Source: Aliiroseovarius sp. S1339
Lineage (GTDB): Bacteria > Pseudomonadota > Alphaproteobacteria > Rhodobacterales > Rhodobacteraceae
Direction of reading: 5' to 3'
Assembly (NCBI RefSeq): GCF_023195695.1
Contig: NZ_JALPQG010000007.1
Span: 186,001-250,000 of the forward strand
Length of the DNA: 64,000 bases
Positions 1 through 64,000 of the stretch are shown piece after piece. The notes beneath the pieces are model-generated. The model had not been told where the DNA came from. It worked only from the letters and a program-made list of their open reading frames with translations, and made no database searches. The stretch's first letter is position 1. Each line of letters begins with the position of its first letter. The position numbers were made by a program, and so were the translations under genes.

Positions 1-2
1 TG

Positions 3-101
3 GCGGAGCCCCGTCTGTCATTGATCCTTGCTGGTCTTCTTATCACGGTTGGCGCGGTGATGGCCGCGCGGGCCAGTTCGGCACAAAGCGCAGGCAACTG
101 A
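3..101 (+). CDS. C-terminal end of a membrane protein (partial)
   Basis: An open frame enters from the left edge and stops with TGA at 99-101. The 32 residues visible are one hydrophobic helix (LILAGLLITVGAVMAA) followed by a short polar tail. This is how many multi-helix transporters end, for example drug/metabolite exporters of the EamA type, but too little is present to name the family. The start lies outside the window. Confidence 0.5.
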   Translation, partial: AEPRLSLILAGLLITVGAVMAARASSAQSAGN

Positions 102-117
102 CCCGGTCTGATAGGCC

Positions 118-285
118 CTAGGCGGTTGCGAGACGCTCAATTTCCTCTTTGAGCAGGAGTTTCTGCTTCTTCAGCTCAGAAATCTCGTGGTCGCTGCTGC
201 CGGGCGACCGTTGGATCGCCTCGACCTTTTCAGAGAGAACCTCGTGTTTCCTCCGCAGCTCTTCAAGATGCGAACTCATGCTCAT
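118..285 (-). CDS. DUF465 (YdcH-like) small coiled-coil protein
   Basis: A 55-residue, charged, helical protein (SSHLEELRRKHEVLSEKVEAIQ, then ISELKKQKLLLKEEIERL) with the pattern of the DUF465/YdcH family: two amphipathic helices likely to form a hairpin coiled coil. The ATG at 285 was chosen over an upstream in-frame ATG because AGGAGG lies 7 bases before it and the longer N-terminus does not look like the family. The cellular role of this family is not known. It stands alone on the minus strand. Confidence 0.8.
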   Translation of the reverse strand: MSMSSHLEELRRKHEVLSEKVEAIQRSPGSSDHEISELKKQKLLLKEEIERLATA

Positions 286-414
286 GGGCGTTCCTCCTCT
301 GATGTAAATGGACAGATTGAGTGCACCACATATTTGGCAGCTTGTCACGAGGTCGTTGCATCCAAATGACGAAAATCCGCGATGAGTTCGATCCGAACCC
401 GGTGCCTGCGGCGT

Positions 415-1176
415 CTAGTCCAAGGACAAGGCCGCGCCTGTACGCAAAATCGCGGCGACCTCGGGTGTGTAATGATCGCGGTCGGCTTCGTGCATAATGC
501 CTTCGTGCAAAATAAGGGGAGCCGCCAGTCGGAACGCGCCACGTCCACCTTTTCGCGCCTGCACGATCACCAGTGATGCCGCCCGTCCGATGCGCGGGCA
601 AAGAGGCTTCACCACCACCGAACCAAGCCTGCTATCCATTGCGGCTAAGACCTCGGGCAGTCGTTCGGCATTTTGGATCAGGGTAATGTATCCGGCGGGT
701 GACAGGCGTCGCGTCGCCTGATCCAGCCAAGTGGAAAGCGGCGTGTCTTCGCCCAACGCGCCTTCGCGCACCGCATCGGGGGAGGCGGTGCCTCGGTCGC
801 GCCGAAAGTAGGGCGGGTTCATAATAACGTGATCAAACCCGTCATTGCGCAGCGCGGCCGGCATGTTTGCCAGATCGCCTTTGTGTACGGTCAGGGGAAT
901 TTTGTTTTGCTTGGCGTTGAGCTTCGCAAGATCAGCGTAAATGGTTTGCCGCTCCAACCCCACCAGTCGCAGCCCGGCGACGCGCCGCCCAAGACAAAGT
1001 GACGCGGCCCCGGCACCGCACCCAAGTTCAAGAACCGATTGTCCGGGGGATGCCGGGACAGATGCGGCCAGAAAAACCGGGTCAACGCCCGCGCGATACC
1101 CGGTCGCGGGCTGTGCTAGCGTCAATTGCCCGCCCAAAAATGCATCTTTTGTCAGTTCGGGGGCCGCAGGTGTCAT
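415..1176 (-). CDS. tRNA1(Val) adenine-N6 methyltransferase-like protein (TrmN/YfiC family)
   Basis: The 253-residue protein is a class I SAM-dependent methyltransferase. The SAM-binding motif I is at about residues 50-56 (ELGCGAG), and the N6-adenine/N-methyltransferase signature NPPY is at 120-123. The fold and length fit the TrmN/YfiC family, which methylates A37 of tRNA-Val in E. coli; the substrate here is inferred. It starts 3 bases after the stop of the DUF2007 gene on the same strand, so the two are probably one transcript. Confidence 0.8.
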   Translation of the reverse strand: MTPAAPELTKDAFLGGQLTLAQPATGYRAGVDPVFLAASVPASPGQSVLELGCGAGAASLCLGRRVAGLRLVGLERQTIYADLAKLNAKQNKIPLTVHKGDLANMPAALRNDGFDHVIMNPPYFRRDRGTASPDAVREGALGEDTPLSTWLDQATRRLSPAGYITLIQNAERLPEVLAAMDSRLGSVVVKPLCPRIGRAASLVIVQARKGGRGAFRLAAPLILHEGIMHEADRDHYTPEVAAILRTGAALSLD

Positions 1177-1179
1177 GGT

Positions 1180-1395
1180 TTACCCTTCGTATTCCACGCC
1201 ATTATCGCGCAAAACGGCGCGCGCAAGGAATAAATCTTTTTCAAGGACCATTAAGCGGCGCGGCAGGATTCCGATCGAACCTTCCAGCGCACTCATATGG
1301 ACGTCCATCGCAAAGCAGTTTATATCCTCGCCATCAAGAAGGGCCGTGACAAACGGGATCAAAGTTGGGTCTGTGGTGCGAAGAAGCTCTCTCAT
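1180..1395 (-). CDS. DUF2007 domain protein
   Basis: A 71-residue protein that opens MRELLRTTDPTLIPFVTALLD, the usual start of DUF2007 (putative signal-transducing protein): small alpha-beta proteins with a fold related to the ACT/PII-like group. It has no catalytic motif. It is the first gene of a two-gene unit with the TrmN-like methyltransferase and diverges from the polyprenyl synthase gene across about 70 bases. Its function is unknown. Confidence 0.75.
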   Translation of the reverse strand: MRELLRTTDPTLIPFVTALLDGEDINCFAMDVHMSALEGSIGILPRRLMVLEKDLFLARAVLRDNGVEYEG

Positions 1396-1466
1396 AGATA
1401 TGGACTTAATGGCAGGTCCATGGCTTTGTCGAGCCGGATGACGGGCAATCTGACGGGAAGGTGATC

Positions 1467-2462
1467 ATGCTGATCGAAGCTGCACATAAACCGCACGAAC
1501 GTTTGGGTGCGCATCTCGAAGACGAGATGGCCGCCGTGAACGCCTTGATCAGTCAACGCATGGCATCAAAGAACGCCCCGCGCATTCCCGAGGTGACAGC
1601 TCATCTGGTTGATGCGGGCGGCAAACGTCTGCGACCCATGCTGACCTTGGCGGCGGCGAAGCTGTGCGGATACCAAGGGCCCTATCACATCCATCTGGCC
1701 GCAACGGTCGAGTTCATTCACACCGCCACGCTGTTGCATGACGATGTGGTCGATGAAAGTGGTCAGCGCCGCGGACGGCCCACCGCCAACTTGTTGTGGG
1801 ACAACAAGTCCAGCGTTTTGGTCGGCGACTATCTATTTTCGCGCAGTTTCCAGCTGATGGTGGAAACCGGCAATTTGCGGGTTCTGGATATTCTGGCCAA
1901 TGCCTCGGCCACGATTGCCGAAGGCGAGGTGTTACAACTGACCGCCGCGCAGGATCTGGCGACGGACGAGGCGATTTATCTGCAAGTGGTGCGCGGCAAG
2001 ACCGCCGCGCTGTTTTCCGCCGCGACCGAAGTCGGCGGTGTGATCGCAGGGGCAAACGAGGCGCAGGTGAAAGCACTGTATGACTACGGTGATGCGCTGG
2101 GCGTGTCGTTCCAGATTGTGGACGACCTGTTGGATTTCACCGGCGGAGATGCCATTGGCAAGAATATTGGCGACGACTTCCGCGAACGCAAACTGACGCT
2201 ACCGCTGATCAAAGCCGTTGCAAAAGCGGACGAGGAGGAGCGTTCCTTCTGGTCGCGCACGATCGAAAAAGGTCGCCAGCATGATGGCGATTTGGACTAT
2301 GCGCTGGGGCTTTTGAACAAGCACGGCGCATTGGAAGAAACGCGCACGGACGCCATGGTTTGGGCGGACAAGGCGAAGGCTGCGCTGACGGTTCTGCCGG
2401 ATGACCCGATCCGCGATATGTTGCGCGAGATTGCCGACTACGTCGTGGCGCGGATTAACTAA
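1467..2462 (+). CDS. Long-chain polyprenyl diphosphate synthase
   Basis: This is a trans-isoprenyl diphosphate synthase of 331 residues that elongates allylic diphosphates with IPP, most likely to make the ubiquinone side chain. Both aspartate-rich metal-binding motifs are intact: DDVVD at 92-96, followed by the GQRRG substrate loop, and DDLLD at 219-223. KRLRP near 53-57 binds IPP. ATG 1467 is preferred over GTG 1461 because GGAAGG sits at a proper distance only from the ATG. The gene meets ispE tail to tail, with an 8-base overlap, so two isoprenoid genes adjoin. Product length (octa-, nona- or decaprenyl) cannot be read from sequence; decaprenyl is expected, since relatives use UQ-10. Confidence 0.9.
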   Translation: MLIEAAHKPHERLGAHLEDEMAAVNALISQRMASKNAPRIPEVTAHLVDAGGKRLRPMLTLAAAKLCGYQGPYHIHLAATVEFIHTATLLHDDVVDESGQRRGRPTANLLWDNKSSVLVGDYLFSRSFQLMVETGNLRVLDILANASATIAEGEVLQLTAAQDLATDEAIYLQVVRGKTAALFSAATEVGGVIAGANEAQVKALYDYGDALGVSFQIVDDLLDFTGGDAIGKNIGDDFRERKLTLPLIKAVAKADEEERSFWSRTIEKGRQHDGDLDYALGLLNKHGALEETRTDAMVWADKAKAALTVLPDDPIRDMLREIADYVVARIN

Positions 2463-3285
2463 GGCGCGCGGGTTCGACCCACCAATCAGGCTGCTGATCT
2501 GCCACCAACCGGGCCGCGTTTTGCGCGGCCTGTTCTGTTTCAAACAACGCAAAACATGTGGCCCCCGACCCTGACATTCGGGCAAGTCGCGCATCCGGCA
2601 GTGCCGTTAAGGCGGCCAGCACGTCAGCGATGATCGGGGCGTGCGCAATCGCGGGCGCTTCCAGATCGTTGCGTTGAGACGCCAGCCAGTCAATGAAAGC
2701 CCGCGTCTTCAGACCTTGCGGCAGTCGCTTGGGCATCGGCGGGTTTGCCTTGTTGGGTAGGGCTTTGAAGACAGCAGGCGTCGCAACGTCGACGCCGGGG
2801 TTGGCAAGCACCGCAAACAGCGGTGGTAGTCCGGAGCAGGGGGCGACATCTTCGCCAATGCCACGCATCCGTGCGGCATGGCGAAGCAGGCAGACACGCA
2901 CATCGGCACCCAGCCCGGTCACGCCTTCGGGCAAGCGGGTGTTGCCGGTGATCTCGGACAGCGCAAGAACTGTGGCGGCAGCGTCTGAACTACCGCCACC
3001 GATTCCGGCGGCGGTTGGCAGGTGTTTGGACAAGACGATGTGGACTGGCACGTCGAAAAGGGCAGCTGCGCGGACGGCAAGGTTGGTTTCGTCCGTCGGC
3101 ACACCTTCGGCACGCGGGCCGGTGACCTCGAACTTCGACACGGTTGCAGGCATCACGGTCACGCGGTCGCCCACATCAGCGAACACCACAAGGCTATCGA
3201 GCAGGTGATAGCCATCTTTGCGCTGACCCGTCACATGCAGCGTCAGGTTCACCTTTGCAGGGGCAAAGATTTTGCTGATGGTCAT
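2455..3285 (-). CDS. ispE: 4-diphosphocytidyl-2-C-methyl-D-erythritol kinase
   Basis: IspE phosphorylates CDP-methylerythritol in the non-mevalonate (MEP) isoprenoid pathway. The 276 residues match the family length. Lys11 lies in the N-terminal APAKVNL motif, and the GHMP-kinase ATP loop LPTAAGIGGGSSDAA is at about 89-103. The start codon overlaps the stop of the upstream TPR gene by four bases (ATGA), which points to translational coupling. Confidence 0.95.
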   Translation of the reverse strand: MTISKIFAPAKVNLTLHVTGQRKDGYHLLDSLVVFADVGDRVTVMPATVSKFEVTGPRAEGVPTDETNLAVRAAALFDVPVHIVLSKHLPTAAGIGGGSSDAAATVLALSEITGNTRLPEGVTGLGADVRVCLLRHAARMRGIGEDVAPCSGLPPLFAVLANPGVDVATPAVFKALPNKANPPMPKRLPQGLKTRAFIDWLASQRNDLEAPAIAHAPIIADVLAALTALPDARLARMSGSGATCFALFETEQAAQNAARLVADQQPDWWVEPARLS

Positions 3286-5009
3286 TCGGGTTTGGTCAGG
3301 GGGGCGGCCCCTTCTTCTGCCAAGACGACATCCAATCCGACCTCAAGCTTGCGGCGTATACGATCAGGCTTAAGTTCTTCCAGATCAGTGTCGTCAGCGA
3401 TGAAGCTAAGCGCGCGGCTCCATTGGAACCGAGCCTCGCGTTTGCGACCAACGGCCCAATAGGTATCACCCAGATGATCGTTCAGGATCGGGTCAACTGG
3501 CATCAGCTCGACCGCGCGTTCCATGTTCTTGACGGCTTCGTCATAGCGCCCCAACCGGAACTGAGCCCAACCCAGGCTGTCGACGATGTATCCGCTTTCG
3601 GGGCGGGCTGCGACCGCGCGTTCGATCATGTCCAGCGCTTCGTCCATATTGGTCTGCCGTTCGACATAGGTGTAACCCAGGTAATTCAGCACGTTGGGCT
3701 CTTCCGGGCTAAGCTCCAGCGCTTTGCGAAAATCGGCCTCGGCCGCTGGCCATTTGTCTATTTTGGTCAGTGCAATGGCGCGCTGAAAATAAGTGGCCCA
3801 TTGGCCGGGCAGATCTTCGGCAAAGCCCTCGATTGCTTTATCATAGGCGGCGCGGGCTTCTTTGAAGCGGTCTTGTTGCATCAACGTGTCACCAAGCGCG
3901 ACGCGGAACCGAAGCGTGTCAGGATAGGCGTCGGCCAGAGCTTTCAGTTCGTCGATCGCCTCGTCAAATTTTTCGGAACGACGCAGGACATCCGTGCGAC
4001 CCAGTGCGGCCTCTTGATACAGGAGGCTGCCCGTGGGCACGCGACCATAGGCGTCGACGGCAAGGTCGTGAAGCTCCATCCGTTCAAGCAGCCGCGCAGA
4101 CAGTAGGATGGTGCCCGCGTTGTCGGGGTTCAGATGTTCGGAAAGGCGGCTGAAAATAAGCGCAATGGTCGGGTCGGCATCGACGCTTCGGCTTTCAGCG
4201 ACGGCAAAAAACAGTTCGGCAACGCCGTCATTGGGCGATGTGATGCCGGTGAAGGGCAAAACCTCGCCTGCTTCAAGCTTGGCAATGATGTCGGCAACTT
4301 CCGGGTCGACCTGCCCGGTGGCGCTTTGTTTTAAAAGCGCCAGCGCGTCTGTATGGCGGTCAAGTTGGCTCAGCACCTGCACATAGGCCAAAATGCCGCC
4401 GCGATTCAGTTGCAAATCGCCTTCTTCACCGCTGAAAATGCTTGCCGCGCCTTCGAAATCTCCGACATGTGCCAGTGCCAGCGCCTTTTGGAACTGGGCG
4501 AAGGCACGGGTGCTTTGGTCTTCGGACAGTCTGTCAAACACCTCGAGCGCCTGCGACATACGGCCCTGACCCAGACTGATCCAAGCGGTGGTCATCTGGT
4601 CAACCATGCCAGCGATCGAAATCCCGCCTTCCAGCAGGGCGAGGGCGTCGTCCCACTGTTCGTTCGCCAACGCGTCGCCCAGAAGAACCAATCCGGCCAA
4701 TTGATTGTCAGGATTGATTGACGTCAGACGGTGGGCGAAAGGCAGGGCCTTGTCGATCTCGCCCAGTGCTGTATGGGCCACGACCAGACCTTCAAGTATG
4801 TCGGTGCGATCCGCATTGTCAGACAGGGCGCGCGTGCCGTATTCGACCACCTTGACGAAATCGCCTGACAGATCGGCTTGGCGTGCCGCCAGATAAGGGC
4901 CGGCAGCCGTATCAGCTTGCCCCGTTATTGGCGCTATACCGACAAGACAGGCCGCCGTGATCATAGTGGCGATGAGCTTACGGGAGGTTGGAAATCTAAG
5001 GGGCACCAC
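3282..5009 (-). CDS. Secreted or envelope TPR-repeat protein
   Basis: A 575-residue protein with an N-terminal signal-like segment (about residues 12-32, ending near GQADTA) followed by tandem tetratricopeptide repeats through most of its length. The clearest repeats lie in the C-terminal half (YLGYTYVERQTNMDEAL and SLGWAQFRLGRYDEAV). TPR arrays are protein-interaction scaffolds; no enzymatic domain is seen. It is co-transcribed with ispE (4-base overlap). Its partner is unknown, and the export signal is inferred from hydrophobicity. Confidence 0.85.
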   Translation of the reverse strand: MVPLRFPTSRKLIATMITAACLVGIAPITGQADTAAGPYLAARQADLSGDFVKVVEYGTRALSDNADRTDILEGLVVAHTALGEIDKALPFAHRLTSINPDNQLAGLVLLGDALANEQWDDALALLEGGISIAGMVDQMTTAWISLGQGRMSQALEVFDRLSEDQSTRAFAQFQKALALAHVGDFEGAASIFSGEEGDLQLNRGGILAYVQVLSQLDRHTDALALLKQSATGQVDPEVADIIAKLEAGEVLPFTGITSPNDGVAELFFAVAESRSVDADPTIALIFSRLSEHLNPDNAGTILLSARLLERMELHDLAVDAYGRVPTGSLLYQEAALGRTDVLRRSEKFDEAIDELKALADAYPDTLRFRVALGDTLMQQDRFKEARAAYDKAIEGFAEDLPGQWATYFQRAIALTKIDKWPAAEADFRKALELSPEEPNVLNYLGYTYVERQTNMDEALDMIERAVAARPESGYIVDSLGWAQFRLGRYDEAVKNMERAVELMPVDPILNDHLGDTYWAVGRKREARFQWSRALSFIADDTDLEELKPDRIRRKLEVGLDVVLAEEGAAPLTKPE

Positions 5010-5079
5010 GTGTAAATCTCTTGTTAGATGGCTTCGTAAGTTGAAGCGTTGCTTTGGAACCTAATCGGCATATGCGGCG

Positions 5080-5112
5080 AAAACAATGAGGGGCGGCACA
5101 TGGCCACCCCTC
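5080..5112 (-). terminator. Rho-independent terminator after the ETF-QO gene
   Basis: A 10-bp stem (5088-5097 with 5103-5112, one G-T pair) with a 5-base loop. On the minus strand it is followed by ATTGTTTT. It lies 28 bases past the stop of the gene at 5140. Confidence 0.75.
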
Positions 5113-5139
5113 ACGTTTACGTTTTCTGGAAACACGCCG

Positions 5140-6792
5140 CTACATGTTCGGATAATTCGGCCCGTCACCGCCCTGCGGAACCGTCCAGATGATGTTTTGG
5201 CTTGGGTCCTTGATGTCACAGGTCTTGCAATGAACGCAGTTCTGAAAGTTGATCACAAAGCGCGGATCTTTGCCGGCTTCCTCAACCACCTCATAAACGC
5301 CCGCCGGGCAGTACCGTTGCGCGGGTTCTGCGAATTCGGGCAAGTTGACCTTGATCGGCAGATCGGGGTCAGCCAGCTTCAGGTGGCAGGGCTGGCTTTC
5401 TTCATGGTTCGTGGCGGCGAAGGCGACATTGGTCAGGCGGTCAAATGACAGTTTGCCGTCCGGTTTCGGATAGTCGATGACAGCGAAGTCGGCGGCTTTC
5501 CCCGTGGCCTGCGCGTCGTTCTTGCCGTGTTTGACGGTGCCAAAAGGCGAAAACCCAAACAGCGACTGCACCCACATATCTACCCCGCCCAGCATCAGCG
5601 ACGCGGTCAGGCCAAATTTCGACCACAGAGGTTTTACATTGCGCACTTTCTTCAGGTCTTTGGCAACCTCGCCTGTGCGCAGCTCGACCTCGTAATCCGA
5701 CAACTCGTCACCCGCGCGACCTTCTGCGATGGCCTTCACCGCCGCGTCTGCCGCCGCAATGCCCGACAACATCGCGTTGTGATTGCCCTTGATGCGCGGC
5801 ACGTTCACCAACCCGACCGAACAGCCAAGCAGAGCGCCACCGGGGAACGAGGCTTTCGGCATCGACTGATACCCGCCTTCGGAAATCGCCCGCGCGCCGT
5901 AAGCCACGCGTTTGCCGCCCTCAAGCAGTTTTGCAATCTCGGGGTGATGCTTGAAGCGCTGGAATTCCATATAAGGATAGAGGTGCGGGTTCTTATAGTT
6001 CAGGTGAACCACAAAGCCGACGTAAACCTGATTGTTTTCTAGGTGATAGATGAACGATCCACCGCCTGCATTCTTACCCAGCGGCCAGCCCATCGTGTGG
6101 GTCACGGTGCCTTCGTTGTGTTTTTCTGGGTCAATCTCCCAGATCTCTTTCATACCAAGGCCGAACTTCTGCGCGTCGCGGCCTGCTTGCAGGTCATATT
6201 TGGCGATGATTTCCTTCGCCAGCGACCCGCGAACACCTTCCGAGATGAAGACGTATTTGCCGTGCAGTTCCATCCCCGGCTCGGTGTTGGGGCCATAAGA
6301 TCCATCCGGTTCCAGCCCGAAAACGCCAGCGACAACGCCTTTGACTTCGCCGTTGTCGCCAAAAACCAGATCGGAACACGCCATGCCGGGGAAGATTTCG
6401 ACCCCAAGCTCTTCGGCCTGTTCCGCCATCCAGCGGCAGACATTCGCCATCGAAACGATATAGTTGCCGTGGTTGTTCATCAAAGGCGGCATCGGCCAGT
6501 TGGGCACACGCAGGTGACCTGCTGGGCCAAGCACAAGGAAGTTGTCTTTCTTCACGGCCGTTTTGATCGGCGCGCCTTTTTCTTTCCAGTCGGGGATAAG
6601 CTTATCAAGCCCACAAGTGTCCAGCACCGCGCCTGACAAGATATGCGCGCCAACTTCGGACCCTTTTTCAAGCACAACCACATTCAGGTCTGCGTTTTGT
6701 TGCTTCAGGCGTATCGCAGCCGACAGACCAGCGGGGCCCGCGCCCACGATGACCACATCGTATTCCATGCTTTCGCGTTCAATGTCGCTCAT
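5140..6792 (-). CDS. Electron transfer flavoprotein-ubiquinone oxidoreductase (ETF-QO)
   Basis: This 550-residue inner-membrane flavoprotein passes electrons from ETF, loaded by acyl-CoA and other dehydrogenases, to ubiquinone. The FAD dinucleotide fold GxGxxG is at 17-22. The C-terminal 4Fe-4S ligands are complete: Cys495 (CPAGVYE), Cys519, Cys522 and Cys525 (CVHCKTC). ATG 6792 was chosen over an upstream ATG at 6822 because GGGGAAA precedes it and the family begins just before the FAD fold. It has its own terminator and no operon partner; the etfAB genes are not in the window. Confidence 0.95.
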   Translation of the reverse strand: MSDIERESMEYDVVIVGAGPAGLSAAIRLKQQNADLNVVVLEKGSEVGAHILSGAVLDTCGLDKLIPDWKEKGAPIKTAVKKDNFLVLGPAGHLRVPNWPMPPLMNNHGNYIVSMANVCRWMAEQAEELGVEIFPGMACSDLVFGDNGEVKGVVAGVFGLEPDGSYGPNTEPGMELHGKYVFISEGVRGSLAKEIIAKYDLQAGRDAQKFGLGMKEIWEIDPEKHNEGTVTHTMGWPLGKNAGGGSFIYHLENNQVYVGFVVHLNYKNPHLYPYMEFQRFKHHPEIAKLLEGGKRVAYGARAISEGGYQSMPKASFPGGALLGCSVGLVNVPRIKGNHNAMLSGIAAADAAVKAIAEGRAGDELSDYEVELRTGEVAKDLKKVRNVKPLWSKFGLTASLMLGGVDMWVQSLFGFSPFGTVKHGKNDAQATGKAADFAVIDYPKPDGKLSFDRLTNVAFAATNHEESQPCHLKLADPDLPIKVNLPEFAEPAQRYCPAGVYEVVEEAGKDPRFVINFQNCVHCKTCDIKDPSQNIIWTVPQGGDGPNYPNM

Positions 6793-7107
6793 TTTCTTTT
6801 CCCCGGATAGACCGTTTCGCAAGATCGTTAGCTTGGCGCATCGCGCGGGTCAATCAGGACACTGCGTTACAAGGGGGGCCAGCGGGTGTTTTTGGCCCAT
6901 TCGCACGCTGTTTGCGCTGACATTGCCGTTCGGCGATGTCGCGCCAACTTGGGGCGCGTCCCACAAACAATGACGTTGCAAATCGCGCGAGTTTGCTAGA
7001 TTTTCGGCGCAACCGGGTGCTTTGCCCGACGTAATGATCAAGAAGACACGGTGATAACTTCGCCGATGCGTTCGCGCGCATTGGCCACGGCAGAATGAAT
7101 AGGCCTT
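6793..7107. other. 315-base divergent intergenic region between the ETF-QO gene and greA
   Basis: No convincing gene is present: the frames that cross it on the minus strand run antisense through greA and lack family features. It must hold the promoters for both flanking genes. I see a possible TTGCAA/TAGATT pair near 6974-7005 toward greA, but the spacing is poor and I do not call it. No palindromic operator stands out. Confidence 0.4.
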
Positions 7108-7578
7108 ATGGATAAGATACCGCTGACGCGCGCGGGTCACACTGCGCTGAACAACGAACTGAAAATCCTCAAATCCGAGGAGCGCCCGGCGATCATCCGC
7201 GCGATTGCTGAAGCGCGTGAGCATGGCGATCTGTCTGAAAACGCCGAATACCATTCCGCCCGCGAAAAGCAGAGCTTCATCGAAGGTCGGATAAAGGAAC
7301 TTGAGGGCGTTTTGTCGTTGGCCGAGGTGATTGACCCGGCAAACCTGAATGGTGCCGTCAAATTTTCGGCCACAGTCACCATCGTTGATGAAGATACGGA
7401 AGCAGAAAAGACCTTTCAGATCGTGGGTGAGCCCGAAGCGGATATTGAGAATGGCAAGCTCAACATCAAATCTCCCTTGGCGCGTGCGCTGATCGGCAAG
7501 GAAGAAGGCGACAGCGTCGAAGTGCGCACGCCTGGTGGAGAAAAAGCATACGAGATCCTGAAGATTGAATGGATCTGA
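7108..7578 (+). CDS. greA: Transcription elongation factor GreA
   Basis: GreA binds the RNA polymerase secondary channel and stimulates cleavage of backtracked RNA. The 156 residues match the family length. The N-terminal coiled-coil hairpin carries the acidic tip in the signature [14 protein letters not shown] (about 37-50). The C-terminal FKBP-like domain ends in [29 protein letters not shown], as is typical. The Shine-Dalgarno is weak (GGCC). The next gene starts 28 bases downstream and may be in the same transcript. Confidence 0.97.
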
Positions 7579-7606
7579 CGCCCCGTGGGGCGGATAAGAG
7601 GACCGA

Positions 7607-8671
7607 ATGAACGACAAGGCGAATAACGGACCAGCAAGCCTGGGAACGGGGCGCAGAGCGCTTCATGCGCAGGTTCCGTCGCTGAGCGCGGGCGAGGTCA
7701 TTGGCCTATTGCTGTCTGGCCTTTGGCTGGCGGGCTGTATTCTGTTTTTCATCGTTCTGGGTTTCGGCAAAAGCGAAGACGCGGGGCTTGCTGGCCCGTT
7801 GCAGTTTTTGATGACGCTTGTGGCGGTGATTATGCCTGTGGCGGTCATCTGGGTGGCGGTCGCTGCCCTCAGGTCTGCGCGGATCATGCGCGACGAAAGT
7901 GTGCGCCTTAGTGCGGCAATAGATGCCATGCGATCCGCCTATATCCAACAGCAGCAGGGTTTTACGGGCACGCCCGCACAAGCCTCGAAGGTCGAACAGA
8001 AGCTGGACGAAATCGCACAGGTCAGCCGCAAGACGGAAAGTGCGTTGGCGACCTTCACGTCGATTCGCCCCGGCATGCCGACGCTCGCCAACCCAACACC
8101 GCCAGACCCCAACCCCGCCATTGTGTCGGAAGCAACCGGACAGGCGACCGCCGATCAGACCAGTCTTGCTCTTGGCACGCCGGTCGAGGATTTGAACCCG
8201 CCGCTATCTGTCGAAGATTTTATTCGCGCCTTGCATTTCCCCGAAACCGCCGAGGACGCAGATGGCTTTCGTGCCCTGCGTCGCGCGCTTGACGACCGTC
8301 GCGTGGCAGGTTTGGTGCAGGCATCACAAGACGTTCTGACCCTGCTGTCGCAAGACGGGATATATATGGACGACCTGCGACCTGATCGCGCGCGGCCCGA
8401 GATCTGGCGCAAGTTTGCGGCTGGTGAGCGTGGGCGCGGTGTGGCCGCTTTGGGCGGCGTGCGTGACCGGTCATCTTTGGCGCTGACGGCTGGGCGAATG
8501 AAGCAAGACCCGATATTCCGGGATGCCGCGCACCACTTTTTACGCCGTTTTGACCAAACATTCGCAGGTTTCGAAAAGAACGCCTCGGATGAAAATATTG
8601 CGGCTTTGGCCGACACGCGAACGGCGCGCGCCTTCATGTTGTTGGGCCGCGTGACCGGAATATTCGACTAA
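7607..8671 (+). CDS. Two-helix membrane protein of unknown function
   Basis: I do not recognise a named family. The 354-residue protein has a short cytoplasmic-like head, two hydrophobic helices (about residues 30-53 and 62-86), then a soluble part: a coiled-coil-prone stretch (SKVEQKLDEIAQVSRKTESALATF), a Pro-rich linker near 147-165, and a helical C-terminal domain of about 155 residues. It follows greA by 28 bases and overlaps the RND pump gene tail to tail by four bases. A role in the envelope is all that can be inferred. Confidence 0.75.
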   Translation: MNDKANNGPASLGTGRRALHAQVPSLSAGEVIGLLLSGLWLAGCILFFIVLGFGKSEDAGLAGPLQFLMTLVAVIMPVAVIWVAVAALRSARIMRDESVRLSAAIDAMRSAYIQQQQGFTGTPAQASKVEQKLDEIAQVSRKTESALATFTSIRPGMPTLANPTPPDPNPAIVSEATGQATADQTSLALGTPVEDLNPPLSVEDFIRALHFPETAEDADGFRALRRALDDRRVAGLVQASQDVLTLLSQDGIYMDDLRPDRARPEIWRKFAAGERGRGVAALGGVRDRSSLALTAGRMKQDPIFRDAAHHFLRRFDQTFAGFEKNASDENIAALADTRTARAFMLLGRVTGIFD

Positions 8672-11600
8672 GTGCTGCGCCCGCGCATTACGACGCCCCC
8701 GGCCAGATAGCCCAAGACCGCAATAGCTGCGCTGATCATGACAAACCGCGATATCCCCTGTGCGGTCACCCCCCAAGAGGCGACGGCCAGCGCAAAGGCA
8801 GCGATCATTGCCAGTGCGGCACCACCAACCAACAGTGTTGCTGACCTCAGGCCGCCGCGCTGACGCCCCCGCCATATCCGCTTCAGGGCATGCACCATGC
8901 GGCCCATGTCCGCCTGTATGGCCACCAAAGCGGGCACGACAAGCAAGACAAGCACCATGCCAAAGCCCAGCCCATAAGTCAGGGTGATCACGGTGGGTTT
9001 CAGAAATTGCGCTTGGCGCGACGATTCGTAAAGCAGTGGCCCCAGCCCCAGAACTGTTGTCATCGTGGTCAGCATAACCGCCCGCAATCGGTCTGCCGCC
9101 CCGTCGATGATTGCAGGAACCAGCCCACGCTCGCGTGCATATTCGTCGATGGTTGTAACTAACACGATTGAATCGTTGATGATGATCCCGGTCATCCCGA
9201 TCAGCCCAACGACCGAGAACATGGATAGCGGCACATCCCAATGAACGTGACCAAAGATCGCTCCGACCAACCCGAACGGAATGATCGCCATGACCACCAG
9301 TGGGCGGGTCCAACTTGAAAAGATCCACGCAAGCGTCAGGAAAATGCCCAGCAGCACCAGGATCAGACCAGATTGCGCGTCAGATAGGAACTCTTTCTGC
9401 TGTTCGGCCAAACCGCCCAGTTGGAAGGCGATGCCGAATTCCTCGGCCAATTCTGGCAGGATCTCAGTTTCGATTGTGCGTTGGATCTCCTCGGCGCGTG
9501 CGGCGTTGTTTTCGTCGATGTCGCCCGTGACCTTAACCAATCGGATGCCGTTTTCACGTTGCACACTGGCAAACCCAGTGCGCGACCGGACCGAGACAAG
9601 GTCGGCGAGGTTCACATAAGTGCCGCTTTCCGTACGCAGTTGCGTGCGTTCCAGAAAGTCTGACGTTAGTTCCTCTTCTGGAAGCTGAACTCGGATTTCA
9701 GCCGACCGCGTGCCATCGGGATAGCTCGCGGCTTCGATCCCGTTCAGCCGGTTGCGTAACACGCGCCCCAACCCGTCGATGGTAAAGCCAAGCGCCTGAC
9801 CTTGTGCGGTCAGATCAAGGATCAGTTCTTCTTTGTCATAAGACAGGCTGTCTTCCAGTGCCGAGACTTCGGGAAATGCCGTCATGCGGGTTCTGAACGC
9901 TTCGGATGCCGCTTTCAGCTGTTCAGAGGTCGCGCCAAAAAGTTCAACATCCAAACTGTCGCCGCCGGGGCCATAGCGGTTGCCACGGAATGACAGCACC
10001 TCTAGCAGCGGGTGGTTCGCAACCGCGTCCTGAAGCGCGCCAACAACGGCAAATGCGCTATAGGGGCGCAGGTCGGCGTCGATCAGCTCGACCGAAACGG
10101 ACCCAAGCAAATCGGTATCTTTGCTGTCCACACCTGACAAACCCCGCCCGGCATTGCCGCCAATTTGGGACAGCGCGTGCACCACAGGGTTGCGCCCGTG
10201 CTCGGCTTCAAATTCAGCACCGGTCTTTTCGACGGCGTCTTGGACAAGCCGCATCATGTCGAGCGTGTCATCCTTCGTCGCGCCCGAAACCATTGCGAAA
10301 TTGCCGGTGACCGAGGACCGTTCGGGTGCATTGAAGAAGCGGAAGGTCAGGTCACCCCGAATAAAGATCGAAGCCTGACTGGCAAGGATCAAAAGGGTCA
10401 TTGCGATAACTGGATAGCGGGCCTTGATCACGAAGCCCATCAGGGGGCGGAACGCGTGGTCGCGCACCCAGCGGAACCCCTTGTTCACCTGACGTGACGG
10501 CCAGTCATACCAGTGTTCTTTGGCGGTGTGCGTCAGGGCGTGGGACATGTGATGCGGCAGGATCAGGAAGCATTCTATCAAAGACGCCGCCAGCACGACG
10601 ATCACGGTGAAGGGAATGTCGGCGATCATGTCGCCAAACCGACCGCCAATGGCGGTCAGGCCGAAAAATGCGATGACTGTTGTCAGAGTGGCGGAAAACA
10701 CCGGGGGGAACATCCGCTTTGCAGCGTTTTCAGCGGCCTCAACCGGGCCTTCACCCAACCGACGCGCCCGGAAATCAGCATGTTCGCCCACGACAATCGC
10801 GTCATCGACAACGATCCCCAGCGTGATGATCAGCGCAAAAAGAGAGATCATGTTGAGGGTTAGCCCCGACATATACATCAGGAAAATCGCGGATGTCATC
10901 GCGACCGGAATGCCAGCTGCCACCCAAAACGCGGTGCGGGCGTTCAGGAACAAAAATAGCAGCAGAAGGACAAGCGACAGCCCCTGCAAGCCGTTCTTCA
11001 TCAGCATGTTGATCCGCGCCGTGATCAGGTCGGACCGGGTGCGCACGAGCGAGATTTTGACGCCTTCGGGCAGGGTTGTCAGAAGCTCGGCGCGCACCTC
11101 TTCGACGATTTCCTGCATTCGGATTGCGTCGCCTTGCGCGGATCGTGACACGTTAAGGGCAATCGCGGCGTCGTCGCCCACGAAATAGGATCGGTTGCGG
11201 TCAACGCCTTCGATCTTCACCTGCGCGACATCGCCAACGGTTAGTTTCGACCCATCAGGGTTCGAGCGAAGGACAATCGCCGCAAGTTGATCGGCGCTTC
11301 GTTTTGCGATGCCTGTGCGTACACGCGCCGCGCCGGATGCGACGTCGCCTGCCGGGGCGGCAGTGGCCTCGCCTGCGATTGCTTCTGCGATCTGGGCCAT
11401 CGTCACATCATGTTCGATCAGCGAAAGCGAGGTCACTTCGATGATCGTACGAGGGGCAACAAATCCGCGTATCCCGGTGCGCGTCACCCCCTGTTCAAAC
11501 AGGCGAATGATCATCTCATCAGCAAAACGCCCGAGCTGTTCGATTCCGACAGGGCCGGAAATCACCACATCAGTCACGCTGTCACGCCACGCACCGCGCC

Positions 11601-11994
11601 TGACCTGCGGCGTTTCGGCATCTTCTGGCAGGTCTGACAGCTCGTCCACGGCGGTTTGCACGTCGTCGGCTGCACGGGCGACATCCCAGCCGGGTTCAAA
11701 CTCCAGTGTGATGCTGGCGCTGCCTTCGAAAGACCGCGAACTGACGCTTTCCACGCCGTCAACCGCCAACAGCGCGGGTTCCATGATCTGGACAATCGCT
11801 TCGTCCACATCCTCGGCCCCGGCGCCCTGCCACGTGGTCTGTACCGAAACGCTTTCAATCACCACATCGGGAAAGAACTGTGCGCGCATTCGGGGATAGG
11901 AAAACACGCCAAGCACAATCAGAACCACAAGAAGAAGGTTCGCGACCGTGGCGTGGCGCGTAAAATAGGACAGAAGGTTCAGGTCACGTCCCAT
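8668..11994 (-). CDS. RND-family efflux permease (AcrB/MdtB-like)
   Basis: A 1108-residue proton-driven resistance-nodulation-division permease. The halves repeat: TM1 near 15-35, a large periplasmic loop, a helix bundle with the TM4 proton-relay pair (GIVVDDAIVVGEHAD, about 395-410), a second loop, and a second bundle (GLIGMTGIIINDSIVL). After the usual twelfth helix come about 60 more residues with two extra hydrophobic segments (LLVGGAALAMIAAFALAVA and FVMISAAIAVLGYLAGG). It starts 3 bases after its adaptor gene. The substrate is unknown, and no outer-membrane channel gene is adjacent. Confidence 0.93.
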   Translation of the reverse strand: MGRDLNLLSYFTRHATVANLLLVVLIVLGVFSYPRMRAQFFPDVVIESVSVQTTWQGAGAEDVDEAIVQIMEPALLAVDGVESVSSRSFEGSASITLEFEPGWDVARAADDVQTAVDELSDLPEDAETPQVRRGAWRDSVTDVVISGPVGIEQLGRFADEMIIRLFEQGVTRTGIRGFVAPRTIIEVTSLSLIEHDVTMAQIAEAIAGEATAAPAGDVASGAARVRTGIAKRSADQLAAIVLRSNPDGSKLTVGDVAQVKIEGVDRNRSYFVGDDAAIALNVSRSAQGDAIRMQEIVEEVRAELLTTLPEGVKISLVRTRSDLITARINMLMKNGLQGLSLVLLLLFLFLNARTAFWVAAGIPVAMTSAIFLMYMSGLTLNMISLFALIITLGIVVDDAIVVGEHADFRARRLGEGPVEAAENAAKRMFPPVFSATLTTVIAFFGLTAIGGRFGDMIADIPFTVIVVLAASLIECFLILPHHMSHALTHTAKEHWYDWPSRQVNKGFRWVRDHAFRPLMGFVIKARYPVIAMTLLILASQASIFIRGDLTFRFFNAPERSSVTGNFAMVSGATKDDTLDMMRLVQDAVEKTGAEFEAEHGRNPVVHALSQIGGNAGRGLSGVDSKDTDLLGSVSVELIDADLRPYSAFAVVGALQDAVANHPLLEVLSFRGNRYGPGGDSLDVELFGATSEQLKAASEAFRTRMTAFPEVSALEDSLSYDKEELILDLTAQGQALGFTIDGLGRVLRNRLNGIEAASYPDGTRSAEIRVQLPEEELTSDFLERTQLRTESGTYVNLADLVSVRSRTGFASVQRENGIRLVKVTGDIDENNAARAEEIQRTIETEILPELAEEFGIAFQLGGLAEQQKEFLSDAQSGLILVLLGIFLTLAWIFSSWTRPLVVMAIIPFGLVGAIFGHVHWDVPLSMFSVVGLIGMTGIIINDSIVLVTTIDEYARERGLVPAIIDGAADRLRAVMLTTMTTVLGLGPLLYESSRQAQFLKPTVITLTYGLGFGMVLVLLVVPALVAIQADMGRMVHALKRIWRGRQRGGLRSATLLVGGAALAMIAAFALAVASWGVTAQGISRFVMISAAIAVLGYLAGGVVMRGRST

Positions 11995-11997
11995 CCG

Positions 11998-13458
11998 CTA
12001 GTTCCCCATCCGCTGTTCCAGCCGCGCGAGCGTGTCTGCAGGAAGTGTGCCCTCATCAAGCTGGGCAAGGATGCGATTGCGTGCCTCATCGGGCATTCGT
12101 TCGTTGCTCTCCACGAAGTTGCGAAGAAGCGCGACACGTGCGGGGTCAAGCGTGATCATCTCGGCTTTTGGTTCAGGTGCTATGCCTTCGCCGTCGCGCA
12201 CCGGACGGACGCGAATACCGGCGCCAAGGGCCGGGGTGCGTTCTGTCACGATCTCTTGCCCCTCAAGCGCCGTGGCTTTGACGATCACGTCATTGCCCTG
12301 ACGGCGCAGCAATTCGACTTTGGCGCTGGTCAGGCGATCCTCGGGACCAAGCACAAGCACTTCGTTTTGTGCGTTTAGCGCCGAGGCAGGTAGCAGGACG
12401 GTGCCTTCCAGTGCAGGTTCGGCCACGACGACTGTGACGAAATCACCGGGGCGCATCCCCGGCGCGGGCGCAAGCGAGGCGAAAATTTGGCGACCCGTTT
12501 GCCCTTCGCCGACATCAGCGCTTTCGCGGTCAATGCGCCCGGTTGTGGTCAGGTTTACGCCGGTGGCGTCCAGCCGGACAGTGACATCGGTGTTGGTCAG
12601 CGTGCCGTCAGACCCCAACAGCCGCGCATATTGCGCTGCCGAGACGCGAAACCGCATCTCAAGCGCGGATGGGTCGATGATCCGCCCAAGTTTTTCGTTG
12701 GCCGTGACAACGCCACCACGCAGGGCGGTTACATCGGTCAGAACACCGCTGATTTCGGCAACGATTTGGGTTTCGTCAAGGCGGCGTTGGGCTTCGTCTA
12801 ACTGGATTTTACTGCGCCGCAAGGCCGCGTCGGCGGTCGACACGCGGGCTTGTGCGGTGATCACGGATTGTCGTTTGGCCAGCACAGCTTGTTGCGCCGC
12901 CGAAGCTGCAAGGGCGGCGGTTTCCACAGCCGCTTCGGTTCCTACACGCCGCTGCACCAGATCGCGTTGCCGTGTCAGGGCTGCTTCGCGCAGGTCGGCC
13001 TGACGCTTGGCATTGTCCAGATCGTCACCGGCCAGTTCCAAAGCCGCACGCGCGTCGCGCAGTTCCGCTTCGGCCTGCGTTACGTCGGTCTCGGCCAACT
13101 CGCGGGCAAACTCAAAATCCGTTGGGTCGATGCGCAGCAATTGATCGCCCTCGCGTACCACGCCGCCAGTTTCAAAGTTTGGCGCGATCTCGGTCACAGT
13201 GCCGCCGGTCAACGCGCGGACGTCCAGTTCCCGGCGGGCCGAGAGTTCACCATATGCCGTCAGCACAGGCGTCAGGGTTTGCGCCGTGACGGTCATGACA
13301 TTGGCCGAAAACACCCGTTCGCGGGCGGTCGGTTCGGCGCTATCGCGTTCAGCGCGGGCCTTGAAGGCAGAATTCACCATGCCAGCAGCCATTGCCACCA
13401 ACCCAAGGGTTGCGGCCAGAAGAAGCAGCCCGGTCAGGCTTCGGCCCAGAAAACGCAT
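11998..13458 (-). CDS. RND periplasmic adaptor (HlyD/MFP family)
   Basis: This 486-residue membrane-fusion protein should link the downstream permease to an outer-membrane channel. It has an N-terminal anchor or signal helix (about 9-27), lipoyl-like half-motifs (ELDVRALTGGTVTEIAPNFETGGVVREGDQLLRIDP, and GVLTDVTALRGGVV), and between them a long Ala/Glu/Arg-rich coiled-coil hairpin (about 130-225). Beta-barrel and membrane-proximal domains follow. It is the first gene of a two-gene operon with the permease. Confidence 0.93.
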   Translation of the reverse strand: MRFLGRSLTGLLLLAATLGLVAMAAGMVNSAFKARAERDSAEPTARERVFSANVMTVTAQTLTPVLTAYGELSARRELDVRALTGGTVTEIAPNFETGGVVREGDQLLRIDPTDFEFARELAETDVTQAEAELRDARAALELAGDDLDNAKRQADLREAALTRQRDLVQRRVGTEAAVETAALAASAAQQAVLAKRQSVITAQARVSTADAALRRSKIQLDEAQRRLDETQIVAEISGVLTDVTALRGGVVTANEKLGRIIDPSALEMRFRVSAAQYARLLGSDGTLTNTDVTVRLDATGVNLTTTGRIDRESADVGEGQTGRQIFASLAPAPGMRPGDFVTVVVAEPALEGTVLLPASALNAQNEVLVLGPEDRLTSAKVELLRRQGNDVIVKATALEGQEIVTERTPALGAGIRVRPVRDGEGIAPEPKAEMITLDPARVALLRNFVESNERMPDEARNRILAQLDEGTLPADTLARLEQRMGN

Positions 13459-13583
13459 GTTACTACTCCACTAAACGCCACAACATCCTGTCCTGCTCGG
13501 CCCCTGCAAGCAAGCGGCGCGTGGTCACAGTTGCGGCAAGTCAACGATCAGCAAACCGATTACGCTTTAAACGGATGGGCAGA

Positions 13584-14138
13584 TCATTTCCGTCGTTTAT
13601 GTTCGTCTAATCGCGGAAAAATTTCGACGAAGTTGCATGGCATGTGGCGGTAGTCCAACTGGTGAACCAAAATGTCGTCCCATGCGTCCTTGCACGCACC
13701 GGGGCTGCCGGGCAGGGCAAACAGATATGTACCGTTGGCCACGCCGCCCGTGGCGCGGCTTTGCACAGCCGAGGTGCCGATTTTGTTCATCGAAATAATG
13801 GTGAACACGGTCGCGAACGCCTCGATTTCCTTTTCATAGACATCGCGATGCGCCTCGACAGAGACATCGCGCCCCGTCAGCCCGGTGCCGCCGGTGGATA
13901 TGACCACGTCAATGTCGGGGTCCAGCGACCAGGCGCGCAGTTGATCCGCGATGTCGCCGCGTTCATCGCGGACAATCATTCGGTCGGCAAGAATGTGGCC
14001 CGCGTCCTCCAGCCGGGCGACCAAAGTGTCGCCGGATCGGTCCTCGTCCAGCTTGCGCGAGTCAGAGACCGTCAGCACGGCGATACGCACCGGAATGAAA
14101 TCACGGGTGGCGGCGGCGTCGGGCGTGATGTGGGACAT
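13584..14138 (-). CDS. moaB: Molybdenum cofactor biosynthesis protein MoaB
   Basis: MoaB/MogA-type proteins adenylylate or bind molybdopterin during molybdenum cofactor assembly. The 184-residue protein has the MoCF-binding motif STGGTGLTGRD at about 82-92 and the C-terminal LPGSPGACKDAWDDIL signature. It lies 9 bases after the phosphoesterase gene, so it may be the last gene of the uracil-DNA glycosylase-phosphoesterase-moaB unit. No other moa gene is near. Confidence 0.92.
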   Translation of the reverse strand: MSHITPDAAATRDFIPVRIAVLTVSDSRKLDEDRSGDTLVARLEDAGHILADRMIVRDERGDIADQLRAWSLDPDIDVVISTGGTGLTGRDVSVEAHRDVYEKEIEAFATVFTIISMNKIGTSAVQSRATGGVANGTYLFALPGSPGACKDAWDDILVHQLDYRHMPCNFVEIFPRLDEHKRRK

Positions 14139-14147
14139 GTGTTGATC

Positions 14148-14750
14148 CTAGCTAAGTGAAATCCAGTTGGGCGTTGGGCCGAGGTTCCAAACCTGCGTCG
14201 TGCCGATGTGGCCGCGCGCACCCCAAGCGTCGTGGATATGACCGCACAGGAGCCACTTCGGTGACAAACACTTCGCCGCATCCAGCACCGCATATGATCC
14301 CAAAGCCCCAAATTCAGAGTGCTGATCAGCCACGCCGTTTGGTGGCGAGTGAGAGATCAGGATATCGGCGTGCTCAATCGGGGATAGCATCGCATGCGCC
14401 TCGTTTTCGGTCAGGTCAAATGACTGCCACGGAATCGAAGGGGGTGGCGGAATGGCGCCGCCAATGCCTGCGATGGTCACGTCGTCAATCGTGATCGTTT
14501 CACCGTGCAAGATGGTCACGTCGCTGCCCGCAAAGGCGGCGCGCAGTTCGGTATCGGTTTCGTTGTTGCCGGGCACAAATACGGCCCGCGCGCCCCAATT
14601 GGCGAATGGGGCGACAAATTCAGCCAGCCCTTTGCGCTGATGGGCGTAATCACCCAAGCCAAGGATCAAGTCCGCGTCTTCAGCCGCCTTGAGCAAGTTT
14701 TTGGCCGCCAGCGTGCTAAGATGTAGGTCAGAAAAGGCGAGGATCTTCAT
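14148..14750 (-). CDS. Calcineurin-like metallophosphoesterase
   Basis: A compact 200-residue phosphoesterase with the full set of dimetal motifs in order: DLH near residue 8, GDYAH near 33, GNNE (the GNHE position) near 60, SHSPP near 132 and GHIH near 170. ATG 14750 was chosen because it starts directly before the first beta strand (MKILAFSDLHL) and overlaps the upstream glycosylase stop by four bases. The longer frame reads antisense-like residues of the neighbour. The substrate is not predictable. Confidence 0.88.
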   Translation of the reverse strand: MKILAFSDLHLSTLAAKNLLKAAEDADLILGLGDYAHQRKGLAEFVAPFANWGARAVFVPGNNETDTELRAAFAGSDVTILHGETITIDDVTIAGIGGAIPPPPSIPWQSFDLTENEAHAMLSPIEHADILISHSPPNGVADQHSEFGALGSYAVLDAAKCLSPKWLLCGHIHDAWGARGHIGTTQVWNLGPTPNWISLS

Positions 14751-15547
14751 TCCAAGTCTCGCAGCTTGGCCCGAATGGACAGAAGATCCGCCCAAGCCTC
14801 GCGTTTGGCGACAGGGTTGCGCAGAAGATAGGCCGGGTGCGTCATCGGCATGACGGGCTTGCCCCAACCCTGATCCCAGTTGCCACGCATCCGCAGGATG
14901 CCCTTGCGCCCCAACACCGTCTGACACGGCGTGTTGCCCATCAGGACCAGCAGGTCCGGCGCAACCAGTTGCACGTGGCGTTCCAGAAAGGGTGCCATCA
15001 TCGCGATTTCGTCAGCGCTGGGGTCGCGGTTGTTGGGTGGGCGCCACGGCATGACGTTGGTGATATAGATCGCATCTTTCGACAGGGGGGCGTCGCGCCC
15101 CAAGCCGATCGCGGCAAACATCTTGTCCAGAAGCTGCCCTGCGCGCCCGACGAACGGCTTGCCCGCGATATCTTCGTCCCGGCCGGGTGCTTCGCCGATG
15201 ATCATCACGCGTGCGCCGGGGTTGCCATCAGCGATCACCGTATTGCGCGCCCCGCGCTTCAACTCGCAGCCTTCGAAGGCTGCGATTGCATTACGCAGCG
15301 CCTCCAGATCACCGGCCGCAGCAGCCGCCTGTTTTGCCAAGGCAACATAGTCGGCTTGGGGTGCAGCGGGTTGTTTCGTCGGGGTAGCAGGAGCGGGGCT
15401 ATCTGGCGACACTTTCACGGGTTTTGGCGGGGTTGGTTCCAGTGCATAGCGGTCGACTGGCTCATCCCCGATCGCGTCTACCGCGCCCAGTTCGATATAC
15501 CACTCCAGAAGCGCCTTCGCGCTATGCCAGTCTTGTGCCGATTCCAT
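14747..15547 (-). CDS. Uracil-DNA glycosylase, family 4-like, without Fe-S cysteines
   Basis: The 266-residue protein matches the family 4/SPO1-polymerase-like uracil-DNA glycosylase fold: motif GEAPGRDED at 118-126, the PFVGRAGQLLDKM helix, and THPAYLLRNP at 236-245. It excises uracil from DNA to start base-excision repair. Canonical family 4 enzymes hold a 4Fe-4S cluster with four cysteines. Here only Cys94 remains: the other positions read Phe91, Trp168 (MPWRPP) and Met184 (MAPFL). A Pro-rich linker of about 35 residues (36-67) precedes the catalytic domain. It is the first gene of a unit with the phosphoesterase (ATGA overlap). Confidence 0.85.
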   Translation of the reverse strand: MESAQDWHSAKALLEWYIELGAVDAIGDEPVDRYALEPTPPKPVKVSPDSPAPATPTKQPAAPQADYVALAKQAAAAAGDLEALRNAIAAFEGCELKRGARNTVIADGNPGARVMIIGEAPGRDEDIAGKPFVGRAGQLLDKMFAAIGLGRDAPLSKDAIYITNVMPWRPPNNRDPSADEIAMMAPFLERHVQLVAPDLLVLMGNTPCQTVLGRKGILRMRGNWDQGWGKPVMPMTHPAYLLRNPVAKREAWADLLSIRAKLRDLE

Positions 15548-15670
15548 GGGGTATAGCCTAAGTGCGCGCGCAAGGAAGGTAAACGATCTGTTGTGCCAAT
15601 CAGACGCAGAAGGGATGGACGCGCCCGCCCCCCGATCCTATAAGCATCTAACCACAGGACGGAGGCCCAA

Positions 15671-16633
15671 ATGACATTCCGCCAACGCCATCTTTTGGGG
15701 ATCGAACAGCTTCACCCCGAAGAGATTAAAACCGTTCTTGATCTGGCCGACAGCTATGTGGATCTGAACCGTTCCACGCAGAAACGATCTGATGCTCTGG
15801 CCGGACTGACCCAGATCAACATGTTCTTCGAAAACTCGACCCGCACGCAGGCCTCGTTCGAGATTGCCGGCAAGCGTCTGGGTGCGGACGTAATGAACAT
15901 GGCAATGCAGGCTTCGTCGATCAAAAAAGGCGAGACGCTGATTGATACGGCACTGACACTGAACGCCATGCACCCGGATTTGCTGGTGGTGCGTCACCCC
16001 CAATCGGGCGCGGTGAACCTGTTGGCCGAGAAGGTGAATTGCGCGGTGTTGAACGCGGGGGACGGGCGGCACGAACACCCCACGCAGGCGCTGTTGGATG
16101 CGTTGACAATCCGACGCGAGAAGGGGCGGCTGCATCGTCTGACCGTGGCCATCTGCGGCGACATTGCCCACAGCCGCGTGGCGCGGTCCAACCTGATCCT
16201 GCTGGGCAAAATGGAAAACCGCGTGCGCCTTGTTGGGCCGCCAACGCTGATGCCCTCCCAAATCGACCAGTTCGGGGTCGAGGTCTATGACGACATGGAG
16301 GAAGGTCTGAAGGACGCCGATGTCGTGATGATGCTGCGCCTTCAGCGTGAACGGATGGATGGCGGCTTTATCCCGTCCGAACGTGAATACTATCACCGCT
16401 TCGGATTGGACGCTGAAAAGCTGGCCCATGCCAAGCCCGACGCCATCGTCATGCATCCCGGCCCGATGAACCGGGGGGTCGAAATTGACGGCACCATCGC
16501 CGACGACATCAACCGATCCGTCATTCAGGAGCAGGTCGAAATGGGCGTCGCCGTGCGCATGGCCGCGATGGACCTTCTGGCCCGCAACCTGCGCGCCTAC
16601 CGTGCCGCCAAGCCCGAGGGTGTCTATGTCTGA
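15671..16633 (+). CDS. pyrB: Aspartate carbamoyltransferase catalytic subunit
   Basis: PyrB condenses carbamoyl phosphate with aspartate, the committed step of pyrimidine synthesis. The 320 residues match the family. The carbamoyl-phosphate loop is [13 protein letters not shown] (about 52-64), and the [11 protein letters not shown] segment and the C-terminal [13 protein letters not shown] motif are present. GGACGGAGG precedes the start. No regulatory pyrI is seen. Instead a degenerate dihydroorotase lies two genes downstream, as in bacteria whose aspartate transcarbamylase is a PyrB-pseudo-dihydroorotase complex. The next gene overlaps by 8 bases. Confidence 0.97.
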
Positions 16634-17084
16634 GCATGACTTCGAACTGGAACCCCGTTTGGAAAGCCAGACCGGCCCTGCGCTTGAGCCGGGCGAGCGG
16701 CTGATCGAAAGCTTCTCCGGCAACCTGACCACCTATGTGAAAGAGCACGTCTTGCTGGCTGCGCTGGGGTCCGTTCTGATGTCTGGCATCCTGATCTATA
16801 TGGGCAATCCCCATGCCTGGACTGGTGTTGTCGGGGCTGTCGCCGCCATCGCCGTGCGCGGGGTCTATGTGGCGCGCGAACAGGTCGGGTTCACATGGTA
16901 TCTGACAAACCGGCGGCTGATCGGTCCGGGGGGCCGCTCGATCCTGCTGGGTAATATCGCCAAGGTGAACACCATTTTCTCGGCCGCTCAGGTTGTGACA
17001 GCCACAGGCGACAAGTACATGATGAAGTATCAGGCCGACACCAAGGCCACCCAAGCCGCGATCAATCGCGCGCGTGGGGCGTAA
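16626..17084 (+). CDS. Bacterial PH-domain (DUF304-like) membrane protein
   Basis: A 152-residue protein with an acidic N-terminus, two hydrophobic helices (about 42-60 and 66-82) and a C-terminal half that reads as a short bacterial PH-like domain ([15 protein letters not shown], then [14 protein letters not shown]). The start overlaps the end of pyrB by 8 bases in another frame, which argues for translational coupling and the short form. The function is unknown. Its place between pyrB and the dihydroorotase-like gene may be transcriptional convenience only. Confidence 0.8.
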
Positions 17085-17097
17085 GGGGAGCCTTGGC

Positions 17098-18357
17098 ATG
17101 ACAACCACGTTCACGAATGCCCGTTTGATTGACGCGGAATCCGGTACTGATGCGCTGGGCAGTCTGACCATCGAGGCTGGTCTTATCGTCGCCGTAAACG
17201 ACGGGGAAACCGGCACATTGATCGACTGCGGCGGCAAATGCCTTGCGCCCGGTATCGTCGATATCGGCGTGAAAATCGGCGAACCCGGCGAACGTCACAA
17301 GGAAAGTTTCCGCAGTGCGGGGCTGGCGGCTGCGGCGGGTGGGGTCACGACGATGGTGATCCGGCCCGATACAACGCCATCGGTCGATACGCCCGAAACG
17401 CTGGCCTTCGTGGCGCGGCGGGCAAGTCAGGTCGCGCCGGTGAATGTTCGGTCGATGGCTGCGTTGACCAAGGGCCGCGAAGGTCGCGAAATGGTCGAGA
17501 TGGGATTTATGCTGGATGCAGGCGCCGTCGCCTTCACCGATTGCGATCATGTTGTCACCGACAACAAGGTTTATTCCCGCGCGATGACCTATGCGCGCAG
17601 CCTTGGCGCTTTGATCATCGGCCACCCGCAAGACCCGAACATGTCGAAGGGGGCCGCCGTGACCTCGGGCAAGTTCGCCAGCTTGCGCGGATTGCCAGCG
17701 GTCAGCCCGATGGCCGAACGCATGGGGCTGGAACGTGATCTGGCCTTGGTCGAAATGACTGGTGTCGCCTATCACGCCGACAACTTGTCGACCGCACAGG
17801 CGTTACCAGCTTTGGGGCGCGCCAAGGCGGCGGGGCTGGATGTGACCGCTGGGGTCAACATTCACCACCTGACGTTGAATGAGCTGGACGTGGGCGACTA
17901 TCGCACCTTCTTTAAGGTCAAGCCGCCGCTGCGGTCCGAAGACGACCGACTGGCGATGGCCGACGCCGTGGCGACAGGGGTGATCGACATCATCTCGTCC
18001 ATGCACACCCCGCAGGATGAAGAAAGCAAACGCTTGCCGTTTGAAGAGGCCGCGTCGGGCGCGGTCGCGTTGGAAACCCTGCTGCCCGCTGCTATGCGGC
18101 TGGTCCATGCCGGGTTGATTGACCTGCCGACGCTGTGGCGGGCCGTATCGTTGAACCCTGCGCGCCGCTTTGGTCTGCCGGGCGGAGAACTGACACAAGG
18201 CACCCCCGCCGATCTGGTTCTGTTCGACCCCGACGCACCCTTCGTGCTGGACCGGTTCCAGCTGAACTCGAAATCCAAGAACACGCCCTTCGATGGGGCG
18301 CGGATGGAAGGTCGTGTGCTGGGCACATGGGTCGGCGGCGAACGTGTGTTTGGCTGA
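17098..18357 (+). CDS. pyrC: Degenerate (pseudo-)dihydroorotase, PyrC'-like
   Basis: The 419-residue protein has the whole class I dihydroorotase fold, including PGIVDIGVKIGEPG, VNIHHLTLNELD, KVKPPLRSEDDR and the C-terminal KNTPFDGARMEG. The catalytic residues, however, are lost. The metal motif HxH reads Gly57-Val-Lys59, the third-ligand His (HxST) reads Asn229, and the catalytic Asp of the SDHAPH motif reads Met302 (SMHTPQ). His175 is kept. It is therefore very likely inactive as an enzyme, and structural in a complex with PyrB, as described for PyrC' of Pseudomonas. ATG 17098 follows AAGGGGAG; a GTG at 17074 is the alternative. A working pyrC should exist elsewhere. Confidence 0.85.
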   Translation: MTTTFTNARLIDAESGTDALGSLTIEAGLIVAVNDGETGTLIDCGGKCLAPGIVDIGVKIGEPGERHKESFRSAGLAAAAGGVTTMVIRPDTTPSVDTPETLAFVARRASQVAPVNVRSMAALTKGREGREMVEMGFMLDAGAVAFTDCDHVVTDNKVYSRAMTYARSLGALIIGHPQDPNMSKGAAVTSGKFASLRGLPAVSPMAERMGLERDLALVEMTGVAYHADNLSTAQALPALGRAKAAGLDVTAGVNIHHLTLNELDVGDYRTFFKVKPPLRSEDDRLAMADAVATGVIDIISSMHTPQDEESKRLPFEEAASGAVALETLLPAAMRLVHAGLIDLPTLWRAVSLNPARRFGLPGGELTQGTPADLVLFDPDAPFVLDRFQLNSKSKNTPFDGARMEGRVLGTWVGGERVFG

Positions 18358-18826
18358 CTTGATCCGACCCGTGCGCCGGGCTGACCTTGCGCAAATGAAT
18401 GCGATGATCCTGCGCGCCAAGGCGCATTGGGGGTATGATGCGGCGTTCATGGAAGCGGTCGTTGATGAGTTGACCATCACACCGGACGATCTAGGCCCCG
18501 ATTTGGTGATCTGGCACGATCGGGCACCGCTTGGCATGGCGCATGTGTCGGTCGACGGCGCCACCGCACAGCTGGAGGATCTTTTTGTCGACCCCAGCGC
18601 CATGGGGCAGGGCATTGGGGCTGCTTTGTTTCAATGGGCCGCCGTGCGCGCGCGGACCCTTGGTGCACGCGTGTTGCGGATTGATAGCGATCCATTTGCC
18701 CTGCCGTTTTACCAGCATATGGGTGCAATCGTTGTGGGCGAGGTGCCGTCAGGCTCCATCCCCGGACGCATGTTGCCGCTTCTTGACTACGGCCTTGACG
18801 TGCACGACCAAGCCCCGCAAAGCTGA
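18350..18826 (+). CDS. GNAT-family N-acetyltransferase
   Basis: About 158 residues with the GNAT acetyl-CoA fold: the N-terminal IRPVRRADLAQMNAMI, the core strand LEDLFVDPSAMGQGIGAALFQWA (the acetyl-CoA loop MGQGIG) and the late FYQHMGAIVVGEVPSG. No ATG fits. The likely start is TTG 18350 (or GTG 18344), overlapping the dihydroorotase-like gene by 8 bases or more. The acceptor substrate is unknown. Confidence 0.8.
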   Translation: MADLIRPVRRADLAQMNAMILRAKAHWGYDAAFMEAVVDELTITPDDLGPDLVIWHDRAPLGMAHVSVDGATAQLEDLFVDPSAMGQGIGAALFQWAAVRARTLGARVLRIDSDPFALPFYQHMGAIVVGEVPSGSIPGRMLPLLDYGLDVHDQAPQS

Positions 18827-18845
18827 CATAAAAAAGGGACCATTT

Positions 18846-19454
18846 ATGCCAGACATCACTTCGGGCCCTCTGGCCTTAATCCTTGTGGCTGTCGCGGGCT
18901 ACCTGCTTGGCTCGATCCCCTTCGGCATCGTTATGGCCCGCCTTTTTGGGCTGGGTGATCTACGCCAGATCGGGTCGGGCAACATCGGGGCCACCAATGT
19001 GCTGCGCACGGGCAATAAACCGGCCGCGCTGCTGACCTTGCTGGGCGATGCGGGCAAGGGCGGCGCGGCGGTTCTGGTCGCACGCACATTGTTTGCGGAA
19101 GATGCGGCACAGGTTGCGGGTTTCGCGGCCTTCCTTGGTCACTGTTTCCCGGTGTTTCTGGGCTTCAAAGGCGGTAAAGGCGTTGCCACCTGGCTGGGCA
19201 CGATGCTCGCCTTGTCGTTCCCACTTGGGCTCGCGGCCTGTGCGACGTGGCTTGTCGCCGCGCTCGTCTTCCGCATCTCGTCTCTGGCTGCATTGGTTGC
19301 AGCCGCTGCATCGCCAGTCGTCGCCTTGTTGATCGGCAAGCCCGCGCTTTTGGTTTTATCGATCGCGCTTGCGGTGTTGATTTTCGCCCGCCATCGCGCG
19401 AACATTGAACGACTGATGGCAGGGGAAGAACCCCGCATCGGACGCAAAAAGTAA
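18846..19454 (+). CDS. plsY: Acyl-phosphate:glycerol-3-phosphate acyltransferase
   Basis: PlsY is an inner-membrane enzyme that transfers an acyl group from acyl-phosphate to glycerol-3-phosphate, the first step of phospholipid synthesis. The 202 residues are nearly all hydrophobic helices (about five). The family loops are present: GSIPFGIVMARLFGLGDLRQIGSGNIGATNVLR (about 21-53), the glycine-rich GHCFPVFLGFKGGKGVATWLG, and the C-terminal RHRANIERL. ATG 18846 begins just before the first helix and follows AAGGGAC. Confidence 0.95.
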   Translation: MPDITSGPLALILVAVAGYLLGSIPFGIVMARLFGLGDLRQIGSGNIGATNVLRTGNKPAALLTLLGDAGKGGAAVLVARTLFAEDAAQVAGFAAFLGHCFPVFLGFKGGKGVATWLGTMLALSFPLGLAACATWLVAALVFRISSLAALVAAAASPVVALLIGKPALLVLSIALAVLIFARHRANIERLMAGEEPRIGRKK

Positions 19455-19473
19455 CCTAATCAGGGGACAGATC

Positions 19474-19941
19474 ATGAGCTTCATGGACTCAATTCGGACG
19501 TGTTTTTCGAAATACGTCACTTTTCAGGGCCGCGCCCAGCGGTCCGAGTTTTGGTATTTCGTGCTGTTCCTTTTCGTTGGGCAATTTGTTCTTGGCATGA
19601 TTGACAGTTTTCTGTTTGGCACCGTGACAACCATTGAAGGTGGGTTCGAAGCGCAGACAAATACGCCAGTGCTATCTGGCCTGTTCGGTCTGGCGACATT
19701 GCTTCCCGCGATCTCGGTTGCAGTTCGTCGGTTGCATGACACGGATCGCTCCGGTTGGTGGTATTGGATCGCGCTTATCCCGCTGATTGGCACGATTATC
19801 CTGATCGTTTGGTTTGCCAGCAAAGGCACCAATGGTCCGAACAGCTATGGTGATGATCCACTAGGCGGAAGAGGGTATGGTGGATCTGACGATGGTAATT
19901 ATGCCGCGTCGTCGATCCCGCGTGCGGGCGATCAGAGTTAA
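19474..19941 (+). CDS. DUF805 family membrane protein
   Basis: A 155-residue integral membrane protein with the DUF805 signature: N-terminal FSKYVTFQGRAQRSEFWYFVLF and then AVRRLHDTDRSGWWYWIALIPLIGTIILIVWFASKGTNGPNSYGDDP. Four hydrophobic helices are visible. A polar Gly/Ser-rich tail follows. The family has no established function. It follows plsY by 19 bases, probably on the same transcript, and overlaps the DUF167 gene tail to tail by four bases. Confidence 0.9.
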   Translation: MSFMDSIRTCFSKYVTFQGRAQRSEFWYFVLFLFVGQFVLGMIDSFLFGTVTTIEGGFEAQTNTPVLSGLFGLATLLPAISVAVRRLHDTDRSGWWYWIALIPLIGTIILIVWFASKGTNGPNSYGDDPLGGRGYGGSDDGNYAASSIPRAGDQS

Positions 19942-20192
19942 TCCACCCGAAACGCCTTATCTCGCGATGTCGCGCCTTGCGTCAAAACAAGGCGCGATTT
20001 TGCTATGCCAAGGGCGTTTGCAAGTAGTTTCACAACGGCTTTGGTGGCCTTGCCGTCTTCGGGCACTGCGGTCACCGAAACACGCAGTTGGCCGTCGCGT
20101 TCCTCGACCTGATTGCGCGCGGCTTTAGGTGTGACGCGGACCGACAACAGCGCGCCGGGTTTTGCCAGATGGGACAGGTCGCCTTTCTTCAT
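19938..20192 (-). CDS. DUF167 (YggU-like) small protein
   Basis: An 84-residue protein with the DUF167/YggU pattern: LLSVRVTPKAARNQVEERDGQLRVSVTAVPEDGKATKAVVKLLANALGIAKSRLVLTQGATSRDKAFRV. ATG 20192 was taken because the family begins there. The longer reading frame runs antisense into the intergenic region and the hydrolase gene. Its function is unknown; it is a single gene on the minus strand. Confidence 0.88.
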   Translation of the reverse strand: MKKGDLSHLAKPGALLSVRVTPKAARNQVEERDGQLRVSVTAVPEDGKATKAVVKLLANALGIAKSRLVLTQGATSRDKAFRVD

Positions 20193-20269
20193 GGCGCTAT
20201 CCTGTGGGGCAGGGCTGGACGATGCAAGCGCGCTGGGCCACTCTGCACCCAAAAATAGGAGCGCGCGTG

Positions 20270-21382
20270 ATGACCAAGACCGGGTTTTTCTGGGACGAGA
20301 AATGCTTTTGGCATGCGGGTGGGAATTACGCTGGCAATCTGCCAGTGGGCGGATTGGTGCAACCACTTGCCGCTGGTGGCTTGCCGGAAAACCCTGAAAC
20401 CAAGCGCCGCCTGAAAAACCTGATGGATGTGACCGGCCTGACTGGCGCGCTTCATACGCAGACCGCGCACAAGGCTGATCGCGACATGCTTGCGCGGGTG
20501 CATCCGACGACGTTTCTGGACGAGTTCAAACGCGTGTCCGACACGGGCGGAGGAGAGCTGGGCCTGCGCACCCCATTCGGGCAGGGCGGATACGAAATCG
20601 CAGCGCTGTCGGCGGGCCTTTCCGTCGCCGCGCTTGAGGCCGTTTTGAAAGGCCATGTGGACAACGCCTATGCGTTGTCGCGCCCGCCGGGCCATCACTG
20701 TCTTCCCGATTTCCCCAATGGGTTTTGCCTTCTGGCCAACCTCGCGATTGCCATACGCAATGCACAGTCCAAGGGGCTGGCTAAACGGTTCGTGGTGCTG
20801 GATTGGGATGTGCACCATGGGAATGGCACCGAGGCAATTTTTATTGAGGACCCTGATGTCCTGACCATCTCGATCCATCAGGAACGAAACTATCCGACCG
20901 ATACCGGCGACGCAGAGGTGCGCGGCGAGGGGGCTGGCGCTGGGGCAAACATGAACATCCCACTGCCGCCGGGGGCCGGGCACGCCACCTATCTTGAGGC
21001 GATGGAGCGGCTTGTCATCCCCGCGATCCGCACCCATGAACCTGATGTGATCGTGATCGCCTGTGGTTATGACGCCGCGCTGATCGACCCGCTGTCTTGT
21101 ATGCTCGCGACGGCCGATACGTTTCGCCAATTGACCCGCATGGTGATGGAACTGGCCGATGATCTGTGCGAAGGGCGGCTGATGATGGCGCATGAAGGCG
21201 GATATTCCGAGGTCTATGTGCCCTTCTGCGGCCATGCGGTGCTAGAGGAAATGTCAGGCGCCAAAATCTACGCCGCCGACCCGCTGGCTGACACTTTTAA
21301 CGCGCGCCAACCCAACGAACGGATGGTTGGCGTTTTTTCGGACCTGATCACTGAACTGCGAGATTTTTTCAATGTTAAGTGA
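20270..21382 (+). CDS. Histone-deacetylase-like (class II) amidohydrolase
   Basis: A 370-residue zinc hydrolase of the arginase/deacetylase superfamily. The catalytic features are present: the tandem-His motif RPPGHHCLPDFPNGFC, the zinc-site DWDVHHGNGTEAIF, SIHQERNYPTDTG, and DVIVIACGYDA (second aspartate and Tyr region). Bacterial members act on acetylated polyamines, acetylated lysines or other acyl-amides. The substrate is not determined by context, since neighbours are unrelated. ATG 20270 follows AGGAG at 7 bases; an upstream ATG at 20162 was rejected. Confidence 0.9.
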   Translation: MTKTGFFWDEKCFWHAGGNYAGNLPVGGLVQPLAAGGLPENPETKRRLKNLMDVTGLTGALHTQTAHKADRDMLARVHPTTFLDEFKRVSDTGGGELGLRTPFGQGGYEIAALSAGLSVAALEAVLKGHVDNAYALSRPPGHHCLPDFPNGFCLLANLAIAIRNAQSKGLAKRFVVLDWDVHHGNGTEAIFIEDPDVLTISIHQERNYPTDTGDAEVRGEGAGAGANMNIPLPPGAGHATYLEAMERLVIPAIRTHEPDVIVIACGYDAALIDPLSCMLATADTFRQLTRMVMELADDLCEGRLMMAHEGGYSEVYVPFCGHAVLEEMSGAKIYAADPLADTFNARQPNERMVGVFSDLITELRDFFNVK

Positions 21383-21480
21383 CGTAACATCTTGACGTGG
21401 GCGACCTGACACACGACATGTGCCCTAAGCCAGCCGCAGAAGCGGCCAAGCCTGCATTTTGCCAGATCAAGGACAAAACC

Positions 21481-22059
21481 ATGCCTGACCGCAACCAAGC
21501 TGCGCTGGATTTCCTGCTGACCCGCCGCTCGCGCCCCGCCAAAACGCTGACCGGACCTGCGCCTGATCGCGTCGCGCTTGAACCGATCCTATCCGCAGCC
21601 GCTCGCAGCCCTGACCATGGCAAGCTGGAGCCGTGGCGCTTTATCGTTTTGGAACAGGGTGCGATGGGGCGTCTGGCCGACCTCGTCGGCAGCCGCGGCG
21701 TGGCGTTGGGTGAGCCGCCCGAGCAGATTGCAAAAGCGCAATCGGCCTTTACCGACAGCCCGTTGGCGGTCGTGGTCGTTTCTGCGCCCGTATCCTCGCC
21801 CAAAGTGCCAAAAATCGAGCAGGTGTATTCTGCGGGGGCGGTTTGTCTTGCGCTTCTAAACGCCGCGCTTGCGTCCGGTTGGGGGGCGAATTGGCTGTCG
21901 GGCTGGGCCAGTCATGATCGCGTGTTCCTAAGCGAAGGACTGGGCTTGCAAGATCATGAAAGCGTTGCGGGCATCATTCATATCGGCACCGAAACAAGCG
22001 CGCCGCCGGAACGGCCACGCCCGGACCTGACCGCCATAACCACATGGGTAGACACATGA
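21481..22059 (+). CDS. Nitroreductase-family flavoprotein (YdjA-like)
   Basis: A 192-residue FMN-dependent oxidoreductase of the compact YdjA type. The N-terminal FMN-phosphate motif is TRRSRPAKTL, followed by AAARSPDHGKLEPWRFIVL and the C-terminal GWGANWLSGWASHD and GIIHIGT. ATG 21481 follows AAGGAC. The natural substrate is unknown. Its stop overlaps the start of the CysZ-like gene by four bases (ATGA). Confidence 0.88.
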   Translation: MPDRNQAALDFLLTRRSRPAKTLTGPAPDRVALEPILSAAARSPDHGKLEPWRFIVLEQGAMGRLADLVGSRGVALGEPPEQIAKAQSAFTDSPLAVVVVSAPVSSPKVPKIEQVYSAGAVCLALLNAALASGWGANWLSGWASHDRVFLSEGLGLQDHESVAGIIHIGTETSAPPERPRPDLTAITTWVDT

Positions 22060-22745
22060 TCCTTGAAGATTTCTTCCGCTCGGTTGGTCAGATGACCGAC
22101 CCCCGGTTTCGCAATGTTCTGATGAAGGGGCTAGCTCTGACAGTCGGCCTGCTGATTGCGGTGACGGTCGCGATGACGTGGCTGGTGGGCTTTTTGGTGC
22201 CGGACACGTTGTCTTTGCCGTTCATCGGAGAGGTCTCGTGGGTGGACGGCATCGCTTGGTGGGCGTCGTTTCTTGCGATGATTGTCTTGTCCGTTGTCCT
22301 CATGGTGCCTGTCGCGGGTGCCTTCACCGGCATTTTTCTGGATGACGTCGCGGACGCTGTCGAGGCGCGGCATTACCCCGAACTCCCCCCCGCGCCCGAC
22401 GTGCCAATGGTCGAGACGATCCGCGATAGCTTGGGCTTTTTTGGCGTGATCGTGGGCGTCAACCTGATCGCGCTGATCCTGTTTTTCTTTGTCGGCCCGC
22501 TGGCCCCGATCCTGTTTTGGGTGGTGAACGGCTATCTTCTGGGGCGCGAGTATTTCCAGATGGCCGCCATGCGCCGCGTTGGCCGCGCCGAGGCCAACCG
22601 CATGCGCGCGCGCCACAACATGCAGATCTGGTTTGCGGGCACGTTGATGGCTATTCCCTTGTCGATCCCGCTGGTGAACCTGCTGATCCCGATCTTGGGT
22701 GCGGCAACATTCACTCATTTGTTCCACCGCGTTTCGCGCAAATAG
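22056..22745 (+). CDS. CysZ/EI24-family membrane protein
   Basis: A 229-residue membrane protein of the EI24/CysZ superfamily, with four long hydrophobic segments (about 27-51, 66-93, 125-157 and 189-221) and the conserved NGYLLGREYFQMAAMRRVGRAEANRMR loop. CysZ proper is a sulfate channel; many alphaproteobacterial members are uncharacterised, so sulfate transport is only a possibility. No sulfur-assimilation genes are adjacent. ATG 22056 gives a coupled 4-base overlap with the nitroreductase. Confidence 0.82.
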   Translation: MILEDFFRSVGQMTDPRFRNVLMKGLALTVGLLIAVTVAMTWLVGFLVPDTLSLPFIGEVSWVDGIAWWASFLAMIVLSVVLMVPVAGAFTGIFLDDVADAVEARHYPELPPAPDVPMVETIRDSLGFFGVIVGVNLIALILFFFVGPLAPILFWVVNGYLLGREYFQMAAMRRVGRAEANRMRARHNMQIWFAGTLMAIPLSIPLVNLLIPILGAATFTHLFHRVSRK

Positions 22746-22807
22746 GGTTGCCAAAACCCCGATCAACCTAGCCTCACGATCAGATTGCAAAAAAGTATCT
22801 CGCAAAA

Positions 22808-22837
22808 TGATCCGATATACACAGCGCCGCGTATTGA
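22808..22837 (+). promoter_or_regulatory. Probable RpoE-type promoter of rpoE-chrR
   Basis: TGATCC at 22808-22813, 18 bases, then TATTGA at 22832-22837. Transcription would start near 22845, about 70 bases before the rpoE start codon. The -35 sequence and spacing are the same as at two other sites in this cluster. It would make the sigma factor autoregulated, as known for Rhodobacter RpoE. Confidence 0.72.
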
Positions 22838-22916
22838 GGTTATGTTGACACTGAACCTTGATCCCCCGCCCCTCCGGCCACCCATGCCCTGTGTGCGTCG
22901 TCATGAAGGAAAACCG

Positions 22917-23474
22917 GTGTTGCAAAAGAAAACCGAGATTTCGGAGCAGACTGTCTGGATGCTCGCTGTTCGGGATAATCGTGATCGAGACGCATTTTGC
23001 GCGCTGTTTGATCATTTCGCGCCGCGCCTGAAAGGTTTCATCATGCGGACCGGGTGTTCTGCCGCGCAGGCGGAAGAGATTGTTCAGGACGTCATGCTAA
23101 CGGTGTGGCGCAAGGCGGCGATGTTTGACCCGCACCGCGCGCAGGTGTCGGCGTGGATCTATCAGATCGCCCGCAATCGCCACATTGATGTTGTGCGCAA
23201 GGAAAACCGCCCGGTGCCGGACGAACTGGCAGAAGATCCCGGATCGGAACCTGACGCCAGCCAGATACTGGCGATCGAACAGGAAGCTGGCGAGTTGAAG
23301 AAAGCTTTGTCGTCGCTCAAACCCGAGCAACGCGAAATAATCGAGAAGGCCTATCTGGGCGAGCTGACACATCAAGAAATCAGCGACCAGACCGGCCTGC
23401 CACTTGGAACAATAAAATCCCGTATCCGACTTGGTCTGGAACGGTTGAGACATGAACTAAAGGGAATGCGATAA
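22917..23474 (+). CDS. rpoE: ECF sigma factor RpoE (singlet-oxygen response)
   Basis: A 185-residue ECF sigma factor. Region 2 spans ALFDHFAPRLKGFIMRTG to WIYQIARNRHIDVVRKENRP, with EEIVQDVMLTVWRKA as the core-binding and -10 part. Region 4 is LKPEQREIIEKAYLGELTHQEISDQTGLPLGTIKSRIRLGLERLR. The start is taken as GTG 22917, with AAGGA six bases upstream; the longer ATG form would have an unnatural Pro-rich leader that runs over the promoter. It overlaps chrR by one base. The pair matches the RpoE-ChrR system of Rhodobacter, in which singlet oxygen releases the sigma factor. Confidence 0.93.
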   Translation: MLQKKTEISEQTVWMLAVRDNRDRDAFCALFDHFAPRLKGFIMRTGCSAAQAEEIVQDVMLTVWRKAAMFDPHRAQVSAWIYQIARNRHIDVVRKENRPVPDELAEDPGSEPDASQILAIEQEAGELKKALSSLKPEQREIIEKAYLGELTHQEISDQTGLPLGTIKSRIRLGLERLRHELKGMR

Positions 23475-24109
23475 TGTCCGCAATTACCCATCATATACCG
23501 GATGCAATTCTGGCGGCATACACCTCGGGCAGCCTTCCGCACCATTATGCAGTCGCGGTGGCCAGCCATGTGTCGCTGTGTCTGCAATGTCGCGCATCGC
23601 TGGAAGCCCATCAAAATATGGGTGGCGCGCTGTTGGATGCGACAGACCGTGTGGCCGTGTCCGGTCACATGAAGGCCGATTTGCTCGCGCAACTGGATGC
23701 GCCGGTGACGCCAGAGCCAGTCTATACGCGTCAGGGCATCTATCCACGTCCCGTGGTCGAGGCCCTGAAAGGCCAAGATCCACGCTGGAAATCCGTAGGT
23801 ATGGGGGTTCGCCAGTCGATCCTTTCGGAAACGAAGGAAGGATCGGTTCGGTTGCTTTATATTCCCCCCGGTCAGGCCGTTCCCGATCACGGGCATAACG
23901 GGATGGAGATGACTTTGGTGCTTCAGGGCAGCTTCAGCGATGAGACCGGCCATTTCGGTGTCGGTGACATCGAGATTGCTAATGAAGACCTGGATCACAC
24001 CCCCACCGCGGACCCCGGCGAGGCCTGCATTTGCCTTGCCGCGACTGACGCACCGTTGCGGTTCAATGCACTGATGCCGCGCCTTTTGCAGCCGTTCTTT
24101 CGAATTTAG
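23474..24109 (+). CDS. chrR: Zinc-binding anti-sigma factor ChrR
   Basis: A 211-residue ChrR-type anti-sigma factor. The N-terminal anti-sigma domain has the zinc site His6 or His7, with His32-x3-Cys36-x2-Cys39. The C-terminal cupin domain keeps its own metal ligands: His139, His141, Glu145 (DHGHNGMEMT) and His175 (DLDHTP). Both zinc sites correspond position for position to those of Rhodobacter ChrR. The protein should hold RpoE inactive until singlet oxygen or organic peroxide is present. It shares TAATG with rpoE, so the pair is translationally coupled and probably made in fixed ratio. Confidence 0.95.
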   Translation: MSAITHHIPDAILAAYTSGSLPHHYAVAVASHVSLCLQCRASLEAHQNMGGALLDATDRVAVSGHMKADLLAQLDAPVTPEPVYTRQGIYPRPVVEALKGQDPRWKSVGMGVRQSILSETKEGSVRLLYIPPGQAVPDHGHNGMEMTLVLQGSFSDETGHFGVGDIEIANEDLDHTPTADPGEACICLAATDAPLRFNALMPRLLQPFFRI

Positions 24110-24140
24110 GCCACCACTCAGTCCACCGTGTAACGGTACG

Positions 24141-24176
24141 AAAGAGCCAGCGTATCAGCGCTGGTTCTTTTTATTT
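24141..24176 (+). terminator. Rho-independent terminator after chrR
   Basis: A 12-bp stem (24141-24152 with 24159-24170, one G-T pair) with a 6-base loop, followed by TTTTTATTT. It ends the rpoE-chrR transcript and separates it from the fasciclin gene. Confidence 0.85.
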
Positions 24177-24229
24177 ATCAGGTGCTTAAAGGCAAATGCC
24201 TCACGTTTGCGTGACCCTGTGAAACACTG

Positions 24230-24259
24230 TGAACCACCTGCCGAACCCGTCCGTATTCC
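24230..24259 (+). promoter_or_regulatory. Possible RpoE-like promoter of the fasciclin gene
   Basis: TGAACC at 24230-24235, 18 bases, then TATTCC at 24254-24259, about 55 bases before the start codon. It differs by one base in the -35 box from the three stronger sites of the cluster. The one mismatch keeps this tentative; other ECF sigma factors also favour an AAC core. Confidence 0.4.
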
Positions 24260-24315
24260 TAGCATGAGTAACAGTTAACCATGGGCACTTTGCCTGCCAA
24301 CTAGGAGACCAACTT

Positions 24316-24831
24316 ATGAAAAATACTTTCAAAACCGCCGCTGCCGCACTCGCTTTGACTATCGCTGCGAACACCGCCCATGCTGACAATATTGTCGAGA
24401 TTGCCGCCGCGGACGAGCGTTTCTCGACCCTCGTGGCAGCCGTTGGTGCTGCGGGTCTGGCCGAAACCCTGTCCGGCCCCGGCCCCTTCACAGTGTATGC
24501 CCCCGTGAATGATGCCTTTGCCGCCCTTCCTGAAGGTACGGTTGAGACATTGCTGAAGCCCGAAAACAAAGGTCAGTTGACTGACGTGTTGTTGTATCAC
24601 GTCGATGATCGGAAACTGACTGCCGGCATGATCCCGCAGGGCTCGAACTATTTCAAACCAGTGCTGACCAGTGCACGTCTGTGCATCACGGCTGGTGCTG
24701 ATGGTGTGAAGATCGCGGACGGCACGGGCGAAATGGCGAATGTCATCATTGCCGACATTATGGCCGATAATGGCGTGATTCATGTGGTCGACAAAGTGCT
24801 GTTGCCCGGCGCGCGCCCTGCTTGCCACTAA
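24316..24831 (+). CDS. Secreted fasciclin (FAS1) domain protein
   Basis: A 171-residue protein with a clear signal peptide (KNTFKTAAAALALTIAANTAHA, cut before Asp-Asn) and one FAS1 domain. The H1 motif is GPGPFTVYAPVNDAFAALP, the H2 motif is NGVIHVVDKVLLP, and the central YH pair is LLYHVDD. FAS1 proteins are extracellular or periplasmic adhesion-type modules with no known enzymatic role. A single gene with AGGAG before the ATG and its own terminator. Its place between chrR and the lipid genes, and the promoter-like site upstream, suggest it belongs to the same stress response. Confidence 0.93.
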   Translation: MKNTFKTAAAALALTIAANTAHADNIVEIAAADERFSTLVAAVGAAGLAETLSGPGPFTVYAPVNDAFAALPEGTVETLLKPENKGQLTDVLLYHVDDRKLTAGMIPQGSNYFKPVLTSARLCITAGADGVKIADGTGEMANVIIADIMADNGVIHVVDKVLLPGARPACH

Positions 24832-24865
24832 GGCATAGAACAGGGGCGACAACCCGTTGGTAATA

Positions 24866-24900
24866 AAGATGCCGCCCGGTTTGGGCGGCATTTTCTTTTG
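24866..24900 (+). terminator. Rho-independent terminator after the fasciclin gene
   Basis: A perfect 9-bp stem ATGCCGCCC/GGGCGGCAT (24869-24877 with 24883-24891) with a 5-base loop, followed by TTTTCTTTT. Confidence 0.9.
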
Positions 24901-24941
24901 TAGACCTATGGGCGCTGGCACAGACTAACGTTAGAGCAGCT

Positions 24942-25667
24942 TTATTTACCGCGATAGACAAGCAGGTCCGGCAGGTATTCCAACAGTCGCATCGCCCACG
25001 AAAAGGGTGCGGGGAAGTCGGTGCGAAAGCGGGTTTTACGCATCGCTTTCAGCACATGTTTGGCAGCGTCCTCGGGCGACATCAACATTGGCATCTTGAA
25101 CGCGTTCTTCTGGGTCAGGCGGGTTTTGATGAAGCCCGGATTGACGATCCGAACCACAACGCCCGTGTCTTTCAGGTCAAACCGCATGGTTTCGGCCAAG
25201 CTGACGATGGCGGCTTTGCTTGCGCTGTAACCGATCGACGCCGGAAGGCCGCGATAGCCCGCAAGTGATCCGATCAGGGTGATGTCACCGCGTCCATTTT
25301 TGGTTAACGCAGGCACGACTTCGCCCATGACATGCATCGCGCCGATGAAATTGACGTTGCACATCATCATAGCTGATTTGCTGTCCCATTCGGTGGCACG
25401 CATCGGATCATAAGCGCCTGCGATATAGACGATCCCGTCAACCTCGCCAACTTTTTCGACCGCGTCGCGCACCATATCTGGGTCGGTCACGTCGATGGTC
25501 ACGACGCGGGCATCTGTCAGTTCGTCCGCAAGACTTTGCAAGCGTTCCTCGCTGCGCGCAGACACGACCAACTTGGCGCCCTCTTTGTCCAGATCATGGG
25601 CCAAGGCACGGCCCAGACCTTCGCTGGCCCCGATCAGCCAATATGTTCTGCCGGAAAACTCAATCAT
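24942..25667 (-). CDS. Short-chain dehydrogenase/reductase in the RpoE cluster
   Basis: A 241-residue classical SDR. The cofactor motif is GASEGLGRAL (about 13-22). The active site is Ser in LIGSLAGYRG and the YSASKAA motif (Tyr-x3-Lys), and NPGFIKT follows. It is the second gene of a minus-strand pair and overlaps DUF1365 by four bases. An SDR at this position is a regular member of rpoE-chrR/cyclopropane-synthase clusters in proteobacteria. A role in modified-fatty-acid metabolism is inferred from context only. Confidence 0.88.
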   Translation of the reverse strand: MIEFSGRTYWLIGASEGLGRALAHDLDKEGAKLVVSARSEERLQSLADELTDARVVTIDVTDPDMVRDAVEKVGEVDGIVYIAGAYDPMRATEWDSKSAMMMCNVNFIGAMHVMGEVVPALTKNGRGDITLIGSLAGYRGLPASIGYSASKAAIVSLAETMRFDLKDTGVVVRIVNPGFIKTRLTQKNAFKMPMLMSPEDAAKHVLKAMRKTRFRTDFPAPFSWAMRLLEYLPDLLVYRGK

Positions 25668-26437
25668 TGCTCTGTTCCCTGATAGGTCTTGCTGTCAGAC
25701 ACCAATGGCTCGGGCGGGGCAGGCTTTCGCAGGAACGGCGCGCGCTTGAAATACAGGATCAATGCCTGCCAATAGATCAGAAATACGACGCGTAACGCCC
25801 CGAACGGACGGCGAAGCGCGGCCCATGCAAGCGATGCGTTGGTGGCGGGCCTGCGGTCGCCAGCCAGCGTTGCCAGCACACCTTCATCCCCGTTTTCATA
25901 AAGGATGCGAATGTCGAACTGATCATCGGTCATTCCAAAGTTGAAGCGGTATTGCCCTTCGACCTTCTGGAAGGGGGACACATGCATCATCTTTTCGGCA
26001 ATGATCGCGTCGCGCTTTTCGATTGGGCTAAAATCCTCATGCGCGCAAAAATAGCAATGGCGGTGCCCAAATGTGTTGTTCACCTCGGCAATAAAAGCGC
26101 GCGGCGTGCCGTCTTTGGTGGCAATCCAAAAGCTGATCGGGTTGAAGTGAAACCCAAGAAAACTAGGTTGCGTCAGCAAGGTCAGGTCATGGTCCTTGGT
26201 ATCTAAGCCGCGCTGTTCGAGCTCGTCACTGAACCAATCAAGACCCTGCCCATCACCGCGCGGGCCACCATGATGCTTGTCCCAAAGCGACCAAAGGTTA
26301 AATCGGTTGCGGGACAGAAGGGCGGGGTTGGTTTCGCTGGACAGGTCGCATAGCACGTAATCTACGCCATAGGTGAAGGCGTTTTTCAACTTGCCGCGGC
26401 GGGCATGCAGCGTGTGGGCTTGGATATGTTCGACCAT
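25664..26437 (-). CDS. DUF1365 family protein of the RpoE cluster
   Basis: A 257-residue DUF1365 protein, with the typical opening MVEHIQAHTLHARRGKLKNAFTYGVDYVLCDL and then LLTQPSFLGFHFNPISFWIA, PRAFIAEVNNTFGHRHCY and KMMHVSPFQ. The family nearly always sits beside a FAD oxidase and a cyclopropane-fatty-acid-synthase-like gene, as here. Its biochemical role is not settled to my knowledge. ATG 26437 matches the family start. A promoter-like site ends only 7 bases before it, so the mRNA is predicted to be leaderless or nearly so. Confidence 0.9.
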   Translation of the reverse strand: MVEHIQAHTLHARRGKLKNAFTYGVDYVLCDLSSETNPALLSRNRFNLWSLWDKHHGGPRGDGQGLDWFSDELEQRGLDTKDHDLTLLTQPSFLGFHFNPISFWIATKDGTPRAFIAEVNNTFGHRHCYFCAHEDFSPIEKRDAIIAEKMMHVSPFQKVEGQYRFNFGMTDDQFDIRILYENGDEGVLATLAGDRRPATNASLAWAALRRPFGALRVVFLIYWQALILYFKRAPFLRKPAPPEPLVSDSKTYQGTEQ

Positions 26438-26444
26438 CTTGCCC

Positions 26445-26474
26445 CTATTACGCATGAAACATGTGTTTGGATCA
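26445..26474 (-). promoter_or_regulatory. Probable RpoE-type promoter of the DUF1365-SDR operon
   Basis: On the minus strand TGATCC (26474-26469), 18 bases, then TAATAG (26450-26445). Only GGGCAAG separates the -10 box from the ATG at 26437, so transcription should start at or beside the start codon. Confidence 0.72.
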
Positions 26475-26548
26475 CGAACAAATCAGGGCATTGATAAAAA
26501 CTGTCAAACGGCGAAATGGTTGCAAGCCCATTTTTTTGTTAGTCTTTT

Positions 26549-26578
26549 TGATCCAAGCGGGTCAGGCAGCCGTAATCT
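26549..26578 (+). promoter_or_regulatory. Probable RpoE-type promoter of the FAD oxidase/methylase operon
   Basis: TGATCC at 26549-26554, 18 bases, then TAATCT at 26573-26578. The start codon of the first gene is 30 bases further on, after a good AAGGATGAGG ribosome-binding site. Back to back with the minus-strand site at 26445-26474. Confidence 0.75.
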
Positions 26579-26607
26579 TTCCATGTGGTTTTAAGGATGA
26601 GGCATCA

Positions 26608-27939
26608 ATGCTCGACCAACAGCGTGGCCCGCGTAGAAAGATTGCGATTGTCGGAGGTGGTATTTCCGGCCTGTCCGCAGCGTATTATCTGTCGCCAAAC
26701 CATGACGTCACGATTTACGAAGCTGCACCGCGTCTGGGCGGCCATGCACGCACAGTTATGGCTGGCAAGAATGGCGACCAGCCGGTGGATACCGGGTTTA
26801 TCGTATTCAACTACGTGACCTACCCTTATCTAACGCGCCTTTTTCGCGAACTGGACGTGCCTGTCACCAAAAGCGAGATGAGCTTCGGGGCTAGCATCGA
26901 CAACGGTTGGCTGGAATATGGTTTAAGCAATCTGAAATGCATCACCGCCCAACGGCGAAATCTGTTGCGTCCGCAGTTTTATAAGATGATCGCGGACATC
27001 GTCCGCTTTGGAAAACGTGCCGAGGAGGCTGCGAAGGACAACGACAAGACCATCGGTGAATTGGTGGACGAGCTTGGCCTTGGTCAGTGGTTTCGCAACA
27101 ACTATCTTATGCCGATGTGTGGCGCGATCTGGTCAACGCCGGTGGACGATGTCGATCAGTTTCCGGCCAAATCCCTTGTTCAGTTTTTCCGCAACCACGC
27201 GCTATTGGCCGGTTTGGGCGAACACCAGTGGTGGACCGTCAAGGGCGGCAGCGTTGAGTATGTGAAACGGCTTGAGGCGGCTCTGCGCGCGCGGGGCGTC
27301 GACATTTGCCTTGGCGCGCCGGTGACCCGGGTCGAACGCATGTCATATGGCGTCACGGTTCAGACCGCCACGGGCGCGGACAAGGGTTATGACGACATCA
27401 TTCTGGCCTGCCACTCCAATCAGGCGCTGGCCATGTTGGGTGACAATGCAACCGAGCTTGAGGCCAGTGCGCTTGGCCGCATTCGTTATCAGCCTAACAA
27501 GGCCGTGCTGCATTGCGACCCCGGCCAGATGCCAAAGCGAAAGGCCGCTTGGTCCAGCTGGGCCTATCGCTCGCAGGATGGTGATATTGGCGTCACCTAT
27601 TGGATGAACAAGCTGCAGAATATCCCCGAAAGCGACCCGCTATTCGTAACATTGAACCCGTCCGCCCCTATCCCAGCGGACAAGATCTATGATCAGGTCG
27701 AGTTCGCCCACCCTGTATTTGATAAGCCCGCGTTGCAGGCTCAGCAGGAATTGCGCGCCATGCAGGGGATGAACCGGACGTGGTTTGCCGGTGCCTATCA
27801 CCGCCATGGTTTCCACGAAGACGGCATCGCCAGCGCGATGCGTATTGTGCGGATGATCAACAAAGATGCTCCATCGAAAGGATCCGAAATTGCGTTTGAC
27901 GAACAAAGCTCTGAAGTCGAAATTCCTGTCCACCTGTGA
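26608..27939 (+). CDS. FAD-dependent oxidase/desaturase-like protein of the RpoE cluster
   Basis: A 443-residue flavoprotein of the amine-oxidase/phytoene-desaturase superfamily. The Rossmann FAD motif IAIVGGGISGLSAAYYL is at about 12-28, followed by YEAAPRLGGHARTV. The C-terminal TWFAGAYHRHGFHEDGIASAM completes the FAD site. ATG 26608 was chosen because of AAGGATGAGG upstream and the position of the FAD fold; the longer form from 26461 would include the promoter. In Rhodobacter the homologue beside rpoE (RSP_1090 as I recall) is needed for a sustained singlet-oxygen response. The furan-fatty-acid pathway predicts a desaturase and an oxygenase in such clusters; I cannot say which this is. Confidence 0.88.
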   Translation: MLDQQRGPRRKIAIVGGGISGLSAAYYLSPNHDVTIYEAAPRLGGHARTVMAGKNGDQPVDTGFIVFNYVTYPYLTRLFRELDVPVTKSEMSFGASIDNGWLEYGLSNLKCITAQRRNLLRPQFYKMIADIVRFGKRAEEAAKDNDKTIGELVDELGLGQWFRNNYLMPMCGAIWSTPVDDVDQFPAKSLVQFFRNHALLAGLGEHQWWTVKGGSVEYVKRLEAALRARGVDICLGAPVTRVERMSYGVTVQTATGADKGYDDIILACHSNQALAMLGDNATELEASALGRIRYQPNKAVLHCDPGQMPKRKAAWSSWAYRSQDGDIGVTYWMNKLQNIPESDPLFVTLNPSAPIPADKIYDQVEFAHPVFDKPALQAQQELRAMQGMNRTWFAGAYHRHGFHEDGIASAMRIVRMINKDAPSKGSEIAFDEQSSEVEIPVHL

Positions 27940-29053
27940 ACGGTTGCGCGACGGGCAATTGACCCTGCGCACCCCGGAAGGCGACAGTTATCAGTTCGGC
28001 ACGTCCGGCCCTGAAGCCGAGATGGTGATCCGCGATTGGGCCGCCGTGTCTGCGATGGCCGCGCATGGGCAGGTCGGGCTGGGCGAAACCTATGTGCAAG
28101 GCATGTGGGACACATCGTCGATCGAAACGCTGATGTCGGTCGCCATGCGCAACCGCGACCACCTTGGCAGTTACGATCAGGCGAGCGTTTTGAACCGTGC
28201 AAAATTCCGGCTTGTCGACACCATGCTGCGCGCGAATTCCCGCCGTGGGTCGCGCAAGAACATCCGCTCGCATTATGACGTCGGCAACGAGTTTTATCAG
28301 CTGTGGCTGGATGAGGGCATGACCTATTCATCTGGTATTTTTGCTGACGGCAGTGATGACCTGACCGACGCACAGACCCGCAAGAACGCGCGCGCGCTGT
28401 CCCGGCTTGGGGCGGGCGAACGCGTGCTGGAAATCGGCTGCGGTTGGGGCGGATTTGCCGAACATGCTACCCATGTCGGTCGTGATGTGACGGGCGTGAC
28501 AATCTCGCGCAACCAACACTCCTACGCGGAATGCCGTTTGGATGGGCGCGCCGATATTCAACTGCGCGACTATCGCGACATCAACGGAAAATACGACAAC
28601 ATCGTCTCGATCGAGATGATCGAGGCCGTGGGCGCGCGCTATTGGCCCAGTTATTTCTCGGTTCTGAAGGACAATCTTGCAGAAGGCGGGCGGGTGTTGC
28701 TTCAGGCGATCACCGTCAAGGACAGCTTCTTTGAGACCTACAAAACCTCGTCCGATTATATCCGGCAGTATGTGTTTCCCGGCGGGATGCTTCTGTCTGA
28801 AAGTGTGATTGACGACCAAGCGCGCAAGGCAGGGTTGCAGGTGCAGGACAGTTTTGCCTTCGGTCAGGACTATGCCAAAACCTGCCGCATCTGGGCCGAA
28901 CGCTTTACCGCTAAAAAGCGCAAGATTGCCGAGATGGGTTATGGCGAAGCGTTCCAGCGCAATTGGCAATACTACCTTGAGATTTGTGCCGCGTCCTTTG
29001 CCGTCGGCCACACAAACGTTGTTCAGGTGGAGCTGGCTCATGCTCATGCTTAG
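27866..29053 (+). CDS. Cyclopropane-fatty-acid-synthase-like SAM methylase (UfaM-like)
   Basis: A 395-residue member of the cyclopropane fatty acid synthase family. It has the N-terminal accessory part, the conserved RSHYDVGNEFYQLWLDEGMTYSSGIF, SAM motif I VLEIGCGWGGFAEHA (about 190-204), SIEMIEAVG, and the C-terminal QDYAKTCRIWAERF. It acts on unsaturated acyl chains of phospholipids at the inner membrane. Beside rpoE-chrR the likely job is the UfaM-type methylation that starts furan fatty acid synthesis rather than plain cyclopropanation. The ATG start overlaps the FAD gene by 74 bases; TTG 27890, with AAAGGA upstream, is an alternative. Confidence 0.88.
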   Translation: MLHRKDPKLRLTNKALKSKFLSTCERLRDGQLTLRTPEGDSYQFGTSGPEAEMVIRDWAAVSAMAAHGQVGLGETYVQGMWDTSSIETLMSVAMRNRDHLGSYDQASVLNRAKFRLVDTMLRANSRRGSRKNIRSHYDVGNEFYQLWLDEGMTYSSGIFADGSDDLTDAQTRKNARALSRLGAGERVLEIGCGWGGFAEHATHVGRDVTGVTISRNQHSYAECRLDGRADIQLRDYRDINGKYDNIVSIEMIEAVGARYWPSYFSVLKDNLAEGGRVLLQAITVKDSFFETYKTSSDYIRQYVFPGGMLLSESVIDDQARKAGLQVQDSFAFGQDYAKTCRIWAERFTAKKRKIAEMGYGEAFQRNWQYYLEICAASFAVGHTNVVQVELAHAHA

Positions 29054-29549
29054 AACCCTGCTGACCTTGATCTTGCTGGCGGGAACGCCGGCGCCTGCAC
29101 TGGCGCAAAGCAACGTTGCCGCTGTGGCGCTTCCGGGGGCTGAGGTGCGCGGCACCGCGACGCTGCGCTTTCTGGGGTTGCCGCTGTATCAGGCGCGGCT
29201 TTTCACTGTTGGCGCGGCGGCGTTGGACTGGAACAAGGATTTTGGGATCGAGCTGACGTATCTGCGCAACTTGTCACAATATGATCTGGTTGAGGCCACG
29301 ATGCGTGAATTCAAACGCACCGGCGGCGCGCTGCCGTTAGAGGGTCAGTTGAACAAGTGTTTTGACGCGGTCAACAAAGGAGACCGCTATCTGGCCGTAT
29401 CAAACGGCGTGGATAAGGTCGGCTTTTGGCGTAACGGCCAACGCACCTGCACACTGTCACATCCACAGATCAAAAGCCGTTTTATGGGTATTTTCGTGGG
29501 CGACAACACGCGTTCGAAATCCTTCACGCGAAAGCTGATTGGATCCTAA
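29040..29549 (+). CDS. Secreted chalcone-isomerase-like protein
   Basis: A 169-residue protein with a signal peptide (MLMLRTLLTLILLAGTPAPALA) and a body resembling bacterial chalcone-isomerase-like proteins: VRGTATLRFLGLPLYQARLFT, IELTYLRNLSQYDLVEATMREF, and GIFVGDNTRSKSFTRKLIG. Plant relatives of this fold include fatty-acid-binding proteins, so handling of a modified acyl chain in the periplasm is a reasonable guess. The start at 29040 overlaps the methylase gene by 14 bases, with GGTGGAG upstream. Confidence 0.82.
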   Translation: MLMLRTLLTLILLAGTPAPALAQSNVAAVALPGAEVRGTATLRFLGLPLYQARLFTVGAAALDWNKDFGIELTYLRNLSQYDLVEATMREFKRTGGALPLEGQLNKCFDAVNKGDRYLAVSNGVDKVGFWRNGQRTCTLSHPQIKSRFMGIFVGDNTRSKSFTRKLIGS

Positions 29550-29550
29550 G

Positions 29551-30777
29551 ATGGTCTATCCGCGCGTCAGCCTGTATGCCCTGATGCTGGCCGCGGCTGG
29601 TATCCCGCTATATATCCATCTGCCGCGCTTTGCCTCGGTTAATCTTGGGATTGGTCTTGGCGCGATTGGGGCGATATTGTTGGTCATTCGTCTTGTTGAT
29701 CTGGTGCAAGACCCCCTGCTGGGCTGGGCCATTGATCGTTGGCCCAAAGCTCAAGCCCTGTTTGCAATGCTGGCCGCCGCCGGGTTGGCCATCGGCTTTC
29801 CGATTTTATTCGCGTTGCAGCCGGGTGGTTCCGTCACCTTTAGGCTGATCGCAGTGCTGGTGCTTTTATTTTCGGCCTATAGCCTTGGCATGATCCTTCT
29901 TTATGGGCGCAGCGCGACGCTTGCGAAGTCAACGGATGAACACGATCTGATGACGCTGGCCGCCTTTCGTGAAAGCGGCATGTTGGCGGGGGTGGTGATT
30001 GCGGCCATTGCGCCAGCAGTGTTCTTGGGGCTGGGAGCAAGTGGGCAGGGCTATCCTGCTTTCGGGTTATTTCTGGGCGCGCTTGCGATCGCGGTCGCCG
30101 TGATGAGCTTTCCGATCTGGCGTCGCACGCCGATCTTGGGCGAGGGCTTGACCTTTTCGGGTTTGGCCGGGGCTGGAGCGCTGCGCCTCTTGGTTTTGGC
30201 ATTGGTCAATAGTTTGCCCGTTGCGGTGACGTCCACGTTGTTTCTGTTCTTCGTCGAAGACCGCCTGCAACTTCCCGGCAAAGCTGGCCCCCTACTGATC
30301 CTGTTCTTCTTGTGCGCGGGGTTAAGCGTCCCGCTTTGGACGCGCCTCAGCCGGCTTGTTGGAACCAAGATGACGCTCGTGATCTCTATGCCGCTGGCGA
30401 TCCTTGGCTTTGTGGGGGCAGCCTTCCTTGCGCCCGGAAGCCTTGTTGGCTTTGCGATCATTTGCGTGGCCTCGGGTGCGGCTTTGGGGGCCGATATGGT
30501 GGTTCTGCCGGCGATGTTTTCAGTCGTGTTGACGAAGGCAGGGCTAAGCGCGTCAACGGCCTTTGGCATCTGGTCCTTCGCGGGCAAGTTGGGGTTGGCG
30601 CTTGCGGCGTTTGCCGTCTTGCCGCTGCTGGAACGCAACGGCTTTCAGCCCGGCCAAATCAACAGTGATGGCGCTTTGAACACGTTGAACATCGCCTATG
30701 CCGTCGTGCCCTGCATCCTGAAACTCTGCGCCTTCGGCCTTGTACTGGCGCTTCCTACTGAGGAGAGATACGAATGA
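29551..30777 (+). CDS. MFS transporter (GPH/MelB-like) of the RpoE cluster
   Basis: A 408-residue integral membrane protein with about twelve hydrophobic helices. It is related to the sugar/cation symporter (MelB-like) branch of the major facilitator superfamily: LVIRLVDLVQDPLLGWAIDRW after TM2 and RLSRLVGTKMTLVISMPLAILG between the halves. It begins one base after the previous stop and overlaps the DUF3833 gene by four bases. Cargo is unknown; a lipid or lipid-derived compound would fit the operon. A MelB-like carrier in the Rhodobacter rpoE neighbourhood supports the assignment. Confidence 0.85.
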   Translation: MVYPRVSLYALMLAAAGIPLYIHLPRFASVNLGIGLGAIGAILLVIRLVDLVQDPLLGWAIDRWPKAQALFAMLAAAGLAIGFPILFALQPGGSVTFRLIAVLVLLFSAYSLGMILLYGRSATLAKSTDEHDLMTLAAFRESGMLAGVVIAAIAPAVFLGLGASGQGYPAFGLFLGALAIAVAVMSFPIWRRTPILGEGLTFSGLAGAGALRLLVLALVNSLPVAVTSTLFLFFVEDRLQLPGKAGPLLILFFLCAGLSVPLWTRLSRLVGTKMTLVISMPLAILGFVGAAFLAPGSLVGFAIICVASGAALGADMVVLPAMFSVVLTKAGLSASTAFGIWSFAGKLGLALAAFAVLPLLERNGFQPGQINSDGALNTLNIAYAVVPCILKLCAFGLVLALPTEERYE

Positions 30778-31334
30778 AACTCCTGACCGCGCTTTTGCTA
30801 CTGATCTTGGCCGCAACATTCGCCAAGACAGTGCTATTAAGTTTCCGCGCCCAAAGCCCGGATGATTATGCAGACACCGGCCCCGCTTTCTCGTTGAAAC
30901 AGCACCTGTCAGGCACATTCGCCTCGGAAGGGCTGATCTATGGTCCCAAGGGAAAGCTGACCAACAGTTTCGTGGCCGAAATGGTGGGCGAATGGGATGG
31001 CGATACCGGCACGCTGACGGAGAAATTCACCTACTCCAACGGGCGCGAGCAGAACCGGAAATGGTTTTTGAAACTGGGCGAGGGCAACACATTCACCGCC
31101 ACCGCTGACGACATTGTGGGCGAGGCGCAGGGCGTCGTGTCAGGCTCGACCGTGTCGATGCGCTACCAGATTGTTTTGCCGCCAGAAGCAGGCGGCCATA
31201 CCCTGACCGCGACCGATTGGCTGTACCTGACACAAGACGGTGTCATCATGAACAAGTCGGAAATGCGCAAGTTTGGACTGAAGGTGGCTGAGTTGATCGC
31301 CACCATGCGCCCAGTGCCGGGCGTACAGCCTTAA
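30774..31334 (+). CDS. DUF3833 family protein
   Basis: A 186-residue protein with one N-terminal hydrophobic segment (signal or anchor, about 3-22) and the DUF3833 pattern: FSLKQHLSGTFASEGLIYGPKGKLTNSFVAEMVGEWDG, LTEKFTYSNGREQNRKWFLK, GEAQGVVSGSTVSMRYQIVLP, and WLYLTQDGVIMNKSEMRKFGLKVAE. The repeated beta strands suggest a lipocalin-like barrel. It is a regular member of clusters with chrR, a FAD oxidase and DUF1365. Its function is unknown; a periplasmic lipid-binding role is inferred. Confidence 0.85.
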   Translation: MKLLTALLLLILAATFAKTVLLSFRAQSPDDYADTGPAFSLKQHLSGTFASEGLIYGPKGKLTNSFVAEMVGEWDGDTGTLTEKFTYSNGREQNRKWFLKLGEGNTFTATADDIVGEAQGVVSGSTVSMRYQIVLPPEAGGHTLTATDWLYLTQDGVIMNKSEMRKFGLKVAELIATMRPVPGVQP

Positions 31335-31373
31335 CCCCAACCCCACCACCCGAATATCGAACAAGAGAGTATT

Positions 31374-32090
31374 ATGTCACGCCCCGCACCCCTTCTGGCC
31401 ATAGCCATTCTGGTCCTGTCGATTGTCTTCATGCTGTCGCCGCTGTTCAGCAGTAATTTCGCCGGCTATTCACCCGACCAGTTTCCCACCAAAGAAACCT
31501 TCTGGCCGGTGCAGCCCGCGGGGTGGGCGTTTAGCATTTGGGGTCTGATCTATGTCTGGCTGATTGTCGGCGCGGCTTGGGGGCTTTTGAAAGCACCAAA
31601 CGACGCCGATTGGCAACGCATGCGCGGCCCCTTGATGATCAGTCTGGCGTTGGGCTGCTTCTGGATCGCGGCGGCGAATGCCTCGCCCATTTGGGCAACC
31701 GTGATCATCGTCGTGATGGCTGTGACGGCGATCCTTGCGATGTTGCGCGCGGGGCCGCAAGACCCTTGGTGGCAACTTCGCCCCGTCGCCCTTTACGCTG
31801 GATGGCTGACGGCTGCGACCGGCGTGGGTGCGGGTGTTGTCTTGGGCGGGTATGAGGTTCTGTCACCGCAGGTCGCCGCACTGGTTATGCTGGTGATCGT
31901 GCTGATCGTTGCGCTTTATGTGCAATCGTTGCGTCGCGGGGCGTGGTCCTATCCCCTCGCCATCATCTGGGCGCTGTTCGGGGTCATTGCGGCCAACTGG
32001 CCTGCGCAAAACTGGGCTGTCATTGGCGTTGCGGTTGTGGGCATTGTGCTGCTGGGCGCGCGCGCCGTCTCAGGTCTGCGCACAATTTAA
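31374..32090 (+). CDS. TspO/MBR-related tryptophan-rich membrane protein
   Basis: A 238-residue protein with seven or eight hydrophobic helices and the opening of the tryptophan-rich sensory protein group: TFWPVQPAGWAFSIWGLIYVWLIVG. It is longer than classical TspO (about 160 residues) and lacks its later helices' signature, so it is a relative rather than an orthologue. TspO-type proteins respond to porphyrins and oxidative stress, which fits a singlet-oxygen cluster. It follows DUF3833 by 39 bases and is probably the last gene of the operon. Confidence 0.8.
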   Translation: MSRPAPLLAIAILVLSIVFMLSPLFSSNFAGYSPDQFPTKETFWPVQPAGWAFSIWGLIYVWLIVGAAWGLLKAPNDADWQRMRGPLMISLALGCFWIAAANASPIWATVIIVVMAVTAILAMLRAGPQDPWWQLRPVALYAGWLTAATGVGAGVVLGGYEVLSPQVAALVMLVIVLIVALYVQSLRRGAWSYPLAIIWALFGVIAANWPAQNWAVIGVAVVGIVLLGARAVSGLRTI

Positions 32091-32098
32091 CCCGCACC

Positions 32099-32557
32099 TC
32101 AAACCGGAATGTTTGAGTATTTCTTGATATCGCGCAGCACCACATTGGTCTGCGCGCTTTCCACCGCTTTCAGTTTGAACAGAAAGCCTTCAAGGAAAGC
32201 ATTGAAACCCGACAGGTTGTGGCACAACACACGCAGGTGGTAATCCGCCTGACCGGTTGTTGCGAAACATTCGACCACGTCCGGACGGCGGTTCACGGCC
32301 TGAATAAACTCCTCGACTTTTTCGGGATCATGGCGGGTCAGTTGCACGTGCACGATGGCCTGAAAGCTTAGTCCGGCCTTCGCCGGGTTCACGATCGCTC
32401 CGTAACGTTCGATTATCTGCGCCTCTTCCAACGCACGCACCTTGCGCCAACAGGCCGAGGTCGACATCCCGACCGCATCGGCGAGGTCGGCATTGGAAAT
32501 TGTGCTATCCTTTTGCAGCAATTCGAGAATACGGCGGTCTTTTTCGTCAAGCTTCAT
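32099..32557 (-). CDS. Lrp/AsnC-family transcriptional regulator
   Basis: A 152-residue Lrp/AsnC regulator with an N-terminal winged helix-turn-helix (ILELLQKDSTISNADLADAVGMSTSACWRKVRALEEAQII) and a C-terminal RAM/ACT-like effector domain (FIQAVNRRPDVVECFATTGQADYHLRVL). It diverges from the indolepyruvate oxidoreductase gene across 129 bases and is the obvious candidate to control it in response to an amino acid. It ends 8 bases from the TspO-like gene, tail to tail. Confidence 0.92.
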   Translation of the reverse strand: MKLDEKDRRILELLQKDSTISNADLADAVGMSTSACWRKVRALEEAQIIERYGAIVNPAKAGLSFQAIVHVQLTRHDPEKVEEFIQAVNRRPDVVECFATTGQADYHLRVLCHNLSGFNAFLEGFLFKLKAVESAQTNVVLRDIKKYSNIPV

Positions 32558-32686
32558 GGGTGGAGTTTCCAGAATTCAAGGCATTCGCGGTATGTCCTGC
32601 CAAATATCGTAATTCACTCGGTCAATAAAGGTATGAACCACCAGCCCTGATGGAATACCATGGAAAAGATGCCAGGAGGGCCCGCC

Positions 32687-35600
32687 ATGTCACGCCAAGA
32701 CACCGCATTTTCAACCTATCAATTGTCAGACCGCTATGCCCGCCCGTCCGGCCGCGTTTTCCTGACCGGAACACAGGCGCTGGTGCGCATCATGCTGGAT
32801 CAGGCGCGGCGGGATCAGAAGGTCGGGCTGAACACCGCAGGCTTCGTTTCGGGCTATCGCGGATCGCCGCTTGGCGCGTTGGATCTTGAGTTGTGGCGCG
32901 AGAAGAAACGCGTGGCGGATAACAACATCACCTTCCTACCCGCCGTCAATGAAGACCTTGGCGCGACCGCTGTTCTGGGCGCGCAACAAGCCAGTCTGGA
33001 CCCGGACTGCGAGGTCGAGGGCGTCTTTTCCATGTGGTACGGCAAAGGGCCGGGGGTTGATCGGTCTGGCGACGCGTTGAAACACGGCAACGCCTATGGC
33101 TCGGCCCCCAAAGGTGGCGTTCTGGTGGTTGCGGGCGATGACCACGGCTGCGTCTCCTCCTCGATGCCGCATCAATCGGATGTGGCGTTCATGGCGTGGT
33201 TCATGCCCACGCTGAACCCGGCGTCTGTGGGGGAATATCTGGCGTTTGGCGAATACGGCTTTGCATTGTCGCGGTTCAGCGGCACATGGGTCGGGTTCAA
33301 GGCCATTTCGGAAACAGTCGAATCCGGCCAGTCGGTGGAATTGACCCCCGACCGCGAATTCTCGTTTCCAGCCATCGACCTGCCGCCCGGCGGATTGCAT
33401 GTGCGACAGGCCGACCTGCCCAGCCCCGAGATTGAGACGCGCATTGGCCATAAACTTGACGCCGTGCGCGCCTTTGTCGAAGCCAATCCGATTGACGAAC
33501 CCATATACGACATTGCTGACGCGAAGTTCGGGTTTGTCACCACCGGCAAGGGCCATCTGGACTTGCTAGAGGCACTGCGCCTTCTGGGCGTGGACGAAGC
33601 AAAATGCCACGCGTTGGGCATCGATATTTACAAGGTCGGTATGGTTTGGCCGCTTGCCCGCCGGGATGCGTTGCGCTTTGTACGCGGCAAGGCCGAAGTG
33701 CTGGTGGTCGAAGAAAAACGGGGCATCATCGAAAGCCAGTTCAAGGAATACTTCTATGACTGGCCGGGCGACAAACCCAACCGCATGGTGGGCAAATATG
33801 ACAGCCAAGGTGAGCCCTTGATCCCTTGGACAGGAGAGCTTAGCCCGCTGATGCTGGTTCCCATCGTGGCCGCGCGGCTGGATCAGGTTTTTCCATGCGA
33901 AAACTTCACCACGAAAGCCGCAGCACTGTTGCAACAGCCGCCCTGTGTGCTGAAAACTGAAGGTGCGTCGCGCACGCCCTATTTCTGTTCCGGCTGTCCG
34001 CACAACACGTCAACCAAGCTGCCCGATGGCAGTTCTGCCGCTTCCGGTATTGGTTGTCATGTGATGGCCAGCTGGATGAACCGCAACACGGTCGGCTATG
34101 CCCAGATGGGCGGCGAGGGCGTGCCTTGGGTCGCCACCTCCAAGTTCAACGGTGGCAAGCATATCTTCCAAAACCTTGGGGAAGGTACGTGGTATCACTC
34201 CGGCTCCCTCGCGATCCGGCAGGCCATCGCTGCGGGCACCAATATCACCTATAAAATCCTTTATAATGATGCGGTTGCGATGACCGGCGGGCAGCCCGTG
34301 GATGGTCCGATCAGTGTCGCGGGTATCGTGCAGACTTGTCGCGCCGAGGGGGTCGAGCGGATCGCGCTGTTGTCCGACGACATCAGCAAATTCTCGCATT
34401 CAGATTTCCCAAAGGGCACGACTTTCCACGACCGATCCGAGCTTGATCAGGTACAGCGCGAATTGCGCGACATTTCCGGCGTCACAGTGCTGGTCTATGA
34501 ACAAACCTGCGCCACGGAAAAACGCCGCCGCCGCAAACGCGGCACGATGGCGGACCAGAAAACCGTCCCGTATATCAACCCGCTGGTTTGTGAGGGCTGC
34601 GGCGACTGCTCGGTCGAGAGCAATTGTCTAAGCGTCGAACCGCTGGACACCGAGTTCGGGCGCAAGCGGAAGATTAACCAGTCCAACTGCAATAAGGACA
34701 TGTCCTGCCTGAATGGGTTTTGTCCCAGCTTCGTCACGATCGAAGGTGCGACCCGTCGCAAGCGTGATCCTTTGAAGCTTGATGTGGCGGCAATACTTCA
34801 GGATGTTGCGTCGCCCAAGCTGCCAAACATCTCGAACCCGTTTGACCTGTTGGTGACGGGTGTGGGCGGAACTGGTGTGGTGACAGTTGGTGCGTTGATC
34901 ACGATGGCTGCCCATCTGGAAGGCAAGGGGTCAAGCGTGCTGGACTTCACTGGCTTTGCCCAGAAGTTCGGCACGGTTCTTAGTTATATCCGATTGGGTG
35001 ACTCGCCCAAAGCTGTGCATCAAGTGCGCATCGACAAAGGGTCGGCGGATGCGGTGATCGGCTGCGATATGGTTGTATCTTCTTCGCCCAAAGCGTCGGT
35101 GCATTACCAGCCCGGCACCAAAGTCGTTTTGAACCGAGCCGAGATGCCGACGGGCGATCTTGTCCTGTCGCGCGATGCAAGTCTGCAAATTGACGTGCGC
35201 GAAGCTGCGGTCAAGACGGCGGTCGGGGCGGAAAACGTTGCAGGATTCGACGCGAACCATGCCGCAGAAACCCTTTTAGGCGATACCGTGTATGCCAATG
35301 TCATCATGCTGGGCTATGCGTGGCAAATGGGTCTTGTGCCGGTGTCGGAGGTCGCGCTGAAACAGGCGATCCAACTGAACGCCGTGAAGGTGCCGGAAAA
35401 CACGCGCGCCTTCGATCTTGGCCGTGTTCTGGCCGCCGCACCCGATCGCGTGGCGTTGGATGATCCGAAACCATCAGCGGATCAAAAACCGGCGGATCTG
35501 ATTGAGGCGCGTGCGGCTTTCCTGACGGACTACCAGAACGCGGCCTATGCTGACCGCTATCGACTGACCCTTGCGAATTTTGCGGCACAGTTGCCGGATG

Positions 35601-36115
35601 GATTGCGGGCCGATTTGCTTTCTGCTGCGGCAAAAAGCCTGTTCAAACTTATGTCCTATAAAGACGAATACGAGGTGGCGCGGCTGCACACGCAAATGGG
35701 GTTCGCCGACCAGTTGAAGCAGGAATTTGAGGAAGGGTATTCAGTGAAATACCACTTTGCGCCGCCCCTTTTGCCGCTGGGCAAGGATGCACGCGGACGT
35801 CCGCGTAAACGTGCCTTCGGGCCGTGGATGCGCCCGGTCTTAACGGGGTTGGCCCGACTGAAGTCCTTGCGTGGCACCATGTTTGACCCGTTTGGCTATA
35901 CAGCAGAACGCCGCGAGGAAGTGGAGTTGATTGCATGGTATGAAAACGGATTGCGGACGATGTCGGGCCGGGTCAGTGAACACAACGCAGATGATGTGCG
36001 TGAGTTCCTGTCTGCCCCGCTTGAGATGCGCGGATACGGCCGGGTTAAGCGGGCGTCGGTGGCTGAGGTCAAGCCGCAAGCTGACGCAGCGCTGAACCGC
36101 ATGTTGTCTGCCTAG
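32687..36115 (+). CDS. Indolepyruvate:ferredoxin oxidoreductase, fused alpha-gamma subunits
   Basis: This 1142-residue enzyme oxidatively decarboxylates aryl or branched 2-oxo acids to acyl-CoA with reduction of ferredoxin. In order: an N-terminal pyrimidine-binding domain (GFVSGYRGSPLGALD), a TPP domain with the CSGCPHNTST and GIGCHVMASWM motifs (about 440-480), a ferredoxin-like cysteine cluster (CEGCGDCSVESNCLSV, SNCNKDMSCLNGFCP), and a C-terminal gamma-type domain (LLVTGVGGTGVVTVGALI). The fusion is the usual proteobacterial form. ATG 32687 was chosen for AGGAGG nine bases upstream. It is probably regulated by the divergent Lrp-type gene. Confidence 0.93.
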   Translation: MSRQDTAFSTYQLSDRYARPSGRVFLTGTQALVRIMLDQARRDQKVGLNTAGFVSGYRGSPLGALDLELWREKKRVADNNITFLPAVNEDLGATAVLGAQQASLDPDCEVEGVFSMWYGKGPGVDRSGDALKHGNAYGSAPKGGVLVVAGDDHGCVSSSMPHQSDVAFMAWFMPTLNPASVGEYLAFGEYGFALSRFSGTWVGFKAISETVESGQSVELTPDREFSFPAIDLPPGGLHVRQADLPSPEIETRIGHKLDAVRAFVEANPIDEPIYDIADAKFGFVTTGKGHLDLLEALRLLGVDEAKCHALGIDIYKVGMVWPLARRDALRFVRGKAEVLVVEEKRGIIESQFKEYFYDWPGDKPNRMVGKYDSQGEPLIPWTGELSPLMLVPIVAARLDQVFPCENFTTKAAALLQQPPCVLKTEGASRTPYFCSGCPHNTSTKLPDGSSAASGIGCHVMASWMNRNTVGYAQMGGEGVPWVATSKFNGGKHIFQNLGEGTWYHSGSLAIRQAIAAGTNITYKILYNDAVAMTGGQPVDGPISVAGIVQTCRAEGVERIALLSDDISKFSHSDFPKGTTFHDRSELDQVQRELRDISGVTVLVYEQTCATEKRRRRKRGTMADQKTVPYINPLVCEGCGDCSVESNCLSVEPLDTEFGRKRKINQSNCNKDMSCLNGFCPSFVTIEGATRRKRDPLKLDVAAILQDVASPKLPNISNPFDLLVTGVGGTGVVTVGALITMAAHLEGKGSSVLDFTGFAQKFGTVLSYIRLGDSPKAVHQVRIDKGSADAVIGCDMVVSSSPKASVHYQPGTKVVLNRAEMPTGDLVLSRDASLQIDVREAAVKTAVGAENVAGFDANHAAETLLGDTVYANVIMLGYAWQMGLVPVSEVALKQAIQLNAVKVPENTRAFDLGRVLAAAPDRVALDDPKPSADQKPADLIEARAAFLTDYQNAAYADRYRLTLANFAAQLPDGLRADLLSAAAKSLFKLMSYKDEYEVARLHTQMGFADQLKQEFEEGYSVKYHFAPPLLPLGKDARGRPRKRAFGPWMRPVLTGLARLKSLRGTMFDPFGYTAERREEVELIAWYENGLRTMSGRVSEHNADDVREFLSAPLEMRGYGRVKRASVAEVKPQADAALNRMLSA

Positions 36116-36194
36116 TCTGAAGCCTGTACATTCCGACGTTCTTGGACTTTGCGAATTAATGCTCGTGTCCGGGTGAACCAATAAGGAGCATGGC

Positions 36195-37175
36195 ATGGGT
36201 TTGCTGCAAGACGGTAAGTGGGTCGACCAATGGTATGATACGAAGTCCAGCGGCGGGCGGTTTCTGCGCAAAGCCCCGCAGTTTCGCAACTGGGTCACGG
36301 CTGATGGATCGGCAGGGCCAAGCGGCGAAGCAGGTTTCAAGGCCGAACCGGATCGCTATCATTTATATGTTTCGCTTGCCTGCCCGTGGGCGCATCGCAC
36401 ACTGATCTTGCGTGCGCTCAAGGGGTTGGAAGGCATGATCCCGATCTCGATTGTTCATTGGTATATGGCGCAGGATGGTTGGACCTTTCAGCCGGTTGAC
36501 GGATCGATGCCCGACACCGTCAACGGGGCGCAGTTCATGCATCAGGTCTATACCACCGCGCAATCAGATTACTCGGGCCGGGTGACGGTGCCTGTTCTTT
36601 GGGACAAGAAAAACAAGACGATTGTTTCCAATGAGTCTTCCGAGATCATCCGCATGTTCAACGCGGCTTTTGACGGTGTCGGCGCTACGCCGGGCGACTA
36701 CTATCCCGCGCCGCTTAGAGATGAAATCGACACCCTGAACGACCGGATTTATAGCACCGTCAACAATGGCGTTTACAAGGCCGGGTTTGCCACTTCGCAA
36801 GAGGCTTACGAAGAAGCCGTCGTGCCGCTGTTCGACACTTTGGACGACCTTGAAAAGCGGCTGTCCACGCAACGATACCTGACCGGCAGTACCATCACCG
36901 AAGCTGACTGGCGCCTGTTCACCACGCTGGTTCGGTTCGACCCGGTCTATGTCGGGCACTTTAAATGCAACCTTCGCCGGATTGTCGACTACCCGAACCT
37001 GTGGGGCTATGTGCGCGATCTTTATCAACAGACGGGCATCGCTGAGACGGTGGATATGGTGCATATCAAAAACCACTATTACGCCAGCCACGACACAATC
37101 AATCCAAGCGGTGTTGTACCGAAAGGGCCGGATGTTGATTTCAACGCGCCACATGATCGCGCGAAGCTGGCGTAA
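36195..37175 (+). CDS. Glutathionyl-hydroquinone reductase (omega-class GST, YqjG/ECM4 family)
   Basis: A 326-residue glutathione transferase of the xi/YqjG type that removes glutathione from glutathionyl-hydroquinones through a cysteine. The catalytic Cys63 is in the family motif SLACPWAHRTLILRALKGL. The thioredoxin-like half is followed by the helical domain (LTGSTITEADWRLFTTLVRFDPVYVGHFKCN). AAGGAG precedes the ATG. It lies tail to tail with an Lrp gene (3-base gap). Single gene; a role in quinone or oxidative stress defence is likely. Confidence 0.92.
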   Translation: MGLLQDGKWVDQWYDTKSSGGRFLRKAPQFRNWVTADGSAGPSGEAGFKAEPDRYHLYVSLACPWAHRTLILRALKGLEGMIPISIVHWYMAQDGWTFQPVDGSMPDTVNGAQFMHQVYTTAQSDYSGRVTVPVLWDKKNKTIVSNESSEIIRMFNAAFDGVGATPGDYYPAPLRDEIDTLNDRIYSTVNNGVYKAGFATSQEAYEEAVVPLFDTLDDLEKRLSTQRYLTGSTITEADWRLFTTLVRFDPVYVGHFKCNLRRIVDYPNLWGYVRDLYQQTGIAETVDMVHIKNHYYASHDTINPSGVVPKGPDVDFNAPHDRAKLA

Positions 37176-37178
37176 AGG

Positions 37179-37637
37179 CTATTCGACGGTCGGGAAAACT
37201 GCGGTTTTCTTGACCGTCCCATAGACAAAACTGGTGTCGATCGAGGCGATGCCTCCGATTGGATGGATGCGATTGCGGATGAAATCCTCATACGCATCCA
37301 GATCAGACACCACGACGCGCAATTGGTAATCCGTGGCCCCGGTCAGAACATGGCATTCCAGCACCTCGTCAATCGACATAACGCGCCGCTCAAAGCGCTG
37401 CACGTCCTCGGCGTTGTGACGTTCCAGCCGGATGCGGACAAAAACCGTGATCGGCAAACCATAGGCTGCCGCGTCCGCTTCGACGGCAAAGCCGCGAATG
37501 GCACCCGAACTTTCAAGATTGCGCAAACGGCGCAGGCAAGGCGACGGCGACAGGTTCACAGCCTCGGCCAGATCCTGATTGGTCATGCGGCCGTTCTGCT
37601 GCAAAGCGCGAATAATTTGACGATCTTTTTGATCCAA
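37179..37637 (-). CDS. Lrp/AsnC-family regulator, MdeR-like
   Basis: A 152-residue Lrp/AsnC regulator with helix-turn-helix IIRALQQNGRMTNQDLAEAVNLSPSPCLRRLRNLESSG and the effector domain VMSIDEVLECHVLTGATDYQLRVVVSDLDAYEDFI. It diverges from methionine gamma-lyase across 114 bases. The same arrangement (Lrp-type MdeR divergent from mdeA-mdeB) is known from Pseudomonas putida, so a methionine-responsive activator of the two downstream genes is the best guess. Confidence 0.9.
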   Translation of the reverse strand: MDQKDRQIIRALQQNGRMTNQDLAEAVNLSPSPCLRRLRNLESSGAIRGFAVEADAAAYGLPITVFVRIRLERHNAEDVQRFERRVMSIDEVLECHVLTGATDYQLRVVVSDLDAYEDFIRNRIHPIGGIASIDTSFVYGTVKKTAVFPTVE

Positions 37638-37751
37638 CTGCGACTCCTTTGGCAGGAAATGCTAATATTGATGTCAAAAGTGGCATAATTCGCAATCTCT
37701 GCAAAGCCCGAATCCGGTACGATTGTAGCAAGACTTGAAAAGGAGCTTGCC

Positions 37752-38960
37752 ATGTCCACGTCCGCCAAGACCGGTTTTGCCACACGCGCCATCCACCACG
37801 CCTATGACCCGCAGGATTACGAAGGGGCGCTGACGCCTCCGCTTCACCTGACATCTACTTTCGCGTTTGAAACAGCCGAAGCGGGCGGCGAGATGTTTGC
37901 GGGCGAGCGTCCGGGCTATATCTATTCGCGCATCTCAAACCCAACCTGCGATCTGCTGGAACAACGCATCGCGACGTTGGAAGGGGCCGAGGCCGGGTTG
38001 GCCTTGTCGTCGGGCATGGGTGCAATCACCGCGACCCTTTGGACGCTACTTTCGCCCGGGGACGAGGTTATCGTGGACAAGACGCTTTATGGCTGCACCT
38101 TCGCCTTCATGCAGCACGGGCTGGCGAAATGGGGCGTGAAGATCACACATGTCGACATGACTGACCCGGACAACCTGCGCACCAAAATCAGCGACAAAAC
38201 CCGCGTGGTGTATTTCGAAACACCCGCCAATCCGAACATGCGGTTGGTGAATATCGCGGCGGTGTCGGATATCGCGCACGCGTCGGGCGCGACGGTGGTG
38301 GTGGACAACACCTATGCCACGCCATACCTGACCCGCCCGATTGAACATGGCGCAGATATCGTGCTGCATTCCGCCACCAAATATCTGGGGGGCCACGGTG
38401 ACGTCGTGGCTGGCCTCGTGGTCGGCACGTTAGAGCAGATCACCGAAATCCGCCTTGTTGGTATGAAGGATATGACCGGCGCTGTGATGGCACCTTTCAA
38501 TGCGATGTTGATCCTGCGCGGTCTGAAAACACTGGCGCTGCGGATGGATCGGCATTGTGCTTCGGCCATGACATTGGCCAAGTGGTTAGAGGCTCATCCG
38601 TCGGTGAATGTGGTGCATTTCCCCGGACTTGAAAGCTTCCCCCAACACGAAGTCGCCAAAGCTCAGATGGACCAATCTGGCGCAATGATTGCGTTCGAGG
38701 TGGACGGAGGCCTTGCTGGTGGCATCGCAATGATGAACCGCCTGACGATGATCCAGCGCGCTGTATCACTTGGTGATGCGGAAACGCTGATCCAGCATCC
38801 GGTCTCGATGACCCATTCGACTTACGCACCCGAAGAACGCGCTGAGCATGGTATCTCGGACGGGCTAATCCGCTTGTCTGTCGGGCTGGAAGAGGTTGAG
38901 GATATTCTGGCTGATCTGGATGCCGCGCTGACCCCGGTCATGCGACACGCCGCAGAATAA
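37752..38960 (+). CDS. mdeA: Methionine gamma-lyase
   Basis: A 402-residue PLP enzyme of the Cys/Met metabolism family that splits methionine into methanethiol, ammonia and 2-oxobutanoate. The PLP lysine is Lys210 (HSATKYLGGHGD). Cys115 in TLYGCTFAFMQHGL corresponds to the cysteine that marks true methionine gamma-lyases rather than cystathionine enzymes. The YSRISNPTCDLLEQRIATLEG phosphate and partner-subunit loop is present. The context agrees: a divergent Lrp regulator and a downstream 2-oxo acid dehydrogenase-like gene. GGAG precedes the ATG. Confidence 0.9.
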   Translation: MSTSAKTGFATRAIHHAYDPQDYEGALTPPLHLTSTFAFETAEAGGEMFAGERPGYIYSRISNPTCDLLEQRIATLEGAEAGLALSSGMGAITATLWTLLSPGDEVIVDKTLYGCTFAFMQHGLAKWGVKITHVDMTDPDNLRTKISDKTRVVYFETPANPNMRLVNIAAVSDIAHASGATVVVDNTYATPYLTRPIEHGADIVLHSATKYLGGHGDVVAGLVVGTLEQITEIRLVGMKDMTGAVMAPFNAMLILRGLKTLALRMDRHCASAMTLAKWLEAHPSVNVVHFPGLESFPQHEVAKAQMDQSGAMIAFEVDGGLAGGIAMMNRLTMIQRAVSLGDAETLIQHPVSMTHSTYAPEERAEHGISDGLIRLSVGLEEVEDILADLDAALTPVMRHAAE

Positions 38961-39109
38961 GCTGGCGTCCGGGCGGTGTGGGCCGCCAGATGCGACTTGC
39001 AACATTGATCGAAAATGCCGGTATGCAGCATCAGACACCTGCCATACCATAGCGTCGTCGCGCGTGCCTAAGCCGCGCATGACAGACGCTTAGACCAAGG
39101 GACAACGCC

Positions 39110-41512
39110 ATGACGCCGCAGGACGCCGCCAAACAGACCGCAGACATCCAGCATCTCAAGACCATCGAACAACGGCTTTTGTGGCTGTCGCATTGGATGA
39201 TCCACCACGCCAACCATATCCGCCCGAAGGCGGACGGGATCAAGATCGGCGGTCATCAGGCGTCGTCCGCATCCATGGTGTCGATCATGACGGCGTTGTA
39301 TTTTTCGACCCTAAAGCCCGAGGATCGGGTGGCGGTGAAGCCCCATGCAAGTCCGATTTTTCATGCGATGCAGTATCTGATGGGCAGTCAGACGCGCGAG
39401 AAGATGGAGAATTTCCGCGGCTATGGCGGCGTGCAAAGCTACCCTTCGCGCACCAAGGATATCGACGATGTGGATTTCTCGACCGGGTCGGTGGGGCTGG
39501 GCGTGGCGATCACGTCGTTCGCCTCGATAATTCAGGATTACATCACCGCTAAGCCCTGGGGCAAAGACGCGCCGATGGGTCGGATGGTGGCGCTGGCGGG
39601 CGACGCAGAGCTGGACGAGGGCAATATCTATGAGTGCCTTCAGGAAGGCTGGAAGAACGACCTGCGCAACACGTGGTGGATCATTGATTATAACCGCCAA
39701 TCGCTTGATGGTATCGTGCGTGAAGGTCTGTTTGAACGGGTCGAAAAGATCTTTGACGCTTTCGGCTGGGACGTCGTGCGGATCAAACATGGCGTGCTGC
39801 AACGTGCGGCGTTTGCAGAGCCGGGCGGCGAGGCATTGCGCGACTGGATCGACGCCTGCCCGAACCAGCAATATTCGGCGCTGACCTATATGGGCGGCGC
39901 GGTTTGGCGCAAGCGTCTGATGGATGATCTGGGCGATCAGGGGGACGTGACCGCGTTGATCGACCGGCGCACGGACGACGAACTGGCGGACCTGATGGAA
40001 AACCTTGGCGGCAACTGCGTTGAGACAATGGCCGAGACTTTCGCCGCCATTGACCACGACCGCCCGACCTGTTTTCTGGCCTACACGATTAAGGGTTGGG
40101 GCACACCGATTGCGGGCCACAAGGACAACCACGGTGGGTTGATGAACAAGACGCAGTTTGCCGAATGGCAGGCCGATATGAGTGTGCCCGATGGGCAGGA
40201 ATGGGAACCGCTTGCGACCGTCGACGACCCCGCCACGCTTCAGAATTTTCTGGCGAGCGTGCCGTTCTTCGCCAAAGGCACACGGCGGTTTGCCGATGAC
40301 AAGCTGGACGTGCCAGCGATTGAGCTGAGCGCGGATCGCGAGATTTCGACCCAGATGGCGTTTGGCAAGGTGTTGGATGATCTGTCGAAAGGCGACAGTG
40401 ATCTGGCGGCTCGGATCGTGACAACCTCGCCCGATGTGACGGGCACCACCAATCTTGGTCCGTGGGTAAACCGGCGCAAACTTTTCGCCCGCACCGCGCA
40501 GGCCGATGCGTTCATCGAACACCGTATTCCGTCGACCGCGAAGTGGGAATTCACACCCGAAGGCCAGCATATCGAGCTGGGCATTGCCGAAATGAACCTG
40601 ATGCTGCTGCTGGGTGCGGCTGGGCTGAGCCACAGCCTGTTTGGCAAGCGGCTGATCCCCATTGGCACGGTCTATGACCCGTTTGTTTGCCGTGGCCTCG
40701 ATGCGCTTAACTACGCCTGTTATCAGGATGCGCGGTTCTTGTTGGTTGGCACGCCGTCCGGTGTGACGTTGGCACCCGAAGGCGGCGCGCACCAGTCTAT
40801 CGGTACGCCCCTGATCGGCATGTCGCAGGACGGGCTTGCCGCGTTTGAACCTGCTTTTGCTGATGAGTTGGCGGTGATCATGCAATGGGCGTTCGACTAT
40901 CTGCAGCGCGACGGCGAGGGCGATCCTGACGAGCGCACGTGGCTGCGGGACGAAACCGGTGGCAGCGTCTATTTGCGCCTGACCACCAACCCGATTGAGC
41001 AGCCGGGCAAACGCCACGACGATGCGTTCCTGCAAGGGGCCATCGACGGGGCATATTGGCTGCGCAAACCGGGTCCGAATTGCGAGGTGGTGATCGCCTA
41101 TCAGGGGTCCGTCGCGCCCGAGGCAATCAAGGCAGCTGGCATGATCGGCGAAGGTCGTCGCGACGTTGGTGTGTTGGCGGTGACGTCGGCGGACCGTCTG
41201 AACGCAGGCTGGACCGCCGCGCAACGTGCCCGCGCACGTGGCAATACCAGAGCCATGTCTCATATCGAGCATTTGATGCAGGTTCTGCCACCGCATTGCA
41301 AGCTGGTGACGGTGATTGACGGACACCCCGCGACGCTTGCGTGGCTGGGCAGCGTCGTCGGACACCAAACCATTCCGTTGGGGGTCGAACATTTCGGCCA
41401 AACCGGGACAATCGCTGATCTTTATCGCCACCACGGCATTGATGCCGAGGCGATTGTCGAAAAGGTTCACGGCCTGACTGCTGGCAGACCCGTCCGCACG
41501 CCAATTTCGTAG
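39110..41512 (+). CDS. mdeB: AceE-like 2-oxo acid dehydrogenase E1 (probable 2-oxobutanoate dehydrogenase, MdeB)
   Basis: An 800-residue thiamine-diphosphate enzyme resembling the homodimeric pyruvate dehydrogenase E1 and transketolase. The TPP motif is GDAELDEGNIYECLQEGWKNDLRNTWWIIDYNRQSLD (about 165-201). The pyrimidine domain begins near 410 (ISTQMAFGKVLDDLSKGD), and GAAGLSHSLFGKRLIPIGTVYDPFVCRG and the C-terminal transketolase fold follow. Alphaproteobacteria usually have heterodimeric pyruvate dehydrogenase. This second type, 149 bases after methionine gamma-lyase, matches MdeB of Pseudomonas putida, which acts on 2-oxobutanoate. No E2 or E3 gene is adjacent, so it would borrow them. Confidence 0.87.
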   Translation: MTPQDAAKQTADIQHLKTIEQRLLWLSHWMIHHANHIRPKADGIKIGGHQASSASMVSIMTALYFSTLKPEDRVAVKPHASPIFHAMQYLMGSQTREKMENFRGYGGVQSYPSRTKDIDDVDFSTGSVGLGVAITSFASIIQDYITAKPWGKDAPMGRMVALAGDAELDEGNIYECLQEGWKNDLRNTWWIIDYNRQSLDGIVREGLFERVEKIFDAFGWDVVRIKHGVLQRAAFAEPGGEALRDWIDACPNQQYSALTYMGGAVWRKRLMDDLGDQGDVTALIDRRTDDELADLMENLGGNCVETMAETFAAIDHDRPTCFLAYTIKGWGTPIAGHKDNHGGLMNKTQFAEWQADMSVPDGQEWEPLATVDDPATLQNFLASVPFFAKGTRRFADDKLDVPAIELSADREISTQMAFGKVLDDLSKGDSDLAARIVTTSPDVTGTTNLGPWVNRRKLFARTAQADAFIEHRIPSTAKWEFTPEGQHIELGIAEMNLMLLLGAAGLSHSLFGKRLIPIGTVYDPFVCRGLDALNYACYQDARFLLVGTPSGVTLAPEGGAHQSIGTPLIGMSQDGLAAFEPAFADELAVIMQWAFDYLQRDGEGDPDERTWLRDETGGSVYLRLTTNPIEQPGKRHDDAFLQGAIDGAYWLRKPGPNCEVVIAYQGSVAPEAIKAAGMIGEGRRDVGVLAVTSADRLNAGWTAAQRARARGNTRAMSHIEHLMQVLPPHCKLVTVIDGHPATLAWLGSVVGHQTIPLGVEHFGQTGTIADLYRHHGIDAEAIVEKVHGLTAGRPVRTPIS

Positions 41513-41521
41513 CACCCGTGC

Positions 41522-41571
41522 CGCGCTGCAACGCAAACGCTGGCGATTTGCCAAACGCGGCTTGCAGCGCG
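41522..41571. repeat. Long inverted repeat between mdeB and the GT2 gene
   Basis: CGCGCTGCAA at 41522-41531 is repeated as its reverse complement at 41562-41571, with a smaller inner stem (GCAAA/TTTGC) in the 30-base loop. There is no T-run, so it is not a standard terminator. It could be an mRNA 3'-end structure or an operator. Confidence 0.4.
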
Positions 41572-41653
41572 CATTCGTCCCGGCATATTCTTCCCAAATT
41601 AACGAGCGTTTGCGACGTCAAAGCCGTGAATACCAAATGTGGGACGTGACAAT

Positions 41654-42652
41654 ATGGCAGGGTCAACCGGTAAGACAGTGCTGGACCATCAGGAACCTTT
41701 GACGGGCGTCAAGCAACTGGTTTCGTTGATTATCCCTGTTTTCAACGAAGAAGACAGCATCCGCCTTTTTCTTGAACAGACGTCCAATGCGTTGGCCCCG
41801 TTGCGCGATGATCTGGATGTGGAATATCTGTTCGTCAATGACGGCAGCCGCGATGCGACCGAACGCACAATTATGGCCTGTCGTGACGACTGGCCCGAGG
41901 TTTCACTGGTCAACCTGTCGCGCAATTTCGGGAAAGAGGCCGCGCTGTCCGCCGGACTGAACCACGCGCGTGGCGACGCCGCGATCCCAATTGACGTCGA
42001 CTTACAAGACCCTCCCGATGTGATCGTGGATATGATCGCATGCTGGCGGGGTGGGGCGAAGGTGGTGAATGCACGACGCGCGCGGCGTGACACCGACACT
42101 TGGGCGAAACGCACCAGTGCTGGTCTGTTCTATCGCCTGTTCAACGCGTTGGCCGAATATCCCATCCCAAACGGCGTCGGCGATTTTCGCCTTCTGGATC
42201 GCGAGGTGGTCGACGCCATTTGCGCCTTGGGTGAGCGGTCGCGGTTCAACAAGGCCATTTTCAGCTGGGTTGGGTTCGAAACCGCCGAGGTCGAATATGA
42301 CCGACCCTCCCGCGTGGCGGGCGAAACCCAGTGGTCATACTGGAAACTGTGGAAGCTGGCGCTGGACGGTATTTTTGCGGCGTCAACGACGCCCTTGCGG
42401 ATCTGGACCTATGTTGGCCTAACCATGGCATTCGCGTCGCTGATGTATTCCTTGTTTCTGTTCACCCGCACCTTGTTTTTCGGCGTCGATACGCCCGGTT
42501 ATGCCTCGACTGCAATACTGATCCTAACCTTTGGGGGCATGAACATGTTTGCGCTTGGGATCATCGGCGAATATGTCGGTCGCATCTATACCGAGGTGCG
42601 TCAGCGCCCGCTTTATATCGTGCGCTCGTTTGTCCAGGGGCAAGAAGGGTGA
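41654..42652 (+). CDS. Family 2 glycosyltransferase, GtrB/DPM-like
   Basis: A 332-residue membrane-anchored glycosyltransferase of the dolichyl-phosphate-mannose-synthase/GtrB type that loads a sugar onto undecaprenyl phosphate on the cytoplasmic face. The GT-A core shows SLIIPVFNEEDSIRLFL, YLFVNDGSRDAT, NLSRNFGKEAALSAGL and the metal-binding DVDLQDPP (about 113-120). Two C-terminal membrane helices (about 255-278 and 289-312) end in GEYVGRIYTEVRQRPLYIVR. It precedes a gene with a GtrA flippase domain, so the two should act in one pathway. Confidence 0.9.
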   Translation: MAGSTGKTVLDHQEPLTGVKQLVSLIIPVFNEEDSIRLFLEQTSNALAPLRDDLDVEYLFVNDGSRDATERTIMACRDDWPEVSLVNLSRNFGKEAALSAGLNHARGDAAIPIDVDLQDPPDVIVDMIACWRGGAKVVNARRARRDTDTWAKRTSAGLFYRLFNALAEYPIPNGVGDFRLLDREVVDAICALGERSRFNKAIFSWVGFETAEVEYDRPSRVAGETQWSYWKLWKLALDGIFAASTTPLRIWTYVGLTMAFASLMYSLFLFTRTLFFGVDTPGYASTAILILTFGGMNMFALGIIGEYVGRIYTEVRQRPLYIVRSFVQGQEG

Positions 42653-42796
42653 GGTCGTCGCAATAGATTGCGAACCCTCATACAAAGCGGACAAGAATTT
42701 GTTCTTTCCCTCACAAAATCTCCTTAATTTCATGATTTAGGTTTGCGCCGAAGGCACATCATTAACAACAAGTGACTTGGATAGGGGAACTGAAAC

Positions 42797-44635
42797 GTGA
42801 CTGCACAATTATTGCGCTTCATCGGTGTGGGTGGATTGGCGACGTTTACACATGTCGCTGTCGCCTCGATCGCATTCCAATTCCTTGCCACAGCCGAGAT
42901 GCGGGCGAATTTCGTCGGATTCTGCGCGGCTGTTCTGGTATCATACATGGGCCATTCGCGGTTCACCTTCGCATCTGTCGACGCCCATAAGGGTCAATTC
43001 GGGCGATTTCTGTTCGTCGCACTGACCGGCCTTGGCGCAAGCAGCGCGATTGTTTGGCTTGTGAACTCCAGCGGTGGTGGGTTCTATCTGTCTATGGCGC
43101 TTGTCGCGGTTCTTGTCCCCATGACGACATTCCTTGCCATGAAGTTCTGGGTGTTTTCCAACCGGGACGCTCCGGCGCTGCCCTCCGCAACAATGGTATT
43201 TGTTGCACTTGCCGCGACCTCTGCGTTCTTAGTCATCTATTGGAATTGGCCGATAAATCACGATACCGCATGGTATCTCGTGGCCACGCGTAAATTTCTG
43301 GATGGTGCGAAGCTTTATGTCGACATCATCGAAGTAAACCCGCCGCTGAACTTCTATTATACAATCCCGTCACTACTCATTGCGGATTTTCTGGGTGTGA
43401 GCGACACCAACGGGCAATATCTCGCGGTCGCGATTCTTTACCTTGTCAGTCTGCTTTGGTCGGGTGCGATCCTTCGCAGAGTGTCGGGCCTGTCCGCCAT
43501 GCGGCTGAACCTGTTTTTTGCCTTCATGGCTCTGGTCTATATTCTGGGTGCTGCAAGCGAAATCGCGCAGCGTGACCACCTTGTGGTCCTTTTCCTGTCG
43601 CCGTGGGTGGTCAGCTATCTTTCAACACAGAACAAGCCACCGTCGCTGGCCAGCAGTGCCTTTGCGGCGGCGGGCATTTGCCTTAAACCCTTCTTTCTCG
43701 TTTTCCCACTTGCGCTGTTTTTGCGAGATGTCTGGCGCACGCGATCCGCGCGACCGCTTTTGTATCCGCATTATCTGCTGATGCTCGCAATCGGGGTCGG
43801 GTATGTGGTTTTTGTCAAAACGGTTCACCCAGAATACCTCGATGAAATTGCACCCACAGCGGTTCATGTCTACGGCGCGTTCAAAAAGTCCACTATTGGC
43901 GTTCTTTCCAGTCAGTTCGTGCCGCTTTCCTTGGGGCTGGTCGCGTTAACATCGATGATCGCCATCCGAAACGCACAGGCCAACATCTTTGCCATCTTCG
44001 CGATTGCGGGTTTTGTCGGTTACCTGGTTCAAAGCACCGGGTTTCACTATCATCTGATACCGTTCTTTTGCTTTGTATTGCTTGGGTGCGCATGGCTTTT
44101 GCTAACTGCGGAAGAAACGTCACTGCGTCTGCTTCCCGCGCTGATGGCTTGTGGTTTACTAGTGCTGGGGTTGTCGCAGACGGGCAAATACCAAAGCGAT
44201 TATACCGATGAAGTTGTTCATCAACTTAAAGCGCTTGGTCCCATTGACAGCCTTATGGCTGCTTCCACTTTGCTGGACCCTGGTGCTCCGGTTGCCTTGA
44301 GGTTGGGAATTGATTGGGTCAGCAGATATCCACACAACTGGCTGTATCCGGGTGCCGTAAACACATTGGAAGAAACCAATTGTGCCGCCGAACCTGACCT
44401 TTGCGCTTTACTTCAAAGTTTCGCGGACAAAAATCGCAAAGATAACTTGGAAGACATCGTGCTGCACAAGCCTGATGTGATTGTCACAGATCGTATCGTT
44501 GAGCGTCTTGTGCATGAACCATTCACTTGGACGACCTTCATGCAGGCCGACCCACGATTTGCCGAGGTGATGAAAGATTACGAGTTGGTCCATTCAACCC
44601 GAGAGATTGACTATTACCAGCGGACAGCCGACTAA
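42797..44635 (+). CDS. GtrA flippase domain fused to a GT-C-like membrane glycosyltransferase
   Basis: A 612-residue membrane protein. Residues 1-122 are a four-helix GtrA-type domain (LLRFIGVGGLATFTHVAVASIAFQ, FVGFCAAVLVSYMGHSRFTF, MKFWVFSNRD), the putative flippase for undecaprenyl-phosphate sugar. Residues 130-470 form about nine more helices, with a first-loop sequence NHDTAWYLVATRKFLDGAKLYVDIIEVNPPLNFYYTIP typical of GT-C transferases (acidic residues after TM1). A soluble tail follows. GtrA, GtrB and the acceptor transferase are usually three proteins; here two are fused. It follows the GT2 gene by 144 AT-rich bases. The acceptor is unknown. Confidence 0.82.
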   Translation: MTAQLLRFIGVGGLATFTHVAVASIAFQFLATAEMRANFVGFCAAVLVSYMGHSRFTFASVDAHKGQFGRFLFVALTGLGASSAIVWLVNSSGGGFYLSMALVAVLVPMTTFLAMKFWVFSNRDAPALPSATMVFVALAATSAFLVIYWNWPINHDTAWYLVATRKFLDGAKLYVDIIEVNPPLNFYYTIPSLLIADFLGVSDTNGQYLAVAILYLVSLLWSGAILRRVSGLSAMRLNLFFAFMALVYILGAASEIAQRDHLVVLFLSPWVVSYLSTQNKPPSLASSAFAAAGICLKPFFLVFPLALFLRDVWRTRSARPLLYPHYLLMLAIGVGYVVFVKTVHPEYLDEIAPTAVHVYGAFKKSTIGVLSSQFVPLSLGLVALTSMIAIRNAQANIFAIFAIAGFVGYLVQSTGFHYHLIPFFCFVLLGCAWLLLTAEETSLRLLPALMACGLLVLGLSQTGKYQSDYTDEVVHQLKALGPIDSLMAASTLLDPGAPVALRLGIDWVSRYPHNWLYPGAVNTLEETNCAAEPDLCALLQSFADKNRKDNLEDIVLHKPDVIVTDRIVERLVHEPFTWTTFMQADPRFAEVMKDYELVHSTREIDYYQRTAD

Positions 44636-44658
44636 GCGCGGCTGGGGCATCAGTCCTA

Positions 44659-46134
44659 TTAATCCAGCACGATGACCTGACCCGTTGTCAGACCTTTTTC
44701 CGAGCCCCCATCGCGAAACCAGATTTTATCTCCCCGGATGCGCGCGACCTTAATGCCACCAAGCGTGGTGCCTTTGGTGGCCTTGATGATGCGCCCGTCG
44801 CTGAACTCCAGCAAGGCCCAGGCGGCCGCATCGGTCTGAAATATCCCGACCACTGATAGCCGTTCGCGCCCATCGGCGGGCAGGACCGGGGCAACGGCTG
44901 GTTCGGACGCTGGCATCACTTCGGCGACCTTGGCCTCAACCAGAGGCGGGTGCGGCTCGACGGTCCTTTGGTCGGCGCGCGGCGGTGTCTTCGGCGCGGT
45001 TTGCACCCGTCGTAAAGGACGAGGCGAGGCTTCGGGCGCGACAAGCGAGGCGACAGCATCCTGTTCGGTCTGCGCACCGGGCAAAGGGATCGGGATTGCC
45101 GCCAACACTTTCGCAATGTCACGGGCAAGGTCTTCATCTTGAAGCGATGCGACCTGCGGCGGCAACGACTGCAGATCGCCCGTCACTGCAGCCAGCTGCA
45201 AATCGGGCGCGGCAATTGCGGTTGGGGCTTTGCGCAGATCAGGGGGGGCAATCGTCGCGTTGATCGTCGGCGCATCACCAGTGTCGGGGGCGTCCAGCAA
45301 ACGCGACACCGCAAGGACGGCATCGTGGTCGACACGCTGCGGCCAGATTGACACAGCAGGACCCGTCGCGGCCAAGGCAAATACGGTTTCGGGCAATGGT
45401 TTGGGCGCATCACTGGCAAGAACGAAGAACTCGGCAGGGGTCGGGGCAGGGGTCGGCGTTGGCCCGTTGATGGGTTGGGCCAGGGCAGCAACCCGCATAT
45501 CAAGCTCATAATCCGCATCGCGGTCATCATCTACTGCCCGCGATGGCGGTTTTGTAGCCAGTCCCAAGTCAAATATGACCGGCGGGGCGGGGGACGGGTC
45601 GTTTTCGGCAGTCCCCAATGGAAAGGCCGAGAAGATCTGACTGCCATCGGTCGTGGCCGCAAAGACAGGTGTGGCGACCTCGGCAACAGGTCGAGGCATC
45701 AGATCGGCGATGTCATTGCCACGCCGCAAAGAACGGCCAAGCGTGCCGGTCTGCAGACGTGCGACGGTTTGCTGGATTGGTTTGTCCGAAACGCGGGACA
45801 AGCTGACCATACGATCCGCAGTCTTGGTGTCCGGCATTTCCGGTTGGTTGACGGTTGCGACCACGTCTGGCGCAACCGCGTTCGATGGCTCTGCGTCAAT
45901 GGTCGGCGTGGCATCAGGCACGTCGCCCGTCAGCGGTTGATCTATTACCCCCATTTCGGCGGTTTCGGCGGGTGGTTCAGGCAAGTCGCTGTTGGAATAC
46001 TCCGCCATGATATCAGCCGGGTCCGGCCAGATAAGGTTAGAGGCATATATCGACAATGATATGAAAAGTCCGGCTGCGACCAACAGGACCGAAATGATGG
46101 ATAAAGCCAGTCGATGTGACCGTGTACCTTTCAT
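44659..46134 (-). CDS. Membrane-anchored Pro/Ala-rich protein with PilP/GspC-like end
   Basis: A 491-residue protein with one N-terminal transmembrane helix (about 10-32), then some 390 residues of low-complexity Pro/Ala/Thr-rich sequence that should be extended in the periplasm, and a compact C-terminal beta domain (about 425-491: LSVVGIFQTDAAAWALLEFSDGRIIKATKGTTLGGIKVARIRGDKIWF). That end resembles the PilP/GspC homology-region fold of secretion and pilus inner-membrane proteins, but no pilus or type II secretion genes are near. Single gene; its function is not established. Confidence 0.75.
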   Translation of the reverse strand: MKGTRSHRLALSIISVLLVAAGLFISLSIYASNLIWPDPADIMAEYSNSDLPEPPAETAEMGVIDQPLTGDVPDATPTIDAEPSNAVAPDVVATVNQPEMPDTKTADRMVSLSRVSDKPIQQTVARLQTGTLGRSLRRGNDIADLMPRPVAEVATPVFAATTDGSQIFSAFPLGTAENDPSPAPPVIFDLGLATKPPSRAVDDDRDADYELDMRVAALAQPINGPTPTPAPTPAEFFVLASDAPKPLPETVFALAATGPAVSIWPQRVDHDAVLAVSRLLDAPDTGDAPTINATIAPPDLRKAPTAIAAPDLQLAAVTGDLQSLPPQVASLQDEDLARDIAKVLAAIPIPLPGAQTEQDAVASLVAPEASPRPLRRVQTAPKTPPRADQRTVEPHPPLVEAKVAEVMPASEPAVAPVLPADGRERLSVVGIFQTDAAAWALLEFSDGRIIKATKGTTLGGIKVARIRGDKIWFRDGGSEKGLTTGQVIVLD

Positions 46135-46415
46135 AAATTCAACCTATACAGTGGTAAAATGGCTTCATTAAGATCAAGCGCCTTGCTACACAGCTTGTCA
46201 ATGAAAGCCGGCTAGTCACTGGGATCAATGGGTGTCGTCGCGCCGGACTGTTGCGACAAAGCAAACATCTTTTATCAGAGGTCGGCGGCGACATGCAAAT
46301 GGAGTATCAACAATCCAACGTTGCGACGTCCGTGGACCAAATGCGTTTCGTGCGATTTGGCGCACGCTTGTTGCACGACAGGCGACCCTTAGGGCGACCA
46401 AAAATAATTGGAAAC

Positions 46416-46492
46416 TGGTCGGGCTGAGAGGATTCGAACCTCCGACCCCCTGCTCCCGAAGCAGGTGCGCTACCAGGCTGCGCTACAGCCCG
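46416..46492 (-). tRNA. tRNA-Pro (anticodon CGG)
   Basis: On the minus strand a complete 77-base cloverleaf. The acceptor CGGGCTG (46492-46486) pairs with CAGCCCG, followed by A and an encoded CCA (46418-46416). The anticodon stem is CCTGC/GCAGG around TTCGGGA, so the anticodon is CGG. The T-loop GGTTCGAATCC is present. Confidence 0.97.
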
Positions 46493-46550
46493 ACCGTGAC
46501 GCGCGGGATAGCGGCAAGCGGGGCAAGAGGCAAGACCCTAAATGCCTTTC

Positions 46551-47141
46551 CTAAAGGGTCAGAACCATTTTGGTGGCGCTGTCAAAACCCAAAAGCGGGC
46601 GCAGTGGTCCGGTCGTCTCGACCCCCGTCGCGACGAAGCCCAATCGTTCATACAGGGCGCGGGCACGTGGGTTGGTGTCGATCACGTCAAGCGTCACTTT
46701 GGTCAGACCCTTGTCGCGGGCGTGGGTGAAAAGCGCATCGAACAGCGCACTGCCAACGCCCATCCCGCGCGCCGATTTTGCAACGCAGATGCCATCCATC
46801 TGAAGGGTATCTTTCGGGGCGCTTCGTTCCAGCATCGCAAGCGGCAGTAGCCGCCAGATTGCACCCAGGCCGTAATGCCTGAACAACGCCGAAACACCTG
46901 CATCGCAGAACCCTTTACCAGATGCTTGATGGGCTGCGATGCCCAGCAGTTGCCCGTCCGGCCCTGTGGCGGCGATCACGGCCTTTGGATTGACCGTTGC
47001 GGCGAAAAACCGTTGCCCCCGGTCATCTGGGCCAAGCAGTTTTCCCAGCTTGCCACGGAAAGCTTCCCAATAAAGCGCGGCGGCTTGGTCTTCCAAGCCC
47101 GCGGGCAATTCGGAATGAAGGGTCAAATCTCGCATCGTCAT
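46551..47141 (-). CDS. GNAT-family N-acetyltransferase
   Basis: A protein of about 196 residues with a GNAT fold in its second half: LQMDGICVAKSARGMGVGSALFDALFTHA (acetyl-CoA loop ARGMGVGSAL) and VIDTNPRARALYERLGFVATG. The first part (LYWEAFRGKLGKLLGPDDRGQRFF) is conserved in a Rhodobacterales group. Start codons at 47141 or 47135 are both possible, and neither has a good ribosome-binding site. The acceptor substrate is unknown. It follows leuB on the same strand by 76 bases. Confidence 0.85.
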   Translation of the reverse strand: MTMRDLTLHSELPAGLEDQAAALYWEAFRGKLGKLLGPDDRGQRFFAATVNPKAVIAATGPDGQLLGIAAHQASGKGFCDAGVSALFRHYGLGAIWRLLPLAMLERSAPKDTLQMDGICVAKSARGMGVGSALFDALFTHARDKGLTKVTLDVIDTNPRARALYERLGFVATGVETTGPLRPLLGFDSATKMVLTL

Positions 47142-47217
47142 TAAATAGGAACGATTGGCGCAAAAGAAAACCGGCCGACGCAGGTGCATCAGCCGGCTTC
47201 GCCAATTTGGAGGTAAA

Positions 47218-48321
47218 TCAGAGGCTCGCGTTCAGGGCCGCGATCACCGCGTCACCCATCTGCGACGTCGTCACCGGCGTCACACCTGCGTCATTCAGCA
47301 AATCGCCGGTGCGCACGCCATCGGCCAGCACCTTTTCCACCGCCGCTTCCACGCGGTCGGCTTCTGCGCCCATGTCAAAGCTATAGCGCAGTGCCATGGC
47401 GAAGCTGAGGATACAGGCACAGGGGTTGGCCTTGCCTTCGCCCGCAATATCCGGGGCCGATCCGTGCACCGGTTCGTACATGGCTTTCGGGCGGCCGTTG
47501 GCCATCGGTGCGCCCAGCGACGCGGACGGCAACATGCCCAGAGATCCGGTCAGCATTGCTGCACAATCCGACAGGATGTCGCCAAACAGGTTGTCGGTAT
47601 AGATCACATCGAATTGCTTGGGCGCACGCACCAGCTGCATTGCGCCATTGTCGGCATACATGTGCGACAGTTCGACCTCGGGATATTCTTTGCCCACACG
47701 GGTCACGACTTCACGCCACAGAATGCCCGATTCCATTACGTTGGCTTTTTCCATCGAACACAGCCGTTTGTTGCGCTTCATCGCCAGTTCAAAGGCTGAG
47801 CGCGCGCCGCGTTCGATCTCGGTTTCTGTGTAACGCTGGGTGTTGATGCCAACCCGCTCGCCACCTTCTTCGAAAATGCCGCGCGGCTCGCCGAAATAGA
47901 CGCCGGAGGTCAGCTCGCGCACGATCATGATATCAAGACCCGCCACGATGTCTTTTTTCAGCGACGAGAAATCGGCCAGCGCGTCAAAGCACTGCGCGGG
48001 GCGCAAGTTTGAATACAGGTCCATCTCCTTGCGCAGACGCAGCAAGCCGCGTTCAGGCTTTACCGAGAAATCCAGATCGTCATATTGCGGACCGCCGACC
48101 GCGCCCAGAAGGACCGCGTCGACCTCTTGTGCTTTCGCCATGGTCGCATCCGCCAACGGCACACCGTGCTTGTCATAAGCTGCCCCGCCCACAAGATCCT
48201 CGCTTACGTCAAAGCTCACGCCACGTTTGTCGCCAATCCAGTCGATGATCTTGCGCACCTCGGCCATCACTTCGGGGCCAATGCCGTCACCGGGCAGGAT
48301 AAGGAGGGAGGGGTTGGTCAT
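47218..48321 (-). CDS. leuB: 3-isopropylmalate dehydrogenase
   Basis: LeuB oxidises and decarboxylates 3-isopropylmalate in leucine synthesis. The 367 residues match the family. [17 protein letters not shown] opens the protein, the substrate motif [14 protein letters not shown] lies near 132-145, and the catalytic and metal aspartates lie in [31 protein letters not shown]. The NAD-specific end is [14 protein letters not shown]. leuD and leuC are upstream on the same strand, with two unrelated genes and a sorting-signal gene between them. Confidence 0.97.
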
Positions 48322-48395
48322 GGGTCTGTCCTTGCTCTGGAATGCGTCGCGGATCGGCCTAGCCTGTCAGGGGCGTAGCGTCAAGAAACGAGGGC

Positions 48396-49475
48396 CTAGA
48401 AGCGCAGGTCGACCCAGACGAGACGATGAGGCGACGCGGTCGTGATCGCCCCGTGGAGCGGGTCGCCTGCGTCGGGCCAGAACACGCCCGCGTCGGCCAA
48501 GTCAAGCGTGCTGGCGGGCAAGACATAGCTGACACGCAGATTGCCCGGCACCGGGTCCGGCCAGTCGACCGTGTCCAAGGCGGGGTCGCCAGATTGCCTC
48601 GCGTTACCATCTGACACAGCGCCCGATCGTCTTGGCATCGGATCTTGCAGTCTAGGGTCGCGCAGCAATCGGCGTATCGCCTGTTGGCGACCGTCGCCAT
48701 CCTCCGGGTCCAGATTGGCGTCCCCGGCAATAACAACTGGGCCATCGGGGGCGGTGACGGGCAGGGCGTTGTCCAGATATCGCTGCCAAAAGGCAATCTC
48801 ATCGTGGTTGCGCCGCCCATTGCGATCTTCATCCCCGTCGAAAACGGGGGTGGTGGCATGGAAGGTTAGAAGGTGCAGCACAGTTCCATCTGGCAGGTGC
48901 ACAGGCACATCCCAATGCGCCACACTGCTTAGCCGTTGTGCGGCAAAGGCTTCGGGCGATGGGAAAGGAAGGCTGTCCTGCGTGGGTGGAATGGCGTCGG
49001 GTAGATCCTGCCAAAGGAAAGCAGTGAAATCACGCACCTCGCCCAGTGGATAGCGGGACAGGACGGCCATGCCACCTTGCCCGGTGAAGCGGCCATAACC
49101 TTGGGCGTCGCGCGCTTCGCCAGTGCGTCCGTTGCCGTCCATGTCCATCCCGGTGATCAGACCGGCATTTGGCGCAGCCGCGAAAGCATGAGGCATCGGA
49201 TGACCCGTCGCAGCCAGCGCATCCTGAAACGCGCGCAACGCATGGTTTTCCAGATCGTGGTCAAAGTCTTGAAGTGCCAGAATGTCGGGCTTTGCCGCGG
49301 CGATCACAGTCAGCACCGCGGCGATCTGTTCATCTTTGTTGGCCAGAATATCGCGCAGTAACAGGCCCGGGCCCTTACGGCTTAAATCGGCGTTATAGGT
49401 TGCGATCCGAAGGTCCAGCGCATCGGCGGCGAGGGGTGCGAATATGGCAGCAAGTGCCAGTGCGATCGTTGCAAT
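48396..49475 (-). CDS. Secreted endonuclease/exonuclease/phosphatase-family protein
   Basis: About 359 residues of the Mg-dependent endonuclease/exonuclease/phosphatase fold: DLRIATYNADLSRKG, the metal-site region DILALQDFDHD, FHATTPVFDGDEDRNGRRNHDEIAFW, VVIAGDANLDPEDGDG, and a late PHRLVWVDLRF with the catalytic His. A signal-peptide-like segment (ATIALALAAIFAPLAADA) precedes the domain. No ATG, GTG or TTG is found near it. The start given is ATT 49475; the nearest ATG in frame is 49640, inside the upstream gene. The substrate may be extracellular DNA or a phosphodiester. Confidence 0.7.
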   Translation of the reverse strand: MATIALALAAIFAPLAADALDLRIATYNADLSRKGPGLLLRDILANKDEQIAAVLTVIAAAKPDILALQDFDHDLENHALRAFQDALAATGHPMPHAFAAAPNAGLITGMDMDGNGRTGEARDAQGYGRFTGQGGMAVLSRYPLGEVRDFTAFLWQDLPDAIPPTQDSLPFPSPEAFAAQRLSSVAHWDVPVHLPDGTVLHLLTFHATTPVFDGDEDRNGRRNHDEIAFWQRYLDNALPVTAPDGPVVIAGDANLDPEDGDGRQQAIRRLLRDPRLQDPMPRRSGAVSDGNARQSGDPALDTVDWPDPVPGNLRVSYVLPASTLDLADAGVFWPDAGDPLHGAITTASPHRLVWVDLRF

Positions 49476-49513
49476 CCAGTTGGTGGATAATGTGATGTAA
49501 AAGGTTGCGGAGC

Positions 49514-50353
49514 TTACGCGTGCGCCAGTCCACCGGCAGACGCGCGGCGTTTGTTGCGTTTGCGCTCGCTGCTGATCATCAGGGCGACGCGCAGCATAGC
49601 GATGCCACGCATGAAAAGGCTTGCAGGAAGAAAGGCCCATGCGGCGACAGTCCAGATCATAGTTTGATGATTTTCAACCGATACCGATCCAAAAAGCGAA
49701 ACGGCGGCGACGATGATAAGTGGCGTGGCGAAGGGCAACAGGAACCCAAGTGCGATGTTAAAGCGTGCATCGCGCACTAGCCGGCGGACGACATCGCCCC
49801 CGGTGGTGGGATCAAACGTCGGCAGGTTGACCCACACGTTGAACGCGCCTGTAGACTTGGACGGCCATTCGGTGAAGCGCAGTGCCATCAGGAACACGGC
49901 CATCGACAGAAGCGAAATCAGATAACTCATCCCGGCTGCAGCGCGCAGAAGCGCCATGTCGTTGAAGGTCGCTGTATCTGGCAACATCGAGACCACAAAA
50001 CGCACAGGGCTATAGGGGAAGTCGATGGCTTGACCGATCAGCATTCCGACCGAGGTCATGAACTGGGTCGCAGTCGAGTGATCGGTCTGGCCGCGAACAA
50101 TTACGGACAGGCAGAACACAGACGCGAAAAGGGCTGCGAAACGGATGCGGTTGAAAGGGGGAGCGTCGCGAAATTCGACCAATCCGGGATAGGTCGACGC
50201 ATATTCGAAGATGGTCAAGGCTGCCGCAAACAGGGCAACAATCGTTACAATTTGACCGGATTCCTGACTGACACCCGGCACCAGAATGGATGGGGTTGCA
50301 ATCAAGATCACCATCAGGAACGCTCGCGCTATCGCGCCAATCATTCGACTCAC
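49514..50353 (-). CDS. Polytopic membrane protein of unknown function
   Basis: A protein of about 279 residues with six hydrophobic helices: two at the N-terminus (IARAFLMVILIATPSILVPG, GQIVTIVALFAAALTIFEYAS), then RFAALFASVFCLSVIVRG, GMSYLISLLSMAVFLMALRF, IALGFLLPFATPLIIVAAVSLFG and TMIWTVAAWAFLPASLFMRGIAML. The start is probably GTG 50353, placed after AAGGAAAAGG. I recognise no named family; relatives appear to be confined to roseobacters. It sits between leuD and the endonuclease-fold gene. Confidence 0.75.
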   Translation of the reverse strand: MSRMIGAIARAFLMVILIATPSILVPGVSQESGQIVTIVALFAAALTIFEYASTYPGLVEFRDAPPFNRIRFAALFASVFCLSVIVRGQTDHSTATQFMTSVGMLIGQAIDFPYSPVRFVVSMLPDTATFNDMALLRAAAGMSYLISLLSMAVFLMALRFTEWPSKSTGAFNVWVNLPTFDPTTGGDVVRRLVRDARFNIALGFLLPFATPLIIVAAVSLFGSVSVENHQTMIWTVAAWAFLPASLFMRGIAMLRVALMISSERKRNKRRASAGGLAHA

Positions 50354-50556
50354 CACTACCTTTTCCTTCCACCAGGATGGGTGCAATTACCTGCCGCACC
50401 CTTGATCCTTGTCAGCGTTTCCTCGTTTCGCGGGTCACTGCTTCTTTTGCGACATACTGCGACGCATAATAGTCCCACTTCAAGTTGTGCCTAAAATGCG
50501 TCTGCAAATGTGGTCGATTTAAGGGGAAACTGGTGCGACTTTGCACCGAATTGAGG

Positions 50557-50588
50557 TGAAAATGGGGCCAGCCTTGCGGAGGACCCCA
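50557..50588 (-). terminator. Probable terminator after leuD
   Basis: On the minus strand TGGGG(T)CC pairs with GGCCCCA (50588-50581 with 50569-50563), followed by TTTTC. It has one bulged base. It lies 25 bases past the leuD stop. Confidence 0.6.
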
Positions 50589-50612
50589 TCAAAAACATTG
50601 GTTTTCAGGTGT

Positions 50613-51218
50613 TTATACCCAAGGGCGCTGGGTGGCGGCGTTGGCCTCAAAGGACTCAATTGAACCTTTTTTTTCCATTGTCAGCCCGATATCGTCCAGC
50701 CCATTCAGCAGACAGTGCTTCTTGAACGGGTCAACTTCAAAGGGAATCACCTCTCCGTCCGATGTCGTGATCTCTTGCGATTCGAGGTCGACGGTCATTC
50801 GAGCGTTCGCACCTTTCTCGGAATCGGCCATCAACATGTCGACCTGATCGCGCGGCAAAACGATGGGAAGAATTCCGTTTTTGAAGCAGTTGCTGAAAAA
50901 GATATCCGCGAAGCTGGTTGAGATCACACATCTGATACCAAAGTCAGCAATGGCCCAAGGCGCATGTTCGCGTGACGAGCCACAGCCGAAATTGTCGCCG
51001 GCGACCAGAATTTCGGCATCGCGATATTGTGGCTTGTTCAGAACGAAATCGGAGATCTCGTTGCCCTTGCGGTCATAGCGCATTTCGTCAAACAGGTTTA
51101 CCCCAAGGCCCGAGCGTTTGATGGTTTTCAGAAAAACCTTCGGGATGATCATGTCGGTGTCGATGTTCACCAGCGGCATCGGCGCCGCGATCCCATGAAG
51201 TTTTTGGAACTTATCCAT
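50613..51218 (-). CDS. leuD: 3-isopropylmalate dehydratase small subunit
   Basis: LeuD is the swivel-domain subunit that joins LeuC to isomerise isopropylmalate. The 201 residues match the family: [26 protein letters not shown] near the start and the [46 protein letters not shown] core. ATG 51218 follows AGAAAGGTG. Unusually, it is separated from leuC by a sorting-signal protein gene and two terminators, so the two subunits are not on one simple transcript. Confidence 0.97.
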
Positions 51219-51323
51219 AACACGCACCTTTCTGCATCTGCCGCGCGGTCAAACCGACGTGGCTGCGTCTTTCATTCCCCTGCTTTATGCAGGTTTCACG
51301 GGGGAATCCAAGCGGTCGCGCAT

Positions 51324-51357
51324 GAAAAAACCCGGCTCTTATTGCAAGAGCCGGGTT
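51324..51357 (-). terminator. Rho-independent terminator after the VPLPA-CTERM gene
   Basis: A perfect 12-bp stem (AACCCGGCTCTT/AAGAGCCGGGTT, within 51329-51357) with a 5-base loop; on the minus strand a run of six T follows (51330-51325). It lies between the sorting-signal gene and leuD. Confidence 0.92.
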
Positions 51358-51378
51358 CTGGTGGTGCATATGGCTTGC

Positions 51379-52077
51379 TTATGCTTTGCGACGGCGGCGC
51401 GTGATGGCACCCATGCCGAACAGACCAGTCACCAGCAACAGGCCAGCGGCGGGAATTGGAACCGGTGAAACGGTCACAAGGTTTTGGCCGGTATAGCGAC
51501 CGCGATCTGCGTCGCCGTCAACCTGAAGAAACGCCAGGTTCCACTGGTCGCCACCCGAATAGTTGGATGCGGCAAGCAGGAAACCGTTCGCCAGCGCTGT
51601 GCTGCCAGCGCTGCTGGCTTGGAACAGGCCGGATGACATGCTGAGCGCGGAATTGTCGTCTTCATAAGCGGCTTCCCACAGCGCCATCTGAAACGCAGCC
51701 GCCTGATCGCCGTTTGAGGCGTCCAGCGACGCATAGTTGGCATCGAAAACCGATTGCACGCGCCCACGGGCAATTGTCGACAAGCTGTAGCTGTTTGCAT
51801 ACGGATCATTGGTCGGCGTGTAGTTCTGGCTTGCCCCTTTGTTCATAAGGTAGTGCGCAATATCAAGGCACCAACCAACAAAGCTGCCCATGCCACCAGT
51901 GGTGTCGGTCAGATTAAAGCCCGTGGCTCCGACCCGACCCGGTGTGTTAGCGACTGGCGATGCGTTCACCGAAACGGACTGGACTGATGATGTGTATCCG
52001 TCCAACCTCAGAACGGCGGCATCGGATGTGGTTGCGAAACCCGCTGCGACGACCGCAGCTGCGATTAACTTTTTCAT
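51379..52077 (-). CDS. VPLPA-CTERM sorting-domain exported protein
   Basis: A 232-residue protein with a signal peptide (KKLIAAAVVAAGFATTSDA) and a C-terminal VPIPAAGLLLVTGLFGMGAITRRRRKA: the short motif, hydrophobic helix and Arg-rich tail of VPLPA/PEP-CTERM proteins, which are processed by an exosortase/archaeosortase-like enzyme and sent to the surface. The middle part is Ser/Asn/Ala-rich with two aromatic motifs (GWCLDIAHYL, FQMALWEAAYEDD) common to such proteins. The matching exosortase is not in the window. It is inserted between leuC and leuD with terminators on both sides. Confidence 0.88.
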   Translation of the reverse strand: MKKLIAAAVVAAGFATTSDAAVLRLDGYTSSVQSVSVNASPVANTPGRVGATGFNLTDTTGGMGSFVGWCLDIAHYLMNKGASQNYTPTNDPYANSYSLSTIARGRVQSVFDANYASLDASNGDQAAAFQMALWEAAYEDDNSALSMSSGLFQASSAGSTALANGFLLAASNYSGGDQWNLAFLQVDGDADRGRYTGQNLVTVSPVPIPAAGLLLVTGLFGMGAITRRRRKA

Positions 52078-52240
52078 AATTTCCCCTTCAAACCCCTAAC
52101 CAAATAAAAATAAACCGCGCTTTTTGCACAGCGATTGAATACCCACGAATCTAGCAAGACCGTCGGGCTGGCTCAAAGAAATTCGTCAAAAATGCGGCAT
52201 TATCCATTCAAAGTAGTGGCGGGAGACAGGTTGCTGACGC

Positions 52241-52272
52241 AAAAAGTGCGCAACTGTTTCCCAGTTGCGCAC
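52241..52272 (-). terminator. Rho-independent terminator after leuC
   Basis: A perfect 11-bp stem GTGCGCAACTG/CAGTTGCGCAC (52246-52256 with 52262-52272) with a 5-base loop; on the minus strand TTTTT follows (52245-52241). It lies 50 bases past the leuC stop. Confidence 0.92.
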
Positions 52273-52321
52273 AATCACTTGGCACGTCGTTAATTCTGTC
52301 CAGCCTACCGAGGCGCGCGAA

Positions 52322-53728
52322 TCAAATCAGGTCGCGCACATCCGTCAGCCGCCCGGTCAAAGCAGCCGCCGCAGCCATGGCCGGGCTGACCAGGTGGGTG
52401 CGGCCCTTATAGCCCTGACGCCCCTCAAAATTCCGATTCGAGGTGGACGCGCAGCGCTCTTCCTCGGCCAGTTGGTCGGGGTTCATGGCAAGGCACATCG
52501 AGCAGCCCGCCAGACGCCAATCGAAACCTGCATCCTTGAAGATGTCGGCCAGACCTTCCTCTTCGGCTTGCGCCCTCACCAGTCCCGATCCCGGTACGAT
52601 CATCGCGCGAAGACCTTCCTTGATCTTCTTGCCTTTCACGATATCCGCGACGGCGCGCAAATCTTCGATACGCCCGTTGGTGCAGGAGCCGATAAAGACC
52701 GTGTCGATCTCGATATCGGTCAGTTTCTGGCCGGGGGTCAGCCCCATATATTCTATGGCCCGCTTTGCCGCTTCGACTTTGCCGCCGGTGAAATCGTCGG
52801 GGCTGGGTACGGTTGCGGAAATCGGCAGAACATCCTCGGGCGAAGTGCCCCAGGTCACGACCGGCTCAATCTCTTCGCCCTTCAGGGTGATAACCTTGTC
52901 GAAATGTGCGCCTTCGTCGGTGTAGAGCGTCTTCCAGTATTCCAGCGCCTGTTCCCACTGCCCGGCCTTGGGCGCGTGGGGACGACCTTTGACGTATTCA
53001 TAAGTTGTTTCATCCGGTGCAATCAGGCCAGCGCGGGCGCCGCCTTCAATGGCCATATTGCAGACCGTCATGCGGCCTTCCATCGACAGATCGCGGATCG
53101 CTTCGCCGCAATATTCGATGACATAGCCGGTGCCGCCAGCAGTGCCGGTTTTACCGATCACGGCCAGCGTAATGTCCTTGGCGGTCACACCGGGCTTCAG
53201 CTTGCCGGTGATTTCGACTTTCATGTTTTTCGATTTCTTCTGGATCAGCGTTTGCGTGGCCAGAACATGCTCGACCTCTGACGTGCCAATACCATGCGCC
53301 AGGGCGCCAAATGCACCGTGGGTCGCGGTGTGGCTGTCGCCGCAGACAACCGTCATGCCGGGCAGGGTCCAGCCTTGCTCGGGCCCGACGATATGCACGA
53401 TGCCTTGGCGCACATCATCTACAGGGTAATAGTGGATGCCGAAATCCTTGGCGTTCTTGTCGAGCGCCTCGACCTGAATGCGGCTTTCTTCGTTTTCGAT
53501 GCCTTTGGCGCGGTCCAATGTGGTGGGCACGTTGTGGTCCGGCACCGCGATGGTTTTGTCAGGTGCGTGAACTTGACGGCCCGCCATGCGCAGCCCCTCA
53601 AAGGCTTGCGGGCTGGTCACTTCGTGCACCAGATGGCGGTCGATATACAGAAGGCAGGTGCCGTCATCGGCTTCGTGGGCCACATGGGCGTCCCAGATTT
53701 TATCATAGAGTGTCTTCGGGGCGGTCAT
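52322..53728 (-). CDS. leuC: 3-isopropylmalate dehydratase large subunit
   Basis: LeuC carries the 4Fe-4S cluster of isopropylmalate isomerase. The 468 residues match the family. The cluster ligands lie in [16 protein letters not shown] (about 345-360) and in [13 protein letters not shown] (about 408-420); [17 protein letters not shown] near the start and [30 protein letters not shown] are family segments. GGAGAG precedes the ATG. Transcription ends at a strong terminator before the sorting-signal gene, so leuD needs its own promoter or read-through. Confidence 0.97.
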
Positions 53729-53977
53729 TTCGCTCTCCGTGGATGGGCGTGGATGGGTGTCAGGTTACGATAGGTAAGGGGCCCCACCTTATAGGTGGGC
53801 CAGCACAGCCTGCGTCGCACCGAAAAACCGCCAGGGCAGGCGCGCGCGATCATCCATATCGAAAACCCGAGTCATGTAGCTGGGATACCCCTTTGGCGCG
53901 CACGGGGCAAGGGCGCACAGGCACGGCCTTAGGTTCGACCTCTGGACCTGCCGCAGCCTGCATGCAAAAGTCGGTGG

Positions 53978-55393
53978 ATGGAGTCCACAAACCCACCACA
54001 TCCCGGCGCGTCCACCCCGACCGACACCAGTTCTGGCGCGGAGAAATTGCCGGACCTCGCCAGCGAGACGATCGTGTCGTTGCGTGATCAATTGATGCCT
54101 TTGTGGCAAGACGGATCGAATTTCATACTAAGCCTTGGGCAGACATGGCGGTTGTATCAGGTGGCGATCATTGTCGCGGTCGCTGTTGTGTGTTGGGCTA
54201 TCGGCAGGATTCTGACCCCGAAGATCGACCATTGGTTGCGGACACGCGAAGGCTGGTCAAAACGCAGGTTGCGGCTCGCCATCCATACGCGCCGACGAAT
54301 CCCTATGATCCTGTTTGTGCTGGCAACATGGCTGATCGTGGCTTTCATGCGCGAGGTCACATGGCCGTCTCGGTCTTATCTGATCGCAGCGATCAGCACG
54401 TTGGCGTTGGCTTGGGTGCTGGTTGGCTTTGCGTCGGTGGTGGTGGAAAACCGAGTGTTGCGCCGGACGACAAAGTGGGGATTGTGGATATATGTCACGA
54501 TCTACTATCTGGGCGTGACTGACGAGATTGCCGAGGTTTTGAACAACATTGCCATTTCGGCAGGAAATTTCCGCATCTCGCTTCTGGATGTGATCAGCGC
54601 TGTGGTGGTGACAGCCGCCTTGTTCGCACTGGCGCGGATGTTCAGCCGCGCGTCGTCTGACAGGGTGCGAAACAACGACGATATTTCGCCGTCGATGCAG
54701 GTGCTGACGGTCAAGTTTATTCAACTGCTGGCCTATGGCGCTGCGTTTTTCCTTGGCCTGAAAGTGATCGGGGTCGATCTGACGGGCCTTGCTTTTCTGT
54801 CCGGCGCAATCGGTCTTGGTCTCGGTTTCGGTCTGCAGAAGGTTGTGTCGAACCTCGTGTCCGGCATCATCATTCTGTTGGATAAATCGATTAAGCCCGG
54901 CGACGTCATCAGCTTGGGTGAAACCTTCGGCTGGATCCAACAACTGGGCGCGCGCTATGTCTCGGTGGTAACACGGGACGGGCGGGAATACCTGATCCCG
55001 AACGAGGATCTGATCACCGGGCAGGTGGTGAACTGGTCGCATACCAACGCATTCGTGCGGCTCGATATTTATTTCGGTGTGGCGTATGGCGATGACCCGC
55101 ATAAGGTTCGCAAAGTCGCGATTGACGCGGCCAGCAGCGTCTCGCGAGTGCTGAGCTTCCGGCCCCCGGTCTGCCACATCGTGGGCTTTGGCGACAGCTC
55201 GGTCGACTATATCCTGCGGTTCTGGATTGATGACCCGACTGGCGGGCTGACCAATATTCGTGGCAATGTCTATCTGGCGCTCTGGGATGCGTTCGAAGAA
55301 AACAACATCTCGTTCCCGTTCCCACAGCGCGAAGTTCGCATGCTTGAAGGTGCGCAAGACGCCTTTGAAATTGGCGAAAAACCGCAAACGTGA
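53978..55393 (+). CDS. MscS-family mechanosensitive channel, extended N-terminus
   Basis: A 471-residue inner-membrane channel. About four hydrophobic helices (about 62-80, 108-126, 130-150 and 190-225) precede the MscS core: pore helix LTGLAFLSGAIGLGLGFGLQKVVSNLVSGIIILLDKSIKPGD (about 268-310), then the beta domain (VSLGETFGWIQQLGARYVSVVTRDGREYLIPNEDLITGQVVNWS) and the C-terminal vestibule. It is longer than E. coli MscS (286 residues). It should open under osmotic downshock. Single gene. Confidence 0.92.
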   Translation: MESTNPPHPGASTPTDTSSGAEKLPDLASETIVSLRDQLMPLWQDGSNFILSLGQTWRLYQVAIIVAVAVVCWAIGRILTPKIDHWLRTREGWSKRRLRLAIHTRRRIPMILFVLATWLIVAFMREVTWPSRSYLIAAISTLALAWVLVGFASVVVENRVLRRTTKWGLWIYVTIYYLGVTDEIAEVLNNIAISAGNFRISLLDVISAVVVTAALFALARMFSRASSDRVRNNDDISPSMQVLTVKFIQLLAYGAAFFLGLKVIGVDLTGLAFLSGAIGLGLGFGLQKVVSNLVSGIIILLDKSIKPGDVISLGETFGWIQQLGARYVSVVTRDGREYLIPNEDLITGQVVNWSHTNAFVRLDIYFGVAYGDDPHKVRKVAIDAASSVSRVLSFRPPVCHIVGFGDSSVDYILRFWIDDPTGGLTNIRGNVYLALWDAFEENNISFPFPQREVRMLEGAQDAFEIGEKPQT

Positions 55394-55569
55394 CCGTTTT
55401 GCATCCCTGATCCGCATCAGTTGCTTGACGAACATTGAGATCGCGCCCATGTGATGCTACGATTCACATGTGCCCAGCGCCGGGGCGGATTGGCGCGCTT
55501 TGATAGGAGGACAATGTCCTGTCTCCGCAAACAGAGGTCGCAGAAAATGCGGCCGCAGGGAAACCCGCA

Positions 55570-55935
55570 ATGACGGCGGCCCCTCAAACAAGCGTTAGCG
55601 ACGATATTCTGTCGCGCGTTGTTAACTCACTTAATGACGACAAAGCTGAAGATGTGGTGATCATTGATTTGCGTGGCAAATCAGAGATGGCCGATCATAT
55701 GGTGGTTTGTTCAGGTCGCTCGACCCGTCAGGTCGCGGCGATCTCGGAAAAGCTGGTCGAGAAGCTCAAGCAAGAAATGGGTGTCTTCTGCAAGATTGAA
55801 GGCAAGGATCAGGGCGATTGGGTTCTGATCGACGCGGGCGATGTGATCATCCACGTGTTCCGCCCGGAAGTGCGCGAGTTCTATCAGCTTGAAAAGATGT
55901 GGCTGGAGCCCGGCACCTCGGGCGCGGCGGGCTGA
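55570..55935 (+). CDS. rsfS: Ribosome silencing factor RsfS (Iojap)
   Basis: RsfS binds ribosomal protein L14 and blocks subunit joining when nutrients fail. The 121-residue frame has the family core: DKAEDVVIIDLRGKSEMADHMVVCSGRSTRQVAAISEKLVEKLK and EGKDQGDWVLIDAGDVIIHVFRPEVREFYQLEKMW. ATG 55570 has no good ribosome-binding site. AGGAGG at 55505-55510 lies eight bases before an in-frame CTG (55519) and only three before an out-of-frame ATG (55514), so the true start is uncertain. rlmH follows, as usual for this family. Confidence 0.93.
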   Translation: MTAAPQTSVSDDILSRVVNSLNDDKAEDVVIIDLRGKSEMADHMVVCSGRSTRQVAAISEKLVEKLKQEMGVFCKIEGKDQGDWVLIDAGDVIIHVFRPEVREFYQLEKMWLEPGTSGAAG

Positions 55936-55954
55936 TCGTCAGGGTAACCCTGAC

Positions 55955-56425
55955 ATGAGGGTGCATATTTGCGCTGTGGGCCGCCTGCGCGGTGGTCCCG
56001 AACGCACGCTGATAGACGACTACGTCACCCGGTTTGATCGCACAGGTCGCGCCCTGGGGCTGGGTCCTGTCGAAATTCACGAAGTTGAAGACAAGAAGGG
56101 CGGCGGCATGGGGGCCGAAGCCGCGTTGCTGGAACGTTCTTTGCCCAAAGGCGCGCTGATCTGCACGTTGGACGAACGCGGCAAGGTCATGACCTCGCCC
56201 GATTTTGCAAACCTGATTGGACGTTGGCGCGACGATGGGCGCGGCGACGTTGCGTTTGTGATTGGTGGGGCTGACGGGATCGACCCCGGCTTGCGCGCCA
56301 AAGCCGATGCAAGCCTGTCCTTCGGCAAGATGGTCTGGCCACATATGCTGGTGCGCGTGATGCTAACTGAACAGCTTTATCGCGCGGCCTCGATCCTTGC
56401 GGGAAGTCCTTATCACCGGGCTTAG
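55955..56425 (+). CDS. rlmH: 23S rRNA pseudouridine-1915 N3-methyltransferase
   Basis: RlmH methylates pseudouridine 1915 of 23S rRNA on the assembled ribosome. The 156-residue SPOUT-fold protein shows MRVHICAVGRL at the start, LICTLDERGKVMTSPDFANLIGRW, the knot region VAFVIGGADGIDPGLRAKADASLSFGKMVWPHMLVRVMLTEQLYRA and the end ILAGSPYHRA. It follows rsfS by 19 bases, a common order. Confidence 0.96.
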   Translation: MRVHICAVGRLRGGPERTLIDDYVTRFDRTGRALGLGPVEIHEVEDKKGGGMGAEAALLERSLPKGALICTLDERGKVMTSPDFANLIGRWRDDGRGDVAFVIGGADGIDPGLRAKADASLSFGKMVWPHMLVRVMLTEQLYRAASILAGSPYHRA

Positions 56426-56509
56426 GTGGACGGTGCAAGGTTGCCTCTACCTTGCGTCTGACCCTGCGGCGCAATAGATAGAACCAGAGCAGCCAGAGGA
56501 TCCCTGAAA

Positions 56510-58030
56510 ATGACCACGCCCAAGCCTGTCGTTCTATGTATTCTAGATGGCTGGGGTCTGCGAGAGGGGCGCGAAAACAACGCGCCAGCGCTGGCAAATA
56601 CCCCAAATTTCGACCGGCTCATGGCCACTTGCCCAAACAACACTCTGATCACCCACGGCCCGGACGTTGGCCTGCCAACCGGACAGATGGGCAATTCGGA
56701 AGTAGGGCACACCAACATTGGTGCGGGTCGCGTGGTGGCGATGGATCTGGGCCAGATTGATCTGGCGATTGAGGATGGCTCGTTTTTTACGAATGAGGCT
56801 CTGTGCGATTTTGCGGCCAAGGTCAAAGCCGCAGGCGGTACAGCCCATATTGCAGGTCTGGTCAGCCCTGGCGGGGTGCACAGCCACCAATATCATCTGG
56901 TCGCGGCTGCAAAAGCGCTGACCGATGCGGGCCTACAGGTTATCGTTCACGCGATCACCGATGGGCGCGACGTCCCACCACAATCCGCGCGCGAACAAGT
57001 CGCGGCTTTTGAGGCCGCACTGCCGGACGGCGCGCGCGTTGTTACCGTTGTGGGCCGCTATTTCGCAATGGATCGCGATAACCGTTGGGACCGGGTGAGT
57101 CGCGCTTATCACGCAATGGTCAAAGGGCTGGGGGATGCGTTCGTGAGTGCAGATGCAGCTATCGGTGCGGCCTATGACAAGGGCGAGACCGACGAGTTTA
57201 TCCAACCTGCCGTGGTTGGAGGCTACGAAGGGATGACGGATGGCGACGGGCTGTTTTTCATAAACTTCCGCGCCGACCGCGCCCGCGAAATTTTGCACGC
57301 CATCGGCGACGCGAGCTTTACTGAATTCGACACAGGTCCGCGCCCGAAACTGTCGGCGCTGCTGGGCATGGTCGAATACTCCGACGCCCATAACGCTTAT
57401 ATGACCACTTGTTTTCCAAAGCGGAACATCGTGAACACTCTGGCGGAATGGTTGGCCCAACATGGCAAAACCCAATTCCACACAGCCGAGACCGAGAAAT
57501 ACCCCCATGTCACGTTCTTTCTGAACGGTGGTAAGGAAGCCCCGGTCGACGGAGAGGTCCGCTTTATGGCCGCCAGCCCGAAGGTTGCGACCTATGACAT
57601 GCAGCCCGAAATGTCGGCACCCGAAGTGACCGAACATTTCGTCGGCGCAATCCGGGATGGGTTTGACTTTATCGTCACAAATTATGCGAACCCGGACATG
57701 GTTGGGCATACCGGCGATCTGCAAGCCGCGATGGCGGCCTGTGAAGCGGTCGACGCGGGATTGGGCCAAGTGATGGCGGCGTTGACCGATGTAGGTGGCG
57801 CGATGATCGTCACCGCTGATCACGGCAATTGCGAAACAATGTGGGATGAGACAACCAACGGTCCCCATACAGCACACACAACCAACCCAGTGCCTGTGAT
57901 CCTGTTTGGCGGGCCCGCGGGTGCAGCGCTTGCACATGGTCGACTGGCTGATCTGGCTCCGACGGTGTTGGAGTTGATGGGGATCGAAAAGCCTTCTGAA
58001 ATGACTGGCGAAAGCCTGATCCGCCGGTGA
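56510..58030 (+). CDS. gpmI: 2,3-bisphosphoglycerate-independent phosphoglycerate mutase
   Basis: A 506-residue iPGM of the alkaline phosphatase superfamily that interconverts 3- and 2-phosphoglycerate using two manganese ions. Features: LCILDGWGLREGRENNAPALANTPNFDRL, the catalytic Ser in GLPTGQMGNSEVGHTNIGAG (about 52-71), HAITDGRDVPP, FINFRADRAREI and the metal-site segments NYANPDMVGHTGDL and VTADHGNCETM. It overlaps the EnvC-like gene by four bases (GTGA). Confidence 0.97.
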   Translation: MTTPKPVVLCILDGWGLREGRENNAPALANTPNFDRLMATCPNNTLITHGPDVGLPTGQMGNSEVGHTNIGAGRVVAMDLGQIDLAIEDGSFFTNEALCDFAAKVKAAGGTAHIAGLVSPGGVHSHQYHLVAAAKALTDAGLQVIVHAITDGRDVPPQSAREQVAAFEAALPDGARVVTVVGRYFAMDRDNRWDRVSRAYHAMVKGLGDAFVSADAAIGAAYDKGETDEFIQPAVVGGYEGMTDGDGLFFINFRADRAREILHAIGDASFTEFDTGPRPKLSALLGMVEYSDAHNAYMTTCFPKRNIVNTLAEWLAQHGKTQFHTAETEKYPHVTFFLNGGKEAPVDGEVRFMAASPKVATYDMQPEMSAPEVTEHFVGAIRDGFDFIVTNYANPDMVGHTGDLQAAMAACEAVDAGLGQVMAALTDVGGAMIVTADHGNCETMWDETTNGPHTAHTTNPVPVILFGGPAGAALAHGRLADLAPTVLELMGIEKPSEMTGESLIRR

Positions 58031-59193
58031 AGCGGGCAGGGCGCCTTTTGCCGCTGCTTGCAGGGGCCGTTTTGTCGGTGCTTACATCGACCGCTCCCGC
58101 TGGGGCGCAGACTGATCCAACCGATGCGGCGCGGGCTGCGATGTTGGCGCTTGATAAGGCTACGCTCGCGCTGGCAGAAGCGCAGAAATCGAACGACCGC
58201 ATCGCGGCACTGACCCAAGCTGTCCAAGCCTATGAGGAAGGCCTGTCCGCCCTGCGCGATGGGTTGCGACGCGCCAGCCTTCGCGAAGCCACGATCCAAG
58301 GCGCGCTGACGGCGGAAAGCGGACGGGTGTCCAAGCTGCTGGGCGTGCTTCAGATCATTGAACGCGCGCCTGAACCTGCGTTGTTGATCCATCCCTCTGG
58401 CCCGCTCGGCACCGCGCGGTCCGGTATGATATTGTCTGACGTCGCCCCTGCGCTTCAAGCTCAGGCCGAAACCTTACGCAGTGAGTTGGAAGAGCTTCAA
58501 ACCCTGCGCGCCTTGCAGGAAAATGCGGTTGATACGTTGAAAAACGGTCTGGAGGGCGCCCAGGACGCCCGGTTTGAGTTGAGCCTTGCAATAGCGCGGC
58601 GCACCGAACTGCCGCGCCGTTTCGTGGCCGACGACGGGCGCATGCAGGCGCTGGTCGAAAGCGCGGATACGTTGGCAAGTTTCGCCGATGGACTGATGTC
58701 CGAACCTGTGCCTTCTGGTGGTGCGGCGGCTCCGCAACGATTTGCTAGTGTTCAGGGGCGTTTGGCGATGCCCGTCCTTGGCCAGATCATCCGCCGTTAT
58801 GACGAGGTTGATGCCGCCGGCGTGCGTCGCCCTGGTTATGTGGTCGCCACCCGGCCAATGGCCATTGTCACAACCCCGTGGCCTGCCACAATCCGCTATC
58901 TTGGACCATTGCTTGATTATGGTATCGTCGCCATTATTGAGCCCGACGATGGGTATCTGTTGGTGCTTGCCGGGCTGGGCCAGCTTTATGGCGAAGTTGG
59001 CGAAGTGTTGCCGAAAGGGGCGCCAATTGGCCTGATGGGCGGGGCTAACTCAAGCGATGATCAAGCGTTTTTGATCGCTGCGGAGGAAGGAACTGGCGCA
59101 GAATGGTCACAAACGCTCTATATAGAGCTTAGAAAGAATGGAACGCCCGTGGACCCCAGTGATTGGTTCGCGGCAGGCAAGGATAGAGATTGA
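58027..59193 (+). CDS. EnvC-like murein hydrolase activator (degenerate LytM domain)
   Basis: A 388-residue periplasmic protein with a signal peptide (LLPLLAGAVLSVLTSTAPAGA), a coiled coil of roughly 40-200 (LALAEAQKSNDRIAALTQAVQAYEEGL and on), and a C-terminal M23/LytM-like domain (about 260-375). The zinc ligands expected in active M23 peptidases (HxxxD and HxH) are missing: the usual His segment reads AIIEPDDGYLLVLAGL. This is the EnvC type, which switches on amidases rather than cutting peptidoglycan. GTG start, overlapping gpmI; its stop overlaps the ctpA start. Confidence 0.88.
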   Translation: MKRAGRLLPLLAGAVLSVLTSTAPAGAQTDPTDAARAAMLALDKATLALAEAQKSNDRIAALTQAVQAYEEGLSALRDGLRRASLREATIQGALTAESGRVSKLLGVLQIIERAPEPALLIHPSGPLGTARSGMILSDVAPALQAQAETLRSELEELQTLRALQENAVDTLKNGLEGAQDARFELSLAIARRTELPRRFVADDGRMQALVESADTLASFADGLMSEPVPSGGAAAPQRFASVQGRLAMPVLGQIIRRYDEVDAAGVRRPGYVVATRPMAIVTTPWPATIRYLGPLLDYGIVAIIEPDDGYLLVLAGLGQLYGEVGEVLPKGAPIGLMGGANSSDDQAFLIAAEEGTGAEWSQTLYIELRKNGTPVDPSDWFAAGKDRD

Positions 59194-60527
59194 TGAAGAA
59201 ATTCGTGATGGCTGCCTTAGGGGGCACTTTGGCAGGCGCAGTAATGACCACGCAGGTGGCAGGGCCGCTTCTTGCACAAGACGCCGCCCATAATACCAGT
59301 GTTTACGAGCAGTTGGACCTTTTTGGCGACATCTTCGAACGTATCCGCGCCCAATATGTAGAAGAGGTGGAAGCCGAGGATCTGATCGAAGCCGCGATTG
59401 ACGGTATGCTGACCTCGCTTGATCCACATTCCAGCTATCTGTCACCCAAGGATGCCGCCGATATGCGTGTGCAGACACGCGGCTCTTTCGGTGGGTTGGG
59501 CATTGAGGTGACGCAGGAAGAGGGCTTCGTGCGCGTTGTGTCGCCGATGGATGGGACGCCGGCAGATGATGCCGGGATGGAATCGGGCGACTACATCACT
59601 CATGTGGACGGCGAAGCCTTGATGGGTCTGACGCTGGATGACGCCGTGGGCATGTTGCGCGGCCCTGTCGGGTCCGAGATCATTATCACCGTTGTGCGCG
59701 AGGGTGTGACGGAGCCGTTCGACGTCTCGATCATCCGCGACACGATTAAGCTGACCGCCGCCACGGCGCGCACTGTTGGCGATACGATCGTGCTGCGCGT
59801 GACCACGTTCAACGACCAGACTTTTGCAAATATGTCCGAAGGTTTGGCGCGCGAAGTAGAGGCGCTGGGCGGCATGGCGAATGTCGAAGGCATTGTGCTG
59901 GATCTGCGCAACAATCCCGGCGGCCTTCTGAATCAGGCTATCGAAGTGTCCGACGCCTTTCTTGAAACCGGAGAGATCGTGTCGACACGGGGTCGCAACC
60001 CCGGCGAAAGCGAACGCGTGAACGCAGAAGCGGGCGACCTGGCTGAAGGCAAGCCGATGGTCGTGCTGATCAACGGCGGTTCGGCCTCGGCGTCCGAAAT
60101 TGTTGCCGGTGCGTTGCAGGACCATCACCGCGCCATTGTTGTGGGCACCAAAAGCTTCGGTAAGGGATCGGTGCAAACGGTCATGCCGCTGGCCTCTGAG
60201 GGCGCGATGCGCCTGACGACCGCGCGGTATTACACGCCGTCCGGCCGCTCGATTCAGGCGCTGGGCGTGTCGCCGGACATTGTGGTTGAACAGCCCCCCC
60301 GCGTTCCCGTCGCCGAGAACGAGGAAGAGGACGCGCGTCCCCAGCGGACAGAAGCTGACCTGCGCGGCAGCCTGAACAATGACAGCCTGAGCGAAGACGA
60401 ACAGCGTCAGATCGAGGAAGAGCGCGAGGCCGCAGAAGAAGCCGCCCAACTGCGCGATGATGACTTCCAACTGTCGTATGCCGTTGACCTGATCAAGGGC
60501 TTGTCGAAAATTGCGCTGGTAGAGTAA
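59190..60527 (+). CDS. ctpA: C-terminal processing peptidase (S41 family)
   Basis: A 445-residue exported serine protease. It has a signal peptide (MKKFVMAALGGTLAGAVMTTQVAG), a helical cap (YEQLDLFGDIFERIRAQYVEEV), a PDZ domain (about 88-165, FGGLGIEVTQEEGFVRVVSPMDGTPADDAGMESGD) and the catalytic domain with Ser in NGGSASASEIVAGALQDH and Lys in GTKSFGKGSVQT. The tail is rich in Glu and Arg. It trims C-termini of envelope proteins. The link to an EnvC-type gene is a conserved pair in Rhodobacterales and suggests joint control of septal hydrolases. Confidence 0.96.
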   Translation: MMKKFVMAALGGTLAGAVMTTQVAGPLLAQDAAHNTSVYEQLDLFGDIFERIRAQYVEEVEAEDLIEAAIDGMLTSLDPHSSYLSPKDAADMRVQTRGSFGGLGIEVTQEEGFVRVVSPMDGTPADDAGMESGDYITHVDGEALMGLTLDDAVGMLRGPVGSEIIITVVREGVTEPFDVSIIRDTIKLTAATARTVGDTIVLRVTTFNDQTFANMSEGLAREVEALGGMANVEGIVLDLRNNPGGLLNQAIEVSDAFLETGEIVSTRGRNPGESERVNAEAGDLAEGKPMVVLINGGSASASEIVAGALQDHHRAIVVGTKSFGKGSVQTVMPLASEGAMRLTTARYYTPSGRSIQALGVSPDIVVEQPPRVPVAENEEEDARPQRTEADLRGSLNNDSLSEDEQRQIEEEREAAEEAAQLRDDDFQLSYAVDLIKGLSKIALVE

Positions 60528-60545
60528 TCGCGTGTGAAATTGTTT

Positions 60546-60581
60546 AAGGGCCGCTCAAACGGGTGGCCCTTTTGCGTTTTT
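60546..60581 (+). terminator. Terminator after ctpA
   Basis: A 9-bp stem (60546-60554 with 60563-60571, one G-T pair) with an 8-base loop, followed by TTGCGTTTTT. It closes the gpmI-envC-ctpA unit. Confidence 0.8.
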
Positions 60582-60640
60582 GCCTGTTAGGTCCCGGTGT
60601 AACTGCCCGTCAGGCGCGCATTGTTAGGAAAGAGGTGACC

Positions 60641-61135
60641 ATGACACCCGAAGACATCGTGAAACTGCCCTATCGCCCCTGTGTTGGCATTATGCTGGCA
60701 AACCGCGACGGTAAGCTGTTTGTCGGCCAGCGTTTGGATGCGGCGAAATTGGGCACCAAAAACGCGTGGCAGATGCCGCAAGGCGGGGTCGATGACGGCG
60801 AAGACCCACGCGATGCGGCCTTGCGCGAGCTTTGGGAAGAAACCGGCGTGACGCGCGATTTGGTGCAGGTTGAGGCCGAATTGCCCGACTGGCTGCCCTA
60901 TGACCTGCCGCACGAGATTGTCCCGCGCATCTGGAAAGGGCGGTTTCGCGGGCAGAAGCAACGCTGGTTCCTGCTGCGGTTTCTTGGCGACGACAGTGCC
61001 GTGAACATCGAAACCGAACACCCTGAATTCAGTCAATGGGCGTGGATGGACCCGGACGATGTGGTGGCCAACATTGTGCCCTTCAAGCGCGATATTTATG
61101 CAGTGGTTCTTGCTGGATTTCGGGGGCAGCTGTGA
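60641..61135 (+). CDS. rppH: RNA pyrophosphohydrolase
   Basis: RppH removes pyrophosphate from 5'-triphosphate mRNA ends and so starts RNA decay. The 164-residue Nudix protein opens [25 protein letters not shown] and has an intact Nudix box [23 protein letters not shown] (about 49-71), followed by WLPYDLP and [20 protein letters not shown], which are typical of RppH. ATG 60641 follows AGGTG. It shares one base with the next gene. Confidence 0.95.
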
Positions 61136-61623
61136 TGCGTTGGGTTGCATTGCTTCTTGCCGTTGCCGTGCCGCTGCCCGCCATGGCCTTGTCCTGCATG
61201 CCCTATAACGCGATCTCGGCCTATCGCGACGCGGCAAAGTCGTCAGATGACTATGTGGTTGTCTTGGGCGATCTAAGGTTCGACACGCGCAAACTACCAA
61301 AAGTGGATTGGAACAACCAAGAAGACACCAAGCCCGACAATCACCTGACAGGCCGCATCACCGGAAAAAGCCTGACACGCAAAGGATTTACCAACGCGTT
61401 TGAGCGCCAGATCGACATCAACGTGCAGTGTCTGGGGCCTTGGTGTGCCGGGTTGGCGCAAGGCACGCATCTTGTGTTCCTGAAGCGTGAAAACGGGGCC
61501 TATTTGTTAGAAACCAATCCGTGCGGCGGTTTTGCCCATGGCGACCCGACGCCTGCAGTCTTGAAGAAGATCGAAGGGTGTATGCGCGGTGAACGGTGTG
61601 ATCCGATGATCAGCGATCGTTGA
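61135..61623 (+). CDS. Small secreted Cys-rich protein of unknown function
   Basis: A 162-residue protein with a signal peptide ([18 protein letters not shown]) and about eight cysteines, which suggest periplasmic disulfides ([32 protein letters not shown]). The cysteine spacing and the [18 protein letters not shown] segment recall bacterial proteins of NTR/TIMP-like fold, but I cannot confirm this. Its start overlaps the rppH stop by one base. Function unknown. Confidence 0.72.
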
Positions 61624-61699
61624 GGTCCACGCTTTCGCCCTTCGCAAATTCGATTTTCCAGCTATAAGGGCGGCAACTCAACGCTGCCGGAGACCCCCG

Positions 61700-62389
61700 A
61701 TGTCCTTTGACCGCTCAATCAAAATCGCCCCTTCGATCCTTTCTGCCGATTTCGCTAATTTCGGGCAGGAAATTCAGGCGATTGAGGCGCAGGGCGCTGA
61801 CTGGGTTCATGTGGATGTGATGGATGGTCATTTCGTGCCCAACCTGACCTTCGGCCCCCCCGCCGTGAAAGCCTTTCGTCCGCATGTGAAAACCTTCATG
61901 GACGTGCACCTGATGATCGCGCCTGTCGATCCCTATATCGAAGCTTACGCCGAAGCCGGTGCCGACATGATCACCGCCCATGTTGAGGCTGGCCCCCATA
62001 TTCATCGCACGTTGCAGGCCATCAAGGCGCAAGGCGTGAAAGCAGGTGTCAGCCTGAATCCCGGCACGCCGCTGGAAAGCATTGAGCATGTGATGGACCT
62101 TATTGATATGGTCCTGATCATGACGGTGAACCCCGGCTTTGGCGGGCAGAAATTCATCCACTCCGGCGTTGATAAAACCCGGCGAGTGCGCCAGATGATC
62201 GGCGACCGTCCGATCCACATCCAGATTGATGGCGGCGTTACAACAGAAACTGCCCCGCTGGTGGCTGCTGCCGGGGCAGACGTGTTGGTCGCAGGGTCGG
62301 CTGTTTTCAAAGGTGGATCGGTGAACAAGCCGGAAGTCTACGGGGAAAATATTCGCGCAATCCGGGCGGCGGGCGACGCCGGGCGTTAA
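61700..62389 (+). CDS. rpe: Ribulose-phosphate 3-epimerase
   Basis: Rpe interconverts ribulose 5-phosphate and xylulose 5-phosphate in the pentose phosphate pathway. The 229-residue TIM barrel has the family motifs: [67 protein letters not shown] and [30 protein letters not shown]. Catalytic Asp and His ligands are intact. Single gene, preceded by a 76-base spacer. Confidence 0.97.
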
Positions 62390-62452
62390 TCGCTGGCGTT
62401 ACACATGCGAATGAGTCTATGTTTTCTGAACCATAGACAGGAAGGCACTCGC

Positions 62453-63400
62453 ATGATCCGTTTTACCGCCGCACTTCTGGCCATCCTTGCAAGCCCTGCT
62501 CTTGCCGACGAAGACATCCCCGACCAGTATCCGGGGTCAGTGTTGTATGAAAAACCTGTCGAAGTGATCCCTGACATTTGGACGGCCATCGGGGCCACGG
62601 CGCCTCCGGGTTATGAAAATGCGGGCCACAACAACAACCTCAGCTTCATCGTCACGGGGGACGGTGTCGTCGTTGTCAACGCGGGCGCCAACTACAAGCT
62701 TGCTGAAGCGCTGCATACTGAAATCAAGGCCATCACAGATCAGCCCGTCAAGCTTGTGATCAACGAAAACGGCCAAGGCCACGCCATGCTGGGCAATAAT
62801 TACTGGATTGCACAGGGGGTCGATGTTTTGGCCCATGTCGATGCGGCCCACGAGTTTGAGGAATATGCCGGGCAGATTTACGAAGGCATGAAGCGCTATG
62901 CGCTGGAGAACGCAGAGGGCACCGAACCGATGGGGCCGACCCAGACCTTTGAAGACAAACACATCATCGACATGGGATCAAAGCACATCGAGGTTCTGTA
63001 TTCCGGCCCTGCCCACAGCGCCGGTGACATTCAGGTTTGGTTGCCCGAAGACGGCCTGATGATCGCGGGCGATATGGCATTTCACAACCGTATTCCCCCG
63101 ATTTTCGAAGATACCTGCACAAGCTGCTGGATCGAAACGTGGGAAACCGTGTTCGCCCCCCTCGGCGCGACCTATGTGATCCCCGGCCACGGCTACCCGA
63201 CCAACATGGCGCAGGTGGAAAAGCACACCATCGGGTATCTGAAGCACCTGCGGGGCGAAATCGGCACGTTGCTGGAAAACGGCGGCACCTTGGAAGATGC
63301 CTATTACGTGGACCAATCCCCCTACGCCCACCACGATACGTTCGAGGAACTGGCGACCAAGAACGCCGGTCAGGTCTTTACCGAGATGGAGTTCGAATGA
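62453..63400 (+). CDS. Exported MBL-fold protein with altered metal motif
   Basis: A 315-residue protein with a signal peptide (MIRFTAALLAILASPALA) and a metallo-beta-lactamase fold. The later metal positions are kept: His188 (GPAHSAGD), Asp207 (IAGDMAFH) and His246 (IPGHG). The first motif, normally HxHxDH, reads NENGQGHA (104-111), so three of its ligands are replaced and His110 stands at the Asp position. It resembles the SoxH/quinoprotein-relay type of exported MBL proteins in outline. Catalysis by the standard two-zinc mechanism is unlikely. ATG 62453 was chosen at the signal peptide, after GGAAGG. Confidence 0.85.
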   Translation: MIRFTAALLAILASPALADEDIPDQYPGSVLYEKPVEVIPDIWTAIGATAPPGYENAGHNNNLSFIVTGDGVVVVNAGANYKLAEALHTEIKAITDQPVKLVINENGQGHAMLGNNYWIAQGVDVLAHVDAAHEFEEYAGQIYEGMKRYALENAEGTEPMGPTQTFEDKHIIDMGSKHIEVLYSGPAHSAGDIQVWLPEDGLMIAGDMAFHNRIPPIFEDTCTSCWIETWETVFAPLGATYVIPGHGYPTNMAQVEKHTIGYLKHLRGEIGTLLENGGTLEDAYYVDQSPYAHHDTFEELATKNAGQVFTEMEFE

Positions 63401-63409
63401 GCCGCGCGC

Positions 63410-64000
63410 CTAGCCTGTCTTGGCGCGCAGATGGTCCAGCATCGCGCCCGATCCAAATCCGTCCGCCACCAGCCCGTGATCCTTTTGATACGACCGCAGG
63501 GCTTTGGCCGTGTTGGGGCCGAAAAACCCATCTGCGCCCAGCGTGTCGTAACCCGCGTTGATCAGCCGCTCCTGCAACTCGCGCATCTCGTCCCGTTTCA
63601 AAATGACCAGATCATCAGGGCACTGTTTTACAATCGGCTTGCCCCCTTGCAAACGGTCCGCCAGACAACCGACCGCAATGACATAGGCATCCGCCCGGTT
63701 ATAGGTGCGAAGCACATCGAAATTGGTGAAGGTCAGGAAAGCCGGACCGCGCGCGCCCGACGGCAGCAAGACAGAGCTTTCGCCATAATCCGGCACCGGG
63801 GCACCATCCGCCGCGACAACACCCAACGCGGACCAATCGGGAACGGGTCGTTTGGTTTGCAGGCCAGCACGTTCGAAATCGAAGCCCTTGGGCAGTTGGA
63901 CTTCAACCCGGCACGGGCGGCTCATCTGCCAGCCGTGCTGCGCCAGATAGTTGGCGATGGACGCTAGCCCGTCTTCCGGGTCATCGCCCCAGATATCGCG
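63410..64000 (-). CDS. Lytic murein transglycosylase with peptidoglycan-binding domain (C-terminal part)
   Basis: The frame enters from the right edge (RDIWGDDPEDGLASIANYLAQHGW) and stops at 63410, giving 196 residues. The first part matches the C-terminal lobe of MltB-type transglycosylases (ASIANYLAQHGW, then FTNFDVLRTYNRADAYVIAVGCLADRL). The last 60 residues are a PG_binding_1 domain (LQERLINAGYDTLGADGFFGPNTAKALRSYQKDHGL). The catalytic Glu and the start are outside the window. It cleaves peptidoglycan in the periplasm. Tail to tail with the MBL-fold gene. Confidence 0.9.
   Translation of the reverse strand, partial: RDIWGDDPEDGLASIANYLAQHGWQMSRPCRVEVQLPKGFDFERAGLQTKRPVPDWSALGVVAADGAPVPDYGESSVLLPSGARGPAFLTFTNFDVLRTYNRADAYVIAVGCLADRLQGGKPIVKQCPDDLVILKRDEMRELQERLINAGYDTLGADGFFGPNTAKALRSYQKDHGLVADGFGSGAMLDHLRAKTG

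Follow-up and report, generated by a model that had tools for sequence, protein, structure and literature searches.

Results

The furan-fatty-acid locus and its accessory genes

The stretch of DNA analysed here ('the window', 64,000 nucleotides of contig NZ_JALPQG010000007.1 from Aliiroseovarius sp. S1339, Rhodobacteraceae) carries the genes and promoters collected in Table 1, including four ORFs, chalcone isomerase (CHI)-like, MFS, DUF3833 and TspO-like, all of which lie at the positions given in an initial annotation. Work by others has established that UfaM, UfaD and UfaO form the furan on acyl chains that are part of phospholipids; UfaO carries DUF1365, according to the available part of PMC7380195, and RSP_1091 of R. 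sphaeroides is described as a flavin-containing oxidoreductase (PMC5507510). In the window, UfaD-type, UfaO-type and methylase genes stand beside rpoE-chrR with a sigma-E promoter in front, and the exact ECF11 consensus TGATCC-N16-CGTA occurs three times, versus 0.06 expected from shuffles. By these sequence features the locus is an RpoE-ChrR (ECF11) furan-fatty-acid operon, and its host is predicted to produce furan fatty acids.

Table 1. Genes and promoters of the locus, in window coordinates.
Feature	Position	Strand	Evidence and remarks
rpoE, ECF sigma factor	22794..23474	+	NCBIfam sigma70-ECF 92.8 bits; adjoins chrR; true start probably further in
ECF11/RpoE-type promoter, exact consensus, at rpoE	22808..22833	+	TGATCC-N16-CGTA
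chrR, anti-sigma factor (ChrR cupin domain)	23474..24109	+	PF12973 55 bits
SDR, RSP_1087-type	24942..25667	-	PF00106 143 bits; common operon member in other genomes
DUF1365, UfaO-type furan-forming protein	25664..26437	-	PF07103 223 bits
ECF11 promoter, exact consensus, divergent, towards DUF1365-SDR	26449..26474	-	TGATCC-N16-CGTA
ECF11 promoter, exact consensus, before UfaD-methylase-CHI-MFS-DUF3833	26549..26574	+	TGATCC-N16-CGTA
FAD amine-oxidase-type protein, UfaD-type desaturase	26608..27939	+	PF01593 93 bits
Fatty-acyl methylase (CMAS family), UfaM-type	27866..29053	+	PF02353 255 bits; could be UfaM or FufM
CHI-like protein with signal peptide, DUF3833-linked class	29040..29549	+	Chalcone_3 25.1 bits; fold
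MFS_2/GPH-type transporter, RSP_1089 counterpart	29551..30777	+	MFS_2 PF13347 121 bits
DUF3833, one hydrophobic segment at the N-terminus followed by a 10-stranded calycin-like barrel	30774..31334	+	PF12915 179 bits
TspO-like polytopic membrane protein, loosely associated	31374..32090	+	hhalign to TspO; no Pfam match

The methylase, CHI-like, MFS and DUF3833 genes are tightly coupled. The overlapping starts invoked in the initial annotation are present between the methylase and CHI-like genes (14 nt, or 8 nt if the latter starts at its second in-frame ATG, 29046) and between the MFS and DUF3833 genes (4 nt, ATGA), but not between the CHI-like and MFS genes, where the stop codon (TAA, 29547-29549) precedes the MFS ATG at 29551; an in-frame TTG at 29539, used as the MFS start, would give an overlap there too. 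The four genes are probably translated as one unit. The TspO-like frame follows DUF3833 after 39 nt.

The R. sphaeroides locus RSP_1091-1087 with rpoE-chrR shares with the window the regulator pair, UfaD, UfaO, RSP_1089, RSP_1088, RSP_1087 and the sigma-E promoter, as described in the available parts of PMC3818230, PMC7380195 and PMC7074977, whereas only the window has a methylase within the operon and genes of the CHI-like and TspO-like types, and its DUF1365-SDR pair is reversed behind a divergent promoter. RSP_1088 (186 aa) is, by length and order, the probable DUF3833 counterpart. Single deletions of RSP_1089 (a GPH symporter), RSP_1088 and the SDR counterpart RSP_1087 left the fatty-acid profile without detectable change, in the accessible portion of PMC7380195; in that of PMC3818230, RSP_1091 and RSP_1090 alone restored the resistance of a five-gene deletion strain to singlet oxygen (1O2) on plates, and MFS, DUF3833 and SDR are therefore not needed in that assay. 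The earlier statement that the accessory proteins have no assigned step in the furan-fatty-acid pathway was thus right but incomplete, and the single-gene deletions then proposed are, for the MFS and DUF3833 counterparts, already published, with fatty acids unchanged and 1O2 resistance achieved without these genes.

The furan-acid genes of the window are also found in Aeromonas salmonicida (NTF2-SDR-FAD-DUF1365-cfa-DUF2878; from the part of PMC10012899 available) and Salinivibrio kushneri (SDR-FAD-DUF1365-CFA-DUF2878-hypothetical-DUF3833). The gammaproteobacterial cfa-DUF2878 cluster differs in that DUF2878, the family of Vibrio VC1123 (in the available text of PMC12971978), replaces the MFS transporter; of the 17 fetched loci that contain DUF2878, 12 have it flanked by UfaM and CHI-DUF3833, all on one strand. 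Azoarcus sp. KH32C pAZKH has the gene set of the window in one run (FAD-DUF1365-CFA-chalcone isomerase-MFS-DUF3833-SDR), although there all seven genes are on one strand, a MerR gene adjoins them, and the 14 kb shown contain no rpoE-chrR or TspO-like gene.

Conservation of the CHI-MFS-DUF3833 module

The RpoE-ChrR furan-fatty-acid operon contains a module, to which CHI, MFS and DUF3833 belong, that occurs in alpha-, beta- and gammaproteobacteria. The presence/absence co-occurrence of DUF3833 was tested with DUF1365 as partner: among 398 Pseudomonadota searched, DUF1365/UfaO is present in 107 of the 113 genomes with DUF3833 (odds ratio 93, p 1e-51); in 59 of these 107 the two genes are no more than 10 kb apart, and DUF3833 is absent from 46 of the 153 DUF1365 genomes (38 of 127 in the window's family). 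The CHI class of the window, one side of a 100/100 branch in the CHI tree, is at most 5 kb from DUF3833 in 44 of the 48 genomes with both and is upstream on the same strand in all 44 (36 within 200 nt, eight with a gap the size of an MFS gene); for the high-scoring CHI class, none of 15 genomes shows a link to DUF3833. Across 32 broader operons mapped, MFS occurs in 13, DUF2878 in 14, neither in five and both together never. Of 80 loci, mainly from Burkholderiales, found by a DUF3833 query, 72 have UfaO, 70 of them with UfaM, CHI and MFS too, and 56 of the 80 keep the exact seven-gene order. With an HMM that also finds other SDRs, 89 of 94 family loci and 71 of 72 beta loci have an SDR near UfaO, and a Blc-type lipocalin is near some operons, i.e. 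beside UfaM in L225 (Pfam) and in 7 of 72 beta loci (HMM). DUF3833 also occurs elsewhere: the P. syringae gene for a DUF3833-type lipoprotein has a locus of its own, to which the sigma factor does not bind (PMC5507510), and on the one Klebsiella plasmid examined DUF3833 has DUF523/DUF1722 as neighbours, and the 8 kb contain no furan gene.

The association of the operon with its regulators raises the alternative that the accessory proteins act as envelope sensors of furan lipids or of their products and assist DegS/RseP in cutting ChrR. Most of the mapped family loci have them in the same sigma-E operon next to rpoE-chrR (rpoE in 83 and chrR in 85 of 94), and DegS/RseP homologues participate in 1O2 activation, according to the available part of PMC3818230. 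Such feedback nevertheless appears very improbable, given that in the same part of that work RSP_1091 and RSP_1090 restore the wild-type 1O2 phenotype and that rpoE lies within the searched stretch, itself short, in just 8 of the 32 broader loci.

Of the four genes initially described as unexplained passengers of a fatty-acid operon, CHI, MFS and DUF3833 are not passengers, and the co-occurrence check then named as a possible refutation came out in favour of all three. The TspO-like gene alone is only loosely associated: it is present in 78 of 149 genomes, but of the 73 that also have DUF1365 only 10 have the two within 10 kb. The TspO-like protein is an optional part of the neighbourhood, and its kinship to TspO is weaker than the earlier label 'long TspO relative' implied, although the ORF is present: it has no Pfam match at E<1, TspO/MBR (PF03073) included, and no PDB profile match, and hhalign against TspO gives a probability of 52.6% (E 1.4e-4, 109 columns). 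We regard it as an even call whether, taken alone, this gene is either an unrelated neighbour or, in a minority of the family, an alternative to MFS-DUF3833. Its scarcity near DUF1365 points that way, as do six mapped operons with a TspO-like gene and no linked DUF3833 (L078-L083), from which CHI and MFS are also absent, while both sets are present in the window and in L085; on the other side, the spacing from DUF3833 in the window is short, a TspO-like frame (PF03073 22 bits vs the cut-off of 24) adjoins the operon MFS in a congener (G545), and the ten neighbours are an excess over the approximately 0.4 genomes that random placement would give (estimated as 73 x 20 kb / 4 Mb). No sequence relation was found between DUF2878 and the TspO-like protein.

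Predicted structures of the CHI-like and DUF3833 proteins

The CHI-like protein (169 aa) has a typical signal peptide (...PAPALA-QS, judged by eye). It scores 25.1 bits with Chalcone_3 (PF16036), just below the curated cut-off of 27; its relative L214 scores 50.7 bits. The AlphaFold (AF2) model (pLDDT 87) has a CHI fold: its best match to a solved structure has Z 15.7 (rmsd 2.5, 149 aligned), all 29 rows to Z 12.7 are CHI, CHIL, FAP or yeast AIM entries, and these are followed by two chains of chloroplast FtsHi complexes (Z 11.7 and 10.6) and then by 4.3. The suggestion that CHI folds include plant fatty-acid binders applies well here, the model aligning with the plant CHI/CHIL/FAP family over 146-151 residues (Z 13.7-15.7), including AtFAP1 and AtFAP3; the window protein, however, is bacterial, exported and 5-12% identical to these, and a shared ligand or catalysis is a candidate property. 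Y50 and Y74 are conserved in 100% and R76 in 92% of the alignment, in which no His, Cys or Met beyond residue 30 is conserved in >60%.

The DUF3833 protein belongs to PF12915 (179.4 bits vs a curated cut-off of 25), and its AF2 model (pLDDT 91) is a 10-stranded antiparallel calycin-type barrel, as the initial annotation had anticipated in calling it a small beta barrel. Among the best solved matches are OssO (Z 15.1), nitrobindin (Z 14.5) and OlmO (Z 13.4), and FABP reaches Z 10.8; DUF3833 shares the barrel of nitrobindin, FABP and OssO but is 8-17% identical, without a conserved His, and a lipoprotein or membrane-anchored. Lipocalin Pfam families gave no match for the window protein; nitrophorins appear in the Foldseek list at E about 1e-3, and other calycin barrels rank higher among the fold matches. 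Conserved strand faces have a mean hydropathy of +0.73 versus -0.99 for variable faces, and carry the near-invariant polar residues E83, R95, Y131, D148, N160 and K166. Beyond residue 30, an alignment of 38 diverse sequences has no His or Cys conserved in >60% and one such Met, at position 150 (Leu in the window). In this region DUF3833 has no conserved counterpart of the proximal His that is the haem ligand of nitrobindin.

A lipobox pattern is found in 110 of 196 DUF3833 N-termini, with Asp at +2 in none; DUF3833 in most sampled groups has this pattern and is therefore an envelope protein in those groups. In the window's family, operon copies carry a membrane segment at the N-terminus in place of the lipobox, and in most CHI-less operon copies of that family flanking charges suggest a cytoplasmic domain. 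DUF3833 is thus a predicted lipoprotein in most groups, whereas in operons of the window's family it is predicted to be membrane-anchored, with its orientation in doubt; the view that both proteins are exported holds for the CHI-like protein, with its signal peptide, and is less sure for DUF3833.

The folds raise two alternatives. The CHI-fold and DUF3833 proteins may be enzymes acting after furan formation, which isomerise, cyclise or clean up an oxidised furan chain, while the SDR would reduce carbonyls and the MFS protein would import or export the product. CHI is itself a cyclase, in fold and activity, OssO and OlmO are polyketide spirocyclases, the polar residues on the conserved strand faces of DUF3833 would suit such a role, and so would the SDR near UfaO in almost all beta loci. 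Fold likeness does not amount to catalysis, however, and the fatty-acid profile unaltered by single deletions of the MFS, DUF3833 and SDR counterparts (in the accessible part of PMC7380195) also makes this alternative unlikely.

The second alternative is photosensitiser handling, in which the CHI-fold, DUF3833 and TspO-like proteins would bind haem or porphyrins in the envelope so that less singlet oxygen is made. TspO proteins bind porphyrins, and nitrobindin is among the best DUF3833 matches. Yeast CHI-fold Aim18p and Aim46p, which match the CHI model at Z 13.7 and 12.7, bind haem and not fatty acid, in the available part of PMC9996372, and a predicted RpoE2 operon of Shewanella includes a gene for ferrochelatase, in that of PMC4336711. 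The conservation patterns of both proteins, which offer a single Met in DUF3833 and no His or Cys in either, and the weak TspO kinship of the third argue that this is quite unlikely.

The MFS transporter

With 121.4 bits for PF13347 versus a cut-off of 27, the transporter is an MFS_2/GPH symporter. R47, D50, D54, R140, E141 and K346 are kept in 145-155 of 155 aligned MFS sequences; D50 and D54 (Asp in 154 and 145 of 155) align with the helix II motif of MelB, presumably its cation site, and the position aligned, weakly, with the helix IV Asp that we take to bind sugar in MelB is not Asp in the window protein. Profile A8 scored 146 bits with MFSD2A versus 96 with MelB, and the alphaproteobacteria-weighted profile A11 154 versus 98, but a control profile of five other GPH proteins gave the same ranking (146 versus 108), because of which the match to MFSD2A, a lysolipid carrier, is not specific. 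As single sequences, the window MFS matched MelB only (E 0.01), that of L243 MFSD2A only (2e-6) and that of L230 both, with MFSD2A slightly ahead.

Discussion

We propose, tentatively and at somewhat less than even confidence, that CHI, MFS and DUF3833 serve the furan-fatty-acid response as its envelope arm. An acyl-bearing molecule would cross the inner membrane through the transporter, which is MFS_2 or, in gammaproteobacterial operons, DUF2878. This cargo may be a lysophospholipid or a free fatty acid with the furan, or else the oxidised chain that remains once the furan has reacted with singlet oxygen and quenched it. In the periplasm the acyl chain would be protected by the exported CHI-fold protein; DUF3833, whose barrel is part of a lipoprotein in most groups, would accept this chain or pass it on at a membrane. 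The proposal builds on the conserved neighbourhood and gene order, the predicted folds, the lipobox and signal patterns and the promoters, from which we infer the substrate, the direction of transport and the joint action of the three proteins. The unchanged total fatty acids in the deletion strains (available part of PMC7380195) fit a role after synthesis. The periplasmic handling or export route first suggested is thus supported in part: it gains from the conserved module, the folds and the lipoprotein prediction, and loses from the silent deletions, the MFSD2A match that failed its control and the many DUF1365 genomes without DUF3833. The DUF3833 genes of P. syringae and the Klebsiella plasmid, and the doubtful orientation of DUF3833 in operons of the window's family, also count against the envelope arm.

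A more specific version, which we consider unlikely, is a dedicated three-compartment relay for furan lipids, in which MFS_2 and DUF2878 would be interchangeable inner-membrane carriers, the CHI-fold protein a periplasmic acyl carrier and DUF3833 a lipoprotein barrel, of the outer-membrane type by its +2 residue, together shielding the outer membrane against singlet oxygen, either by supplying it with furan acyl chains or by clearing spent ones. Mla-type relays comprise an inner-membrane protein, a soluble periplasmic carrier and a lipoprotein, a layout like that proposed here; the likeness is by analogy only, general family scans of the window proteins having found no homology to Mla parts.

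If such a relay exists, CHI-fold proteins would gain a role in bacterial lipid trafficking, resembling fatty-acid binding by plant FAPs. The furan-fatty-acid literature that we found names no component of the route by which furan fatty acids, made on phospholipids, get to or from the membranes that they protect. A compact gene set beside the biosynthetic genes in three proteobacterial classes, with predicted folds suited to acyl chains, makes such a route directly testable, while DUF3833 gains its first structural frame and a bacterial class of CHI-fold proteins is placed in a genomic context.

Operon layout and promoters

By likeness to R. sphaeroides genes the window probably belongs to the Rhodobacteraceae; in it, rpoE-chrR and a fasciclin-domain gene are followed by minus-strand genes for an SDR and for a DUF1365 (UfaO-type) furan-forming protein, from which diverges a plus-strand series encoding a FAD amine-oxidase-type (UfaD-type) desaturase, a CMAS-type (UfaM-type) methylase, and CHI-like, MFS_2, DUF3833 and TspO-like proteins. 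The initial annotation had described the last four as passengers of the operon, the first three being translationally joined to the methylase through overlapping starts. The arrangement is real but needs small corrections: the methylase and CHI genes overlap by 14 nt and the MFS and DUF3833 genes by 4 nt, whereas CHI and MFS, with an ATG start for the latter, lie 1 nt apart; 39 nt separate DUF3833 from the TspO-like gene. AsnC/Lrp-type and indolepyruvate-oxidoreductase-like genes mark the end of the operon.

Features in and around the operon (window positions unless a contig is named)
Feature	Position	Strand	Remark
RND-type pump gene	8668-11994	-	name by eye
HlyD-type membrane-fusion gene	11998-13458	-	Pfam
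TGATC-N17-CGTA site	13561-13586	-	no mismatch, but TGATCT, so off the strict consensus
Sigma-E-like site	24230-24255	+	one mismatch; by the fasciclin gene
Fasciclin-domain gene	24316-24831	+	directly behind chrR
CHI-like gene	29040-29549	+	
MFS_2 gene	29551-30777	+	
DUF3833 gene	30774-31334	+	
TspO-like gene	31374-32090	+	
AsnC/Lrp-type regulator gene	32099-32557	-	name by eye
Long indolepyruvate-oxidoreductase-like gene	32660-36115	+	name by eye
Second DUF3833 copy of the window's genome (locus L071)	G000:C15:240366-240857		lipoprotein by pattern

The exact ECF11 promoter consensus occurs at three sites in the window, against 0.06 expected, one at rpoE and two between the DUF1365 and FAD genes, one in each direction. 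One-mismatch sites like that by the fasciclin gene are common (19 found versus 9.5 expected); the fasciclin gene RSP_1409 is present in the R. sphaeroides singlet oxygen (1O2) table, as excerpted from PMC7074977. The TGATC-N17-CGTA site lies ~100 nt upstream of the HlyD-type gene. An AcrA/AcrB-type pump is among the ECF sigma binding sites of P. syringae in the available part of PMC5507510, and the HlyD-type and RND-type pump genes of the window are a possible further sigma-E target.

Gene order across operons

Gene order was read from HMM maps of fetched loci, which were picked mostly for linkage, 80 mainly Burkholderiales loci having been found with the DUF3833 profile itself; the operon counts are not random samples and therefore describe patterns, not rates. 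For unnamed loci, the labels 'gammaproteobacterial' and 'beta' are probable assignments from gene order common to named records (including PMC10012899). The exact order UfaD-UfaO-UfaM-CHI-MFS-DUF3833-SDR occurs in 56 of the 80 mainly Burkholderiales loci, and 70 of the 72 loci in this set that bear UfaO hold UfaM, CHI, MFS and DUF3833 together. The operon of Azoarcus sp. KH32C (FAD-DUF1365-CFA-chalcone isomerase family-MFS-DUF3833-SDR) agrees with the mapped beta order. Another class of the same phylum mostly has SDR-UfaD-UfaO-UfaM-DUF2878-CHI-DUF3833, with which Salinivibrio kushneri (phrB-NTF2-SDR-FAD-DUF1365-CFA-DUF2878-hypothetical-DUF3833) agrees, the hypothetical protein occupying the CHI place by position only.

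CHI is absent, with UfaD, UfaO, UfaM, DUF3833 and MFS present, from six loci of the window's class outside its family (L228 and L230-L234) and from one of another class (L227). Within the family, MFS plus DUF3833 lacking both methylase and CHI is the commonest set (44/94 loci), and 11/94 have methylase and CHI alongside the pair. Of 32 broader operons with UfaO, 13 carry MFS and 14 DUF2878; the two never occur together and five operons lack both, as though one position were kept for a single membrane protein. DUF2878 was identified by Pfam match in four loci and had zero matches in the plasmid collection. A gene for an NTF2-like protein (nuclear transport factor 2 family) adjoins the SDR gene in two named operons (L366 and L367), and the Aeromonas operon likewise has one in the part of PMC10012899 available; this constant neighbour in named operons is absent from the window.

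Distribution of the accessory genes

Co-occurrence of DUF3833 with DUF1365 holds in one direction. Of 149 family genomes, 91 have DUF3833, 127 have DUF1365 and 89 have the two together (p 7e-8); in 76 of these 89 a DUF3833 gene sits ≤10 kb from DUF1365. Across 398 Pseudomonadota genomes the counts are 113, 153 and 107 (odds ratio 93, p 1.4e-51), with linkage at ≤10 kb in 59/107. DUF3833 without DUF1365 is rare (6/113 genomes), but DUF1365 without DUF3833 is common (46/153), so the furan genes do not require DUF3833.

Chalcone_3 proteins in the phylum set, for which 128/129 genomes were entered with one weak row omitted, were divided by score at 57 and 100 Pfam bits, thresholds chosen post hoc; for some genomes (e.g. 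G259, G161 and G183), rows that were duplicates or fragments are omitted from the typed lists. The window's low-scoring class (58 genomes) lies within 5 kb of DUF3833 in 44 of the 48 genomes that have DUF3833, leaving four unlinked and ten genomes without DUF3833. In every one of the 44 pairs CHI is upstream on the same strand, within 200 nt in 36 and with a 1-2 kb gap in eight; 29 are also within 10 kb of DUF1365. The intermediate class (18 genomes) has a DUF3833 link in one, and the high-scoring class (63 genomes) in none of the 15 having DUF3833. In a tree of 81 CHI sequences, a 100/100 branch splits 51 linked-class from 30 high-scoring rows; the family's rows form one branch inside the linked class, which also takes in a small number of CHI genes lying outside the furan operon. 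The high-scoring proteins are a separate bacterial CHI-fold class, unlinked to DUF3833 in this sample. Tandem pairs of that class occur at G391:C17:2148-3271, G382:C122:964-2050 and G358:C133:3265-4350. The family count by Pfam (9/149 genomes) is an undercount, since the HMM maps, which cover the window and 100 family loci, recovered 14 CHI ORFs.

Relatives of DUF3833 occur in 138 of 72,556 plasmid records, of which 95 are Klebsiella and 93 are typed conjugative. In one Klebsiella record (L368, plasmid NZ_CP113213.1), DUF3833 has no furan genes within 8 kb, so some DUF3833 genes stand apart from the pathway; its surroundings are insertion sequences, a resistance integron and a lac operon, and a DUF523/DUF1722 gene follows it. 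We take YbgA of the Shewanella RpoE2 operon to be of DUF1722 type. That operon includes YbgA according to the available part of PMC4336711.

The TspO-like gene behaves as a loose neighbour of the furan operon and is treated as such. Of 149 family genomes 78 carry it, 73 of them together with DUF1365, but the two genes lie ≤10 kb apart in 10 of these 73 (one of the ten, G096, being absent from the locus maps), which is above random placement yet a minority. Six family operons (L078-L083) have it but lack MFS, CHI and DUF3833; in the window and L085 it accompanies all three. The proposed TspO relationship is itself equivocal, with a profile comparison to true TspO giving 52.6% probability over 109 columns and Pfam zero matches. 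The window's own genome has no PF03073 match, and the profile of the TspO-like protein found nothing in the PDB. Relatedness to DUF2878 was rejected (hhalign probability 0.15%). In locus L084 (G038:C18:146968-148311), the operon DUF3833 gene is followed by a TspO-like fragment and a second DUF3833 in tandem, an arrangement that suggests a TspO-like gene decaying between two genes for DUF3833.

Comparison with the R. sphaeroides operon

Excerpts of PMC7074977 give RSP_1091 as UfaD, RSP_1090 as UfaO with DUF1365, RSP_1089 as a 'sugar/cation symporter, GPH family', RSP_1088 as hypothetical and RSP_1087 as an SDR, with positive values for all five in the table of the 1O2 comparison and no homologues of any of them in R. 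capsulatus. This operon is without a CHI gene, whereas that of the window has one. RSP_1088 (186 aa, 561 bp; PMC7380195, in part) and the window DUF3833 are the same length, and equal length, operon order and a 'lipoprotein' homologue in PMC5507510 suggest that they are counterparts. Among 45 loci carrying all four genes, no locus agreed with the published R. sphaeroides gene lengths at more than one gene. Per an earlier study cited in the accessible portion of PMC5507510, RSP_1088 is in the predicted core regulon; the P. syringae counterpart, called a lipoprotein there, is at a separate locus where upstream sigma-factor binding is reported absent.

A 2013 study (PMC3818230, as excerpted) found that RSP_1091 plus RSP_1090 give a five-gene deletion back its 1O2 resistance, and took RSP_1089-1087 as confined to Rhodobacteraceae; unlike that view, our data show DUF3833 and the MFS-DUF3833 pair to be distributed far more widely. 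Single deletions of RSP_1087, RSP_1088 and RSP_1089 in a delta-chrR background caused no detectable alteration of the fatty-acid profile (Lemke et al. 2020; PMC7380195, in part). The role of the accessory genes is invisible in R. sphaeroides total fatty acids or plate inhibition. In the literature searched, three papers mention DUF3833 under titles on other subjects, and no title or abstract connects furan fatty acids with DUF3833 or with CHI-like proteins of bacteria. PADLOC matched none of the four proteins.

Predicted folds and location

The small beta barrel anticipated for DUF3833 is borne out by its model (pLDDT 91), a predicted 10-stranded antiparallel barrel that among solved structures comes closest to a designed barrel (Z 15.8), BFA1 (15.2) and the spirocyclase OssO (15.1), ahead of a DUF3598 protein (14.9) and nitrobindin (14.5), with FABP further down (10.8); its profile matched PDB sequences weakly (best E 0.18). 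When every strand in a diverse alignment was divided into more and less conserved faces, the conserved face was the more hydrophobic in 8/10 strands (one reversed, one tied; mean Kyte-Doolittle +0.73 versus -0.99) and bore the near-invariant E83, R95, W97, Y131, D148, N160 and K166; this face would be the inward one. A conserved His was not found in this alignment. Porphyrin or haem handling is a rival role for the accessory proteins, consistent with nitrobindin being a haem protein and with haem binding by yeast CHI-fold proteins (PMC9996372, in part).

A lipobox pattern is present in 110/196 DUF3833 N-termini by a simple test that sometimes caught an earlier Cys, and none has Asp at +2. By the Lol rule the lack of Asp at +2 points to the outer membrane, and this would be the location of these proteins. 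Family operon copies, including the window's, are without a lipobox, and an N-terminal membrane segment is found in most; a lipobox is present in five family copies outside the operon, among them the second DUF3833 of the window's genome, which adjoins a KAS III-type gene on a contig different from that of DUF1365. A cytoplasmic location for alphaproteobacterial DUF3833 proteins beyond the family was rejected, as upstream starts reveal lipoboxes in most. On its N-terminal side the segment has a positively charged flank in 10/10 proteins from CHI-bearing family operons, versus a neutral or negative one in 54/57 from CHI-less operons (p 1e-9, a statistic that ignores ancestry, the family CHI genes being one branch, and omits entries with unclear starts). 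Behind the segment, the flank is +2 in 10/10 CHI-bearing cases and positive in 43/48 scorable CHI-less proteins, so that orientation is uncertain in either group; our guess is that the domain may be periplasmic alongside CHI and cytoplasmic without it.

The CHI-like model (pLDDT 87) matches CHI, CHIL and the fatty-acid-binding FAPs with Z 13.7-15.7 and yeast Aim18p/46p with 13.7/12.7, the next matches being two chains of chloroplast FtsHi complexes (11.7 and 10.6), after which Z falls to 4.3; its profile matched PDB sequences weakly (best E 0.79). Two Cys, in LNKCFDAV and RTCTLSHP, which the displayed family CHI rows share and the other displayed rows lack, could form a disulphide of the exported protein. 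In the MFS protein, R47, D50, D54, R140, E141 and K346 are each kept in 145-155 of the 155 sequences aligned, in line with a putative cation-coupled GPH carrier, but no Asp stands at the position aligned with the sugar-binding one of helix IV, the alignment being weak. The operon profile ranked the lysolipid symporter MFSD2A above MelB; a control profile of five other GPH proteins did so too, so the ranking is not specific to the operon MFS.

Proposed role of the module

The lipid-handling envelope route suggested in the initial annotation is partly supported, through neighbourhood, predicted folds and signals, for CHI, MFS and DUF3833, but not for the TspO-like protein. On the best reading the three would make up an arm of the envelope that handles acyl chains bearing the furan, or the products of their oxidation, for which we infer substrate, direction and joint action: the MFS protein would transport these molecules, the CHI-fold protein would be a periplasmic carrier and DUF3833 a lipid-side barrel. 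A rival to the envelope arm is that the accessory proteins are enzymes working on oxidised chains; the negative R. sphaeroides genetics limit the envelope-arm reading and its rivals alike. The overall results place a conserved putative envelope module within a well-studied stress operon.
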